From Tribonema minus (taxonomy: Eukaryota > Sar > Xanthophyceae > Tribonematales > Tribonemataceae): 64,000 nucleotides of DNA. The stretch spans positions 1-64,000 of the forward strand of contig JAFCMP010000134.1 of assembly GCA_017506865.1 (NCBI GenBank). The letters run 5' to 3'. Under the pieces are notes generated by a model. That model had not been told where the DNA came from. It searched no databases and saw nothing but the letters and a program-made list of their open reading frames with translations. The stretch's first letter is position 1, and each line of letters begins with the position of its first letter. Positions 1-64,000 of the stretch are shown in pieces. A program made the position numbers and the translations under genes.

Positions 1-97
1 GGGCTTGAAGTTGAAGTACGGTCCAGAGAACGGTCTCCCCCTTCCAGAGCTCCTGGCATTCATGCTACTTGTAGCATAAAACAGAGAACTTGTATCA
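1..97 (-). repeat. 3' LTR, partial (runs off the window)
   Basis: Bases 1-97 match 10840-10938 with two one-base gaps (GTACGG against GTACCGG, GGCATTC against GGCATTTC). In minus-strand sense this is the first 97 bases of the LTR, starting TGATACAAG just after the purine tract. The rest of this LTR lies before position 1. Confidence 0.9.
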
Positions 98-109
98 TCC
101 CTCTTCTTT
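98..109 (-). promoter_or_regulatory. 3' polypurine tract of the retrotransposon
   Basis: Minus-strand AAAGAAGAGGGA sits directly before the TG that opens the 3' LTR. This is the canonical position of the polypurine tract, the RNase-H-resistant primer for plus-strand DNA synthesis. The wider 16-base string (98-113) recurs exactly at 2861-2876. Confidence 0.85.
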
Positions 110-340
110 GAAAGGGCCGCCGTCCGCGGCGCCCACTAGACTGGTGCGCGGAAGTCGACGTTTTATGATACTTGATATTCAGCAATCCGCCTGCTCTGTC
201 GCATCATAGCCAGGTTCTTGTCTTGTCTAGGTTTAGGGTGCGTCACCGTTCACCGTTCCTTCACGCCAAGCGCGTGAGCTCAACACGGCTTCAGGGTCAA
301 CACCGATGCTTCACCGCTCCTTCGCACCACGCGTGCGAGT

Positions 341-3300
341 TCAACGCGATTCAACATTTGCGCAGGCGTTTCTGGGGTCTAGTATCCCCGGTCTCGTGAC
401 TTGCAGCTGGCAAATCAATTTGTATGTCGGCTTGAGCGGCTCCTCGGCGAGCTCGCGTGCCAGCATGAGGTTCCAAGATGAAGGTTCAGCTCGAGCGTCA
501 TCACGGTAATATTCGGCTCTGAGCTTCAAACGCTTCTCTAGAGGCTTTTGTCCTCGCGTGTTGGGGAACTCCACATCAAAAGTGAATTCTCCACAATCGC
601 GCTTGGCGGACACAAGCCTAAGCAAGACGCCGCGGCTCCATCCGGAAGGGAACCGGTAGCGGAGAACTTGGCCAACGTAGAGTGGTCCAAAGTCAGTTGG
701 CAAGCATGGACTCACAGTCACTCTTACATTAGCAGGCGGGTCAGCCGTAAGGCTGGAGTCAAAGGTAGGTTCTGGCTCGTTGCGCTGACGCGCTAACCTA
801 CGCAGTCTGTCGCGTACGCCTTCGGCCATGAGCTTAGCAGCCCGTACCTGAGAAGACGTTAAGTCCTCCCACGTGCCATCAGAGTAGCGTACACGCCAGC
901 GGGACAGCGCGAAGTCACGTACCTGGCCCCACAAGTAGTCAGTCGAGTTCGGCACATCGTTGACTTGCCGGACCACTTGCGTGCCGCAAGGGTATCGCAG
1001 CAATGCAGCATCTTTGGACAGCGTACAATCTTCGCGAGGAAGGTGACGTTCAGCGTATGGGGGAACGTTACCTTGGTGCTTGAGCTCATACAAAGCATGA
1101 AAAGTGTCCAGTACCCATGGTGGTATGAACACCAGTTCTACAAGCTCTTTCTCGCGCACCCACTCTGAAGTAGTGCCGTCGCGCGCCAGCCACTTGTATG
1201 ACCAGCCGCCGTCCTCGTCAGCTCTGCGGTCCAGTATCTGGCACAATTGCTGGTCAGGGTCCAGCTCTTGCAGTTGCGCGGAGTCCAGGAGGGCATGTAC
1301 TCCCTCAATGTCAAGTCGCGCGGGTCTGGGGTGATATGGCTTCATGTTTTCAACATGCGCGGTGGTCTCGCGTATGCGCGTGCCCATGAGTTGGCATTGA
1401 AAAGAAAGCCCTGAGTCACCGTACGGAGCTACTAGCTTCCAGGGGCCAGTGAAATGCTCCTCAATGGCACTTGCGCGGCCGCGTGAAGGTGGTTTCTTGA
1501 TCCACACATAGTCACCGACCTCCAAGTGTACAGTGCGTTGGATTTGGTCATTGCGAGCTTGAATGCGCTCAGCACGTTGCTGCAGCGCCTCGCCAACCGC
1601 CTCCTCAGCAAGTTTAAGATTTTCTTGCAGACGCTTTACCTCAGCATGTAGGTCTTGTGGACTTGCAGCCTCAGAGGTCAAAGCGTCAAGAGGGAAGCGT
1701 GCTTCGCGACCATAAACACAGAAGAATGGGGTCAGACCCGTCTCCTCCCTAGGCGTGTTCCTGAGCGCAAATTGCACGGCATCAAGGTATACATGCCAGC
1801 GTGCCTGGTAGCGAGAACAGAGTCTAGCAAGCGCTCGCTTGACGCGCCCATTCATGTTCTCAACGACGCCGTTAGACTGGGGGTGATATGCGCTGGTTTC
1901 AATCTTGTGCACTTTAAAGAAGGTGCAGAGCGTGGTTATCAGCGCACTCATGAATTCTGCGGCCCTGTCAGACATCAGCTCTTCCACAAGCGCGCCGCAC
2001 TCAAAGAGCACTCTTGCCAGTAGGGGTGCGGCCTCAGCTGCTGATCGTGTCTTTACGGGGAAAAGCCAACAGTAGCCTGACCTAGCTTCGGTGATGATGA
2101 GCAAGTATCGATGCCCTTCTGAGGAAAGGACGCCGACTTCGGTGTAGTCCACATGCAAGCGTTGCCACATGTGTGTAGATGGCATCAGTGCTTGCTTGTA
2201 CCTGGCAGTGGACTGCGGTTTGGTTTGTTGACAAGGGACGCATGAGCGTACGTAGTCTCGGACGTCAGCGCCTAACCCTCTCCAATACATGCGTTCCAGC
2301 ACCTTTGCGTGCGTGGCAGCAGTCGAGGGGTGTTGAGCACTGCCATCATCATGGCAAAGACGGAGCACAAGTGGCTTCAAAGCGTCGGGGACCACCCACT
2401 GAGTAATTAAGGTGCCCTTCTTTGACCGACTTGCCATGAAGTGCACGAGTAAACCGTCAGGTTCAACTGTGAAAAACTCTTGGTTCTGGCTGACAAATTT
2501 GGCAAGGCTAGGGTCAGGGGTCTGGCCTTGTGTTTCCAGATAGTGCTTCACAGATGAACAGAAATGGTCACTTTCCTGCCAACGCACAAAGTTTTTGCGT
2601 TCCAGCATAGCAGGTGAAGACTCTAGGCGTGAGTCAGACTCTCCAGTCTGGGTTGACATATTGTCATCTGAAGTATCTGCTTCAGCGTCTTCAGCTCCAA
2701 GGGCAAGGTCAGTGATTTCGCTAGTTTCGGTTGGAGCAGTTGCATCTCCAAGCGGCGAGAGTATCGCAGCGCAGCTGTCCCAAATGTGCTCAGAATACGA
2801 GCCCAATTTCATGCTGCAAAGCATGGAAACGAGGGGAGTGTTTTCTAGTTCTGGTTCACCTCCCTCTTCTTTGAAAAGCGCGGTGTGCACGCACGCGCTC
2901 TCGTGCATGGTATCACTGAGGTCATGTACCTCCTGAGGTGTCAATGTACCCATGCAGTTGCTCAGTTTTGTAGATATTTGTGCAAGTTTGTTAAATTTAA
3001 AAGCCGTGCCTCCCGGGCATGCCGTATAAGCACCTATGCGGCCTAGAAATGCTGGTGAGTCTTGCAGTTGTTCATCCTCAAAACGTACCCCAGACGGAGG
3101 TGCAGGTCCAGCATCGGTGCAGTCGGGCCACTGCTCGTCAGTGTGCTCGTACTGCCTAGGTCCGATGATCTCCGTCATCTGAGGCATGCGTGAAGGGCAG
3201 TCTGCATTGCCATTGTCTTTGCCAGGCCTGTGTACGACCATGATGTCGTATTCCTGGAGACGCATGGCCCAATGTAGCAGCTTGCTATTGTGATTGTTCA

Positions 3301-6300
3301 AGGTCAAGAGCCAGCGAAGCGCAGACGCGTCGGTTACGACGGTTACAGGTCTGCCCCAAATGTAACCGCGGAAGTTGTTCAAAGCTAGCACTACAGCCAG
3401 ACACTCTAGTGCAGTAGCACCAAGTTTTGCGTCCTGCACTGAGTTAATCTTGCTGAAAAATGCCACAACTACCTCTCTGGCAGGTTTGCCGTCAACTGTG
3501 TTGACACGGCGCGTGCTGGCCCAGGGGAAGTCCTTGTGCCGTTCACGTAATTTGTCTAGTGGCACGAATTGAGATAGAACACCAGCAACGGCTAGCTTGC
3601 TTGCGTCTGTATGTACTATAAAAGGTAGGTCAAAGTCTGGGTGCATGATCACAGGAGCGTTTGACATGGCGTGCTTGAGTTTGGCCAGCGCCTCTTGGCG
3701 GCGTTTGGTCCACGACATGTCAGCGCCATCACGCGTACACTCGACTAGGGGAGCTGCAATATGCGCGAACCGATGTATGTAGCGCCTATAGTAATTGAAG
3801 CACCCCATGAGGACTTGCATTAGCCGTTTATCTACCTTGCCGTCCTTGCCTACGGGTGGCATCATGTCGACCATGGCTTTTACTTTGTCCTCACATGGCT
3901 TGATTCCATACTTGCCCACCTTGTGGCCTAGGTATGTAACTTCTTCGGCAAAGAGTTGGCACTTGTGTCTAGACACACTCATGCCGTACTCTTCCACGCG
4001 TCGAAGTACATCGTCCAAGTGAGCTATATGGTCTTCTAAATTCTTGCTGTGTACGAGCACATCATCAACGTACACGCACGCATGCGTTTGCCTGGCTGAG
4101 CCTAGGAGCTCATGCATGCATCTGGTGAATATGCTTGGCAGGCACACCAACCCAAACGGCGCGACCTTGTACTCCCAGAGTGAGCCATCAGGTGCCCGGA
4201 ATGCCGTCTTGCAGGTTGATTCTCTAGTCATAGGTATTTGCCTGTAACCAGAAGCAAAGTCTAGTGCCGAGAATATGCGTGAGCCCGAGCATTTCTGAAC
4301 CAAGTCGTCCATATTGCCAAGCCCATACTCATCACGGCGTGTAACTCTGTTGAGCGGCCTATAGTCAACGCAGAAACGGACCTTGTCCTTCTGAGTCACC
4401 AGCACTGGATTGCTAGCCCAAGGACCATTGGCAGGTCTGATCTGTCCGCGTTTGCGCTCATTTTCAATGGCTTCAAATATGATTTTAGCTTCGCGTTCAG
4501 CCCACCTGCGTGCCCTGTCGGCGATGGGCGCTGCGTCGCCTGTGTCAATGTCCACGTCAAAACGGTCCGTCACCTTGGGGTTCTTGGGGTCCTTGGCAAA
4601 GGCGCCTCGTCGCCGGCGAAGCACCTCCATGGCGCGGTCATAATAGGTGACGCCGTGTTGATCGCGTTGCTTGAGGATGTTGAAGATCTCCCCGTTCTTG
4701 TCACACAGCACTTCACGTAGCTCCTCGTCTGTGCAAGTTCCCAGCGAGGCATTGTGCTCCTCTGCCACCTTGTGTCTGAATGCGGCTCGTTCCGCCTCAG
4801 CGCGCATGGCAGGGTCTGGTCTTGGCGAGTCGTGTTCTGGCACACACGAGGGGTCTGGCTGCTGCACAGGTCTTGATCTGTTTACAGCAGGTGTATCTGG
4901 TGCGTTTTGCCCAAGGTGTCTCAACGCAATTCTTGTCAAGTTAGTCACAAGCTCCTCTTTGCCAATGTCTAGGCTGCAGATCATGCCAGGGGCCTCAATG
5001 ACGCCCAGCACTGCACCTCTAGGCACAAACACTGGCGCAGTGGAAGTGTTCTCGACTAACATCCCTAGTGGCTTGTTAGGTGCTACAAAGTCCACCGTAT
5101 CCATGAGAACGGCACCTCTGGTGGCCAGCCTGTTTGTCATCACTGACGCCTCTGGCGCGTCAGGGGTGAGTAGCACTTCAACAGGGCCTGTGCACTGTAC
5201 TGGTGGATGTGACACTACTTCAATGGTTTTAGCGGTGTCAGCTTTAAGCACCTGGTCACACGTTGTACGCAGCAAATAAGTGCGACTAGGCAAAGTGGGC
5301 CTCTGAGAAGACTTGGCTCTTGTAACACCCACCTTGATCGTGTTGGCAGCTGGGGGGTCTAGAGTCCCCAACTTAGCTTGTTCATGCATGGTAACGGCAG
5401 GTCCAGCGGATCCAGCGGGGTGGAATCGCATGCCATGTTCATAGGTGATGGACGAGCCAAATTTGCCAAAGAAATGTGACCCCAAGATTGCCTCGTAAGG
5501 CAGGTCCACCACGTAAAAAGCGTGTGTGAATATGGTGTCTTTGAAGCGCACCTGGGCGTGCACTACACCTGAAATTGGCACAGACTTCTTGGCGTCTGCA
5601 AGTTCAACCGTGGTAAAATCACCCTCGGAGAGCGGGCAAATTGAACCCGGCGGCAACTGGTGTGCGCGTTCTGTGTTAATGAATTCGGCCTCGGCGCCGT
5701 TATCCACTAGCGCGTCAAGTACCAGTTCTTGTATGCCGTTACCAACTTGTGTGCGTATTGGCATGTGCACAAAGCCATTCTTCTTAGGTCTGCCGACTGC
5801 ACGTGCCCTATGTAGAATCTTGGGAGGCTTGTCACGTGCTATGCGTCTGGGTTGAGCCTTGAAAACATCGGTAGCAATGCTACTAGCACTAGGCTGCTGA
5901 GCATCTGCATCACTGTCAGTGTCGCTCATTTCTCGCATTGCAACAGCACGTGGCGTCTCGACATGCGGCGCATGAGAAGCATGAGGAGTCAAAGGCTCTT
6001 CCTCATCTTCACCGTACGTCCAAGGCGTCTGCGAAACCGGTGCATCACTTCCAGGCCCAAATGATGCAAGTATGGCTTGGCCTACATTGCGTGTAAAACG
6101 CTGGAAGTTCCGCACGCAAGCACTAGCTAGGCGCAGTATTGCAGGCCGATCAGGACCGGAGTCTACCATCCATTCTGGCGGGGGAGAAGTGCGATCATGC
6201 ACTACAACCTCACCTGGTAAGACGCCAGTAGCATCGCGAGGGCTTGGCCATTCCTCCGGCAAGGCAGCAACCGCGTGCAAGGCAAGCATGAGCGCTGACA

Positions 6301-9300
6301 CGCAATTGGGTTGCACTAAGTTTGCAGCCCAGCGCTTCATCTGAGTGACAGTCCCGGAAGGATGTGGCTCAAAGTAGCCCAGCAAGTTCATGACCTGATC
6401 AACAGTCAAGACAAGGGCCTTATTAACTGGTCCTGCGTCTTTCTCACGTGGCTGATAAGACGAGGAGGGGCCCCGCCCAGGCTGGCGAGTAACAGGGCTA
6501 GGGAGCGGCATGTCAGTAGACAGCACGCCTTGCGTCGTGGGTTGCCTCGGGTCCCAATAAAACGTGTCATGGGAGCAACCAAGATGTTCACGGACCGTAC
6601 GTGGCTTGCTGGTGCGAAAGCGCTCATTGAGAATTGCATTCAAGCGTGCAAATCGTTCAGGCAACCGAGCAGCATTTGCAGCTGACACAGTATAGACGCG
6701 CTCACGTGAAGATGCACCATTAACGTCGGTCCCACGAAACTGCACCTCATAGGTGGAGTACCCCTTTGTACCCACGACGCGGCAGAAGTCACGCCATGAG
6801 CTTGATAGGAGCATCCTAGGCACGTTTTCGTTGATGACTAGAGCTGGCAGGCAATCGGCAGCAATCTCTGCAACATGTACAAGCGTGCGTGCTGCATCGC
6901 CTTCAATCCCCATTCCCGCAGGGGAAAACTCAACACAAGAAGATGTATTCCAAATCGCGTCTGGCTTGAGGTGCTTGAGCCTCTCGCGAACTTGGGGGCT
7001 AGATACATCTGCACATATGACCTCGGTGTCAGGGAAGAGTTTGCTGTACTCCTCACATGTACGCTTGCAGTTGTCTACCGCTAAGACCACCTGCACGTCA
7101 ACGTCTGCTGCACGTGCGAACTCCTGCAACCCCCTATGTACACCCCCTATTCCACAGCACAACTCTGCCACCCGCAGCCGCCTTCTGTCCGAACGCCCCG
7201 CGTCGGCATCAGACGCCTCCTTAGTCTGCGGATATGACACGGGCGAAGTGGTGGAAGTAGGTGCAACGCATCTGGGGTCAGAGTCAGAAACGTCGGTCTT
7301 ACCTGGCTGCGGAGTGGCAACATCATGAGTGACATCTCGCGCTGCAAGCGGCGCGCAACTGGTCGTGTCACTGGTGCCCAGAACAGTCAAAGGTGCGCTA
7401 GTGTCAAGTGCGCATACTGCTGGAGCGTCACTGGCATCTGGAGCAGTCAATGGTGCGCTGGTGTCAAGTGCGCGTACTGCTGGCTCACTATGCGCATACA
7501 AGAACGTGGCTAACATGCAAGTGCCAACGGTCTTGTCAAGCATGCGTGTAGTGACTTGTGTGCCGGCCTCAGTCGCCGCTGGTTGCACATCTAGCGCTTC
7601 TAGCACATCTTGCGTGGAGCTAGTGCAATGACCGCTGTGCCCAAGTTGCACTGGCGCGTCAACATCTATGAGTGCACTAGGCAAGGTGTGGAAAGCGGTG
7701 AGCGAACACTCACTTGTCTTGGCGCGCTTGGCGCGCAGCTCGTCGCGGCGCTTCTCCAGCTTGTCGTGGGGCCTCTTGGCGGCCTTCAGGCGCTCGATGC
7801 GGTGCTCGTACCATTCCGGGCACTCTTGGCAGTGCTCCCGGAGCTTGTTCTCTCCACCAAAGTGCTTGTGGCACCCGAAGCACTCGTCGCTGCTGGAAGC
7901 CCTGGCCTTGTCGCTCTTGGGCTTGGCCGGCTGCTTGGCAGGCTTGGCGGGAGCCATCGCCGCAGCCCTAGGGTGGCCCTCGTCCGAAGTGTCCATAGCG
8001 GCGCTGCCGCGCATGGCGCTAGTCTTGGCCTTGGCGCCCTCGTTGACGATAGCGAGCGCCATGCCCTGCCGCTCAGCTGGCTCTTTGAGGTTGCGCTTGA
8101 AGTCTGCGAGCTGTTGGGGACGCATGGCTTTGTAAAAGTCCTCGGTGCGGTCGACCATGGCGTTCCAGTCTTCAAGTATAAGGCGCTCCTTGCGGAAGTC
8201 TTGGCGAAGGGGCTGCGTCATGCGGTTGGAGAAGTGCGTCTTGAGCATGGTGACGTCGACGACCGCGCCCTCGGGTCCGGCGCGCTCCGCAGCATGGAGT
8301 AGCTCGTCGGCAAACTGGCGTGGCGTCCAGTCTGGCTGCCAGACGAGGTCAGTGATCTCCATCATCGCCTCGGCGCGGTGAGCTGCGTTGTCGAAGCGCT
8401 TGGCGATCGCCGCCCAAAGCTCCTCGTAGTTCATGGAACCGCAGCCCTGAACGCGCTCCAGCCCCGTAACAGGGTCCTTGTGCGCGATGATGAGCTGGTC
8501 TTGCTGATCCGCGGTCAGGCAACGGCGCAGAGCGAAGTCCCACTTGTCGTAGGGGACACTGTTGTAGTGGGCCGCCTGCTCGAAATGGCGGCGCGTCGTC
8601 TCGGTTGCGCCGGGGCGGAAGGGAATGGGGAGCGCCGTAGGGTTGAAGAACTTCTGCCAGCTCACGTCTTCATGGTGGCTAGAGCTCGCAGTGGCGGCAG
8701 CTGCAGGCGCGGCGAGTGGCGCTGCGCCCTCGAACGGCGCGCGCGCGGGGTTGATGACGTTGGCGAAAAGGCCGCTACTGCTAGTAGGCGCGGGGGCATA
8801 GCTGTGGCTAGCGGTGGGCGCGAGTAGGTCCGTCCCGGGATAGCCCACGGGCATTGCGCGAAGCTGCTCCTCTTGGGTGCGCTGGGCAGCTTCGGTGAAG
8901 AGCGTCGGCGCGGTGAAGTTGACAAAGTGCGCCAGCGCCGCCGGTCCGGCGCGGCGCGCCGCATCAAAGTAATCTCGAATGCGGCGGTACCGCTCGACGC
9001 GGTCCGCGTGACGCCGCAGGTCCGATGCGCGCAGGGCGCGGCGGTGACGCTCCGCCTCGATGCGCGAGCGCCAGTCGGCGTCAGCTTCGGCCTCGATGGC
9101 TAGCTGCAGGGGCGTGGCGTGGGCAGTAGGCAGAGGACGCCGCTCGCGCTCCTCGTACAGCTCCTTGATCTTGGCGTCCGCGGCTAGAGTGTCGCGCTTG
9201 GCTTTGTCACGAGCAGCGTCATCTTGGGTAATGCGCTGGCCAAGCTCGACCTCGATGCCGCGGGCGACGCGCTCAACGTCGTCAGAAGAGGTCGGGGGGA

Positions 9301-9826
9301 CGGCGGCGGCGCGTGGAGTTGCAGCGGTGCCGGCGCTGAAGAGGATGGCTGGGTCGAGGCTAGCAGTGGTGCTAGTAGCTGGACGCACCGAAGCGCTCAC
9401 GCGCTCTGCAGCACGGCGCAGAGCCTCGTCGCTAATAGCGGGGAGAGCGGCGCGAAGTCCTCGGACGATGTCGTCCATCTGCTCTCGACCATCACCGGAA
9501 GCCGGGGCAGGTGCGGCGGATGTCGCGACCGGCAGGTTTCCGGAGGACGCGGGGGGACCTTGAGCTTGAGCGGCAGTGACAGGCGGAGTGGCAGTCGGTG
9601 TAGTCCCAGCGCTCGCAGGGGTCGAGGCGACCGCAGCCGACATGCCGCCCTGATCGGCAGGAGGCGCCGACACAGGGTGCACAGGGGGGGGCTGTGCCTG
9701 CGGATCCGCACCGCCACCGCTACTCTCACCGCCGGTTCCCGCGCCACCCGTTTCCCCAACGGAGGCTAAGGCCGTCGCAGGCTGTTCGGCGTTGCCAGTG
9801 TGGATAGCACTTCCTCCCTGAGACAC
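341..9826 (-). CDS. Gag-methyltransferase-Pol polyprotein, 3161 aa
   Basis: One continuous ORF from ATG at 9826 to TGA at 341. Order by residue: Ala/Pro/Thr-rich disordered N-terminus (1-200); charged helical region; gag-like domain (about 386-585); zinc finger with Cys649 and Cys652; low-complexity linker with a 60-base repeat; cytosine-5 methyltransferase (about 880-1185); retropepsin with DNGA at 1375-1378; reverse transcriptase with YVDD at 1919-1922; RNase H with Asp2074, Glu2141 and Asp2166; integrase zinc site (His2492, His2499 and a CxxC near 2528) and a DDE core at Asp2560, Asp2620, Glu2656 with 35 residues between the last two; a GPY/F-like segment; a chromodomain-like module (about 2862-2897); and two Tudor-like modules (about 2960-2992 and 3045-3110). 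Gag and Pol share one frame, so Gag-to-Pol ratio is not set by frameshifting here. The readers are assigned by pattern only. Confidence 0.95.
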   Translation of the reverse strand: MSQGGSAIHTGNAEQPATALASVGETGGAGTGGESSGGGADPQAQPPPVHPVSAPPADQGGMSAAVASTPASAGTTPTATPPVTAAQAQGPPASSGNLPVATSAAPAPASGDGREQMDDIVRGLRAALPAISDEALRRAAERVSASVRPATSTTASLDPAILFSAGTAATPRAAAVPPTSSDDVERVARGIEVELGQRITQDDAARDKAKRDTLAADAKIKELYEERERRPLPTAHATPLQLAIEAEADADWRSRIEAERHRRALRASDLRRHADRVERYRRIRDYFDAARRAGPAALAHFVNFTAPTLFTEAAQRTQEEQLRAMPVGYPGTDLLAPTASHSYAPAPTSSSGLFANVINPARAPFEGAAPLAAPAAAATASSSHHEDVSWQKFFNPTALPIPFRPGATETTRRHFEQAAHYNSVPYDKWDFALRRCLTADQQDQLIIAHKDPVTGLERVQGCGSMNYEELWAAIAKRFDNAAHRAEAMMEITDLVWQPDWTPRQFADELLHAAERAGPEGAVVDVTMLKTHFSNRMTQPLRQDFRKERLILEDWNAMVDRTEDFYKAMRPQQLADFKRNLKEPAERQGMALAIVNEGAKAKTSAMRGSAAMDTSDEGHPRAAAMAPAKPAKQPAKPKSDKARASSSDECFGCHKHFGGENKLREHCQECPEWYEHRIERLKAAKRPHDKLEKRRDELRAKRAKTSECSLTAFHTLPSALIDVDAPVQLGHSGHCTSSTQDVLEALDVQPAATEAGTQVTTRMLDKTVGTCMLATFLYAHSEPAVRALDTSAPLTAPDASDAPAVCALDTSAPLTVLGTSDTTSCAPLAARDVTHDVATPQPGKTDVSDSDPRCVAPTSTTSPVSYPQTKEASDADAGRSDRRRLRVAELCCGIGGVHRGLQEFARAADVDVQVVLAVDNCKRTCEEYSKLFPDTEVICADVSSPQVRERLKHLKPDAIWNTSSCVEFSPAGMGIEGDAARTLVHVAEIAADCLPALVINENVPRMLLSSSWRDFCRVVGTKGYSTYEVQFRGTDVNGASSRERVYTVSAANAARLPERFARLNAILNERFRTSKPRTVREHLGCSHDTFYWDPRQPTTQGVLSTDMPLPSPVTRQPGRGPSSSYQPREKDAGPVNKALVLTVDQVMNLLGYFEPHPSGTVTQMKRWAANLVQPNCVSALMLALHAVAALPEEWPSPRDATGVLPGEVVVHDRTSPPPEWMVDSGPDRPAILRLASACVRNFQRFTRNVGQAILASFGPGSDAPVSQTPWTYGEDEEEPLTPHASHAPHVETPRAVAMREMSDTDSDADAQQPSASSIATDVFKAQPRRIARDKPPKILHRARAVGRPKKNGFVHMPIRTQVGNGIQELVLDALVDNGAEAEFINTERAHQLPPGSICPLSEGDFTTVELADAKKSVPISGVVHAQVRFKDTIFTHAFYVVDLPYEAILGSHFFGKFGSSITYEHGMRFHPAGSAGPAVTMHEQAKLGTLDPPAANTIKVGVTRAKSSQRPTLPSRTYLLRTTCDQVLKADTAKTIEVVSHPPVQCTGPVEVLLTPDAPEASVMTNRLATRGAVLMDTVDFVAPNKPLGMLVENTSTAPVFVPRGAVLGVIEAPGMICSLDIGKEELVTNLTRIALRHLGQNAPDTPAVNRSRPVQQPDPSCVPEHDSPRPDPAMRAEAERAAFRHKVAEEHNASLGTCTDEELREVLCDKNGEIFNILKQRDQHGVTYYDRAMEVLRRRRGAFAKDPKNPKVTDRFDVDIDTGDAAPIADRARRWAEREAKIIFEAIENERKRGQIRPANGPWASNPVLVTQKDKVRFCVDYRPLNRVTRRDEYGLGNMDDLVQKCSGSRIFSALDFASGYRQIPMTRESTCKTAFRAPDGSLWEYKVAPFGLVCLPSIFTRCMHELLGSARQTHACVYVDDVLVHSKNLEDHIAHLDDVLRRVEEYGMSVSRHKCQLFAEEVTYLGHKVGKYGIKPCEDKVKAMVDMMPPVGKDGKVDKRLMQVLMGCFNYYRRYIHRFAHIAAPLVECTRDGADMSWTKRRQEALAKLKHAMSNAPVIMHPDFDLPFIVHTDASKLAVAGVLSQFVPLDKLRERHKDFPWASTRRVNTVDGKPAREVVVAFFSKINSVQDAKLGATALECLAVVLALNNFRGYIWGRPVTVVTDASALRWLLTLNNHNSKLLHWAMRLQEYDIMVVHRPGKDNGNADCPSRMPQMTEIIGPRQYEHTDEQWPDCTDAGPAPPSGVRFEDEQLQDSPAFLGRIGAYTACPGGTAFKFNKLAQISTKLSNCMGTLTPQEVHDLSDTMHESACVHTALFKEEGGEPELENTPLVSMLCSMKLGSYSEHIWDSCAAILSPLGDATAPTETSEITDLALGAEDAEADTSDDNMSTQTGESDSRLESSPAMLERKNFVRWQESDHFCSSVKHYLETQGQTPDPSLAKFVSQNQEFFTVEPDGLLVHFMASRSKKGTLITQWVVPDALKPLVLRLCHDDGSAQHPSTAATHAKVLERMYWRGLGADVRDYVRSCVPCQQTKPQSTARYKQALMPSTHMWQRLHVDYTEVGVLSSEGHRYLLIITEARSGYCWLFPVKTRSAAEAAPLLARVLFECGALVEELMSDRAAEFMSALITTLCTFFKVHKIETSAYHPQSNGVVENMNGRVKRALARLCSRYQARWHVYLDAVQFALRNTPREETGLTPFFCVYGREARFPLDALTSEAASPQDLHAEVKRLQENLKLAEEAVGEALQQRAERIQARNDQIQRTVHLEVGDYVWIKKPPSRGRASAIEEHFTGPWKLVAPYGDSGLSFQCQLMGTRIRETTAHVENMKPYHPRPARLDIEGVHALLDSAQLQELDPDQQLCQILDRRADEDGGWSYKWLARDGTTSEWVREKELVELVFIPPWVLDTFHALYELKHQGNVPPYAERHLPREDCTLSKDAALLRYPCGTQVVRQVNDVPNSTDYLWGQVRDFALSRWRVRYSDGTWEDLTSSQVRAAKLMAEGVRDRLRRLARQRNEPEPTFDSSLTADPPANVRVTVSPCLPTDFGPLYVGQVLRYRFPSGWSRGVLLRLVSAKRDCGEFTFDVEFPNTRGQKPLEKRLKLRAEYYRDDARAEPSSWNLMLARELAEEPLKPTYKLICQLQVTRPGILDPRNACANVESR
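2861..2876 (-). promoter_or_regulatory. Candidate central polypurine tract
   Basis: Sixteen bases identical to 98-113, the 3' polypurine tract plus its upstream flank. This copy lies inside the ORF, between RNase H and integrase, where it encodes FKEEGG. Lentiviruses and yeast Ty1 use a second internal tract to start plus-strand synthesis. Function here is inferred from identity and position. Confidence 0.6.
6272..7189 (-). other. Cytosine-5 DNA methyltransferase domain inside the polyprotein
   Basis: The order and spacing of C5-methyltransferase motifs are complete: motif I AELCCGIGG (S-adenosylmethionine loop, residues 887-895), a motif II/III-like stretch with VVLAVDN and ICADVSS, motif IV SSCVEFSPAGM with the catalytic cysteine at 964, motif VI NENVPRM, motif VIII ASSRERVY, and a motif X-like RWAANLVQPN (1165 onward) followed by a helix. 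The usual Pro-Cys of motif IV is Ser-Cys, but the nucleophile and the ENV glutamate are kept, so the domain is probably active. It lies between the zinc finger and the protease in the same frame and would be released by the element's protease. From memory, methyltransferase-bearing retrotransposons are known in dinoflagellates (Symbiodinium) and the charophyte Klebsormidium; whether this is the same lineage cannot be told here. Confidence 0.93.
7385..7486 (-). repeat. 60-base tandem repeat in the polyprotein linker
   Basis: The block starting AGTCAAAGGTGCGC at 7385 recurs at 7445 with period 60, an exact multiple of three, so the frame is kept. It encodes repeated ALDTSAPLT peptides just ahead of the methyltransferase, probably a flexible linker. 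Confidence 0.8.
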
Positions 9827-10839
9827 ACGACAAAGTTGGCAACTCGTCGCTAGTACGCACTTCTGTGTAGAGCGGGCAAACGCTCAAAATGTGCGCGTCG
9901 ACGGCGTGCCAGAGCGCTCAAGATTTTCAAAGTGCTCAAAGTTTATGCAATCTGCTCAGAGGTTATGCAGAAGCCGATAATTCCCCTTTCCACTTGAAAA
10001 AGCGTGCCAGGGTCGGCCTAGGCGAGTCTAGCCAGCGTGTGGACAACTCCACATTGTCAACTCAAAATGCGTCGGGGTGATCAGTCCCGTTGCATACATG
10101 AGTTTTCACGCTGCACGCAACATTGTGCCGAGGTGCACGAATCAGTTAGCGGCGCTCACACTAACTGACGGAAAACGCTGTTGCATGGTTGCGTGTCCAT
10201 GCTCACGGATTCCTCAAAGTAGCTGGAGCACCTAGTCTGACAGTACAGCCAGTTGTGCCTAGCAGCCGTGTGCTGGAAGGGAAACACCGTGAGCTTCGTT
10301 GATCGCATGCTGTCGTCTGCAGGACTAAACAGCACGGACTTGCCATAGCATGCGAGCAACTGATAGACGCTGGGCAGTCTTAGTACATAGCAGCGTCCCT
10401 ATGTGTCTGTTGCACCGCCAGCGCGACCCCGTCGCGGACGCAGTACTTCAGAACACCTTCGTGGCCTAAGTGCACGGCATTAAACTGTGTCGGAGTAATC
10501 GACAGAGTCTTCAAAGTCTAGCACCGATGTTGTCGCCGGCAAGTGGAGCTGAGCCATGATACAGCAAAGCAGCCTGGAGTCTATGTTCTTGAGCAATAGA
10601 GCTGCTGAGCTGCTAGTGACATCAAAGTGCAACCAACTTGCAGGGCAAACATCAGTGGGGCAAACAAAGACACACCTGTGTAGACATGACTGAAGAAGGA
10701 GAGTGAGCCCAATGGATATGGCTCAGCTCCAGAGGTCTTGCTGTCTCCCAGCCAGGATGGCCTCTTGTTGCTTGCCTTGTAGGTGCCTCGAGCACTTGTT
10801 GTTGAAGCAAAAAAAGCCGTCCTCCTAGTTGCTGGCACA
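9827..10839 (-). other. 5' LTR body and leader of the retrotransposon
   Basis: This stretch lies between the ORF start and the repeated LTR end. The inner LTR boundary cannot be fixed because the other LTR is off the window. One candidate is 10200, where the plus strand reads CCA then TG (CCA as a tRNA 3' end, TG as LTR terminus), giving an LTR of about 739 bases. The adjoining bases do not match any tRNA I recognise. Confidence 0.5.
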
Positions 10840-10938
10840 GGGCTTGAAGTTGAAGTACCGGTCCAGAGAACGGTCTCCCCCTTCCAGAGCTCCTGGCATT
10901 TCATGCTACTTGTAGCATAAAACAGAGAACTTGTATCA
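10840..10938 (-). repeat. 5' LTR outer end
   Basis: Direct repeat partner of 1-97. The plus strand ends GTATCA at 10938, which is TGATAC in element sense and marks the first base of the element. Flanking DNA starts at 10939. Confidence 0.9.
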
Positions 10939-11560
10939 TGACCGCACTCAAGTTCCATGGAGCAGTGGACCAGCACATTTCCATCCCCAGCTTGTGGGCA
11001 ATGCTCCAGCAAAGTGCCGGTGGTTACAGTAATCGTGGGCGCCATCAGGCCCTACAACAGTGCCCTCACAAGTGGGTCCGGCAAAGCAGCAGCTGCTGTT
11101 GCTGCTGCTGGCAAGCCTGCAATTGAGGCTTAACGCGTTCCAGCCCCCAACTGCATCCTGACGTGGGCAACGTTGCAGCGGCGCGGTTGTAGCATTAATG
11201 GGCGCTATCAGGCCCCAATATAGTGCCTCTGAATGCAGGTGTGGAAGAGCTGCTGCCGCTGCTGCTGCTGGATGTGGCAATTCTGGGTGCCATCAGGAGG
11301 TTTAAGAAAGCTGTTAGCTGTTGCTGCTGCGGCTGCTGCTGCTGCCGCCAACGATGCCACAAGCGCGCTCAAACCCCTAGGTCCGTCCTGAGCTGCTGGC
11401 GCTGCTGATGCTTGTGGCAATCTCACAAGCAAGCTAGCCCTAGCTCCATCCTCCGCATAAAGGCAATCTCCACTCCAGAGGAGCGGATACCCGGCGCCAT
11501 CACGGCCCGAAACAGTGCGAGGAGGCTGTTGCTGCTGCCTCGCTGCTGACTTCATCGCTT
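10939..11560. repeat. Degenerate repeats with CTG/CAG runs
   Basis: A phrase close to GGGCGCCATCAGGCCC occurs near 11040, 11201, 11287 and 11491. Most copies are followed by an AGTGCC phrase and a run of CTG or GCTGCT triplets (near 11090, 11255, 11320, 11525). Spacing is irregular, so this is a decayed or composite repeat. The alanine- and glutamine-rich ORFs across it look like by-products. Confidence 0.5.
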
Positions 11561-13497
11561 TTGCGCTGCATTTGTAGCGACCTCAAATTTCGCGCTCAGA
11601 AACTGGATGCCTGCTGACCTGAAGTGCCAGGCGCCTATCCATCGACACCAACTGCCACTTGTGGGTGAAGCAGTCCCCACTGTACATGTAGCTGCGCTGG
11701 TTGATTATATGCCAGCTGCTAGTGCTATTTACATGCAGCCAACATAGGCACACACCCCAACTGCCACTTCAAACACTGCAACATCAACATGAACGTGTGA
11801 AGTGCGGTTCAATTTTTCTAAAGGAAGAAGGCGCGCACCATCTGCGGTGAACAGGTCTCGAGACAGGCAGCGGTTCTGCTGGGCATCACCGAAATAGCGG
11901 TGGCGCCCGCGCAGTACAGGCAGCCCCAACAACTGACGCAAGTGCAGAAAACCAATTTCGTGAAGTTCATGCCAGGAGCGCAAGGCGACACACATGCCAA
12001 CGCGTAGGCAGGCTATAAGATTGAGTTGCTTGGTCAGAACGCATCATCACAGCACCTGACTATTTCCGCACCCGGCGCGCCACGTGAAGCCGGAGCCAAC
12101 GGGGTGAGAGCAAGGATCGCCATACCAGAAGGGGTACAGCAGACACTGTGATCCTGCGATGATGTGCGACAACGGCAGCAGTTCGGCGGCTTTTGAGAGC
12201 AGGCCGGGCTGCATCATTGCAGGTAAATACACATTCCGGTGGTGATGACGCACTTGACAGCGAGGCCCACCGGAAGTTGATGATAAAACACACGACACGA
12301 TGCAGCTCGCCAGCGCCTGTAAATTGTTTAGCTGTCGCGCTGCTCGAATTTTGTCAGTCTGCAGGATGCAGCAGACCGATCTGACCTGAGTCAGCGGTCT
12401 AAGTCCGCATTACATGCTTCAGCGCACGAAACTGCAGAGGTTGATCTCTGCATGACGTTTTGTCAAACTCCAGCGGTGGAGATGCGCCATCAGCCGGACG
12501 GGAGGTGATGGGGGCACAGGCACTGGACCAGACCTTCATTGCGATGGCCGGATCGATGGCTTGTCAGAAGCAGTGCAACATGCAGTTGCAGGGCGCCGAG
12601 TGATGGTTATGGTGCAGGTGGTGGTGTTGCGGCAGTGATGGTAACAGTGGCTGCGCTGGCGGCACAGCGCCGCTGATCGATGTCTACTTCACAATGACCA
12701 CCAGGCTTTCGGGCTTTGGCTTTGTGGCGATGTCGACAGTCTCGAGTTTTGCTGGATGGCTGCGTGGCAATCTGGAGCACGCTGTGCTGGTGCCTCATCT
12801 GCTGTACACATGCAGGAATTGTGATGATCTCTACAGTCATGGATTGGCAGTTAATCTGAGTCTTTGCCGGGAAACGCGGCCCTTAGTGATGCTCAGCAGC
12901 TCTCCTCAGCAAAAGTGCATGATCCCATGCAGAGAAAATGCCCGTGATTCAACCCTAACCCTAACCCTAAGCACTGGTATAATGGCGTAGCCATATGATT
13001 CAATTCATTCCGCATTCTTTGTTGATGGCAAAGTCCTTCGAGCTTCATCAAGCTTCCACCCAAGCAAAGTGCCTTGCGCTTCCTCCGTCACCGCACTTTC
13101 GGGCTTGCAGTTGCTCCTGACCTGGACACAGTACTGTCCACCTTGCAGTGTGTCGTATCATCTGAGAGACCACGATAGTAATCAACCTGGGTTCTCACAT
13201 GCCACCATGCATTACCCGGCGCAATGACGTGCTATATGGAGTATGTCTTACGCCCCGGTGACCGTTGGAAAGTTGTGTAGTTTGTTGCATGGCCTTGGTT
13301 TGTCTATGGCGCTGCTCAACTCAGGCTGGCACAGGCGTCTCGGCCTGTACATGTTCAATGCATGTGTTGTGTGTTCATACAACCTTTTCAGGAGAAAACC
13401 TGAAACCACCACATGATGTCATGCTGAATTGGGCTCTTTCAAATGTGTACAAGTGTCATGCTTCTGTACACAATGGCAACTGCGTGTTGAGTGCAGT
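11561..13497. other. Intergenic stretch without a supported gene
   Basis: No ORF here resembles a known family and no convincing splice chain was found. The region contains a short telomere-like tract at 12953-12970 and scattered low-complexity sequence. Confidence 0.5.
12953..12970. repeat. Short interstitial telomere-like tract, (CCCTAA)3
   Basis: Three perfect CCCTAA units preceded by AA. This is the TTAGGG telomere repeat read from the C-rich strand. Diverged fragments (CTAACCCTATGCTCTAACCC) occur near 13772. Confidence 0.75.
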
Positions 13498-13611
13498 TTA
13501 CCCAGGCCCCACCCCCCCCGCGCCGGCAGGCCTGACCGAAGACCCCGAGCCAGTTCACCTGGACTTTCTTCAGAAGTGTCAGGAATGGGACAGCTTCTCC
13601 GTGCTGGATTG
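13498..13611 (+). CDS. Possible orphan 3'-terminal exon
   Basis: After a GTGCAG acceptor, an open frame runs to TGA at 13609-13611. It encodes a proline-rich start and then an acidic, aromatic end containing EPVHLDFLQKCQEWDSFSV, which looks like a real C-terminus rather than random sequence. The frame needs an upstream exon ending in phase 1, and none was recognised in the repeat-rich DNA to the left. It may belong to a gene whose 5' part was lost or displaced. No family is recognised. Confidence 0.22.
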
Positions 13612-13932
13612 AACCAGTGGGCTTGCGCAAAATTTTAGACTATTCCTCAAGCATCCAGGACCCGCCGTTGTATGTGAAGTTGAGAAGTCACCCGGCAAAT
13701 CATCAAATTGAATGTACATACAGATCATCCACATCCCATCGAAAGTCTACCCCCAAATTGGGGAACTTACACTAACCCTATGCTCTAACCCTTCCGGTTC
13801 ACCAATGACTGCAAGAGCAAACACCGGTTGAAGTTCCACCCGACTGAGCATCACCATCGGTGGGCACAGGTGTACACTCGGTGCGACATTACTAACATTC
13901 CTTCCCCTCACTCTGCGCACACAGATGAGACA

Positions 13933-15077
13933 ATGGCATCGACAGAGCAAACCGCTGGCCGCGCGCACGACAGCGTCGCCGTGCCGCTGGCGAAGATGCA
14001 GCCACAGGACCCCGACCCCATCGGCTCCCTCCCCCCCGATCTCCTCCCCCGCCGCCTCACGCCGGAGGAGAGGGGGGCACTGGACGCAATATTCGCCCAA
14101 GAGGACACTGACGCGCCAGCGGCCTCTGTAGGCGGGACTCCGGTCTCCGGCAGGTCGTTCAGCAGACTCCGCCCAGGGGGCTGGCTGAACGACGAGGTCC
14201 TCAATTGCTGGCTGGCGACCCTGAGGCCCCGCTTCCCGGGGACAGTGTTTGCCAACACGCAGTTCTACACGACGCTGATGGCGGGCATTCCACATATCCC
14301 CATGGGGTTGGGGGTGGGTTACCATTTCAAAAACGTCGAGAAGTGGTGCGAGGGGCGCAGGGGGGAGGAGAGCGGCCTGGCCAGGCTCTGGCGGGACCCG
14401 GCGGTGACGAGGTTTGTGGTCCCTGTGCACGCGAGGGGGAACCACTGGGTGCTGGTGGCTGCGGATCTCAACACTCACGTTGTCTCCGAGTACGACTCTA
14501 TGGGGACAGGGGAGGCGCAGGGGGGGGGGGTTGAGGAGGGGGGGGCGGAGAGGGTGGAATCACGGCTGGTCCCTACATACCCCCCCCCGACTCCAAATCC
14601 CTCGATGTGCTGGGGTTCCTTGACGACCTGTACCGTAAGATCAAAGAGGACAGGACTGCCCTGCCCCCCGGCAGATGGGGCGTCGGCAGAGTAACAGTTT
14701 CGGAGGCCCCGCGGCAGCCTGACGCGTGCAGCTGCGGGGTGTTTGCGGCGTTTGCCGCGGCGGCGGTCGCCGCCGCCCCCCAAGGCGCCCCCCCTGACTT
14801 CCTGTCCTACTCGATCCCGCACGCCCAAGGACCAGCCTGGCGCAGTGCCCAGACCCTTCGCGCGGCGTTGATGCGGGAGACGGTAGCACGTGTCTTGCTG
14901 GCAGAGTCCTCCCGGGAGGAAGCGGAGCGCACGGCAGAACAGACGGAGCTGGCAACGGCGGCCGAGGTACTGCTGGGCATGGCGCCCGCCCTGGCGGCGG
15001 CGGCGGCAGCAGCGGCGGATGCGGCGGCGGCGGCGGCGGCGGCTGAGGCAGAGGCCGAGGCTGAGGCGAAGGTAGCT

Positions 15078-15115
<38 letters not shown>

Positions 15116-16474
15116 CGAAGCCGACTGCCGCCTTTTAGACAAGCGGGACTGCGCGGCGGATCTGCAGGCGCTGCTGGAGCGCAAACTGTTGCGCGCCGGC
15201 GACAAAGCGCTCTTTTTGCGTGTGCCAGGCAGATGCGCCGTACATGCGACGCTGGCGCTGCTCGAGACTGGACCCGTCAGGCACGACACATATTACCGCA
15301 AACTTAAACTCGGCAAACCGCAGCAGCTACAGAACTGCGTGGTGAGTGCTTGCTCATGCGCGTGTCGCCGCGTACTTGGCCCCATGCTTGAGTACATGCC
15401 ATTGAGCAGCATGGATGCTCCGTGCCGGCGTCATTTTGCACGGGAGCTGACATGCATACAGTAGCGTCATTCTGCCAGTGTGCTGTGCCTGCAAGCGCAG
15501 GCAGCAAGACTCATAAAGGGTGTGTTGCCTGTGTCGTGCATTGCGCTCTTTGCAATGCCTTTCCAGATGTCGCGTATCGGCACTACGCGGTTGCATCATG
15601 GCACCGCTTGACATGGCATCCCTTGCGCTTTGGCTGCGTAGTTTCCCCGTTGTTTCATTGGCAGGAGTACTATATATATGTACGAGTACTTTATAAATAT
15701 CTAAGCACGCATGAACTGCAGGCTCACTAACAGTTGTTCATGTGCTTACAGGGGGCGTGATGCAATCATTCGGACGTTGGTAACCAAGTTGCTGGTCATG
15801 ATGCATCACCTGACTTGACTCCCAGAGGCACTGGTGAAATACGACAACTGCTGCGTCGGCACGGGTTCATGTGAGCCCCCCCCTTCCCCCGTGCGCACGC
15901 GCAGATTCGCTGCACCGAAGACCTGCGCGGCACGGTGCTGCCGGTGTCCGTGTGCTATGAGTACACATTGACGCCCAAAGCCGTGCGCCTCAGCGCCCTT
16001 GTCAAGGAGCACCTGATGGGCAGACCTGCGGCAGCACCATTGACGGCGGCGCAACTGCTGAGTGCTGCTGCAATGGCAGCAGCAGCGCCACCACCAGCTG
16101 CTGCTGCTGCCGCTGCTGCTGCCGCTGCTGCTGCTGCCGCTGCGGCACCCGGCGCCAAGCCCGCCACTGCTGCGTGCCAGCCACGCCGCAAGAAGGAGGA
16201 CGCGGCGACGGCGCTTCCGGTGGCTGTAGAGGAAAGAGCTTTCGCCGCTGCTGCGGAGGCGGCAGCAGACGCGGGAGCAGCGAAAGCTACGCCTGCGAAG
16301 GCACATGCACGAAAGTGTGAACCGCCGCGTGCAGAGCCGGCGGACAACGATGACACGGCTGAGGATGCACTGCAGCCACTGCCGCCGCGCAAGCGCCCGT
16401 CCGGCAAGCGCAAGGCTGCGCCATCGCTGCTGCTGCAGCCGTTGGCGCCCTTGCATGCGCTGGCAACCTGTTGA
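13933..16474 (+). pseudogene. Ulp1/SENP-like SUMO protease, frameshifted
   Basis: Exon 1 (13933-15341) encodes a C48 cysteine-protease fold. RPGGWLNDEVLNCWL resembles the substrate-binding start, GNHWVLVAADLN carries the catalytic His, SEYDSMG the Asp, and RQPDACSCGVFAAF the Gln and Cys. The His/Asp half and the Cys half are in different frames: the switch lies in G- and C-homopolymers at 14519-14588, where one base inserted or two deleted in the eight-C run would restore the frame. Such enzymes process SUMO or remove it from nuclear proteins. A GTGAGT donor at 15342 and acceptor at 15904 join exon 2 (15905-16474) in phase 0. The C-terminal half is alanine-rich (GCG and GCT runs) and unrecognised. 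A second frame, open to TAA at 16793, may continue the protein after another shift. It is either a decaying gene or a real one with assembly errors. Confidence 0.65.
14995..15117 (+). repeat. GCG triplet run coding for polyalanine
   Basis: Near-continuous GCG/GCA codons inside the Ulp1-like gene, interrupted by a GAG-rich Ala-Glu stretch. A second alanine run built from GCT/GCC codons lies at 16095-16145. Confidence 0.8.
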
Positions 16475-16793
16475 GCGCACGCTCGCTGCGCACATGCGGC
16501 TGCCACCGGAGACCCCGATGCCGCAAGAGTCAGCGACGCTGCGCCAGGACGGCGCCAGCGTGCCGGAAGCAACGGCGGCAGAGGCAGCGGCGGCAGAGGC
16601 AAGGGCGATGGCGACGAACGCGCGGCAGCTGCGTCGCTTCAAACCCTTCAGCACTCGGCTGACCGCGATGGCAGATGCAAACACGCGCCTTGACAGCTGC
16701 TCACTGCTAGATGGCCATGTGTGGGTGGCGAGAGTGGCGGCGAGTGCGCGCGGCGGCACGGCGCGCGGTGTACGGCCCAACTTCACGTTGTAA

Positions 16794-19700
16794 GGCGTTG
16801 CGGCTGGCGCTGCTCAATGAGAGCAGGAGCAGTAGCACTGGGTGGTGACGTGCGAGGAGGCACAACGGGCTAGAATGGGGGGGCTCGCAGTGCGACGGCG
16901 GCGCCAGCAGCGATGGCGGCGGCGGCAACGGCGAGGAGGTGAGTGCGGGCCGCAGCGCTCAGCATGGTGTGCCCAACCCGCAGTGCCATGTTGCGCAGCG
17001 GTTGCGCAGCGCGCGCAGCGGCGCGGCGCGCGCAGCTGCCGTGGCTAGGGTGGTGGTTGTAGGCAGAACTGTGCGTAGGGCTGCAGATTCCCCCGGAATA
17101 ATTGCCCCGCCGGCATCCTTGAGGGACGCTGCGCCAGCACCGGCAGCGCCGCTTCCGACTGCTGCCAGCGGGTCAGCATACTAACTTCAACCCTGCTTCT
17201 GCACACCTCCGCATGTACACTGCTCATGGTTTGTGTACCGGCAAGTAACAATTGCCGTGATCACATTGAGCACGCAATTGCCATATGAAACAATTGTTAC
17301 CGCTGTCACCGTCTATTAGTGTTTGTAATTCCGCGACGCCCCTGCTCCGCGCGCCCCATGGCTCAGTCTCGCGAGAGGCAGCCTACATGCACATTCCACG
17401 AGCCTACATCCCCTGTCAGGCGAGGGTTTTGGAGATGCGGGTTCGATCGCTAATCACCATGTTTGTTTGCGCCCTGAGGGTGCCAGCCCTGTCCTAAAAA
17501 CATCTGCGTGCACCGCTCTCCGTCCTCCCGTTCATCAAGTCCATGTATAGAAGTATATGGTACAGCAGTGCTCGACGCTGGACGCACGCGCGCATCGCCC
17601 ATTGGCCCTCTCCCTGTGCTGCGCGCGCACTTGCTGCATGTAGCACAGCCCACGCGCCACCTCAACTGAGTCCTGCTCAGGCGCGCTCCGTTGTAGGCAT
17701 TCCCACTGTGTGATATGGCCAGCGGCGATGCGCACCCCGCGTGGCACTAACGGAACGCCGCCGCCGCCTGTCGCTGCGCGCACGCCGCCCCCTGCAGGCA
17801 TATGCTTAGCAGAGCGCCCCGCGGCAGACCACCGCACACGTGCGCAAATGGCGCGGACTGCTTCGCACATAACGCTGTGGTGCCGATGCTGCTGCCGTCG
17901 CCGCCTCGAGGTTGTGGTGGCGCTGCTGCCGCGACGCGAGCGCCGCTTCAAGGAGCATGCCGTCGCGCATACATGATCGCGCTTTGTCGTTGGCGGCAGC
18001 AATTGTTTTTTGCGGGCATTTTCCTTTTGCGCGGGCGGGGCCGCCTATTTTTCCAACTGGACGGCAGAGACGCACCCTGGCATCGATGCCGCGCTTACAT
18101 CATTATGTATCAATGAGTTTATGATGTACGCAGGAGGCGCGCGTAGTCAATGTAGCAGCCTAGCTGTCTTTGACTGAGGACGCGGCGCTGAGTAACGCCA
18201 AGGCGGTGAAGCAGCAGTGTACAGTAGTTTGTCGACCGGCGGCGCGCTTTGTTTGCAACTTTACAAGGCAATGAATAATGCCCGAGAGTCCTTGCAGCTT
18301 TACTATGTTGGTGACGCCATGAGAATGTTTGCAACTTACAGGGCAATGAATAATGAGAGTCCTTGCAGCTTTGCTCTGTCGGTGACGTCATTGGCAAACG
18401 GGCTCCCTCACTGCAGCTTTGACGCTCGATCTTCAACTTGCTTGTGATGCTCCGTGAAATCAATCGCCTACAGTAGGCCCATCAGGGCACCCTTAAATGT
18501 TGAATTTGGGCTCGAAACGCATAGATGAATTGTACGCAAGTCATGTGCAGGGTGGCACCAGAAGTAGACGCAATGTACGATCGTCATGTGCAGGAAAATA
18601 CGACGCTGTTCACGCCACACCATGCTGGGTGGTTGGTGTCAGCTGGCTATGCTGCATGTAGGTGGCTCGTATTTTACTTCATGTGCATGTAAAACACTGC
18701 ACATCAACGCTGACATTGATATGCGCGCATATGGACCATTGCACTTCTGAAGCAACGCAGTCCTGGTTCAATGCTGGTGGCAGGCCAGCCTGTGTATATT
18801 GTAGACGAATACTTATACGGTGCCGTACTCATCAGACTGCAAAGATGCTGCTTTGCAATTAAGAATGCTGCTGGACAAGATTAAATCTGGTGGACTTGAT
18901 CTCGAGACTTAAATGGTGCACGCATGCTGCCCAGACAGCTCACGTCGGCAAATGGCATACATATGACATACACCAGCCCAACATGCATTGCACAGTGAAT
19001 TGTTCAAGGTACTCCATGCTTGTGACGAGGTGAATGATTCATGCTGTAGAGCTGCCAATGCACCAAACTGTTTGCCAAGGGCATTGAGATTGCATCCTGA
19101 TGCCTCATGAAGAGCCATCGCCGTTCATTTTTGTTTTGCTGGCTGCAGCAACCCAACTGTCATCTGCACACAATAGCAGCAAAGAAGAACAGCAAAGTGG
19201 TGCATGAGGCTTTGCTGGGTTGCTGGACACTGACAACATACTAGGTTGCAGTTAGCCTCTACAGATGGTGATTCTGCCCGTTGGCCTGACCCATACCATT
19301 TCAGCAAGCAGTGCATTCGCATGTCAGACTCTGTAGCATGCACAAAAAGGTTGGGCATGCAGCTGATTCACGGGAAGGACCTACCATAATCAAGTTACAG
19401 TGGCACCACATTTGATTTGCCAACCTGACCAACCACACTTGTCAAAACCCATTGCGTTGGCTCACAAACGTATGTTTGTCCCAAGCAAGGGCATCGGCCT
19501 TAAAGTGTGCCGCAGACTGTCCCAAGAGTATCACAGCCCACAAGAGCCTTGCATGCTAGGTGCGGCGTACACGTGTGTACAATCTAGTGCATGCCCCTTG
19601 CACCCACTCACAATACACAGAAGTCGCAAGACATTTCCGTAACGGCTGCACTGATTGCGCCACATGCTGCTACAAGTGACAGGGAAGTCTTAGTGTAGGT

Positions 19701-21310
19701 ATGTAGGTATAGGGCACGGCTCAGCGCAAGCCTCTCATACGATACGGTCATGTCACAGATTAGCAGTTGTGAGCCATGCTACCATCCCAGCCATGCGAGT
19801 CACTGCATTCTTCCATATGCTGACATGATGCTTCCGGGGCACTGGCATCAGTCATTGTAGCCCTGCGCAATGTCTATCTATAAAACTCGTTACGATTTAT
19901 CCTGTGCCTTTGCGTCGATTGGGTTTGCTTGCCAGCATGCATGCTGTGTATCCATGTGGAAGTTACTGGTCCAAGTAGGTACCACGGGGGTGCTAGCTTA
20001 TATGCTGACATGAACTTAATACTAAATTGTCAAGTAACCCCCTGACTAGCTGTGGAACATACATCAATGGCCACTCATGGGCGTTCTTACAAAGTACGTC
20101 ATGGACAAGTGCAGTTCTCCTTCTAAAACTTGTACATGGCATACTGCATTTGCTTGAGCTGTAACCTATTCAATGGTTTGCAAGAGCAACATGTAGCTGC
20201 ATCGTCGTGTAGCTGTGTTGTCAGGAATGTGGAACTGCATCCCTGACTAGATGCGCACTGCCAAGCATGAAAGCGCATTGTACACGATCTGCAGCCACAA
20301 AACTACAGCACACAATGTAGGCAGGACTGCTTCACCAGGAGTCAGTTTGTCAAATGGGCTCTGAGTGCCGACCAACTGCATTTCAGGTTGTGAACATGCA
20401 TGGGCAGCTGTTGGTGTACTGTGCACTGCTAATGGTGCACCTCGTAAATGGGGAAGATAACCGCGTTCACTGGAAATGCGCGCACCTGCAGGCGAAACAC
20501 ACACAGCGGCGCACTTCAGTGTCCACACGGAGCATGCAACAAAGTGCAGTGCCCAACACAGATTTGTCCCTGAGGATGCAATGGTCAACGAAGTGCAGCA
20601 AACATGAATGAAGCATGCGTGCCATAACATGTGGACACATGTACCTGCTACCAGCAGCCTCTGTTTCAGTGAAGGCGCAGAGAGAATTGGTGACACTGTC
20701 ATGACAAAGCATCACCGGAGGCTCTGCCTGTCGAATACGCAAGTCAAAGCACAGACGCATGTGCCTTGTTTGAAGGGTTAGAACACACACTCTATGCTGA
20801 ATATGATCAAGTACAGTGTATCGGCTCATTCTCTTGTACAGGCAATTGAGTACACTAGTACCGCCGATAATGTAGAAACGTCATGTACACATAGATACAT
20901 GCGGATAACAAGCAGCCGGCCTCTGTGAGAGCCTTCATATACACAACTGCTTCACTATGCACTGAAGTACAAGCCATACATTCATACACATGCGGACAAT
21001 ATTGGCAGCACAATATCCCCTGTACACACGTGCAAGTACTGGTATACTGATAGCACTTGAAGACTGCATTGCTGCCGTGTGGATCCTTTGTGTCAGGTAT
21101 ATAGAAGGGCCCTGTTCTGGCCTTGCATGCCTACATCAATGACACCAGTGAAGCCGACATCTGCAGCAGCGTAGCAACACTGTCTCATCCTTGACTGACG
21201 ACTGGCATGCGGGCATGCGCAGCACACAATATTATGTAACCATCCCTTGTCACCTAGAGCTCAACGATCTTTTTGATTCGTTTTTCATTATGTCATCTCA
21301 GAGCGACATC
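16794..21310. other. Long stretch without a supported gene
   Basis: The GC-rich left part (to about 18.1 kb) has several overlapping ORFs on both strands, none with recognisable motifs. The right part is AT-richer and rich in TGCATG- and TGTACA-like words. The only clear structure is a tandem duplication near 18.25 kb. An exon-like segment at about 20652-20701 on the minus strand (SVTNSLCAFTETEAAGS) could belong to the carrier gene upstream but does not fit its phase. Confidence 0.45.
18251..18400. repeat. Tandem duplication, about 76-base unit, two copies
   Basis: GTTTGCAACTT at 18251 recurs at 18327, each followed by an AGGCAATGAATAATG-like segment, AGAGTCCTTGCAGCTTT, and a TTGGTGACG/TCGGTGACG tail. 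The copies differ by several substitutions and small gaps, so the duplication is not recent. Confidence 0.8.
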
Positions 21311-24300
21311 CTACACGGTGACAGTGAACTGCCGAAGATGCTTTGACGGCAATCGTACCATGATGGTGCCCAAGCCTCGGAAGAATATTCTGTGTCCGCC
21401 CTCCCTGTACATGCCTCGTGCGCACGCCACCAATGAGCTGGCTTCTTTTGACCGCCAATCCTGCATAGCCTGCAACATGATGGTGACAGAAACAGATGAT
21501 GGTGATGCGCGCTTCATCTCAGGGCACAAGTCAGTCTTTATTGAGGATATGACTTTGACGGCAGCTTGTGCATCTTCACACCTGCATGTCATCACGGCAG
21601 TGATCACGCCAATGGCATCCCACCATCTCAGTAGCTTGCGCATGCACACTTGCACGCGCTGCAGAACAGCAATGCATCGTTGAATGTGATGATCGCGCCG
21701 TAGTGTAGCGTCAGACACATACAGCTATTCGCTCATCTTAACAGACACGGAGTCACTCAACCACATTGCATTCTCATGCAGTGAGCCTAAAACTGCAAGG
21801 CCATGCGGGTCGTTGTTGACATGCTGTCAAAGACATGACATGATGCCATCAGGTGACCTTGTACACTCATGCACACTTGTACCTTCCATTTGCTGTAATT
21901 GTTGCAATTGTATTGCATTACGTCACTGAAGGTGCTTAACATGTTGCGGTACAGTTGCACACGACCCCAGGCTTAAGCTCAACACACACAACAATGAACG
22001 CGTGCGTGCGCACCGTGCAGCATACGCGAAGTTCATGTGGGTGACGTGCCAACCTCACCCTCACCTGTTGCCTGGACTTGATCACATCCAGTGGTGCGAT
22101 GGCAAACCAACTTGAGCACCCCGCTATGCCTCCAGCAGCAAAGGCAGAAACCCCCTCCTTGGCTCCCTTTTCTTTCAAAAGGGCCTTCACCTGCTCATAT
22201 ACACTAAAGTAGATGCCGTATGCAGGAACTTCTCGCCAAACTGTGGCTGTGCCACCTGCTAGCAAGGACCGCAGGCCCTGTGTGCGCACTAGTTGAGTGG
22301 CACAGTCGATGGCCCCTTTGTACTGCAGCTTGCTGCTAGATAAGCTCCCTACTTGCACCTGCAGGATGCCAGCAATCACACCAGCAGGCAAACGACCTTG
22401 AGATGCCAAATGATTTGTGCCATGAATCGAGCCATTGTGTAAACTTGAGCAAAGTGCGCACCGCGTCGGCAACACTGATGTGCATTCACATGGTATGCAT
22501 GTGTCTATGTTTCATGCAACTTAACTGCAAGGAAGGTGCAGGGGCACTTTGTTGAGGTGGTGTACAACACACTTTGAAGTACCACATAACATGTATCGTA
22601 TATCAGCAGTGGCTTCAACCAAGTCTCAGAGTGCAGCTGTCAGGTTCGTCAGACTTCAGCCCTCACATTCACGCTACAATACGCAGCAATTCTGCGGGCT
22701 CGTCTGCATGGTTGCACAGAGATGACACTGCCATACAGAACGTGACTGAAAAAAAGACAATGGCATAGGATCCATGTCATAAGGTTGACGGGTTGGCGTC
22801 ATGTGCAAATTACCACAGGTGTCAGTCAAGCCAGGCGGAGTATGTGGCTCACAAACTTCAAGCTTGAAAGGAAGTACTTCTATGAAGTGAGGTGCATACA
22901 TCACAGCGCTCAAATGCTGGCAAAACCCTATCGCATACTCTTAGTTGTATACCAACTCACCAGCATAGATACCCTGCGCAATATGGGCTTGACAACATAT
23001 GCCTACATGCCTACCCGCCCCCCTGAGCATCATCACAGCAGTGACAGGGTACTTCTTGCGTATGTGTTCACCTGTAACTTTGTCTTGATGTTTTCAGTAG
23101 GCAACACCACCACCGTCTGACATGCGCCGGCAAACGCTCCAGCCACAAACACCTCCTGTGTAGTCAATCTCAACTGCGGCTCCCGCCTGTTGAATCCGCG
23201 CTGCGGCTCTGGTCTCAAGCCAATCAGCCACTGCACAAAGCACGATAAGAGTAGCAAGACCCAGTGTATACAGGCGCACCAGTGTATACATGTGTATATG
23301 CGGCAGCATGCCAGTTTACGGTCGTCATCTGTGATGGCACCATGTAAGAGGATAGCAAGCGTGAAATCAACGCTCAGTGGAGCATGAGGAGGCCTGCCAC
23401 ATATGCTGGTGCAGCGTTGTGGCCCCAAGCGGAACAGGCAGACAGCAGGTCATGTGCCATGCACAATGCACACGTGGTCAGACACACACGACTGACCTTG
23501 CTAGCCTGCACGTATGCAGCGAAGGCGATGGCGTTAACTATGGGTGCTGATGCCAGCGGCGGCCCTAGTCCTTTGAACAGGGCGGTGACACCTTCCTTAT
23601 GGACTGTGTCCCTCAAACAGCGCAGCGGGCCAGAGTATGCGCTGCGAACGACAAATGACGATCATTACTTGTTAGTTGAAACAAGTGTGCAGCACGTGCA
23701 GTATGTGAGGTGGCTGTGCAAGTCAACATCAGCATCAGCTGCCAGATGATCCCATAGGAGATTTGCGCGAGTGTCGACGCTGCTGCATGAAAAAGCACGG
23801 GAAGAATCTGGCTGTAAGAAAGCGGAACAGCTGCACAAAATACATGGCACCCCACAAGCGTCATGCGCCATGTGATTCCAGCAATGCACACAAAGACTCA
23901 CTGAGGCACTTACCCGAGTGGAGCTGTCTGTAACCTGACCTTGACTGTGTCAAATGGCTGTTCGTGTACATGCATTCAAAGCCAATGCACCACAAAGACA
24001 GCATTGAAAAGTGTCAGATTGAGGTAACAAACTCATCAAGAACCAGATATTGTCCTATGTTGTCAGTAAAAACCACAGCCGCACGCGTGTCAGCAGCACC
24101 AGCAGTTTCCGAAGTTAACAGTGGCAGAACATGCAACGAGGGTGCAGAGGGCGAGATTTAATATTATATTTCTCGCCACCATACCTGACCGACTAATATG
24201 CCAGCACACCCGGATGTGAGTCCAGCTGCGAACGCCACCCAGCCATCAATCTTCTTGCCATGAGTCTGCAGTTGCGGGCAACCGCAGCAGAGAGTAAACA

Positions 24301-24725
24301 AAGCGGCACTGCAGCCTGAGCAGCTGATGCTGAACACTAGCAGATGCAATGGCCCAAGCAGCAGCTGACAATGGTGGTGCTGTCTGAAGCTGCTTTGATT
24401 GCGTCAGCGCCACAAATATGGTGTGGTGTCTGCTGAAGGGGCACACGTGAACACTCATGGTGTGTAAAGTTGCAATTCCCCATCTTTGTCGGCATTAGAC
24501 AACAAAGTGAGGGCACGCTGCTCTGAACAACTGCCGAAAGAAATGATAGACAAACGGAGCAGTGACGCGAAAGCCGCACATAGTGCATCGATGGGTCAAC
24601 ACAAGTCACAGTGCGATGCGAAGAAACACCAGATCCTGCAAAGTTCGGGGAGCGATGTGCGCTTGCCATCATCTCTGGCAGCTCACCTCTTGCTCAAGCA
24701 CAGCACCTTCCACCTCGATGTCCAT
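21311..24725 (-). CDS. Mitochondrial carrier family protein (SLC25), carnitine/basic amino-acid carrier-like
   Basis: Seven exons with matching phases: 24687-24725, 24185-24265, 23914-23957, 23497-23641, 23072-23230, 22065-22358 and 21311-21460. They give 303 residues, the usual carrier length. The three signature repeats are PFDTVKVR, PTENIKTK and PLDVIKSR, each after a glycine-rich odd-numbered helix (such as VFVAGAFAGACQTVVVLP). These proteins exchange metabolites across the inner mitochondrial membrane. The sequence recalls the SLC25A20/29/45 group (acylcarnitine or basic amino acids), but the substrate is not certain. Oddity: the model ends at TAG 21311 soon after GLGTIMVR, leaving the sixth helix short. 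A GTACGA donor after GLGTIM (exon end 21359) could lead to a further exon that I could not place. Confidence 0.85.
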
Positions 24726-25718
24726 ACTTGCAGGCCAGTGAAATCAGAAGCTGCTTCGCCTGCAGTGACTGACGCTATCACGTCACCCTGATCACACAGC
24801 TGAGAGTCTACTCCCAGCAACTCAGGAGGAGAGTCACTCGCATCGAACTTCTACTTGTAGTTTTCCACCCCAGCTAGCCTTGCCCCTTTCCGCCTCCCTC
24901 AACCCTCGTAGGACATCGCCCCCTCTTGCCACCATCGCCGACTGTTATGCGTATATCCTGACACCATAGCCCTCTGTGGAGGGGATGCTTGAGTTTGATG
25001 AGGGGATGTTTACGTTTTGGTGCATATGTATCATATCAGTCTTACCTTGTCAACACGAACACAGTGAAGAGTAGCACAAGCGAGATGGTCAGCTGCGCGA
25101 AGAAAAAGCCAGATTCATGCCAAGCTTGCAATCAGCATCCTTACATAGGTACCTTGAATAAACAATAAACGGTATGTTGAAGTGCTGTTCACATTAGATG
25201 ACATCACGGCATTCCCCCTCCGAGCTCAGTGCATATATACTGCTCTGCCTTCACAGGTGTCTGATGCACCCTTGTTGTCCATTCAAGGGATTTGTTGAAG
25301 GCAGGCGGACGCAGGGCAGGAGCATCTGCAAATTGTCATGTGCTGATCGCAGACAGCGTGTCAGGAATGCTACTGGTTTCCTGAAGGACATTCAGACAGC
25401 AGTCAAGGAGGACCGACACAAGCACACAATACATGGGGGCAGCTTGCTGTGCTGGCACATTTAAGCATTGTGGAGAGTGCGCCTGCAAAGTGGACACAAA
25501 CATTTGACAAAAGGCAACGCAGCCGCATGTGATACAACGAGTATACATATACAATCCACCCAGAGCCGAGCCTCAGACTTTAAGACAAAATTCATGCGGG
25601 CTCCAGCCAGGCCATATACCGTGTAACGTGATTGAACTGCAGTGCAGCATGCAGTCGATATGTGTTGCCCCACGTGACAGCTAGTAGCATTCAAATGTGG
25701 TGCAGTAGCACGTCTGCA
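24726..25718. other. Intergenic stretch without a supported gene
   Basis: Lies between the carrier start and the likely last exon of the ANTH-like gene. No ORF with recognisable features. It probably contains the carrier promoter and the 3' untranslated region of the next gene. Confidence 0.45.
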
Positions 25719-28532
25719 TCATTCGTCTCTGGGCATGAGTCCTTGAATGAGTGATGATCTCAGTGGCTTGTACATGGCAGGTAGTGCTTCATGCCCATAC
25801 TGTACCATCACTGTGTTGGCCATGTGTGCTGCTTGTGTTACCTGCAGTAACAACAAAACAGATGCGTGTCAGAATTGATATATCCACATTATATGCTGCA
25901 TGAAGAGGTATCCACATTATATGCTGCATGAAGAGGAACATCATCAGACAACAAAAGTGCGACAATGACAATGACCACATAGCAACAAACTGATCACAGC
26001 TTCTTCGCCATGGCTGCACAATGGCAGGAGCATCAGATGGCACATGGCCAGCCTTGCCCTGCTCACCTGCCTCTTGTGCTGAGCATGATCAACCCAACAT
26101 CAATAGCTCATGTCCGGGTGTGTGAGCTGATGGCGAACACAATTAGTGGACTAAAAGGAACGCCAACGCATTGTGCACAAGCACACGCGCCAGTCTTTAA
26201 GCAATTCAATACCAAATCAATGCGAATTTACCTGGCAGGGACATCGTGATTGCTCAACGGTAATACATCTGCTGCAGCAATGAATCGTTGAAAGTAAGAT
26301 CTGTTTCTGAGCTGTGCTTCTTCAACAAACTGCATCCCTACAGAGCTGGTCATGTACCGCGCTGCAACGACCATATCATGTTGTGGGCAGGTTGATTAGG
26401 CGCCCGCAAGTGCATGGCTGATTCTCAAATGCCGAACTCTCACGCCGCATGTCGTGAGCGATGGTGATCTTGAGCTGTCCGACACTGATACACACTTCAT
26501 GAGGTCTCACGTTCTGCACATTGCCCTTGTTTGTCACTCAGTGCACCCGGCTTTGCAGACCTCTTGACACTTGTTGAAGTTGAATTACATGACAGCCTCA
26601 CCTGCAAAAGCCATCTGAATCCATCAGGCTAGTCGTTTACGGCAATACAATGCACCATTCAGTAAGAGTAGTAACAGGCACTTTATGGGTCAATACATCC
26701 ACATGCATTATGTACCCTCCATTGGCATATGCATTGCAGATTTGTGACAGTGCGCTCACCTGTGGTAAGTTGCGCAGGTAGAATCCGCACAGCTGCTGCA
26801 GCCGTTCCACCTCCCCAGCCAGCGGCTCCTTCCCCCTCTCATTGAGCTGAGCATAGTGCTGCAGCATGCGCTCCAGTGTCTCCTGATATGTGCCCCAGAA
26901 CTGCAGCAGATCAGTGGCTGCCAGCGACAACGCGTCCACAGTGACGTCATTGTGCAATGCGCTGTTGCTGTCTATTACAGCTAGGCCATCACTGCCCGCT
27001 TTTGCTGTCAGTGATGCCAGTCCCTCGCCATCGCTATCACCAGCATCGCCATCCAAAGCAGCGGCGGCAGCGGTGCCAGATGCCTCGAAGAGCGCACAGA
27101 CTGCCAGAGCGTGTGTGAGGACACGCTGAGCACGCTCCAATACCACCAACGCGTGTTCGTCGCAGGTGCTGCCCAATTGCAACTTCAATTCCCTCACGTC
27201 AGGTGAAAATAGTTGAACTCTGCTCAACACCAGCTCCGCGTAGGCAGTCACGAGAGGCTCATATGTGGCGTCTTTCACTGAGCTGGATATTGCTCGCAGG
27301 CTGAAGGGCTTCCTGCTGCTGCTGGGGCGCCGTGGGTCCGGTTGTCGCTTGACCACTGCTAAGGTTTTGCTGAGGTAGAGCCAGCTCTCTTGCGTTGTCT
27401 CGCGTGCCAGTCTGCAGGCATGCAAGCAGAAGCATTGTGTTGCATTGGCATGCAAGCAGCGTCAGAGAAAGTCTGGCGAACCAGCTGGTGTGGGTGCTGG
27501 CGAAAGAGTTCATGTGCACATCAATTGGTCGAGCATCATTGTGCAACGGAGGTGAGCACAATATCCAGGGCTCAGAGCGCGCTGCATAGGGTTTACGCTG
27601 AACAAGCAGTGATCGATCTCATGCGCAAAAAGGAAGAAGTCAAGCTCACATGATCATGCTAAGATGCTCGAAAGCATACTTCTATTCTACATGTACAGTA
27701 TACTTTCTATACATGAGAGGGGGAACACGTGGCCAATCAAAGGGTTGGTCGTGCGTCAAACATCACCGCAACAAATCAGTTTTGCAACTGCTGCTGTAAT
27801 TTACTAATGAAACTGAACGCTTTCAAATGATGTCCAGTGGCTATCCACCATTGTTTCTACTGCATGCGTTGCACCGATCATTCTGACTTGCCTGTGTAGC
27901 AAGTAGAGCGCCTTTGCTGTAACGCGCCAGTCACCATCAGTGATGCGACGCCACAGCTTCAGCAACAACATCCAGTACGGCCGATCCGTCTGCTGCGCAG
28001 CGGGAACTCCGCTTTGCATGTGCGCCGGGAAATACTTGGAGCAGCCCAGCATGAAGTCCACGTGCTTGCGTTTAGCGGGGTCGTCGTTGGGCCTGGTTGC
28101 CTTGCTTACTGTTCTCTCCATGTCGCTGCTGATTGCGCTCCTGACCTCGCTCAGCAGCCTCTTAGTCCCCTGAATAGCCCCAGCTCTCTGCGCCTGCAAT
28201 TTTGCTTTGGCCTGGCCGAGTTTGTGTGCGACATTTCTTATGCCAGACGCCCCCCCCTTGCGGCGGCCCACGCGCGCCTGCCTGGCTGTAGCCGTCATGT
28301 CGAAGCTATCAGACTCGTCCGAGAACGCGTCATACTCCTCCTCTTCACCAAAACTGAACGCAGCACCACCGTCTGCCAGTTCCGAGTCGCTGCCAGGTGG
28401 CTTACGAGCCTGATCGCTGTTTCTCAAGTTGCTGATCGCCTTGTGCCGTGCTCGATGTGATTTCTTCGCATCGCACTCAGGATATGCGATCAAAATGGCC
28501 ACAAGCACAGCCAAGGCTCGCCGCCACAGCAT
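25719..28532 (-). CDS. ANTH/ENTH-like domain protein with N-terminal signal peptide
   Basis: Exon 1 starts at ATG 28532. A hydrophobic leader (RRALAVLVAILIAYPECDA) is followed by an acidic and basic low-complexity segment, then about residues 150-212 with AKRKHVDFMLGCS and RVTAKALYLLHRQVR, close to the ANTH signature of AP180/CALM adaptors, which bind phosphoinositides and clathrin. Exon 2 (26760-27411) joins in phase 2 if a weak GTTTCA donor is used, and continues as helical sequence ending NLPQ before GTGAGC. Two tiny exons near 26600 and 26240 and a terminal exon 25719-25841 (ending QGLMPRDE) are plausible, but the chain between them is unresolved. An ANTH protein normally acts in the cytosol, so a signal peptide is odd: either the start is mis-set or the protein works in the ER-derived plastid envelope space. 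Confidence 0.55.
25881..25936. repeat. Perfect 28-base tandem duplication
   Basis: TATCCACATTATATGCTGCA plus TGAAGAGG occurs twice in a row without mismatch, in a probable intron of the ANTH-like gene. Being perfect, it is recent. Confidence 0.9.
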
Positions 28533-29504
28533 CGCTCCGTGTTGTCAAAGACTTCGCGGATGAGTTGAAGTTGAGGATGCAAACTTCACCAACAAGTTTG
28601 AAGTTGAGGATGCCAACCTCATGACCAAGGTTGACACCCTTCCCACCAGCAACTAATGATAATAGTTTTTTCAACACGATCACCACGATGACCATGGTGT
28701 GGTGGCCATGGTCAGCATGAGCAGCACAATCAGCATGGTCAAGGTGAAGAATAATTGATTTGAGCTTCATGCTGCACTATGAATCAGCATCAATTGGCTG
28801 GCGACCTAAAAACCGCACATGTGTGCCAATGGTCAGTGAGCTGACGGTCCTGGTGAGCATGATGGGCATGGTTCGCAGACATGCACTTGTGACAAGTTGT
28901 GAGCATGTTGAGCACGGTCAGCATTGTGGCACATTGGGCTGGTCAGCATGGTGAGCTTCGAGGGCATGATGCGCACAATGGAACACAAATCAGCAAACAG
29001 AGCAGCGCACCAAGCTGAGCATTGCGATCAGCGGGGTTGAGTTCAAGCAATGGACACCAACTGTGCATGAATTGGCCTGATTATGACATCAGCATATAGT
29101 GTAGTCGACATTCTTTGACACTTTCGCCGGACCTGCTTCCATGAGGTGCGACCAAGGCAGGCATAACTGCTATCAGCATGCATCGTTGGCAGCAAATGCA
29201 GCACGAGAGTAAGCGATTATTGCTCCACACGTTCATTGTAGAAGTGGTTGCCAACACATCCGCTGTAAGGATCTCTTGACAAACCCTGTAGGCATGCTCT
29301 ATAATCATTCACGGTACTTGGTTGTATGAGTGCGTGCTCGTGCCGTGCCCTGGCATCCATTCCATATCAGACCTCCTCAGCTCTTGTCCTGTAAAGCAAA
29401 AATGGGCTGGTCATCTCCCATACCAGCATCACACACACCTTCCACTGTTTTGAGCGCCCCCTAAACCCCCCTGTCCCCAGCCTTATCACCCCACTGTAAG
29501 CCCT
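28533..29504. other. Intergenic stretch with degenerate GGTCAGCATGG words
   Basis: Between the starts and ends of two minus-strand genes. From about 28680 to 28975 variants of GGTCAGCATGGTGAGCATG recur irregularly, like an old minisatellite. At 28564 and 28597 there is a short direct repeat around TTGAAGTTGAGGATGC. No coding signal is seen. Confidence 0.45.
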
Positions 29505-32500
29505 CTAAAGGTTGTGAGTTGCCTCCAGCGCAAACTCAATGGGGTCAATGATCTTGCAGTGCGCGGGATCTGTGCATGCCCTGACTTCGGGGATCTCACT
29601 GAACTCTACCCAGCGGTTCTGCTCCGCAGACATCCCGGCAGCAACGGACATGATGAGGGCCATCAGGCCGTCTTCGCCGCTGCATGGAGAGGGCAGATCC
29701 TCCACAAGTGCCTTGCAGAAGGCCAGAGTCTCCTGTATGTATGCCTCCTTGTAGCGGCTCATGAAGAAGTCAAAGGGCATGTCGGCGTTGCCCGTGAAGT
29801 CCTTCAGGTACAATCGCGCCGTGTTGGGGTACCTGAGATACCAGGAGTACAAGTCGGTGAGAATTGGAGTGCGCCAGGTTGCTCATACTCTCATCAGGCT
29901 AACCCGAAATGTATACCTTGACCCAATGGGAAAAAACACACAAAAGATGAGATTCAAATCACTACAAGATGCACATTCAAGACAACCAACTTGCAAACTG
30001 CGTGAGAGTTGATGCCAACGCCTGTGGAGATAGAGCAGCTCTGACTCTGCCAATCACGCAGGTACGCATCAATGTCGCCATGCCTGTCATCCGAAGCACA
30101 TACACGTTGCATGTCTCAGTACATTTTCTATTTGTTGTTGAGCTGACTTTCACTGTGTTTGCCGCCGACCAATGCTTGTAGCTGCTGCATGAGCACGACT
30201 GGCTGTGTTTGTCCACATTGTGTTGTCCAGCGCATGGTTCTCTTGAAAAATTAACAAGTGCGCAAGGTATGCACACGTGGAACGACTGTTTCATACAGTC
30301 TTCAATCACCTGTCATGAGTAGTCTACATGGTACCCCTGTCATCACTTACATGTTGTCGGTGAGGATCATGCCCTTAGTGCCCAATGCCTCAGCGCGCTG
30401 GTCGTAGCCGTATGGCGCCTGCCTGCACACGTCAATGGTGGCAGTCCTGCCCCCCTCATACTCCACAATAATGGTGGCTGTGTCGTATGCCTCCGGGCCC
30501 GGCAGCGTCTTGATGCTCTTGTCAATGTGGCATGAGCCCACCGCCAGAATTTTCTGGGTGGCACAGAGAAAGAGGACATCGCAAAACGTGTGAGCCCCTT
30601 TGCTGGGCTTTGCAGATGTGTACATTTGGGAATACCACAATGATGTTCAGTGATAATGGCAATGCCGATCAACGAATCTGCACAGCCGCACATGTTGCGC
30701 ACCAACTGCTGCTGGACAACACATCGGTTCACCCCGCATGTATGTATGCACGGGCCAGCCCAACCTACACACCCCACGCATCAGGGATGCTGGGACCACT
30801 CACGCAGCCAAGGGCGGAAAAGTCACATGTACACCTTGCCATAGGTGGACTAGGCCCTGTTATGGTAGCAATCATGCTACAAGACATAATAGCAATCCTG
30901 CTGCAAGACATCACGTCACTGCTCATCACTGCTTGACAGGGTGGCAACAGCGCACTGTGGTGCAGTAAATGTCAGCAATATATGATAGTTTGAAACATAC
31001 CGCACGTCTACAGCAGCCGCTGACAGTTGTGTCATGAGTTGTAGAGCTACAAGGCTGGATCGTGAAGATTGTTCTGCTTTGCTATTTGCAGCAGTTGCCA
31101 TGCAGCAGCAATTACGGCACGCAGCCCACACACTTTTGACATGAAACAACAGGGTCACACCTGCGCTGCCAACTAGCACTGCGCAATTAGCGCTTGCAGG
31201 TAAATGCAGACCAATGCCAGTACCCACCCAATACCCACACAAACATTGACGTGTCTATCGACTGTCTTGTACACACGCGCTACCGACGCATGCCAGTGGA
31301 AGACCAGCTCTCAACATGACTCATGCGGCTTGTTCAAGGCTCGCCACCAATGCATGCCAGTAAATTCCATGTACACACTTAAATTCCGGCACTACACGCT
31401 ACACACATCAAGTCATGCACTGTGTTGCTCTTCTTACCTTGGGCTCGCTGCCCATGAGGAAGCGAGACATGTCCAAGTCGTGCACCGCCATGTCACAGAA
31501 GATGCCGCCGCCGCCCTTCACATACCTGGGGCATGGTACCAGTACATCAGTCATGTCCTCAGGTCAGTACACATGCGTTATCGTTTGTGTTGTGACACAG
31601 AAAGGAGTCACAGGAGACAGTGTAGGGGATGCGCATACATAGTGTGATGATATCCTTGTTACCTAGAGCTCTACGATCTTCTGATGCCTTTTCATATCCA
31701 AAGAGCACTGAGTATGTGTAGCGGACTGCATCATTGTAATGCATGCTTGGCGAGGCAAAGCGGTGGCAGTTGCAGTTGTCTGAAAGACCTCTTGCTGAGT
31801 AACTGATGCACCATGACACAAAATCGGGGCAAAGGCATCTGTAACTTGAACTTTGCGCACAGCCTGTTCACGCGACTGTGCGGTGGCAGTAGAAGTTGTC
31901 TGAAAGACCTCTTGGTGTTGCACAGCAACAGTAACTCATGCGCAATGACACAAAATCAGGGGCCAAGGCATCTGTAATTTGAACTTTGCGCACAGCCTGT
32001 TCACGACTGTACGAGGGAGGTACTCAAACCCATCATGCACATGCAATGCGGGGTGACGACGTGCAGCATGCACGTATCAATGTATTCCACACGATGTGCC
32101 AATCAACTGTGATAGTACTCACTGGAATGGTGGTGGCGACGGGTCCCTTGAGCACAGCTTGACCTGCACCAGCTCCCCAACCTCTCCCGCCTCAATGGCC
32201 TGCCTAACGCGTGCAAAGTTGGGGTCGAAACGCCGCTGCAGCGCAGTCATGAGCTTGACATTGGCGGCCGCACAGGCGTTGATGGCCTCAATAGTCTCCG
32301 CCATGTCTGTTGCGATGGGCTTCTCGCAGAAGACGTGCTTGCCGGCCTTGGCACACGCCTGCATAGCATACGTCAAGACAAGATTTGCATGGTGATGGTG
32401 CTTGTATGGTGCTGTATGGGTATGTGTGGTGGTGATGATGATCAGTACAGACTCACTCCAATGTGAGGGCAATGCAGAAAGAGCACTGCAATGAATGGTA

Positions 32501-33930
32501 TGTCGTGTCGTGAGCTGTACAGCTTGCACTGGTACTGGCATGGATGAATATTGCGAATTAAGGACATCGGGTCATGCCCTTCCTTGCCTGTCGCTGGTTG
32601 ATTGAGCAATGCATCAAAGGGTCGCGCACGCATCAGTAGATATCAAGGGAACTGATTAACAACCCCGACAGAGTGAGACAGGCACACAAGGTCACCTACA
32701 TTAGCGCACATCGTTTTCACATCGAATTTCTTTCAATGGATGAGTCTGCTATAACCAGCGCCAACAGCTGCACGGATTCAGTACTAACTTGTCAACAAAT
32801 GTCATCTGGCGTGTGATCATGGCCGCACCTTGATCTGGTCAGCGTGGAAGGAAGAGGGCGAACAGATCCAGACTGCATCAACATCAGGATGGTTGATTAC
32901 GTCGTCCGCATTGGCAGTCCATTCTGGCACGTTGTACTTCTCAGCCGCTGCTTGGGCCTTTGATACGGTGGGGTTGGAGATAATGATTGGCTTGGCATCC
33001 GCACAGCTTGCGAGAGCTTCCAGATGCACAATTCCAATGCGGCCCGCTCCAATGACACCAACGTTGATGACCTTCATGGAAGTTTCAACCCTGCAGTGGT
33101 GCAGTTCCATTGACAGGCAGTTGGTTCAGAATGCAGTGATTGTGCTGGCTGTCTGTGATTGTTGCTGTTGTACCACGAGAGGGCAAATTGATGTGTCAGG
33201 TGCTCCAATGCGGCAGCGCAGAAACGCACAGTTTTGTCTGCACAGCAATGATGCTTATAGCAGGTGAGTGTCTCCCAACGCTGTGTGCCTGTCGAGCCTT
33301 GAAGCTGTCCAAAGCTGCTGCATCAGTGAGCGCTGACAGATGATACAGTTGACTTCCATCAAATTCTGACTCTGTGTTGATGTATCACTCTTCAATGACA
33401 GTTGGTTGCAAGAAAAAACAGTGTATTTGTTGCTGTATGAGTGTTGTTAGAACACAGAGCGCAACCGCTTGTCGAGATGCGCAAAAATGCACAAAGAAGA
33501 CGTGCTTATGCACTTGGCTTGCAAGTCAAAACATCCATGCTGAAAGCAACTGGTAGCATGCGTTCACGGCCTTCACAAGCAGCTGAGAAGTAGAAAGTAA
33601 ACATGAAACGCAGCAGAGCTGCGTGCGATCAAGCCAGAATACCTACAGCTCAGAGAAGCAATCAGGGGTACCGCGCTCGTCCATGCTGGCGTGACACCCC
33701 TGCAAGTTTATTCAGTGTAGCGTGCACATCAACCAGCTCGCACACTCGCTTACTCATTGCTACAGTCACAGCGAAACATGCCTCACACCAACAACGCACC
33801 TCGCTGAAGTGGCACGTGCGAGGACGGCACTCCTGGATCGGCTGTAGCTCTGGACCCGCGCAGGCATGTGGGGCACAAAGGCATCGCCTCCCACCAGCAG
33901 GGCAGCCAGAGCTGCCAGCGTCCAGAACAT
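29505..33930 (-). CDS. Plastid-targeted Gfo/Idh/MocA oxidoreductase, inositol 2-dehydrogenase-like
   Basis: Six exons with consistent phases: 33800-33930, 32829-33090, 32123-32358, 31438-31525, 30351-30553 and 29505-29832; 415 residues. The N-terminus MFWTLAALAALLVGGDAF is a signal peptide ending at Ala-Phe, followed by an Arg/Ser-rich transit region, the pattern for complex red plastids. The Rossmann domain starts at VINVGVIGAGRIG (about 52-63). CEKP with catalytic Lys144, GGGIFCDMAVHDLD with the Asp/His pair, and APYGYDQRAEALG match the inositol dehydrogenase branch, which oxidises myo-inositol or related polyols with NAD(P). The substrate is inferred. The gene lies between the ANTH-like and SLC35B genes, all on the minus strand but with their own promoters. 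Intron 3 holds a 120-base tandem duplication. Confidence 0.9.
31761..32010. repeat. 120-base tandem duplication inside an intron
   Basis: CGGTGGCAGT at 31761 recurs at 31881. The copies share TTGTCTGAAAGACCTCTTG, ATGACACAAAATC and GAACTTTGCGCACAGCCTG, with several substitutions and gaps. It lies wholly within intron 3 of the oxidoreductase gene (31526-32122). Confidence 0.85.
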
Positions 33931-34444
33931 GGCGTCCACAGCGAGATGCAATGCACTTTTTAAAATTTTCAGCAGGACTCGAATACTCACTCGGATTGGC
34001 GTCTTCTTCAACTCCAAGTCCTTTATCCTCGAAGTGATAAAAGAAAAATTCATTTGAGTTTGTTGTTGGCGCGCCAGCAATTGATCATGACCCTGGGGGC
34101 TGATGGTTCCAGCGAGGTCTGTGCACGTGAATGACGATGCAACAATTTCAACAATCAGTCACTTTGGTGGCCTCATGCTGATGGTGCCACAACTGCCTTG
34201 CCATGAGCATGAGCCGCATGCCGTTACATAATGAATTCACTCACTACTTTAACGGCCTTGAGACGTACTGCCATTCCATGCTGGGTGATCAGGTTTAGAG
34301 AGTGTCGATTCTGCAGAGCTAGCCAGATCTGATTGACTGTACTGAATGACCAGTCAGTCGACGGTCAACAGAAACCCATGCAAAATTCACAAACAACACC
34401 GAAATGCTCCATGGAAAGCCAGACAAATGCAGTTATCATATATG
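33931..34444. other. Intergenic stretch, promoter side of the oxidoreductase gene
   Basis: No ORF of interest. It separates the ATG of the oxidoreductase from the stop of the SLC35B-like gene and so holds the promoter of the first and the 3' end of the second. No TATA box is evident. Confidence 0.4.
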
Positions 34445-37028
34445 CTATTCATTATGCAACGCCTGTGGATGGTGTTGAACATGTTCAGAGGCCTCCACGA
34501 CATCCTTCAGACCTCGCAACAGCACCAGATCTGCTACTGGCCCTAGAATGGAGTCACGGCTGTGCCGCCGTGCATGCAACAATCTATGTTGCTGCTCACT
34601 ACTACTGCCGCTGCCGCAGCAGCTACTGCCAGCGTCTGTGCCCTGATCTAATGTACGTACGCTGGACATGGGCGACAACAAGTCACTCGGACTGCTACAT
34701 TCACTGGGCGGTGCTGTGCCCGTAGATTCCCCTGCCTCCAATAACACAAGCGCTTTGTCGGCAGTGCCAGCGGCATCAGAGTCACGACGCTTCAGGGGCT
34801 CGATGCCCCCTGCCAAAAGCTCCACCCCCTCCTCCCCCTTGACCCCCCCCCCGTGTCGGTTCTCTCTACGGTTGCTCAGCGATTTGCCCAGCAGACCACA
34901 CATGAACAGGCAGGCGCCCACGGCGTGGCGCCCCGTAAATGGCTTGGGAAAGAGCGCAAACGACAGGACCAAGTTGAGCGCCTTGCGTGATGCGCTGGTC
35001 AGAGTTGACGTCAGCGCCCCATAGCCCTTGGTCACCGCGGTTGTGCACGTTGCCCCAAAGTACCCTGCTGCCGCGTAGAGAGCGATGATGGGGACGCTGC
35101 GGAAGCCGCCCTCTGCTGTTATGAAGCGCATGCCTACAACTAAGTCGCCGCTGATGGCTGCACTGGCTGCTTGGTAGAGGGCCGCCCCGGAGTAGGTAAA
35201 GAAGATGACCTGAGAGGCATCATTTACATGGAGGGGGGTGGAGACAGGCAAGTGAGGAATGAGCAACGCTTGGTTCAGAGGGCCTTCAACTCAATATTGT
35301 TGCCGATGTAGGTAAAGGATGTCCAATCTGTGCATGCAGACGACTTTCAAGCGGGTGCTCAGCCTGCTCATCAAAGACAGGCACGGCACCAGCTGGCTGC
35401 TACGTCACCAGTTCCATCTATGCATGGTAACTTGTATTGAGATGACAGCGCACAGCAGCAAGGGAATGCTCGCATCGGCATCTGATGCTGTGCATCATGT
35501 GTGGCGTGCATGTCCTGAAGTACTGTAGAAGAAGGGAAGGGCTCAGATGACCGGTCTCAGCGATTTATTGAAAAGAAACACATATGCTCATGAAGCCACC
35601 AGTATATGTAGTGTATGAGGTGGAGATACAGCCTGTCACCGTTGGACATTGCCGGGACAACTCGTGCTGCAACACATCTGCTGCTGGTTGTTGGCATGGG
35701 AGCGAGTGACTGCCGCTGCTGTCGGTCATTGTTGGGCGTTATTTGAGCCGACAACAGCTCACCCTTTCTGTCCGCAATGCCACCAATGCAGCACTGTGCT
35801 GGTGATAGCACCATTGTCAGCCCCAAACGTCAGTTTATGAACAACATGAATGGCAAAGTTCACTAAAAGACATGCCACTGATGAAAACGAATCAAACGAT
35901 CGTAGAGCTCCACATGCCACTGATACTGCCAAGCTCACCTCCTCTGGTGTCGCGTCGTATCGCGCCAGCAGCACCTCCGCCAAGTTGGAGTAGCAGCAGT
36001 CCATGAAAACACACCCCACCATTAAAAAAACGCCCACGTAGTTGAACATGGCTGGCGACGATGCGTCCGCCTGTAAGAATAAACCCAAACCCACTACCAT
36101 CGTGCCGACACACAGATATGAACGCGTCTTATACTGCTTCCCCAGAAAGAAAGCGCCCCACAGCATCATTGGCACAGCCTGCAAGGCGCACGACAGGATG
36201 GGCACAATTAGAAGGAGCCAGCGGACATGATATGAATTGCAGGTTGAATGATGGGTTTACAATGTGGCAGCAACAGCGACATGCTTTCGCCTACAGATGT
36301 AGCAGCAAAGCCGACCAGGCATGTGAAACACCAAGCAGCATTATTGACCACCTGGCGGTACGGCACTGTGCAAACCAGAATTTGTGAATTGTTGCAGCGA
36401 CAGTGAAGGTCGTACCTTGGTGCTCTTGAAGAGCGTCTTCGTTGCATAGTTGAGGTACATCATCCCACAGTTGCCAAGCACCATGGAGCTGCCTTGTGCA
36501 AGCGCCAGCAACATGTACGAGCGCAACGGTATGCGCCTGATGTGTGCTTCCCCGAGATACATTCTCTGTAGCTTGGCATACAGAGCAAACGACGAGGTCT
36601 GCAGCCAGCCAGAGGTGCAAACAGCAGTGGTGCAAGAGTGGTGGTAAGCACGGAGCAGTTCTGCTGAGCGCGGCGTTCAACTGGCATTCTGGAAGGTGAA
36701 TGTGAGTGGCAGGCGACGACATCTCATCAGCCACAAGCTGTCGTAAGCATGTCGAGAGCGCAGCTGACTTTCGACAAGTACTGACCTGAAGAAGTGACAT
36801 GAACAGCCCAAGCCGTCGCTTGAAAACATGGACCACCAGATACTCCTGGAGGCAGCCATAAAGAAGGTTGAAGCCTATAGCCGCTGCCACGAGCAGGGCG
36901 AAGGCTACATATGGCGACAAGTGCGACACATTGATGCAGCCCAAAACTCGTGCGGAACCAGGAGCCTTGTGTTGCTCGTCGACCTCTCGTGCAGCTGCTG
37001 GCGTGTGATGCTGATCTCCAGCTTTCAT
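34445..37028 (-). CDS. UAA/SLC35B-family nucleotide-sugar or PAPS transporter
   Basis: Four exons, all phase 0: 36786-37028, 36416-36598, 35939-36178 and 34445-35209; 476 residues. Several hydrophobic helices are visible (YVAFALLVAAAIGFNLLYG, YLCVGTMVVGLGLFLQ, VGVFLMVGCVFMDCC). The family hallmarks are NYATKTLFKSTK, directly followed across a splice junction by AVPMMLWGAFFLGKQY, and TSASRKALNLVLSF. SLC35B members move 3'-phosphoadenosine 5'-phosphosulfate or UDP/GDP sugars into the Golgi or ER. The B2/B3 (PAPS) branch fits best by memory, which would suit an alga that sulfates polysaccharides. Oddity: a hydrophilic tail of roughly 130 residues, rich in Ser, Glu and Gly, follows the last helix. 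The ATG at 37028 is preferred over the in-frame GTG one codon upstream. Confidence 0.88.
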
Positions 37029-37542
37029 CACACAGCTGCTGCGGCTGGTGCTGCTAACGCGCGCCGCCAGCCAGGCAGAGGGCGACTACTACTGTTCAAC
37101 AGATGCGCGTAAAGTACGAAGGGATGTGATTGCCCCCCGCCGTGCCAGTGCCGGCTATAACGCTCGAGGCAGGTAGCGGGGGCGCTCGATTTCAGTTTCC
37201 CCTTGTCGCCTGGTTCAGTGGAGCGTCGGTGAGAGCGTCTCCGGCTGAGAATGTGCGCCGCCTTCAGCTTGACCTCGGTGAGATTGGGGAATAACCCCCG
37301 TTCGCAATTTCTGAACCTGTTGGGAAGCTCTGCACCTGAGCAGTGGCACATGACACATGCCATGATGACGTCAACGCGCCAGATATCATTGACCAGCAGC
37401 ACAACATAGCTGACAGTGTGAGAGCCAACAATCATCTGGTAGGCACACAAAAATACGATATTTAGAGCTCTCATGTCTACGTTGGACTATGTGCTGCACA
37501 TGTGCTGCACACAGCCGCATGTCACCATCCTGTACACTGTGG

Positions 37543-39417
37543 CTACTCCGCCATCATCTGCGTGCCGCCTAGCGCCTCTTGAAGTGATGCCTCTTCAGCT
37601 TGTAGCTGGCGCACCCTTGCCTCTGCTGCTGCCACCTCTTGCAAGGCCTCCTGCAAAACGACAGACATTGTGCCAAGGTACAGCAGTGTGAAAATTCACA
37701 TTTACATGCTGACTGTGTGGTACATGCAGGTCATGCTTGCCTGCCATACGCTGAGCATTTCGCAATGAAACCGCAGAGTGTTCTGTTTATGTACACACTC
37801 AAGTACATGCGCATGTGCTCACATTTGATGGCATGGGGGTTGTACCTGACTGAACCGCTGATTCAGGTGTGCATCAGCAACTTCAAGGCGATCTGTTTCA
37901 ACGCATGGAGAGTGTTTTAACGCATGGAGAGTCAAAATTGACTGAATTGTCAACTCATCAGGCGAGTGGCACCAAGCAAGGAGTGCTTTCAACCAACAAG
38001 CTGCTAATGACCAACTGCCCGTGAGCTCACGCACGCAAGCCAGCACTAGCAGGTTGCTACATGTGTGAACTTTCGGGTTGTAGTTTCCTCCAATATGTGT
38101 TGCACTTGAGCCTTCACATCACATGACAGAGTATTCATGCATTCGTGCCACAATTGCGCCAGCTGCGTGTGATCAGTGGTGCTTGCACCACAAGACAAGT
38201 TCGCTTTAGTTGAGGGCAACACATGAGCTGGAGCATTGCATTGACTGCATGTTGCATGTGGTCACCTGTAAGCTGGTCATGGTGGCCTTGAAAAGGTCCT
38301 CCTGCTGCACCAGATGCGGCGGCATATCACCGCTGTAAGCGTCCGTCAGGCCGCACTCCTTAGCCTTGCTGACAAGATCCGGCGGTAGCGGCGTGGGATA
38401 GAATCTACCAAAGTCTGTTGCCGAGTCGTGCAGTAGGTTGCGCACTCGGCACGGTAGCGGTTTGAGCTTCCCAGATAGGTCCTCCGCAAGGCAGTAGTAC
38501 TTGAATGACTGTGTGTTGCTCCCTGGCGCTATTGTGATGGTCAAGAGCAGCAGCACAAATGAGTGCGGCACACCCGGCAGTGCGCGCATGTTCCTGTAGA
38601 CCTCCAATTCCCGCAGGGATGGGCGCATACCGCCTCCTCTCCTCACCACAAAGAACCCAGCCCAGCGCTGCATCAAAGGAACAACATGAGGTTTTACTGA
38701 GCAGCCGTAATAACATTCAAGGAGGCCATGCACATGCCCTGTGCTGCGTCAACAGCATCACAATACAACGCAATGGCGTACAGCTGCTGCTAGCACCATC
38801 AGCCTGGTGCAAAAGTCTGCAATGAAGCATTATATTTCAAATCACTGGATGACAGCATGAAGCATACTTCATGCAGCTTATTATTTGCGGAGATCGAGGG
38901 TGATGTGCTATGCGCAGATTGCAAGTATCCACACTGACATTGTAATGTGGCTGATCCTTCAAAGCAGCCGGTGCTGGAGATTGCAGCTGAGATGCAAACC
39001 ACGACCTCAGAAGAGTATACCACCCAGACACGTTGTCTTGCAACGCACCTCCGATGGTACTTCCAGCTGCTTGGTGGCTCCCTTGAGCTTCTCCTGTGCG
39101 ACACCTCCGAGACCATCATAGAAGCTGCAGCGCCCCCCAGTAGTTATGAACTGTTGCAGCACCAGCTCGTGCTGAGCTTTCGTCTCTGCCTCGTGATTGT
39201 CTGCCGTCGAGCTGACCATCCGCCTCGTGCACGACCCCACGAGCAGCCCTTCTTTGTACGACAAGCACGGACAGCGAGGAGTCGCTGCAGCTCCTGCCTC
39301 GTGGAATAGGGACACTAGCAGCGGGCCAGGAAATGACACTGCGTCCACGTCAAAAGCCTGCGCCATAGCTGGAAACTGCTGGCGTATTTGGCGCTCAGGC
39401 GAAACATCAAGTTTCAT
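37543..39417 (-). CDS. Abraxas/ABRO1-like MPN-minus scaffold (BRCC36 partner)
   Basis: Three phase-0 exons: 39049-39417, 38266-38667 and 37543-37650; 292 residues. The MPN-like part starts [16 protein letters not shown] and continues with [10 protein letters not shown] and RCSFYDGLG. The second exon has [24 protein letters not shown] and [12 protein letters not shown], in the order of the Abraxas family. No HxH zinc-metalloprotease motif is present, as expected for the inactive MPN-minus partner. The last exon is a short coiled coil ([20 protein letters not shown]), the usual contact with the K63-specific deubiquitinase BRCC36 in BRISC or BRCA1-A complexes. No phospho-SPxF tail is seen, which is more like Abraxas 2/ABRO1. 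The start is 158 bases from the divergent carboxylase gene, so a shared promoter is likely. Confidence 0.72.
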
Positions 39418-39575
39418 TTCTTCTTCAACTCGTGATCATCAAGTTGAACATCGAGCTTGAACTGAAAAGCGCTTGGAGTATCGGGTGCGGTGGTAGCGAC
39501 CATCGTGGTGGTGCTTCGCCTAGCAGCACAGTAAGCCGTCGTGCCCGCAGGTGCCAGGTCAGCCGAGTAGCTGCC
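39418..39575. promoter_or_regulatory. Short divergent intergenic region, likely bidirectional promoter
   Basis: Only 158 bases separate the ATG of the Abraxas-like gene (minus) from that of the carboxylase gene (plus), so both promoters and both 5' untranslated regions must fit here or overlap coding DNA. No TATA box is seen. Confidence 0.5.
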
Positions 39576-42500
39576 ATGTTCGCCAGCTTGCGCCACGGTA
39601 GTGGAATGCTGATGCCTCGAGCGCGGTCCAGGCTGTGCTGCTGCAGTCAGCGCAGGCGTCATAACAGTGGTGCACTACTACAGAAAGTGCTGATCGCCAA
39701 TCGTGGGGAGATAGCCTGCCGGGTGATCAAAACCGCGAAGTCGATGGGCGTCGAGACTGTCGCTGTTTACAGCGAGCAGGACGCTGATGCCATGCACGTT
39801 GCCATGGCAGACGAGGCTTACGCCATTGGGCCGGCGCCTGCATCGGAGAGCTACCTCAGGGGCGAAGTAATCTTGGGAGTGGCTAAGCGCAGCGGAGCTC
39901 AGGCCATTCACCCTGGGTAAGCGCAACTTCGGTAACATTCTTAGCATCAAGAGTCCCTGTCATGTCGATCTGCTGTACGACCACCTTGTCTCAACAGTCA
40001 CACTGACAGTCACAGCTGCTTAGCAACCGAGTACGCTTCTTCATTCAAGTACGGTGCCGCAATCAAGACTGCTCGAGTGGGGTCCCCGATAGGCTACTTG
40101 CTGCATCTGGCACTGACATACATTTGCTTGCGACACCCAGCCATATTCGAGACCAGAGCTGTTGTTGGTTACTGTAATATCTGTGTAAGAGAGGAATGGC
40201 GATGCCATGAACGAAAGCTGTATCCTAAGGCTTTGTGCTAATGGGCGTGTGCCTGCCCAACCCTGATGCAGTACCAACCAATTGTCTGCGCTGAAGCATT
40301 CATGTTTGTCACTTTTTGGCAGTACAGCTTTTCAGTGCTGCACTGCCATCAACAAGGCTATGCTGCACTTGTGTGCCACTGTTAGCTGATGAGTGTCATT
40401 GTAAGATGCCAAGAGAACGGTAATCACATGCACAGCTCACATGTACGTGTCATGACGTTTGTCCTGCTGCAAATAGGTACGGTTTCTTGAGCGAAAATGC
40501 AAACTTCGCACAGGCCTGCGCGGACGCTGGCATCACCTTTGTCGGCCCCCCTGCCTCTGCCATCCTATCCATGGGCTCTAAGAGCATGGCGAAAACCATC
40601 ATGTCAGCGGCAGGCGTGCCGGTCACTCCCGGGTACCACGGCGAAGACCAATCTCCTGAGCGACTACTACAGGAAGCTAATGCCATTGGGTATCCAGTGC
40701 TGATCAAGGCGGTGATGGGGGGTGGGGGGAAGGGGATGCGCATTGTGCATACGCACAAGGACTTCCTAGGGGCGCTGGAGGCGTGCCAGAGAGAGTCTGC
40801 CAAGTCATTTGGTGACGCGCGCGTGCTGCTGGAGAAGTTCATCGCGGAGTCCCGCCATGTTGAAGTTCAGGTCTTTGCAGACACGCTGGGCAACGTCGTC
40901 TACCTGTCAGAGCGGGACTGTTCCGTTCAGCGCAGGCACCAGAAAGTTCTTGAGGAGGCGCCGGCGCCGCACCTTTCCCAGGAAGTGAGAACGGGCCTGG
41001 GTGAGGCGGCGGTGAGGGCGGCACGTGCTGTTGGCTATGTGGGGGCGGGGACGGTGGAATTTCTGATGGATGCGGCCACGCAGGAGTTCTTCTTCTGCGA
41101 GATGAACACTCGGTTGCAGGTGAGGAGTTGTACACCTCTGGAAACTTTTCAACCTCAACACCTCAAGTGTGCGCTCGGGTGTTCTGTTGTTAAATCCACC
41201 TGGTCTGCGTGTTCGAGCAATATTGTGCTTCGGGAGCAGCAGCAGCCGCCATACAAGTATGGTTGACTGTGGCAGATATGAGTCATGGTATAGAGGTGTA
41301 TGCTAACGCTGCATGCGTTGTGAAGGAACAGCACTGTATCAGCTTGAATGTTGCAAAAACACGGATGAACTTGAAGTACTGATTGGCCCAAGCTCAAAAA
41401 GTTTGAGTGCGCTTGTCCAGCATATGAGTTGTGCTGATATATCACTACGGGCTTGTACAGCGTAACACTTGGTCAGCGGCGACTGCTGTTGAACGACGTC
41501 CTCTGTCCCAGCAAATGGCCTTGGGCATATTCAGACATGGCTCAGCACTGTACCTTCACCTTCACTTTACCTCTACCCACACAGGTGGAGCATCCTGTGA
41601 CTGAGATGGTCATGGGGCAGGACCTAGTAGAGTGGCAGCTGCGTGTGGCATCAGGACAGCCGCTGCCCGTCATTGACCAGTCACTCCTGCAGCCTCTGGG
41701 CCATGCCATTGAGGCACGTGTGTATGCTGAGAACACGTCCAAGGGGCTCTTCCTGCCTGCCACTGGCACGCTCACGCGCATGCGCCCACCTGCACAGGGA
41801 GGCAACTCCAGGTGATATACACAGATACTAATGTACATACGCAAAAGTTATACACTTCAGTGATTTGCGATACGACATGTGCAAGTCATTGGGATGTCGG
41901 CACAGACATGCTTACAATTAGCATACTAGGCTGTACTGGCAATACATGTACGTTATTGCCTGAGGAGTCTTTTGGGATGTAAGGCTGCCATAGCAATGCT
42001 GTTGATGCCACAGCAAGTACGTGTTGCTTTGTGTTCTGCGTCCATGTGCTGGGCTCCCGGTGCCTGGTCCGTGCAACAGGTGCTTCTTACAGGACATACC
42101 ATGACCACATCAACCCAATGAACAGTGACTTGCTTTGCGATCAATGCGAAATGTCGAAACAGATAGCTTTGTGCTGATCATAGTCGTCTTGCTGCATCTG
42201 CTGTGACCGTGCTTGCGAAATGCAAGTTGGCAAAACGGTGGTGCAAGTGCTGGTGTGTTGCGATCGATGCTTTTTACGGTCACAACACACGGAATGAATG
42301 CGAGCAATCTGTCAGATCTGTGTACAGTATGCAGAATGCAGAATCAGCACAAGTAAGACCATGTTTTGCCAGCTGCTCAACCGCACGCGGTGCAATCTCA
42401 CCTTTGCCTTTGAAGCGCCACAGCCGGCAAATGCAGGTTGCAGTGTACATGTCCCTCATGCACCTTCACCTTCACCTTCCTGGTCCATGTCAGCCTGCAC

Positions 42501-44498
42501 CAATGCCGTCACGACTTGGCAGCCAGTGCTTGTCACAGCGTTTATGTCATGGTCATCATAACACTGTGTGCCTCTATGGGCAACATGCATGGTTGTTTAC
42601 GACATGAATAAGGTACACAATGAGGCTCATGCAAGTAGAAAGGCTCAACACAGTGGGTGATACTACACATCATGCCGCATCGCACATGGATGATGATCAA
42701 GCATGTGTGCAACATGCCCACCCTCACTCACACCATGTCTTGCCATCATGTTTCTCCCGCTTGGCTGCTGCCCAGGGGCATGGTGCGCGTGGACACCGGG
42801 GTGCGCGAAGGCGACACCGTCAGCATGCACTACGACCCCATGATCGCCAAGCTGCTCGCGTGGGGCGAGACTCGCGAGGCAGCCCTCACGCGCCTGGCAT
42901 CAGCGCTGCGCGAGTATCAGGTGCTGGGCGTACCTACCAACCTGGAGTTTGCTGAGCGCTGCGTGCGCCATCCCGCATTTGTGGCCGGCGGCGTCACCAC
43001 CAAGTTTCTGGAGACGTACGGTGCGCAGCTGGCGCAGTTCACCGCCGCAGCGCCGCCGCCGCATGCAGTTGCGCTGGGGGCACTGGCACTCATGCTCAAG
43101 CGCGAGGGCCGCATTGTTGCCGCTGCGCACAGCGGCGGCAGCGGCGGCAGCGGCGGCGGCGGCGGCGGCAGTGGCGCGCGGGGCGGGCCGTGGTCTGCTG
43201 CTGCGGGGCCTTGGCGTGTGAGCTCACACGGCATGCGGCGCTGCGCGCTGCGTCTGTCGGCCAGCACCGACGAAGAGGGCGGCAAAGCCACAGAGGTGTC
43301 GGTTGACTGCGCTGCTGACGGCAGCTATGTGGTAGCCGGTGTGCCGGTATCCGGGACGCTGACGGCAGATGGTGCACTGGCTGCAACTGTTGAGGGGCAC
43401 CGCTACCACTGCTCAGCAGCTGTGTCAGAGGGTGGCTTCGGCGGTGCGGCGAGTGTTACGCTGTGGCACCCCAGTGGGCCAGTTGAAGGCGACAGCCAGT
43501 GGCGCCCCCGCTATGATCTCAAGGTGCCTGCGCGTGCATCTGCGGGGGCGCGGGCAGGAGGGACGTCCGGCGCTATGGGCGTGCTCAAAGCGCCCATGCC
43601 AGGTACGGTAATGAGATTATGCTTGCTGTGTGTTCATGAACGACAAGTGCATTAAGTCAAACCAACTTCTGGTAGGCGCAGTTGCTTTCATCTTATAGTC
43701 CTCGTAGCACCCTCTGGTGTCTGGTCCTGAAGACATTGCATGCACTTTGGGTATTTGTGAGTACCACAGGTAATGTCATGTACTACCGCCTAGCTTTCAT
43801 GCACACAGAGAAGCGTGTCTACTTGAGTGGGGGATCAGGACTACGATAGCATGATAAAACCAATTAACATGCTGGTTGCATTGCCAGGCTGCTTTGTGGC
43901 TCAGGTTCCACATATAGTGTGGATGCTACTTGGAGTTACCATAATGCAAACGCAGGCTTGTGCGCATATTGAGCCACTTTATACATACCAGTTGAAGGCA
44001 CTTGTATGCAAGATGATGATTGTGTCCACCTACCGTGCAAGATTTGTGCTTGAAGTACATCTTTGTGTGTAGGTTTGCAGATATGACCGCACACTTGAAG
44101 CCATCTTGACCATTGTGCACAACCTGGTATTGCATTAATAGCTCCAGCTACATGTTTATGGCCGGCAGGGCTTGCACAGCACATCTGCTAACTTCCGCAG
44201 CACACTTGAAGTACCATGATGTGTACTCGTGCACACACAGCTCAGTATCTCACCATGTTGTATGCCTCCAATCACGTGTCTCACAGGCAAGGTCATACGC
44301 GTAATGGCCAAGCTGGGTGCGGCTGTCACGGCAGGCCAGGCCCTGGTGATTATGGAGGCCATGAAGATGGAACACACAGTCACCGCACACGCAGCAGGCA
44401 CTGTGGGTGCGGTTCACTGTGAAGAGGGGCAGCTGGTGTCTGAGGCTGCTGTACTAGTGACCATGGACCAGGGCAAGGCGGTGCCAGCTGCGGAGTGA
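39576..44498 (+). CDS. MCCC1: Methylcrotonyl-CoA carboxylase, biotin-containing alpha subunit
   Basis: Five exons with consistent phases: 39576-39916, 40477-41119, 41585-41811, 42776-43602 and 44287-44498; 749 residues. The Arg/Ser-rich start without acidic residues fits a mitochondrial presequence. Next come biotin carboxylase ([26 protein letters not shown]), the ATP-grasp glycine loop [18 protein letters not shown]-type [15 protein letters not shown], and [14 protein letters not shown]. The last exon is the biotin carrier domain with EAMKMEH; the biotinylated lysine is residue 706. The phrase GYHGEDQS favours methylcrotonyl- over propionyl-CoA carboxylase. The enzyme carboxylates 3-methylcrotonyl-CoA in leucine breakdown in mitochondria, with a beta subunit encoded elsewhere. 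Oddity: a Gly/Ser run (about 43132-43171) inserts between the two halves. Confidence 0.95.
43130..43173 (+). repeat. GGC-rich run coding for a Gly/Ser linker
   Basis: GGCAGC/GGC triplets encode [14 protein letters not shown] inside the carboxylase, in the linker between biotin carboxylase and biotin carrier domains. Such a run is prone to length change. Confidence 0.75.
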
Positions 44499-45648
44499 TG
44501 TGATGGCGTGTCTTGTGACAAGTGTACATATAGAGCACCTACCGCATGCTGAGTATGTGCAGAGAGGACATGTGTCGTGCAGTCAGGGGCGCACCATGAT
44601 TGGCTTGTAAGCACTTGTTAATGGTCAAAACCTGACAGACGTGGCAAAACGAATGCGGCATTAGAGATACCATCTTGTACAGAATGCAGTAGACATATCT
44701 GGTCAATGGCCTGGGAAGCGTCATCTAATGGATAACGAGTGCAACTTCAGCCTGATGACCACAAGGTGCTTGCCGGCTTGTTTTGGACATGCCGCTCATG
44801 ATATCAGCCCCATTTGGCCTTCTTGGGGATATGCGATGCTGCTGTCTTATTGTGAGTAATCAGATGTGCAGTGCTTAGCACACTGAGCATCACGCAGCAG
44901 TGCTCAAGCCCCTCTGGCATATGCATTTTGAAGCCATCAAGTGGGTGCAGCAAATCCTTGTGCAGCAATCATGCTTGCCTGCTGCAGGTCACCGGTGACT
45001 GCTGAACAACAGAGTGGTTCTTGTTGCATTGCCCTTCGCCCCAATACAAGCCCATGTATACAAGCCATGGGCACAGAGCTGACCAGGTCGACACATGGCA
45101 AGCATGGTGATATCATTGCTGCAGGCGTTGGCAGAGACTACTGCATGTACACATGCAGGGTATGCCGAATGGTTGCGTGCTTGCTGACACGGCAACGAGT
45201 TCAAAGAACACACCAACAACAAGAAGAAGGGACGATGACATGGTCGTTGCAGGTGCATGGTGCATGATGTAGAAGAGTTGCACGTTGTGTGATGCGGTCT
45301 CAGGGGATGGTGCTACTGTATGCATGAAGGCTGGAATAGTGGTAGCCAGCATGCCACAATGTGCTCAGTGGAAAATGCTGTCTGCTTGATGTGATCGAGC
45401 TCTTGCAAATGACCTAGCATACAACTGCAGGGCAATCGAGAGCTGCTCTGCACTAGTCTGCGCAACATTAACATGCCCAACGACAGCACTTGGCATGCTG
45501 AACCCCGTGAGGCATCGAGGCACGATACATCACAACTGGCAGTGTCTGCTGCACCACCTACGCTGCCGGCCGCCATAGCAAGCGCTCGTTTTCTACATGG
45601 TTCTACAGCACTTTGTACACCAGCTGTACAGCTATGGGCCTCGTCTAC
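44499..45648. other. Intergenic stretch between convergent genes
   Basis: Holds the 3' ends of the carboxylase (plus) and the sphingomyelinase-like gene (minus). No gene is supported. At 44718 GCGTCATCTAATGGATAACG resembles a tRNA 5' half, but no T-arm follows. Confidence 0.45.
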
Positions 45649-47322
45649 TCACTGCCGCGTATGAGAGCTGAGGGTATGTGGCATTACTGGTAAGTGCGCG
45701 TCGATGTAACTGCCAGGCTGTGAGGACATACCCACCGCTGTTGGATACGCATCGTCTATATGCAGGTGGCTCTCAAAGTTGTGCAGCTCCGCCGCCACCT
45801 CCCTCAGACCCTGTGCCCACTCCCGAGCTCCGTAAAGCCTCCGAGCCCTGTCCATTTGTGCCGCTGCCGCCGCCGCCAGCACGGCTGCTGCGCATGCCAA
45901 GAGCGTTACCGGGCTGCTGTGGCTGCTGCTGAGCATCGCTGCAACTAGACCAATAGCTAGCGCAACTCCGCTTCCCGTGACGAATCGCGTCAGCCGCCGC
46001 GTGTGCGCAGCGCCACTGTCAAGCGCAGAGGCAATAGAGCCGCGCAGCTGCATCAGCAGGGGACCGCGCAGAGGAACGATGGCCACGGGCACATGGCCAC
46101 TGCCGCCGCTGCCGAATTGTGCCGTCACGTCGTCGCTGTCAGGGTCCACCGCGGTGAACACTGCTGCGAAGCCGTTGCAGTCGCTCTGTGCTGCTGCGCT
46201 GGAGTCCTCACGATGGTGTCTCCGCAGCCGCTGCCAAAGCGTTGGGGCGGGAGAAGCAGGCCGCGCTCGCAGCTTGGGCGACGACAGCGGAGCAGCTTGA
46301 GCACATCCTGGCTCGTCAGTGCTGACGGAAGTCGCCACCCACATTGGCTCAGTGCCGCCTTGCGGCACCAGCGGCTGGCTGCACTTGAAGAGCAAGAAGC
46401 TGGTGTGCGCTGGCGCTGCTGCTGCTGCTGCATGGCCACCTATGCTGCTGCCGTTGGCATTGTCGTGTGGCAGCTCGCTGTACAATGGTTCCGCGTTGCT
46501 GAAGTTGTAAGACGAGCGGGGAGACTCAGCGCCAATGCCAAATGCCTGCACAGCACTGCTGCTTAGACCACTCGCGACAGGCGCCAGAGCCAGCTCCTGG
46601 CGTACATCGCGCAAAGCAGCTACGCTCAGCTGAAGTGCATAGGCCGTAGAGCCAGCGCCGCCCAGCGTGACAGCCAGCAATGACAGCGGGCTGCGGGCGG
46701 TGTGGTGCACGAAATGAGCCAGCTGAAAGGCTTGTGCAGCTGCGGTGACGTCATCGGCTGTGTGCAGCGCCGCAGTGTACACGTCTACAGGCCCTGCCGG
46801 TGTGGCAAGGCGAACCAGGCCAACACCCTCCTGGGTGCCGTAAGTGCCGCTGCGGCCGGCGCTGCCGCTGCCTTGTGCGCATGACGACTGCACATGAAAC
46901 CTCTCCATGTAGCTGCTGGTGATGGGGTAGCGAGAGAGCACCATCAGCGATCCTCGCCCGGCGCCTTGGTGAAAGCTGCGGCTGAACCACAAGTCTGCGG
47001 CAGTGCCTGCACGCCGTAGCTGGTCCAGTTGTGAAGGGGTAAGTATGCCCTGAATGCAGGCAAGGTCGAACTCGCACAGGGTTGCGCCTTCGCAGATGAC
47101 TGGCACTGACTCGCTGGGAGTCAGCGAAACGTCACGGGTGAGGACTCGTAGTTGGACACCATTCCATCCATGGTGGAGAAAGTGTTTCTGCCGCTCCATT
47201 GAACGGACGTCCGCCTGGCGATAGACACGACCAGCGCCAGCGATCGGATCGCAGTCAGTGGCAGGCGTACGCAGGCGCGACACATTGCCGGCCTTCTGAG
47301 TGGAACAATGGGCTAAGTACAT
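45649..47322 (-). CDS. Neutral-sphingomyelinase-like membrane protein, catalytic motifs degraded
   Basis: Single exon of 557 residues; ATG at 47322 is used because codons upstream lack one. Layout matches the endonuclease/exonuclease/phosphatase fold of SMPD2-type enzymes: GVQLRVLTRDV, FDLACIQGI, GRGSLMVLSRYPIT, VDVYTAALHTAD and SGHVPVAIV in order, then two C-terminal membrane helices (RFVTGSGVALAIGLVAAML, VTLLACAAAVLAAAAAA) and a short tail. The expected active-site residues are mostly altered: LTLN reads LTRD, LQE reads IQG, GD(F/L)N reads TLGG, SDH reads SGH with only His left. It would anchor in a membrane but probably cannot hydrolyse sphingomyelin. The intact ORF argues for a retained non-catalytic role rather than a pseudogene. 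The family call rests on the order of motifs. Confidence 0.6.
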   Translation of the reverse strand: MYLAHCSTQKAGNVSRLRTPATDCDPIAGAGRVYRQADVRSMERQKHFLHHGWNGVQLRVLTRDVSLTPSESVPVICEGATLCEFDLACIQGILTPSQLDQLRRAGTAADLWFSRSFHQGAGRGSLMVLSRYPITSSYMERFHVQSSCAQGSGSAGRSGTYGTQEGVGLVRLATPAGPVDVYTAALHTADDVTAAAQAFQLAHFVHHTARSPLSLLAVTLGGAGSTAYALQLSVAALRDVRQELALAPVASGLSSSAVQAFGIGAESPRSSYNFSNAEPLYSELPHDNANGSSIGGHAAAAAAPAHTSFLLFKCSQPLVPQGGTEPMWVATSVSTDEPGCAQAAPLSSPKLRARPASPAPTLWQRLRRHHREDSSAAAQSDCNGFAAVFTAVDPDSDDVTAQFGSGGSGHVPVAIVPLRGPLLMQLRGSIASALDSGAAHTRRLTRFVTGSGVALAIGLVAAMLSSSHSSPVTLLACAAAVLAAAAAAQMDRARRLYGAREWAQGLREVAAELHNFESHLHIDDAYPTAVGMSSQPGSYIDAHLPVMPHTLSSHTRQ

Positions 47323-48059
47323 GGCTATCGTTGCTGTGTGTCTGCTTTTGACTGGGTGTAAATGCACCGATGCAATTTGAGGTCACATGACGTGCAGTTC
47401 AATGTTATGCAGTATACCATGCAATGCTGCAGCGGCGTAGGCATCACAATCACAAATGCTTGTCACGTTTCATCAGGACTTATGGGCAGTTGAGGGCGCA
47501 TCGGCCACGCACCTCTGTGCCATAGTAGTCTTCCGTCTTGCTGGCAGTATAAGAGCGCCCTGGTGACGAACCAAGAGAGTCGAGGCATAGCAGATGTCGC
47601 AACCAACCACGCCCACGCCGCTTTGACATGACCGAGCGCCTCGGCTGTCCAATGCCCTGCATGTGTTGCACGGCGGCAATGAGTCGTACACGTCCATGTC
47701 TTCTCGACGTGAGAAAAAGATTTTTTCGTGCAGATCAAGGGCTTTACCTGCACGTTGTAGTCCTGCCTGCTGCTCCGCCGCGCCATGACATGCAGTCTCC
47801 TCGCGTCAAGCAACAAGGGGCACCTACGTAGTACGTAGTACACACCACTGTGTTGAGAGGCCAGGAAATCGTTTTAAGTGCGCTGTATCCACCCAGGTTC
47901 CAGGTTCAGCTCGCTATTCACTCCAGCCTGCACAGAGATGCTGCATGCGAACTACAACTTCTCTTTACGGCAGTGCGCATGATGCCGCATAGAGGTGAAA
48001 AACAACAATTGCAAACACGCAACAAGGGGCAAGCTATACACCAACCACCCAACGATAAG
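47323..48059. other. Divergent intergenic region
   Basis: Lies between the starts of the sphingomyelinase-like gene (minus) and the small plastid protein gene (plus), so it should hold both promoters. Several overlapping ORFs here have no recognisable features. Confidence 0.4.
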
Positions 48060-50165
48060 ATGAGGGGCGCTGCTTGTGTCGCTGCTGGCGTCTGCCTCGT
48101 TGCATCCTCGGCAACGGCGTTCCTGTTTGCGCCAGTCCGCTCAGGTGAGCAATTCGGTGTAGGGTGTGCCTGCAATAACACTCTGGCACGCCAAGCGCTG
48201 GCCTGCACCGCACCGCTGGCGCTGTCGATTGGTAATTTACGTCACAGGTAGCATGCAGCTCGTCTGCGGGCGTGGGGTGGCGTTTCTGGTGGCTTTCAGT
48301 ACCGCTTTGCTGCGAGGCAACGTCCTTTGGCTGCGCGGCTTGCAGTGGCGATCATTCTCGCTTTCTGGCGGTGCAGATCATTGCAGCTGCCGCAAGCGTC
48401 TGGGCGGAGGCTCTTACAGTGCTTGCTGCCTTTGAGAACCTAGCAAGGCTGCGAGGATCTTGTGCGATCCATAAATTTGTGGCGCAGTAGAAACGCTGCC
48501 TGGCAATAATCCCATGAGGTGTATGCATGTGCATGGCCGTGGGCTGCTTTCGCCCTGTCAGATTCTTCAGTCATCGTGTACTCGAGGGCGCAGGAGTTCT
48601 CTTTTCAGTGAAACGTTCTTTCAGTTGTGGAAAAGCGTGTGCAGTCGTAGATGTGCCGCACGGCAGCGTTATCAGCGAGGACGACGTTGTTGAAGCAGCA
48701 GTGCCCTGCGTGCTTGTGATGCCTCATTGCCTGATTGTTAGCTTCGCAATCAAATGTGGCGATTGGCTGCACGGTGCATCTTTGAGGCTGCTGATTGAGT
48801 CTGGCCACCCATGGATCTTTGGCAGTTTGTCATTGAAGGATTCTCCTCACCCTCTTGGCTACATTCTTCAGTCTGCTCTGAGCTGTCCAGAGCATGCTGT
48901 CATTGTCATCACATGTCTGGCTTAGCTTCATGTCAACAGCGCCGTTAAACTTGCTCGTACATTGTAGTACTTGAAGCGCAGGCGAATGTGCCATTTGGTT
49001 GTGCGGTCACACGTGTGCATTGAGTTGTATCGCTTTTCTTTGTATTGAATCAGCCGATTTGTTCTGTTTAAAGACACCAATGTTCATCTATGCTCCTTCC
49101 ACCATGTATGTACTCTGGTGCAGTCACAGGCACCACTGCACTGGCAGCGGAAAACAAGGCATCAGCTGAGAAGGCTGTCAAGGACAAGTCCTTCAACAAG
49201 CTGCTGGAGAAGCTCACAGACCCTGCTATCCGCAGCATCACATCAGGTGAGCACACGCAGATGCATACATTGCATACACCTGGCATGGGCATATGCACTG
49301 ACTAACAGACGATTTGAAGCATCGTCAATCACAGCGCCACAGAGCCGAAGACTGCCTTGAAGGTCTTGGTCATAAGACGTCTCCGAAATTGCAACCAACC
49401 AGTATGGAGTCATCTCTCGTACTGTGACGGTGAGGCTCCCTCTAGCTGCCACAGATGGCTGCATGCATGTTCACCATGCAGGGGCTGCTTACAGGATACT
49501 TTGCAACAGCACAGACAAAGCAAAAGCATTGTCGTCTGTTTGCAGCATACCAAGTCAGCACAACCATGCTGCTCTTTGTGCACATTTTCAGGACACTGCA
49601 CTTTCACTCACGCGCATTGAACATACCAGTGTTGCCGTCATACTGTGCACATCACTGCAACACGCCACTGAACAGCACATCAGTCAGGACATGGTTGAAA
49701 ACAGCGCTTGCTGCCTCATGTGGTTCACTGTCAAAGGTTGGGGCTGTCACGCTAACATGTACGCATGTGTGCATGTGTGCGCATGTACACGACTTTCAAA
49801 ACATATTCAGGGCGTGTGCTGCAATGCAAATGCATGTTCCCTCATGGGTGTTGCGTGGCCGTTTGAAACTGGCAAAAGCGAGCGTCGCAAGGGCTGCTGG
49901 TGCTGGTGCAAAGCATGCACAAGCGGCTCTTGAAGTGGTTTGCATGTTGTCTTGTCTGCGCTTGCATGGATTGCCAAGCACATCGTTAACAGTAAAGTTC
50001 CTCATGTGTGTATTGCCAAGCATATACTGCATCTTTGGGGTATTGCACAAGCCCTTCACTAGTGCTGTTTCAAACCTTGCATGCACCTGCACAGATGACA
50101 AGACCGAAACTTATGCGGCCAGCCTTGATGAGAAGGAGCCTAAGCCTGCTGACAACGAGATCTAG
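48060..50165 (+). CDS. Small plastid-targeted protein of unknown function, 92 aa
   Basis: Three exons whose phases agree: 48060-48144, 49124-49246 and 50095-50165. The first exon is nearly all targeting signal: MRGAACVAAGVCLVASSATA, then FLFAPVRS, a textbook signal peptide with Phe right after the cleavage site. The mature part is small, charged and lysine/glutamate rich (ASAEKAVKDKSFNKLLEK, then TDPAIRSITS) and ends EPKPADNEI. No family is recognised. The length is typical of small thylakoid or stromal accessory proteins, but that is only a size argument. The introns (979 and 848 bases) are long compared with 92 codons, and an extra in-phase exon inside them is not excluded. Confidence 0.68.
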
Positions 50166-52310
50166 TTTGGGGATCAGTAATGGACGGGAGGGGAGGGGAG
50201 GGGGGGGGTTGGATGGGAGCAGCCATCACTATCAGTTATAATATGGCACCAACAGATCGTGGGGCTATTACAGAAGGTGATGAGAAGGGGACGCTGTGCC
50301 GCAGAGGGGGACAAAAGCTGTGGGGTATAGATGTTACAGACTGTGTTTTCTGTTCACCAGAAGCTGCTATTAGTCATGTCATGCCAGCATACATACCGTA
50401 ATGGAGTGGCATGGTGTACGGTATGCTCGGGAGTGTGGGGTGTGGTGGTATACCGGTATGCAGGAAGCAGTGTCAGTGCTTACAGGGCTGGCGTGAGTCA
50501 GCTGGCTGCATCATAATTGCGTGACTACCTTGTGCAGACTGCCCGTTTGCCTTTGCAGCTTTCGCACAATACACAACAAACATCAAAGCACTAATGCTGG
50601 TGATACCATTATTTATGCGAGTAGCGCAGCATCCATTCTGTCGAGGTTCGCCTGTTTCTGCACTGCACACAGCTTGGTATTGACTGAAGGCATCCTGAGG
50701 TTCAGTGATGCTTGCATGCCCTGAAACAGCAAACATTATCAGTATTTGTTCCATCCCTGGGGTGGGCTTGCTCTACACTCTCTCAGTTGCGCCTGGTGGC
50801 ACCATTTCGAAATGTCTAGATGCAGCAAGTTGCCTAACTGACTCAGCCTCGATCACCACAGTTATGGGGGCACCTGTGCTCACCACAGATTTTCCCTCCC
50901 CGCTAGATGGCGGTGATGGAACTTCCTAGACCATGTCAAGCATGGATTGCTGAGCATTGCTGTGCAATCTTAGCAGGTCAACTTCAGCAATGCAACAGCC
51001 GCACCTCTTCCTTACAATTCCTTTTCATTTAACTAAGGCACTGCTATCAACGGCAGACAATGGCCAGGCTATGATGCGTCTGCATTGTAACAGAGAAATC
51101 ATTGCCGTCTCAAAGCTCCCCCCCCCCCTCCCCCCCTTTATGTGGTTACTGCATTGGATGCATGCGCAGCGGCTGCAACAATACACTGTGTGCTGCAATA
51201 CACCACTTTGCAAGTTGATGTGTGGGTTTCATGTTGCAACACGCCTGGAAACGGCTCATGGGTCTCTTCCAGCAGCGCGCACAAAGCACAAGCGTAGCCA
51301 GTGTGTTTTGCAACACCATGGCTGCTGTACTGTCTTCCTTCCTTTGCTAGTAGCAGCATTGCTTGCAGCTCACTGCTTATTCTCTAGTGCACTGCTTTAT
51401 GAGATTCTGATGCTCAGTTCCAGCATATTCTGTTTTGGTAAACCTTTGCCTCAAAATATGCCCTGCATGCACAGCGAGGGCATGTGCTTGGCTCGGCGCA
51501 CGACGAAGCAGCTGGGACGATGTGTCACTGTGGTCAAATGGCTACACATCTACGAAGACTCTTCGAAGACACATGAAAAGCGCCATGTACACTAAAGCCA
51601 TATACTTGCAGGGATAGCAATGCACTGTGTTGCAACCCAGCATGCGGGCACAGCATGTTCGTCACATATGCATGCAACAGTCTAGGGCTGGCGTACGTTT
51701 AGGGTATGCCCCTTGTCATTGTGGGAGTGCACAAAAGATGTCTGAAAGTGTCAAGTGCTGCAGAGCTACTTGTCGTCAGAGCAGCATGGAAGCTGCGCGA
51801 CCTGCCAAGTGGTGATGAGAAGAGAACTGAAGATTAGCCAGCATGGTTGCCCACACTCAAGTTTGTGCACGATACTTGAACTTGCTATTTATAAAGCTTT
51901 CCCGTTTGGGATCTGTGCCCACCGGTGAAACCATGCTTGCCTTGTGTGATGCAGTTGCTTGTGAAGCAGCTATGACTGATGTGCTCAGATAGGAGCGCTT
52001 TGCCTATGACAGGTACACGTCACATAGGCGCATGGTGCCTGTGCAGCACCTTCCTGTCTGTGCTTGCTGTTTTGTGCTTAAGTGCAGGCAGCATGACACT
52101 AGCCTGTCGCAGTGCCCTATACCTGTCCTGTGTCATCTGTGACCGTGGTTGGTCTAATCGCTGTCAGGCTTGCCAGAAACAACACAGCGCGTTTCGGTCT
52201 GCACAGCTGTCCAGTGCCCCTTGTGGTAGTGATCCGTCCGCTTCCTCTGTGCATTGAAGTGCTTCAAGATGACGTCATGTGACAAGCCACATTGCATTTG
52301 ACGCAATGTA
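50166..52310. other. Intergenic stretch without a supported gene
   Basis: G-run near 50180-50206, C-run near 51120-51138, and many short ORFs with no recognisable features. Lies between the 3' end of the plastid protein gene and the 3' end of the FKBP gene. Confidence 0.45.
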
Positions 52311-53002
52311 TCACATGAAGCTGACCAGCTCTAATTCAAATACCAGGGTGGCATTTGGTGGTATGATGGGTGGCCATCCTGCCCGGCCGTAGGCATAATG
52401 CGGCGGTGCCACTACCTGCACCACTTGCCCTACACTCATGTGGGGTAGCACATCCTCCATGGCTCGAATCAGCTGGTCTGCACCAAGTTTCGCCAGCAGT
52501 GGCCGCCCTCTTGCTCTGCTGGAGTCAAAAGGCTCGCTCAGCCCTTTCTCTGCAGTCTGAATTCGCCCAACGTAATGAATGCTAACAGTGACTCCTGCAG
52601 CGGGGAAGTGGGTGGCATCCCTGCAGGCAGTGCAGGCGCGATGACCATTGCATGAGAAGAATCTCACATGTATGGCATGTCATGTATATATGCAACACTG
52701 CTGCCACCATGATGCTACAGGCTGACATGCACGAGCTGGCGCAACTTGAAAGGTCATGTCATGTGCTTCACTTTGCTGTCAGGCACAACGTAACCAGTGC
52801 ATGTAGAGTTTCTGCTGCCTTGTGTTTCTTGTTCATCTTTTCGACAAACGCTTTGACGCTTGCAGCATACAACTGGTATTTGCAGCACATTGCCAAGTCC
52901 GCCCGAAATAGACCTGTACGCGTCGCACGACCAACTTTGAACACAAATGATGTTCTCACCCGGGGTGTAGAGTGGTGAGTTTGAAATCGTCGCTGCTGCC
53001 AT
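52311..53002 (-). CDS. FKBP-type peptidyl-prolyl cis-trans isomerase
   Basis: The main exon (52311-52620) encodes a nearly complete FKBP domain: DATHFPAAGVTVSIHYVG, PFDSSRARGRPLL, HYAYGRAGWPPIIPPNATLV and FELELVSF. These match the FKBP12 pocket residues Tyr26, Phe36-Asp37, Arg42, Ile56, Tyr82 and Phe99; the pocket-floor Trp59 is Met, which should weaken FK506-type binding but not exclude activity. A likely first exon (52960-53002) encodes MAAATISNSPLYTPG and would read on naturally into GDATHFP, but the junction is one base short, so either a small exon or a lost G is missing. The protein has no targeting signal in this model, so it is probably cytosolic. It catalyses proline isomerisation during folding. 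Confidence 0.82.
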
Positions 53003-54517
53003 CGCCTGCTTGTGCCATGTCGTTGCTGGGCTTAAATTTGCTGTTGATATCTGATGACAGGCAGCCAGCAAATGCAGACCTGGGCTGAGTGCCTGCGGCT
53101 GGACAAAGAGTTGCGTTTGCCGTTTCGCACTGAGATTCAACTTAAACCACAAAAATCAACACCAGTTTTCCAGTTTTCGATGCTCATCCTCCCGAGCTGA
53201 GATGTTTTTGTCAGCATGCATTGTGCGCATGCCATGTTGAGCAGTCCCGCCACTTGTATCTTCATCGCAACCCCAGCGCTTCTTCAAATTTGCAACAAGG
53301 AAGCTTCAATGATCGGGAATTACGGTGCAGCTTGTATACATACTCCTGCATTGAAAGCAGTGCCATTGTTGTGATTGTCACAAGGCATTGCTTGACATGG
53401 CTAGGCGCTATTTACATGGCAATCCAAGAGCATTGAAACCCAACATTCTGACAGCTTTGGCTTGGGTCTTCATTCAAGCCAGACAGTTCACATGGGCTGC
53501 AGGCGGCAGCGCAGAATGCTGTTGCATAATTTTCAAACTAGATCCTGGTTTCTCTGCATCGTTCTAAGCATTCATTTGTTAAAATTAGCACCTTGCATCA
53601 TAAATAGGCTGATATTCAAGTCACGTGCGGAGGCAGTCGACTTGCAACTATGATTCTATGCCTGAAGCGGCACTCACAATTCAATGTGTCAGCACAAGAT
53701 CTGGAACAATCAGCACATTTGACATGGTGTGCTTTGACAACAACAAACAAATCCAAGGCGCGACCATTGATTTTTTTTGGTGGAAATGCAATGTGTATTG
53801 TGTTGTCTCTGCTGCAAAAAGCGTGGGTTTGAAGAACCTCCTGTATGTCAGTGCAGCCAGTGGAAGGTGCATGGTATCGTGTCAGCGAAGGAAGGTGATC
53901 ACATGAGATCTTGACGGCCTACAAACATATGCGCACTGTGTCTTGCTAGCTATTTGAAGCTGCGATTTGCTGTGAGTGTGCGACCTGTGGCTGCGCTGAG
54001 AGAGGTTCGTGGTCTGGATGTCTTGACTTGATGTATGACTCGCTGCTTGACGTACACGACAAATTGCTCTCACGCTGCTGAATGCAGCCTGAACCAAGCA
54101 AAACGTCACTTCCACTGCATGTATCCCTACGCAGTAGTACCAGGGTGCATCAGAAGCACCCTTTGTGAGCCCCCCCCACACCCAAGTGGACAACATGTAT
54201 GTATGCAGAATGTGGCTTCAATGCGGTCAGCCGGCCAATGCCCTACTGAACGCCCGCGGGCACAACTTGTGTACCCCAACTCTTTCTTTCCTGCCTTGCA
54301 ACGCTGTCTGCTCCATGTCATTCCATGATGGTCAAGACCCTCAATGGGAGCCTTGCAATAGCGGGCAGCACCTTGCATGACTATCGCACTTTGACCTCCC
54401 TGCTGCACTGCCTACTTTCCACTTGCTGTGTGACCCCATATGTGCCTGTTTTGTGAGAACACATTGTGCACCCCCCTTGTACACCGTAGCCATACCCTGG
54501 TGCACAGCGCTCACTGC
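53003..54517. other. Intergenic stretch without a supported gene
   Basis: Between the FKBP start and the 3' end of the coiled-coil gene. No recognisable coding segment on either strand. Confidence 0.45.
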
Positions 54518-55444
54518 TCAGCTCTGCTGCAGCTGACACAGCAGCTGCCCCAGCATGGCCTGCTGCCCCCCTCCGCCCTTGACCTTCTTGCGCCCTGACG
54601 TGATGGCACGCCTCAGCTTGCCCACCGCATCGTCGCTGCTCTTGGCAAGCGCTCCCTCCAGCGTCCCTGCGTCGCGAGCCCACTTTGCTGGGAGCATGTG
54701 AGCGCGCTTCTGCAGCGCGTCAATCGCCTTCGCCGCGGCGCGCAGCCTGTCAACCACCGCTGCCTCCGCAGCGATGCAGTCTGCATGCTCCTGGTCTGCC
54801 TCCGACAGCAGCCTATCGGTCGCCGCTGCCGCCGACTGCGCGCGCACGACAATCTCCTGCACGCCCTCCGCCCAGTACTGGCTGAGAGAGTCGCCAATCT
54901 GCGCCAGGAATGTCTGCGCAGTGGATGATGCCTCGTCGACGGCGTCGTCGATACGGCGCTTCTTCTTGCGGCGCTGGTTGTCAATGTTCCGGCGCTGCAG
55001 CTGCTGCAGCAGCGCTCTGATGCCGCCATCCCCCTCCTCCTGCAGGCGCACCGGCCATACATCGTTGTCATTGAGTGTGGTGTTAGCTCGAAAGTGCGGT
55101 ACGCGGCCGACTGCATGTGAGGTCCATGGCTGACGCTTTGAAGTGTGTCTGCCCACACACTCAAGAAGCAGTAGTGATTGCCACATCCTCAGCAGAAGTG
55201 CGCAGGTGTCAATCACATATATTTGTGAGAGCCATTGAGTTGCCAACACGGTAGCACACCCGTAATGTTCAAGTCAAAGCATGCCAAACCTTCGCATAAC
55301 AAAGCACAAAGCACCACAACACAACACCTTCACCGCAGCGAGGTGTGTGTTGAGTTCACCTGCTCTGCGCTTCTGAATCAGCGCAGTTCGCAGCTCACGC
55401 ATCACCGCCGCCGTGTCATCATGACAACACAAAATGGCTGCCAT
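54518..55444 (-). CDS. Helical coiled-coil protein, or C-terminus of the large gene upstream
   Basis: Two exons joined in phase 1: 55360 to 55437 or 55444, and 54518-55110. Read from ATG at 55444 they give a 225-residue protein; spliced from the acceptor at 55438-55440 they would extend the large gene to the right. The sequence is almost entirely helical and charged: TAAVMRELRTALIQKRRA, a basic RRKKKRR cluster that could be a nuclear signal, then alanine-rich heptads (RLRAAAKAIDALQKRAHML) and a glycine/lysine tail. The preceding large-gene exon ends in phase 0 while this one needs phase 1, so joining them requires one more small exon. If joined, this is the C-terminal coiled coil expected of a meiotic axis protein. 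No family recognised alone. Confidence 0.55.
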
Positions 55445-55872
55445 ATATTATGTGTACATAGTTAACACGACAGCTACATTACAAATAGCCTCACTGCACA
55501 CTTGCTCGCTGCCTTGCTGTACAGCAGTCATGAATGACCTTGAAGTTACAAAACAGAAAATCAACATCCAACCTTGTGACGTCTGACATGCAGATATACT
55601 TCAAATCAACATGCCCATTACTTCACCGCACGACCTGAGTAAATGTGGTCACATTGCCCTGTTTCTCACGGATCAAACATACTTGAACACGCCCACCAGT
55701 CTGCTTGCGCACTCATGTAAAAGCCATTTTTATCCACGTTTCACACGCAAATGAGTGCTGATGACCTTCTTGAAGATGGCATAATGGCAACATGATACTT
55801 GAAGTAGCTGCTGGACTGAGACGAGATACCATGACACGAGCTAGGACATGCAAAAGCATGTGTTGTGCATAC

Positions 55873-58800
55873 CTCCTTGGACTCCTCTGCCAATGCTGTG
55901 TAGTCATCTTGAGAAGGCACGAGCCCCTCCTGTGCGGCTGTTGGCATTTCCTCCTCCGCAGACTCTGACTCATACCCGCCTTCCTCCTCGTCGTACTCCG
56001 CCGCTGGCTCATACAGTGTGGCCATCGCAGCCTTCTTGACACTCTCCCTAAGAGGCCTGCCCCTGGGCTTGCGCCCCTTGCCTTTCTGTGCAGCAGTTGC
56101 GGCAGCGGGCTTGAGACCCGCCGCTTTGCGCTTGGCAGTGCGGAGGACAGGGCTTGGTGATGGGCTGGGCTCGTAGGCTTGGGAAGGCTCCGTGATCTCT
56201 TCGTCAGAGGCAGCCTGCACATGATGGCGAGCGCAAGTTGAACATGAATGTCAGTGCAATGCGATCGGGTTGCTGCGTGAACATTGGGCTGTGCAGCCGA
56301 TGTCACCCCTTGTGCAAATGAATAGCAAAATGCATCATCTGCACTGCCGATCAGTGCAGAGTCAAAAAGGTACAAGCTGATGTGGACTTATACACGCATC
56401 GTTGATGATGCTGCATTGTAAGTCTGATGGCATTGCTGCATACATCATCAGCCAGATACACAATGTGAGGATTGTGATGTACTTCAACTGGACATACGCA
56501 GACTGCCGCCATAAAAGTAAAACCCTGCACATGATTGTAACAGCAAAATCATACATGCACCCTTACTGTGATGTGCTTGTTGTGGGTTAACAAGCGTTGA
56601 TCAGGAAATGGAGTAGATCCATCAGTACCAGCCCTGAGTTGAGCGCTGCATGCTTCAAGGTATATGTCATGAGCAAGGCATGGCAACTGATCATGTGGTG
56701 CATGTATGTTTATGTACTAATGATTGCCTGAGACTGATATTACATCGAAGTATATTATTAACAACAAATGAGCCCTTTGTGACACTTGACAACAAATATT
56801 GTGACGGCCCATAAGGAAGCTCGCCTGGAATCTGAGAAAACATGCACCCCCAGTGCGGCCAAAGAGTTGAGCAGTGGAAGTAGCAAAATGTACAGTGCAC
56901 TGGCATTTGTGTGATCATCTACTGTTAGACAGTGTTTATGGCAGACTCAGGCAATTACTTACTTTAGTCATGCCAGTTCATTTAGTTGTGTATCAAGAAG
57001 CTCAAGGGACGTTAGGATGACAAGCACCATGCAGATAGCACAGTAAACGTCGACCTTGTAAAGTCGACAGCACCATACAGATCTGAGCAAACTGAGAAAT
57101 CTAAGCACTGTGTAACAGCTAGAAGCGCTAATACCGGCTTGGTGTCCAGCCATTCAGCACAGGTACAAAGAGCACAACTATTAGTAGCAGCATGAGTTCT
57201 GAGAACCAATATCATAAGTACAGCGTCGATAAGCCCCACGTGGTGGTCATAATGCTTTGTTCTCTATGTGTTGAAGCACTGCATTGCTCCAAAATTTGCT
57301 GTTTGCGACAGCTCTGCACCTAGCGTGCATCTAGCTGCATGATAGTCATACAACAAGCAGCATACCTGACGATGTGGTCATTGTGCCACTACTTGGCTGT
57401 ACCGCAAAATGTGACCGTAACTCATAAGACTGCCGTCCTGACATCATCATCAGACATCTATGTATGAAGTGCCATACATATAACGACCGTCTTGTGCAAG
57501 GCAACTGCATAGTTCACCTCAGGGACGCTGTCCTGCGATGCCTCAAGCCTGAGTTCCCCTGAAGGCACTGCCTCGCCTGACTCCTCCTCCTCCTCCTCAG
57601 CTGCCGTTGTGCTCACAGCACCTTCCTCGGCGTGCTCCTCAGCGCTGGCCTCAGCACGTTGCTGCAAGAAAGCAGCACGCACATGAATGGTGATTTGTCA
57701 AATTACACAAGGATGTGTTTGCGTAAAGTGAAGGATCCAGTTTCCATATGCTTGATCAGTGCACGACATTGTCGAATTCGATGCGGTAAGATCCATATGC
57801 TTGATTCGTGCATGACATTGCGACACTTGATGCGATGAGAATACATTGAATCATTACACATTCGTGAACAACTGTGATCAAGCAGCACACTACCATGGCT
57901 GCTCATGTACATGGCTCTACATCACCAGCCGGTGTGCCGCATATGGCATAGACATCACATGCAAGCGCAGGGCGCAGAATGGATATGTGAATGCAAGGCA
58001 TATTTAACAAGTGACAGTTTCCCATTCTGACGTCATGTGCATTTTGTGAACAAACACAACTGCAGCATGAACTTGAAGTGACGTGCCTACGTTGAAACAT
58101 CAGCGCTTAACAATGCGTCCAGAACGCTGCGTGCTATTTACTGTTCTTGCATAATGCATTCAGCTTTTCATGCCGTGCAATACCACTTGCAGAGCGCATC
58201 ACGCGTCATGCTTGAAGCAAGAGCTGGCTATGCAGGTACATACCTCCGCCGACTCCCTGGCGCTTTCCTCGGCGCTCTCCTTTGCGCGGTCCTCCTCCTC
58301 CTCCTCCTCCTCCTGTGCCTGCTGCCGCGCGCGCTCCGCAGCAGACGCTGCACGCGCTTTCCCGCCACCGCGAGGCTGCGCTCGACCAACGGCAGGCACT
58401 GGCGACACTCCCCGTTTGAGACCCGCAGCAGGTGCGCGCGCCGCCCCCGGTGGCTTCGGAAGCCTGAGCTTGCCAGCCTCCAAAGGCCTTTGCGGAGTTG
58501 GCTTCGCGACAGCAGCAGGCGCCTCTGCCTCTGCCGCTGCCGCCCGCGCTGGGAACTTCTTGGCAGCAGCGGCAGGCTTGTCGGTCACCGGCGCTGTAGG
58601 GGGCGATGCTGCAGTAGGAGTAGGGGTACGCGCGCCTGGCTTGGTCAGACGGCGGCGCTTAGCCAGCGGTGCAGGTTTCTGGCCAACCGCAGCTGCGCCG
58701 CTCGCGACGCTGCCTTCGCTCTGCTCCTCGCCGCCCCCGTTCTCCACAAGGCTCCACACTTCGCCAACGCCAAATGCCTCCTCTTCACTGCCTGCCGCCG

Positions 58801-61594
58801 CCGCCGCAGCCTTCCTCTTGCCGCCCGCGGCCGCAGCAGCAGCGCGCCTTCCCTCCCGCTTCGCCGTCGCAGCAGCAGCCTCGCGCTTTGCAGCCTCCTT
58901 GCGCTGCACGGCAGCAGCGGCGGCTTTGCGGGCTGCCGCCGCGCTCTTGCTCGAGGGCTTTGTCACCAGCGTCAGTGGCGGCTTTGCCCTGGCCTGCTTG
59001 GCAGCAGGCGCAGGCGTCGCCTTGGCGGTGCGTGGGCTGGTGCGCCTGTTCACTGTCTCCTCCCTGTCCCACTTCCCCTTCCCCCGCCGCGCGCCTGCCG
59101 CTGGGCCTCTCCTGGTCGCCTTTGGGGTGTTGCCTTCGCGTGCCGCCGTTGGCGCTGCTGCTGCTGCTGCGCGCCTGCCCTTTGCCTTGGGCTTCTCCCT
59201 GTCCGCCTTGGACGCCTGCGCCTGCTCCACTTCTGCCTCTTCCCCCTCCTCCCCCTCCTCCCGCATCTCCTCGCCACCTCCAGCAGCGCCAGCCACTCTC
59301 TCCTTGGCCTTGCGTTCAGCAGCCTCAGCTTGGGCTGCAGGACGCGCCGCCCTGAGCTGCGCCTGCTGATCCTCCATCCTTGTGACAGGCGCGGCAGCAG
59401 CAGGTGCGCCGCCGCCGCCGCCTGCATCTGCGTCGGCCGTACCCAGCCCAGCTGCCGCTAAGGATGGTGCTGCTGGACCCTGCCTGCCCCTGACAGTGCG
59501 GCGTGTCTCCTGCACGACTGCTGTTGCTACAGCGGCGCCACTGACGGTCGCCTGCGCTACTGCTGCCGCCGTCACCATCTCCAGAGTCTGCACAATGGGA
59601 CGCGGAATGATGGCAGTCGACAGCTGCGATGCCTGCGAAGCGGGCGACTCTGCGTCCTCCTCCTCCGCTGCTGCAGCAGCTGCAGGCCGCGCCACAGACA
59701 CGGGGGTTGCCGGAGCCGCTGCGGTTGGCGGCGGCGGCGATGCCGTCTGACGCAGCAGCAGCCCCTCATGCTGCTCCCGCTGGCGCACTGGCGGCGAAGC
59801 CCCGGGCTGCTTGAAGGCACCCTGCGGCAGGCGCCCCTCCAGCTGCTTGCGGAGGTTCTCAAACCCCTCCGCGTCAGTGCTCAGCGCGATGCGCAGCTTG
59901 GCGAACTCGGGCTTGTTTGCGGCCTCCGCGTCGTCCTCGGACAGGTTGAGGAGGTCGGTGATGCCGCCCAGCTGCCAGGACGTCTCGAAGCGGATTGACA
60001 TGGCGCGGTCCAGGATCTCCACGTTGTGTATGTCGTGGTGCTTGTCGTACTCAAAGCTGGCCAGGGCTTGCTGGTCGCCGTGCTGTATGTAGAAGTTCAT
60101 GCTGGGCTCGCCCACGTCAAGCCACTGCACCTCGCCCAGCGGCAGCTCGTGACCCTTGGCCACGTAGTCCCTGCAATTGCCAGCGCAAGCGGGTGGTCAG
60201 GGTCTGCGACTGATGTCGCACACAGGATCAAACTCTGACTGAAAAGGTAACAAAGAAGCTGGGAAAACTTGCATGGGAGCAAGTGATATCACCATGTTGA
60301 AAATACGCTGCACTGACATGAACAACTGATTGCTCAGATACAAAGCAGTTCAACCAACAATGCCTTCATATGCAACCACATGCCTCCATAATGGCATGCA
60401 GCGCACAGTGTCCAGGCTGTGTCACACCCCAACAGGTTCACTACACGCATAGCTGCGATACAGTTGTTCAACAATCTGCAACAATCGTCAGTGTACACAT
60501 CGTTTTCCGAGCTCACAATGTAGACAAACCCCTGTCATCTGACATGGTGGCAAGAAGTATTACCTCAGGTAGCCGACGACTTGTGCTGGCAGAAGGCAGC
60601 ATTCTCTTTCAGCCATCTGATTGTTGCTGACCAAAATTTCAAATCGTCCCTCTAATAGCTGCTGACCATATTTGTTTCTTGTAAGAACACGACACTGACC
60701 TAATGCAACCCAGAGCTCAGTCAGACCAGAATGAAACTGTGAGCAAAATACCATGATCTCTCATGAACCAGACACTATGGACAATATTGTGCCAGTAGGT
60801 GCGCACCTGACTTGAAAGATGCCATGGACCTTGTAGGTGGCGAGCATCTGGTTGGTGGCGGCATTGGTCTCGTTGAGCAACTGGCGTATGGCTTGCTCAA
60901 AGTGCTTGCCGCTCAGGGTATGCAGCCCAGGTCCAAGGGGGGGGGCCAGCCATGTCTCCAATTGCTTGGCCATAGCCTCATCGCGCTTGCTCCACACCTT
61001 CCACAGCCGGTAGACAAACTCGCCGATCATGGATTGAACGGGGTAGGTCGTGGTGTGCGCTACGTTGACCGCGACAGGACCAAAGGCGCGCCTGACAGAG
61101 TCGTTGGAGGCGATGAGGTCGGCCAGCATTTTGGAGGCCTTGGGCACCAGCTGCTGGAAATCCAGAAGGGCGACAACTATGGCTCGCTGCGCTTTGGGCT
61201 TGACGCTAGTGTCATTGAGGCTCTCAAGCATGGCGATCACCACTGACGGAGTGTCCTGTACGTGCCGCAGCAAATCCTCCGCAGCAGCAGAGTCCCCATC
61301 TGACGCTGCATGTACCATAGCCTCGATGGCATTGAATGAATACCTCAGCAGCGTCTGGTCCTTCTCGCGGAGAGATTTGAAGGACTTGGCTAGGCCAGAC
61401 AGCAGCAGCGGCAACTTGTTGGCCCTTTGCTGCGGGTCTTGAACAGCTGTCGAGACCGCGGCTCGCACGCTGCGCTCGTCCCCCTTGCTGAGCACATCGA
61501 CGACCGCCTCCAACTCGTCCTTTGATAGGTAGTGGCGAAGCACCACGTTCAGATCAGCACGAGGCCGGCTGGTGTTGCGGCTTGCTGCTGCCAT
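55873..61594 (-). CDS. ARM-like plus PH-like nuclear protein, SYCP2-like layout
   Basis: Five exons with agreeing phases: 60812-61594, 60564-60736, 58244-60170, 57518-57661 and 55873-56214, about 1123 residues. Residues 1-300 are helical repeats (ADLNVVLRHYLSKDELEAVV, KAQRAIVVALLDFQQLVPKA), like an armadillo fold. Next comes a beta-rich part with VQWLDVGEPSMNFYIQ and VEILDRAMSIRFE, compatible with a Spt16-middle/PH fold. A very long Ala/Lys/Glu/Pro-rich disordered region follows, with basic RKPRGRP (AT-hook type) in the last exon. ARM, then PH-like, then disorder, then a C-terminal coil (see 54518-55444) is the layout of the chromosome-axis protein SYCP2. I infer a meiotic or other chromosome-axis role, but sequence identity alone would not prove it. 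Start chosen at the first ATG of the open frame. Confidence 0.6.
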
Positions 61595-62001
61595 ATGATG
61601 TGTCTGGGCTAGATTCTTCAAAAACTGCAGGATATGGACGGTAGCCGGCTGTGGTCTCTTACGCGGACGATAGCGGTTCAGAACGAACTAGACCAATGCT
61701 GCACTGGCTTGATGGCACGACGCCACCTGTGCTGTCATCCAGCAAGCTCTCCACAGACTTTTTGAATTTAGTTCAACTCGAGGGGACCTAGGGCTGGCAA
61801 AGAACAACGAGGTTTAGCTGATCAGATCACCCTCGAGAAGTAAGAAGCTGAGCTTGCTAGCTGGCGCCCAGCTGCGTGCCTCGTGCCTCGTTGCGAGTGG
61901 TTTGCAGGGCGAACTGCCTTCGCCGGTCGGAAGTGCCTCGATCCGCACCATCTTCTGCAAGAACTTGATCACGCGCACCTGACCTCGCTGTCATTGGCCT
62001 T
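61595..62001. promoter_or_regulatory. Divergent intergenic region between two gene starts
   Basis: The 407 bases separate the ATG codons of the SYCP2-like gene (minus) and the Sec66-like gene (plus) and should hold both promoters. No TATA box or clear motif is visible. Confidence 0.45.
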
Positions 62002-63041
62002 ATGGACGAGGATGCTGGCATGGCGGAGGAGCCCGCTCCTCTGCCGCTTCCAGAAAAGATCCCTTTTCCATGGCTGACTTTGGTGGCGGTCATGGCCGTG
62101 GCACTGGCACTGGTCCTGCTTCTGCTGCAGCGGCAACGCCGCAACAGCCAAGACGACTTTCGGTACGACGCCCTGGGAGCTGCGCAGTACCAGTTCAAGC
62201 TACACCCACACACCGAGCACTATCAAACCCTGAAGGCCAACTTCCCGGAGAACGCAGCCGACATACGGCCTCTGCAAAGGGCACTCTTCGAGAGGGCTTT
62301 GGTCAACATACCTCTCGTGATGCAGATTACGCACGAAGCAAACCAGGCCAGCCAGCTGTACAAACGATCAAGTAAGTGAATTCAAGCAGCTGTGCTGTTC
62401 TTTGCAATGCCATTTGGTGTCACAATTGACCGGTGCCTTGCTAGGTGCTGCCGACAGCCCCCCTTGTCTTGATGACGAGTTGTCACTGCTGTTGCATTCA
62501 TGGACATGTCTCGTACTGCTTGTAGTCCCTTTTCAGATCAAAAGTGATTGTGTTGCTGGTCTGTGTGACCTTCTCAGGCCTCAATATCTTGCACCACTCG
62601 CCTTCCTGTCACTGTGTTGCAGTGATTTCGGAATCAGCGTGGCGTGCTATCCGCAAGGCAGAGGACACTCTCAAGGCAGAAATGGATGATGTGAGTGCGG
62701 AGGCAGACGAGCTGCAACAGGGATGGGGAGCAGAGATCTGGCAGCAGGCGATGCATGTGCACGTGCAATCGCAGGAACGGCAAGCGCAGGCGGCGGCTGC
62801 TGCTGAGGCAGCGGAGAAGGAGCAGCGAACGCAAGCCAACCGTGCAAAACGCGAGAAGCAAAAGGAGCGGCAGAAAGCCAAGAAGGCAGGCTCAGCGGCG
62901 CCCCCGCCACCAACGCCAGAGGAGGCGGCGGAGCGCGCAAGGAAGGAACTGGAGGAACAGCTGGCAGCGGAGGAGGAGCGCAAGGCAGCGGCGCAGAAGC
63001 AGCGCTCAGTCAACCGACGAGGCAGCAAGAAGGGGCGATAG
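62002..63041 (+). CDS. Sec66/Sec71-like ER translocon subunit
   Basis: Two exons, 62002-62371 and 62623-63041, joined in phase 1; 262 residues. A short acidic N-terminus (MDEDAGMAEEPAPLPLPEK) is followed by one membrane helix (FPWLTLVAVMAVALALVLLLL) and a basic stop, so the rest faces the cytosol. The conserved family core is RPLQRALFERALVNIPLVMQ, then SAWRAIRKAEDTLKAEMDDV and DELQQGWGAEIW, the Sec66 pattern. The tail (about 100 residues) is a charged coiled coil rich in Ala, Glu, Lys and Arg. In yeast, Sec71/Sec66 joins Sec62-Sec63 and Sec72 in post-translational import into the ER. The long C-terminal coil is not typical of the yeast protein. It is best known in fungi, so an algal copy is of note. 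Confidence 0.82.
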
Positions 63042-64000
63042 GGGAGAGGCGATGTGAGAGTGGGGGTATTGTGGTGAGTCAGGCGGGGGGAGGGGGTTGG
63101 CCCTTACACTTTGCCGTGCGTCAGCACTTGAGGCTGCCGCATCATGGTGCGCTTCTCTTTGTCAATCACAACTCAGTTTTACAGTGCGCTGTGCCCGAAG
63201 TCTTTGGCGTGCTCTGGCTAGTGCTCTTCTTCGTCATGCTGTGGTTGCATCGGTGATGGCAATGTGAGCTGTGTGCCATGCAATGTGCTGGTCGTGTTGA
63301 AGCTCATCATGTAATTACTTAAGGTCACTGCATGTTGTACTTGTTGTTTGCAACCTAAAGTTGTACTACTGCAAACAAAGACTACAGCGCGTCTCAGACG
63401 CTGCAACTTCATACCAAAGCCTCAGTCAATACACCACTTCACTTCAACACAGGAAATGCCAGCAAGGAGGAGTAGTTCAGGTGGTTGCGTCACTTGAATG
63501 AAATATTCAGATGGGTTGTGTAACTTCGTGAAACGGCAGTGTTGACCATCGCCGATGTTTTGCATTGTGAAGTCCTGCACCACCTATCCCCTTAGCTGCA
63601 TGATGATGAAGCAGGTTTGTACGTCTTCGTGATGTAGCCGGCATTCCTCTGGTTTGAATGCAACTAATCACCTTCACTGCTGACACAAACGCTAAAACCT
63701 GATGAATCTCATGAAGGTGTTTCCGATAGATGGTGCTTTCACAAGAGAGTGATCAAGCTGCTTTGTCCTTTTGACAGGACGAAGTTGCTCAGTACTTCAG
63801 CATGTCTTGGCATTGCCATTTGAGTTTACAAAGGTACAATGCTGCCATGTGGATGCACATTTGTTGTTCATCAGGATTCATGTGCCGACGAACAGACATG
63901 CACAAGCAGGTAGTCACAGTTATAGCAGTGTGTACAATGTTACAGCCTAACTTACAGGGCATGCCTACTTGCCGACTCATTGTTGTATAAAGAACGCAGC
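63042..64000. other. Stretch downstream of the Sec66-like gene, no supported gene
   Basis: Starts with a purine-rich segment (63042-63100), probably 3' untranslated. No coding segment with recognisable features up to the window end. Confidence 0.45.

Follow-up and report, generated by a model that had tools for sequence, protein, structure and literature searches.

The window (the whole stretch of DNA analysed, 64,000 bases) comprises bases 1-64000 of contig C134 of Tribonema minus, and the genome searched is a 158-Mb assembly of 554 contigs. Window positions 1-10938, on the minus strand, belong to a Ty3/Gypsy element that is young and about 11.2 kb long. We are almost entirely confident that this is a recently inserted Ty3/Gypsy (Metaviridae) retrotransposon with a cytosine-5 methyltransferase inside its Gag-Pol polyprotein.

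The 5' LTR (10557-10938, minus strand; 382 bp, TGATACA...TGTATCA) contains only four CpG dinucleotides and is identical to the complete 3' LTR found on contig C404. It is abutted directly by the primer binding site TGGCTCAGCTCCACTTG (10540-10556, minus strand), a type that recurs with 4 mismatches in 19 bases at three further loci, L025, L026 and L039. At the other end of the element, the polypurine tract AAAGAAGAGGGA (98-109, minus strand) precedes the start of the 3' LTR (1-97, minus strand), which the contig end reduces to a 97-base stub with two one-base gaps relative to the 5' LTR. These gaps are absent from C404, which carries the same insertion, shares the flank up to window base 12969, and has a 3' LTR identical to the 5' LTR together with a 4-bp target duplication, GTCA. 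The copy on contig C23 likewise has a 4-bp duplication, TACA. The hallmarks of the Ty3/Gypsy group are therefore present, namely identical TG...CA LTRs, a short duplication, a primer binding site, a polypurine tract and the order protease, reverse transcriptase (RT), RNase H and integrase. A DIRS-like repeat arrangement was not found, as the element has two ordinary LTRs.

A single Gag-Pol open frame of 3161 amino acids (341-9826, minus strand), whose first ATG is codon 62, encodes in order a gag-like region, a zinc finger, the methyltransferase, protease, RT, RNase H, integrase and tentative chromatin-reader modules. The placement of a cytosine-5 methyltransferase between zinc finger and protease in one frame, proposed earlier by a sequence-only reading, is confirmed by this domain order and by the motifs described below. 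The C2HC finger (7820-7882, minus strand; residues 649-669, C-x2-C-x12-H-x3-C) is nucleocapsid-like by position, and a similar spacing of cysteines and histidine occurs in four related database proteins (P0001-P0004). The methyltransferase domain follows at 6182-7183 (minus strand; residues 882-1215). Next comes an aspartyl protease-like domain (5471-5722, minus strand), a weak domain match (E 0.14) whose motif (5681-5710, minus strand) reads DNG in the window, DCG in P0001, DTG in P0002 and DSG in both P0003 and P0004. The RT (3917-4387, minus strand; E 6.9e-32, YVDD at 4049-4078) has Ty3 as its closest solved structures (E 3.7e-59). Domain matches also identify RNase H (3248-3637, minus strand) and the H2C2 zinc-binding domain of integrase (2213-2392, minus strand), and the integrase core (rve; 1880-2164, minus strand) scores E 1.7e-6, under the curated cut-off. 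The tentative modules at the C-terminus are chromodomain-like (1133-1246, minus strand), Tudor-like (845-982, minus strand; PF21743 at E 0.0019, under the cut-off, and at E 3.3e-5, likewise under it, in locus L030) and a third small beta module that is Tudor/SH3-like (521-679, minus strand).

Elsewhere in the window lie a Ulp1/SUMO-protease-like ORF (13828-14694, plus strand; Peptidase_C48, E 1e-5), the C-terminal part of a UAA-type nucleotide-sugar transporter (34445-35266, minus strand), and biotin carboxylase exons (40487-43655, plus strand), the first part of which is closest in PDB to methylcrotonyl-CoA carboxylase alpha. Long overlapping ORFs occupy both strands of a GC-rich, strongly skewed stretch at 58154-60163, and the minus-strand ORF there has no Pfam match. 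Short plastid psaA/psaB-like fragments are dispersed among other contigs, including C168, C490 and C107. One such fragment, over 51 aligned residues, has as its best matches the photosystem I entries 9YGV (giant kelp, PMC13219633) and 9M4F, a chain of which bears the name XLH7; this most probably reflects an ochrophyte and, on our reading of the chain name, perhaps a xanthophyte.

Motifs and predicted fold of the methyltransferase

The domain contains cytosine-5 motifs I, IV with its cysteine, VI (ENV) and VIII (RxR). Motif IV reads SSCVEFSPAG (6914-6943, minus strand; catalytic Cys 964), motif VI INENVPRML (6809-6835, minus strand) and motif VIII SSRERVYTV (6686-6712, minus strand). These are followed by a target-recognition region (6431-6601, minus strand) that resembles bacterial methyltransferases of the HindV/LlaJI type, and by a motif X-like segment (6278-6322, minus strand). 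The initial description of a complete enzyme needs qualifying at two points. In the window subfamily a serine replaces the proline of the motif IV PC (SSC), and the GN expected in motif X is absent, with QPN in its place in the window and MPR, IPE or ANA in relatives. The predicted structure nevertheless retains the fold across the motif X segment despite the missing GN.

Because this subfamily lacks the motif IV proline and motif X lacks GN, catalytic activity is uncertain. One could argue from these substitutions, and from an ENL in locus L036, that a weak or dead domain has been retained as a nucleic-acid-binding part of Gag. We think this quite improbable, given that the catalytic cysteine, the Glu-Asn of motif VI and the Arg-x-Arg of motif VIII are invariant in both of our alignments (11 and 9 sequences), that PPC is kept in other families, for example in locus L035, and that dN/dS lies between 0.06 and 0.17 in computable pairs.

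By sequence, the nearest PDB match is the tRNA enzyme DNMT2 (E 2.9e-8, or 2.3e-11 with a profile), which also ranks first in the PDB by Foldseek. This raises the prospect of an RNA methyltransferase that would act, DNMT2-like, on genomic RNA or the tRNA primer in the particle, a reading that we judge improbable. The DNMT2 sequence matches are confined to the motif I-VIII half that is common to C5 enzymes, whereas the target-recognition half resembles bacterial DNA enzymes, and the predicted fold is like that of M.HaeIII and M.HhaI, both of which VIA-align ranks about 2 Z ahead of DNMT2. No Dnmt3 chain occurs among the 30 PDB sequences matched by profile. We infer that this predicted C5 methyltransferase acts on DNA rather than RNA, with CG specificity.

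Copies, co-descent and selection

At E values up to 0.001, the window domain has at least 121 matches in the genome, several of which are pieces of one copy. The PF00145 profile has at least 123, partly different from these. Such counts include some assembly duplicates, because C404 represents the same locus as the window. Fragments aside, identities fall in steps of about 97-100%, 76-83%, 62-63% and 33-36%, which indicates several families, and several of the copies found with the window domain have open frames of more than 3000 amino acids. A methyltransferase restricted to this copy, or missing from all others, had been named beforehand as an outcome that would count against the proposal, and neither was found: a listed methyltransferase lies 0.8-7.5 kb upstream of 113 of the best 150 RT matches. 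Ordered by falling identity, the fractions are 30/32, 18/18, 39/56 and 26/44. One contig was probed from a family that has no listed methyltransferase, and the methyltransferase is present there. The pairing with RT used 181 pooled methyltransferase places, with eight fragment rows left out; these places include at least three genes that are solitary or presumed so (two on C223 and one on C181, two of them being L045 and L046, discussed below). Since many copies and related families carry it, the enzyme seems to be an established functional component of these elements rather than an accident.

For L049 and L052 an RT adjoining the methyltransferase was found, and L047, L050, L051, L053 and L054 are presumed to lie inside retroelements from likeness and, for some, from frame length. 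The RT match at C311:6682-7302 lies within an open frame of 6208 amino acids, twice the usual length, and there may perhaps be two elements in that one frame.

Among 20 loci compared over 4 kb, one is the window itself. Ten of the 19 others lie within 3 bases of it (including C404, the same insertion), eight differ by 25-292 bases, and one, L001, is only partly in common with it. The four database proteins (ENA or JGI), two of which are full length, show the same domain arrangement as far as their lengths reach. P0001 has 62% identity to the window and is near-identical to family B of this genome, and P0002-P0004 have 46-48% identity to the window.

Trees of the RT and the methyltransferase from 11 elements agree except in the order of L035 and L036 (support 80 in the RT tree, 93 in the methyltransferase tree) and the place of P0004 (54 and 81, respectively). 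Five of ten sequence pairs gave methyltransferase dN/dS values, which are 0.060, 0.110, 0.133, 0.162 and 0.170; three of the remaining pairs were too alike and two were taken as saturated. Values of the same order were obtained for protease (0.070-0.279) and RNase H (0.038), although these are few and most RT and integrase pairs gave none. The methyltransferase has been kept under purifying selection and has descended together with the RT.

Origin of the enzyme

Bacterial relatives of the enzyme (L055-L058) were obtained by tblastn against phages and plasmids. The L058 methyltransferase adjoins a gene annotated as a HindVP-family endonuclease; L056 is a Rhizobium relative and L057 an Aminobacter fragment. 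HindV has a CG-containing, GACGC-like site as its specificity. On the faecal scaffold L055, two tandem methyltransferase genes are followed by two longer ORFs that, on our reading of their position and of an NTP-binding motif in the first, appear McrB- and McrC-like. This layout resembles the LlaJI cassette, LlaJI itself being outside the compared set. LlaJI is described as having two 5mC enzymes and two restriction subunits, one of them McrB-like, with the site GACGC/GCGTC (PMC1459862).

Enzymes of the LlaJI/HindV kind are the closest type found for both the catalytic and the target-recognition regions, and in the alignment the likeness extends through the latter. They differ from the element enzyme in being free-standing and bacterial, with partner nucleases, in keeping the GN of motif X and in having no retroelement around them. 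A tree of 32 sequences, including 15 element enzymes and few bacterial types and built without full-length eukaryotic DNMTs, splits the element enzymes from all others with aLRT/UFBoot supports, read from the Newick file, of 97.7/98. The element enzymes and four bacterial enzymes of HindV/LlaJI type are separated from the rest at 91.7/98 in this same tree, which lacks full eukaryotic DNMTs. Five partial PDB stretches, L048 (broken frame) and the near-duplicates P0001, L052, L053 and L054 were left out of it. By hhalign, the local score to the HindV/LlaJI type is 284, and four other groups of 2-4 sequences each reach 182, 168, 122 and 83. With a model of the bacterial recognition core, nine element enzymes out of 20 (the nine contain two near-duplicate pairs) beat all 1063 scored shuffles and 11 do not. 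Outside the elements, none of the 11 further enzymes compared (bacterial, phage or database) does so, nor does either of the two solitary host enzymes. Under the whole bacterial-type model and the whole C-terminal-half model (motifs IX and X), the element enzymes score lower than several other bacterial enzymes, a result that could reflect catalytic motifs held in common and more rapid divergence of the element sequences.

Capture from a eukaryotic host or a giant virus instead of a bacterium must also be weighed. The published captures that are assigned to a family are eukaryotic Dnmt3, according to PMC5890265, and giant-virus enzymes are among the BFVD structural matches. Set against this, a phage enzyme heads the BFVD matches (E 4e-22, compared with 1e-13 for the next), the tree, albeit without full eukaryotic DNMTs, and the target-recognition comparison favour the bacterial type, and the two solitary host enzymes L045 and L046 fall in the tree as a type different from the element enzyme. 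We consider a eukaryotic or viral source unlikely, and a bacterial-type origin likely from the comparisons above. The solitary enzymes themselves are cytosine-5 methyltransferase ORFs of about 360 amino acids (L045, C223:937700-938900; L046, C181:39850-41000) with motif IV FPCVGLS, and C223 holds a second methyltransferase place besides L045. The earlier suggestion of an independent capture also appears sound, as the enzyme groups with the HindV/LlaJI type and the published Gypsy case has a Dnmt3 (PMC5890265, as there described).

CpG distribution and a possible role in the element's life cycle

The four CpG of the window LTR compare with 23.8 in shuffles (observed/expected, o/e, 0.17), a ratio below that of all 275 neighbourhood windows of equal size. 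The o/e is 0.92 in the element body, 1.01 in the leader and 0.72 in the rest of the window. For further loci, where the LTR start was not located, the 380 bases before the conserved primer binding site served as a stand-in for the LTR. This stand-in gives 0.30 in L025, 0.28 in L026 and 0.20 in L039, three loci taken from two related groups, against 0.92-0.99 in their leaders; among 276 neighbouring windows, no more than 3 are as low as 0.30. CpG scarcity is not confined to the LTR regions of the fetched loci. It also occurs in, for instance, parts of L035 and L036, and in some loci it affects the 3' portion of the sequence coding for the methyltransferase, as at L030 3895-4180 and similar places. 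The window ORF has 705 CpG where synonymous-codon shuffles have 768, and is thus below expectation, and the LlaJI site GACGC/GCGTC occurs in it 53 times compared with 41.5 in shuffles, slightly over-represented rather than depleted.

Changes found in one copy only were counted in eight older copies, L001 being excluded. C-to-T changes affect 26 of 3763 cytosines at CpG and 27 of 12324 other cytosines (Fisher p 5e-5); in one of the copies, L019, changes of other kinds are likewise over-represented at CpG. From this C-to-T excess, the copies are probably CpG-methylated by some agent.

One explanation would be self-limitation, whereby the enzyme marks the element's own copies for host silencing, so that host damage is reduced and the copy number tolerated. 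The transition excess in older copies suggests methylation of the kind that this would need, and the tentative reader-like C-terminal modules could steer insertion to silent chromatin. However, the CpG-poor LTRs look like an escape from promoter methylation rather than submission to it, and near-identical copies (the ten loci within 3 bases over 4 kb, of which C404 represents the same insertion) speak for recent amplification. We therefore regard self-limitation as unlikely.

The account we prefer begins with an ancestral element that would have acquired the enzyme, most simply in a single event, from a HindV/LlaJI-like restriction-modification gene of a bacterium or phage. Capture would predate the split of the present families, with selection keeping the enzyme since. 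As part of Gag-Pol, the enzyme would be packaged in the particle and then either released or left tethered, and it may methylate CG-containing sites on the new double-stranded cDNA or the fresh insert. Incoming DNA could thereby come to resemble methylated host DNA, and the LTR promoter, almost free of CpG, would present few targets and remain expressible. A contrast in methylation between promoter and body is therefore predicted from the CpG-poor LTR. Compared with its neighbourhood, the element body shows no shortage of CpG, as heavy self-methylation over the long term might have been expected to produce. We give the overall account, from bacterial-type capture through selection to self-methylation with a CpG-poor promoter, about an even chance of being correct, and the self-methylation mechanism by itself we propose tentatively, at somewhat poorer odds. 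More speculative still is a self-marking unit, in which the body would be CG-methylated, the LTRs purged of CpG, and the chromodomain- and Tudor-like readers would place copies in matching chromatin. If this doubtful arrangement were true, a writer, a target-free promoter and a reader would be travelling together in a lineage that already existed before its many families diverged.

Retrotransposon methyltransferases are a known kind: there are published examples from dinoflagellates and one charophyte, in which the enzyme is Dnmt3 or an orphan (PMC5890265). That article describes SymbioLINE, SymbioDIRS-Dnmt3 and KnitGypsy-Dnmt3, with purifying selection, and reports that two SymbioDIRS enzymes methylated CG de novo in yeast, where KnitGypsy was inconclusive. 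The Symbiodinium elements SymbioDIRS-Dnmt3 and SymbioLINE-Dnmt resemble ours as retroelement-borne C5 methyltransferases in very many copies, but they are DIRS (tyrosine recombinase) and LINE elements rather than Ty3/Gypsy, with Dnmt3 or an orphan enzyme, as that article presents them. KnitGypsy-Dnmt3 of Klebsormidium nitens (de Mendoza et al. 2018, PMC5890265), compared here by its description, is likewise a Gypsy-type element: its polyprotein includes a C5 methyltransferase that is under purifying selection, and it exists in several copies. Its enzyme, however, is of Dnmt3 type, within a Pol ORF and accompanied by DIRS-like repeats, whereas the Tribonema element has HindV/LlaJI-type affinity, ordinary LTRs and the domain between zinc finger and protease of Gag-Pol. 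The view that comparable elements are reported only from dinoflagellates and a charophyte agrees with the cases of PMC5890265 and may be too strict, as an opinion article asserts that retrotransposons encoding Dam and Dcm also exist in stramenopiles, red algae and green algae (PMC6338049). Dnmt3 is also mentioned in Copia and DIRS elements (PMC12344493).

Among stramenopiles, Ectocarpus is described as having Gypsy elements with chromo-, Tudor and NADAR domains and as lacking cytosine methylation (PMC12477816). One of these, Gypsy-10_Ec32, whose Tudor domain has a homolog in Tribonema, shares with our element a C-terminal Tudor-like reader; it differs, compared by description, in that the available portion of that article mentions no retrotransposon cytosine-5 methyltransferase (PMC12477816).

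What would be new in Tribonema is a bacterial-type capture that has reached a high copy number, probably in a further lineage of algae. The element combines near-identical recent copies with a deep family structure, and it makes testable the standing question of why a parasite of the genome should methylate DNA. It would also be a case in which part of a restriction-modification system has become a eukaryotic mobile element's own equipment.
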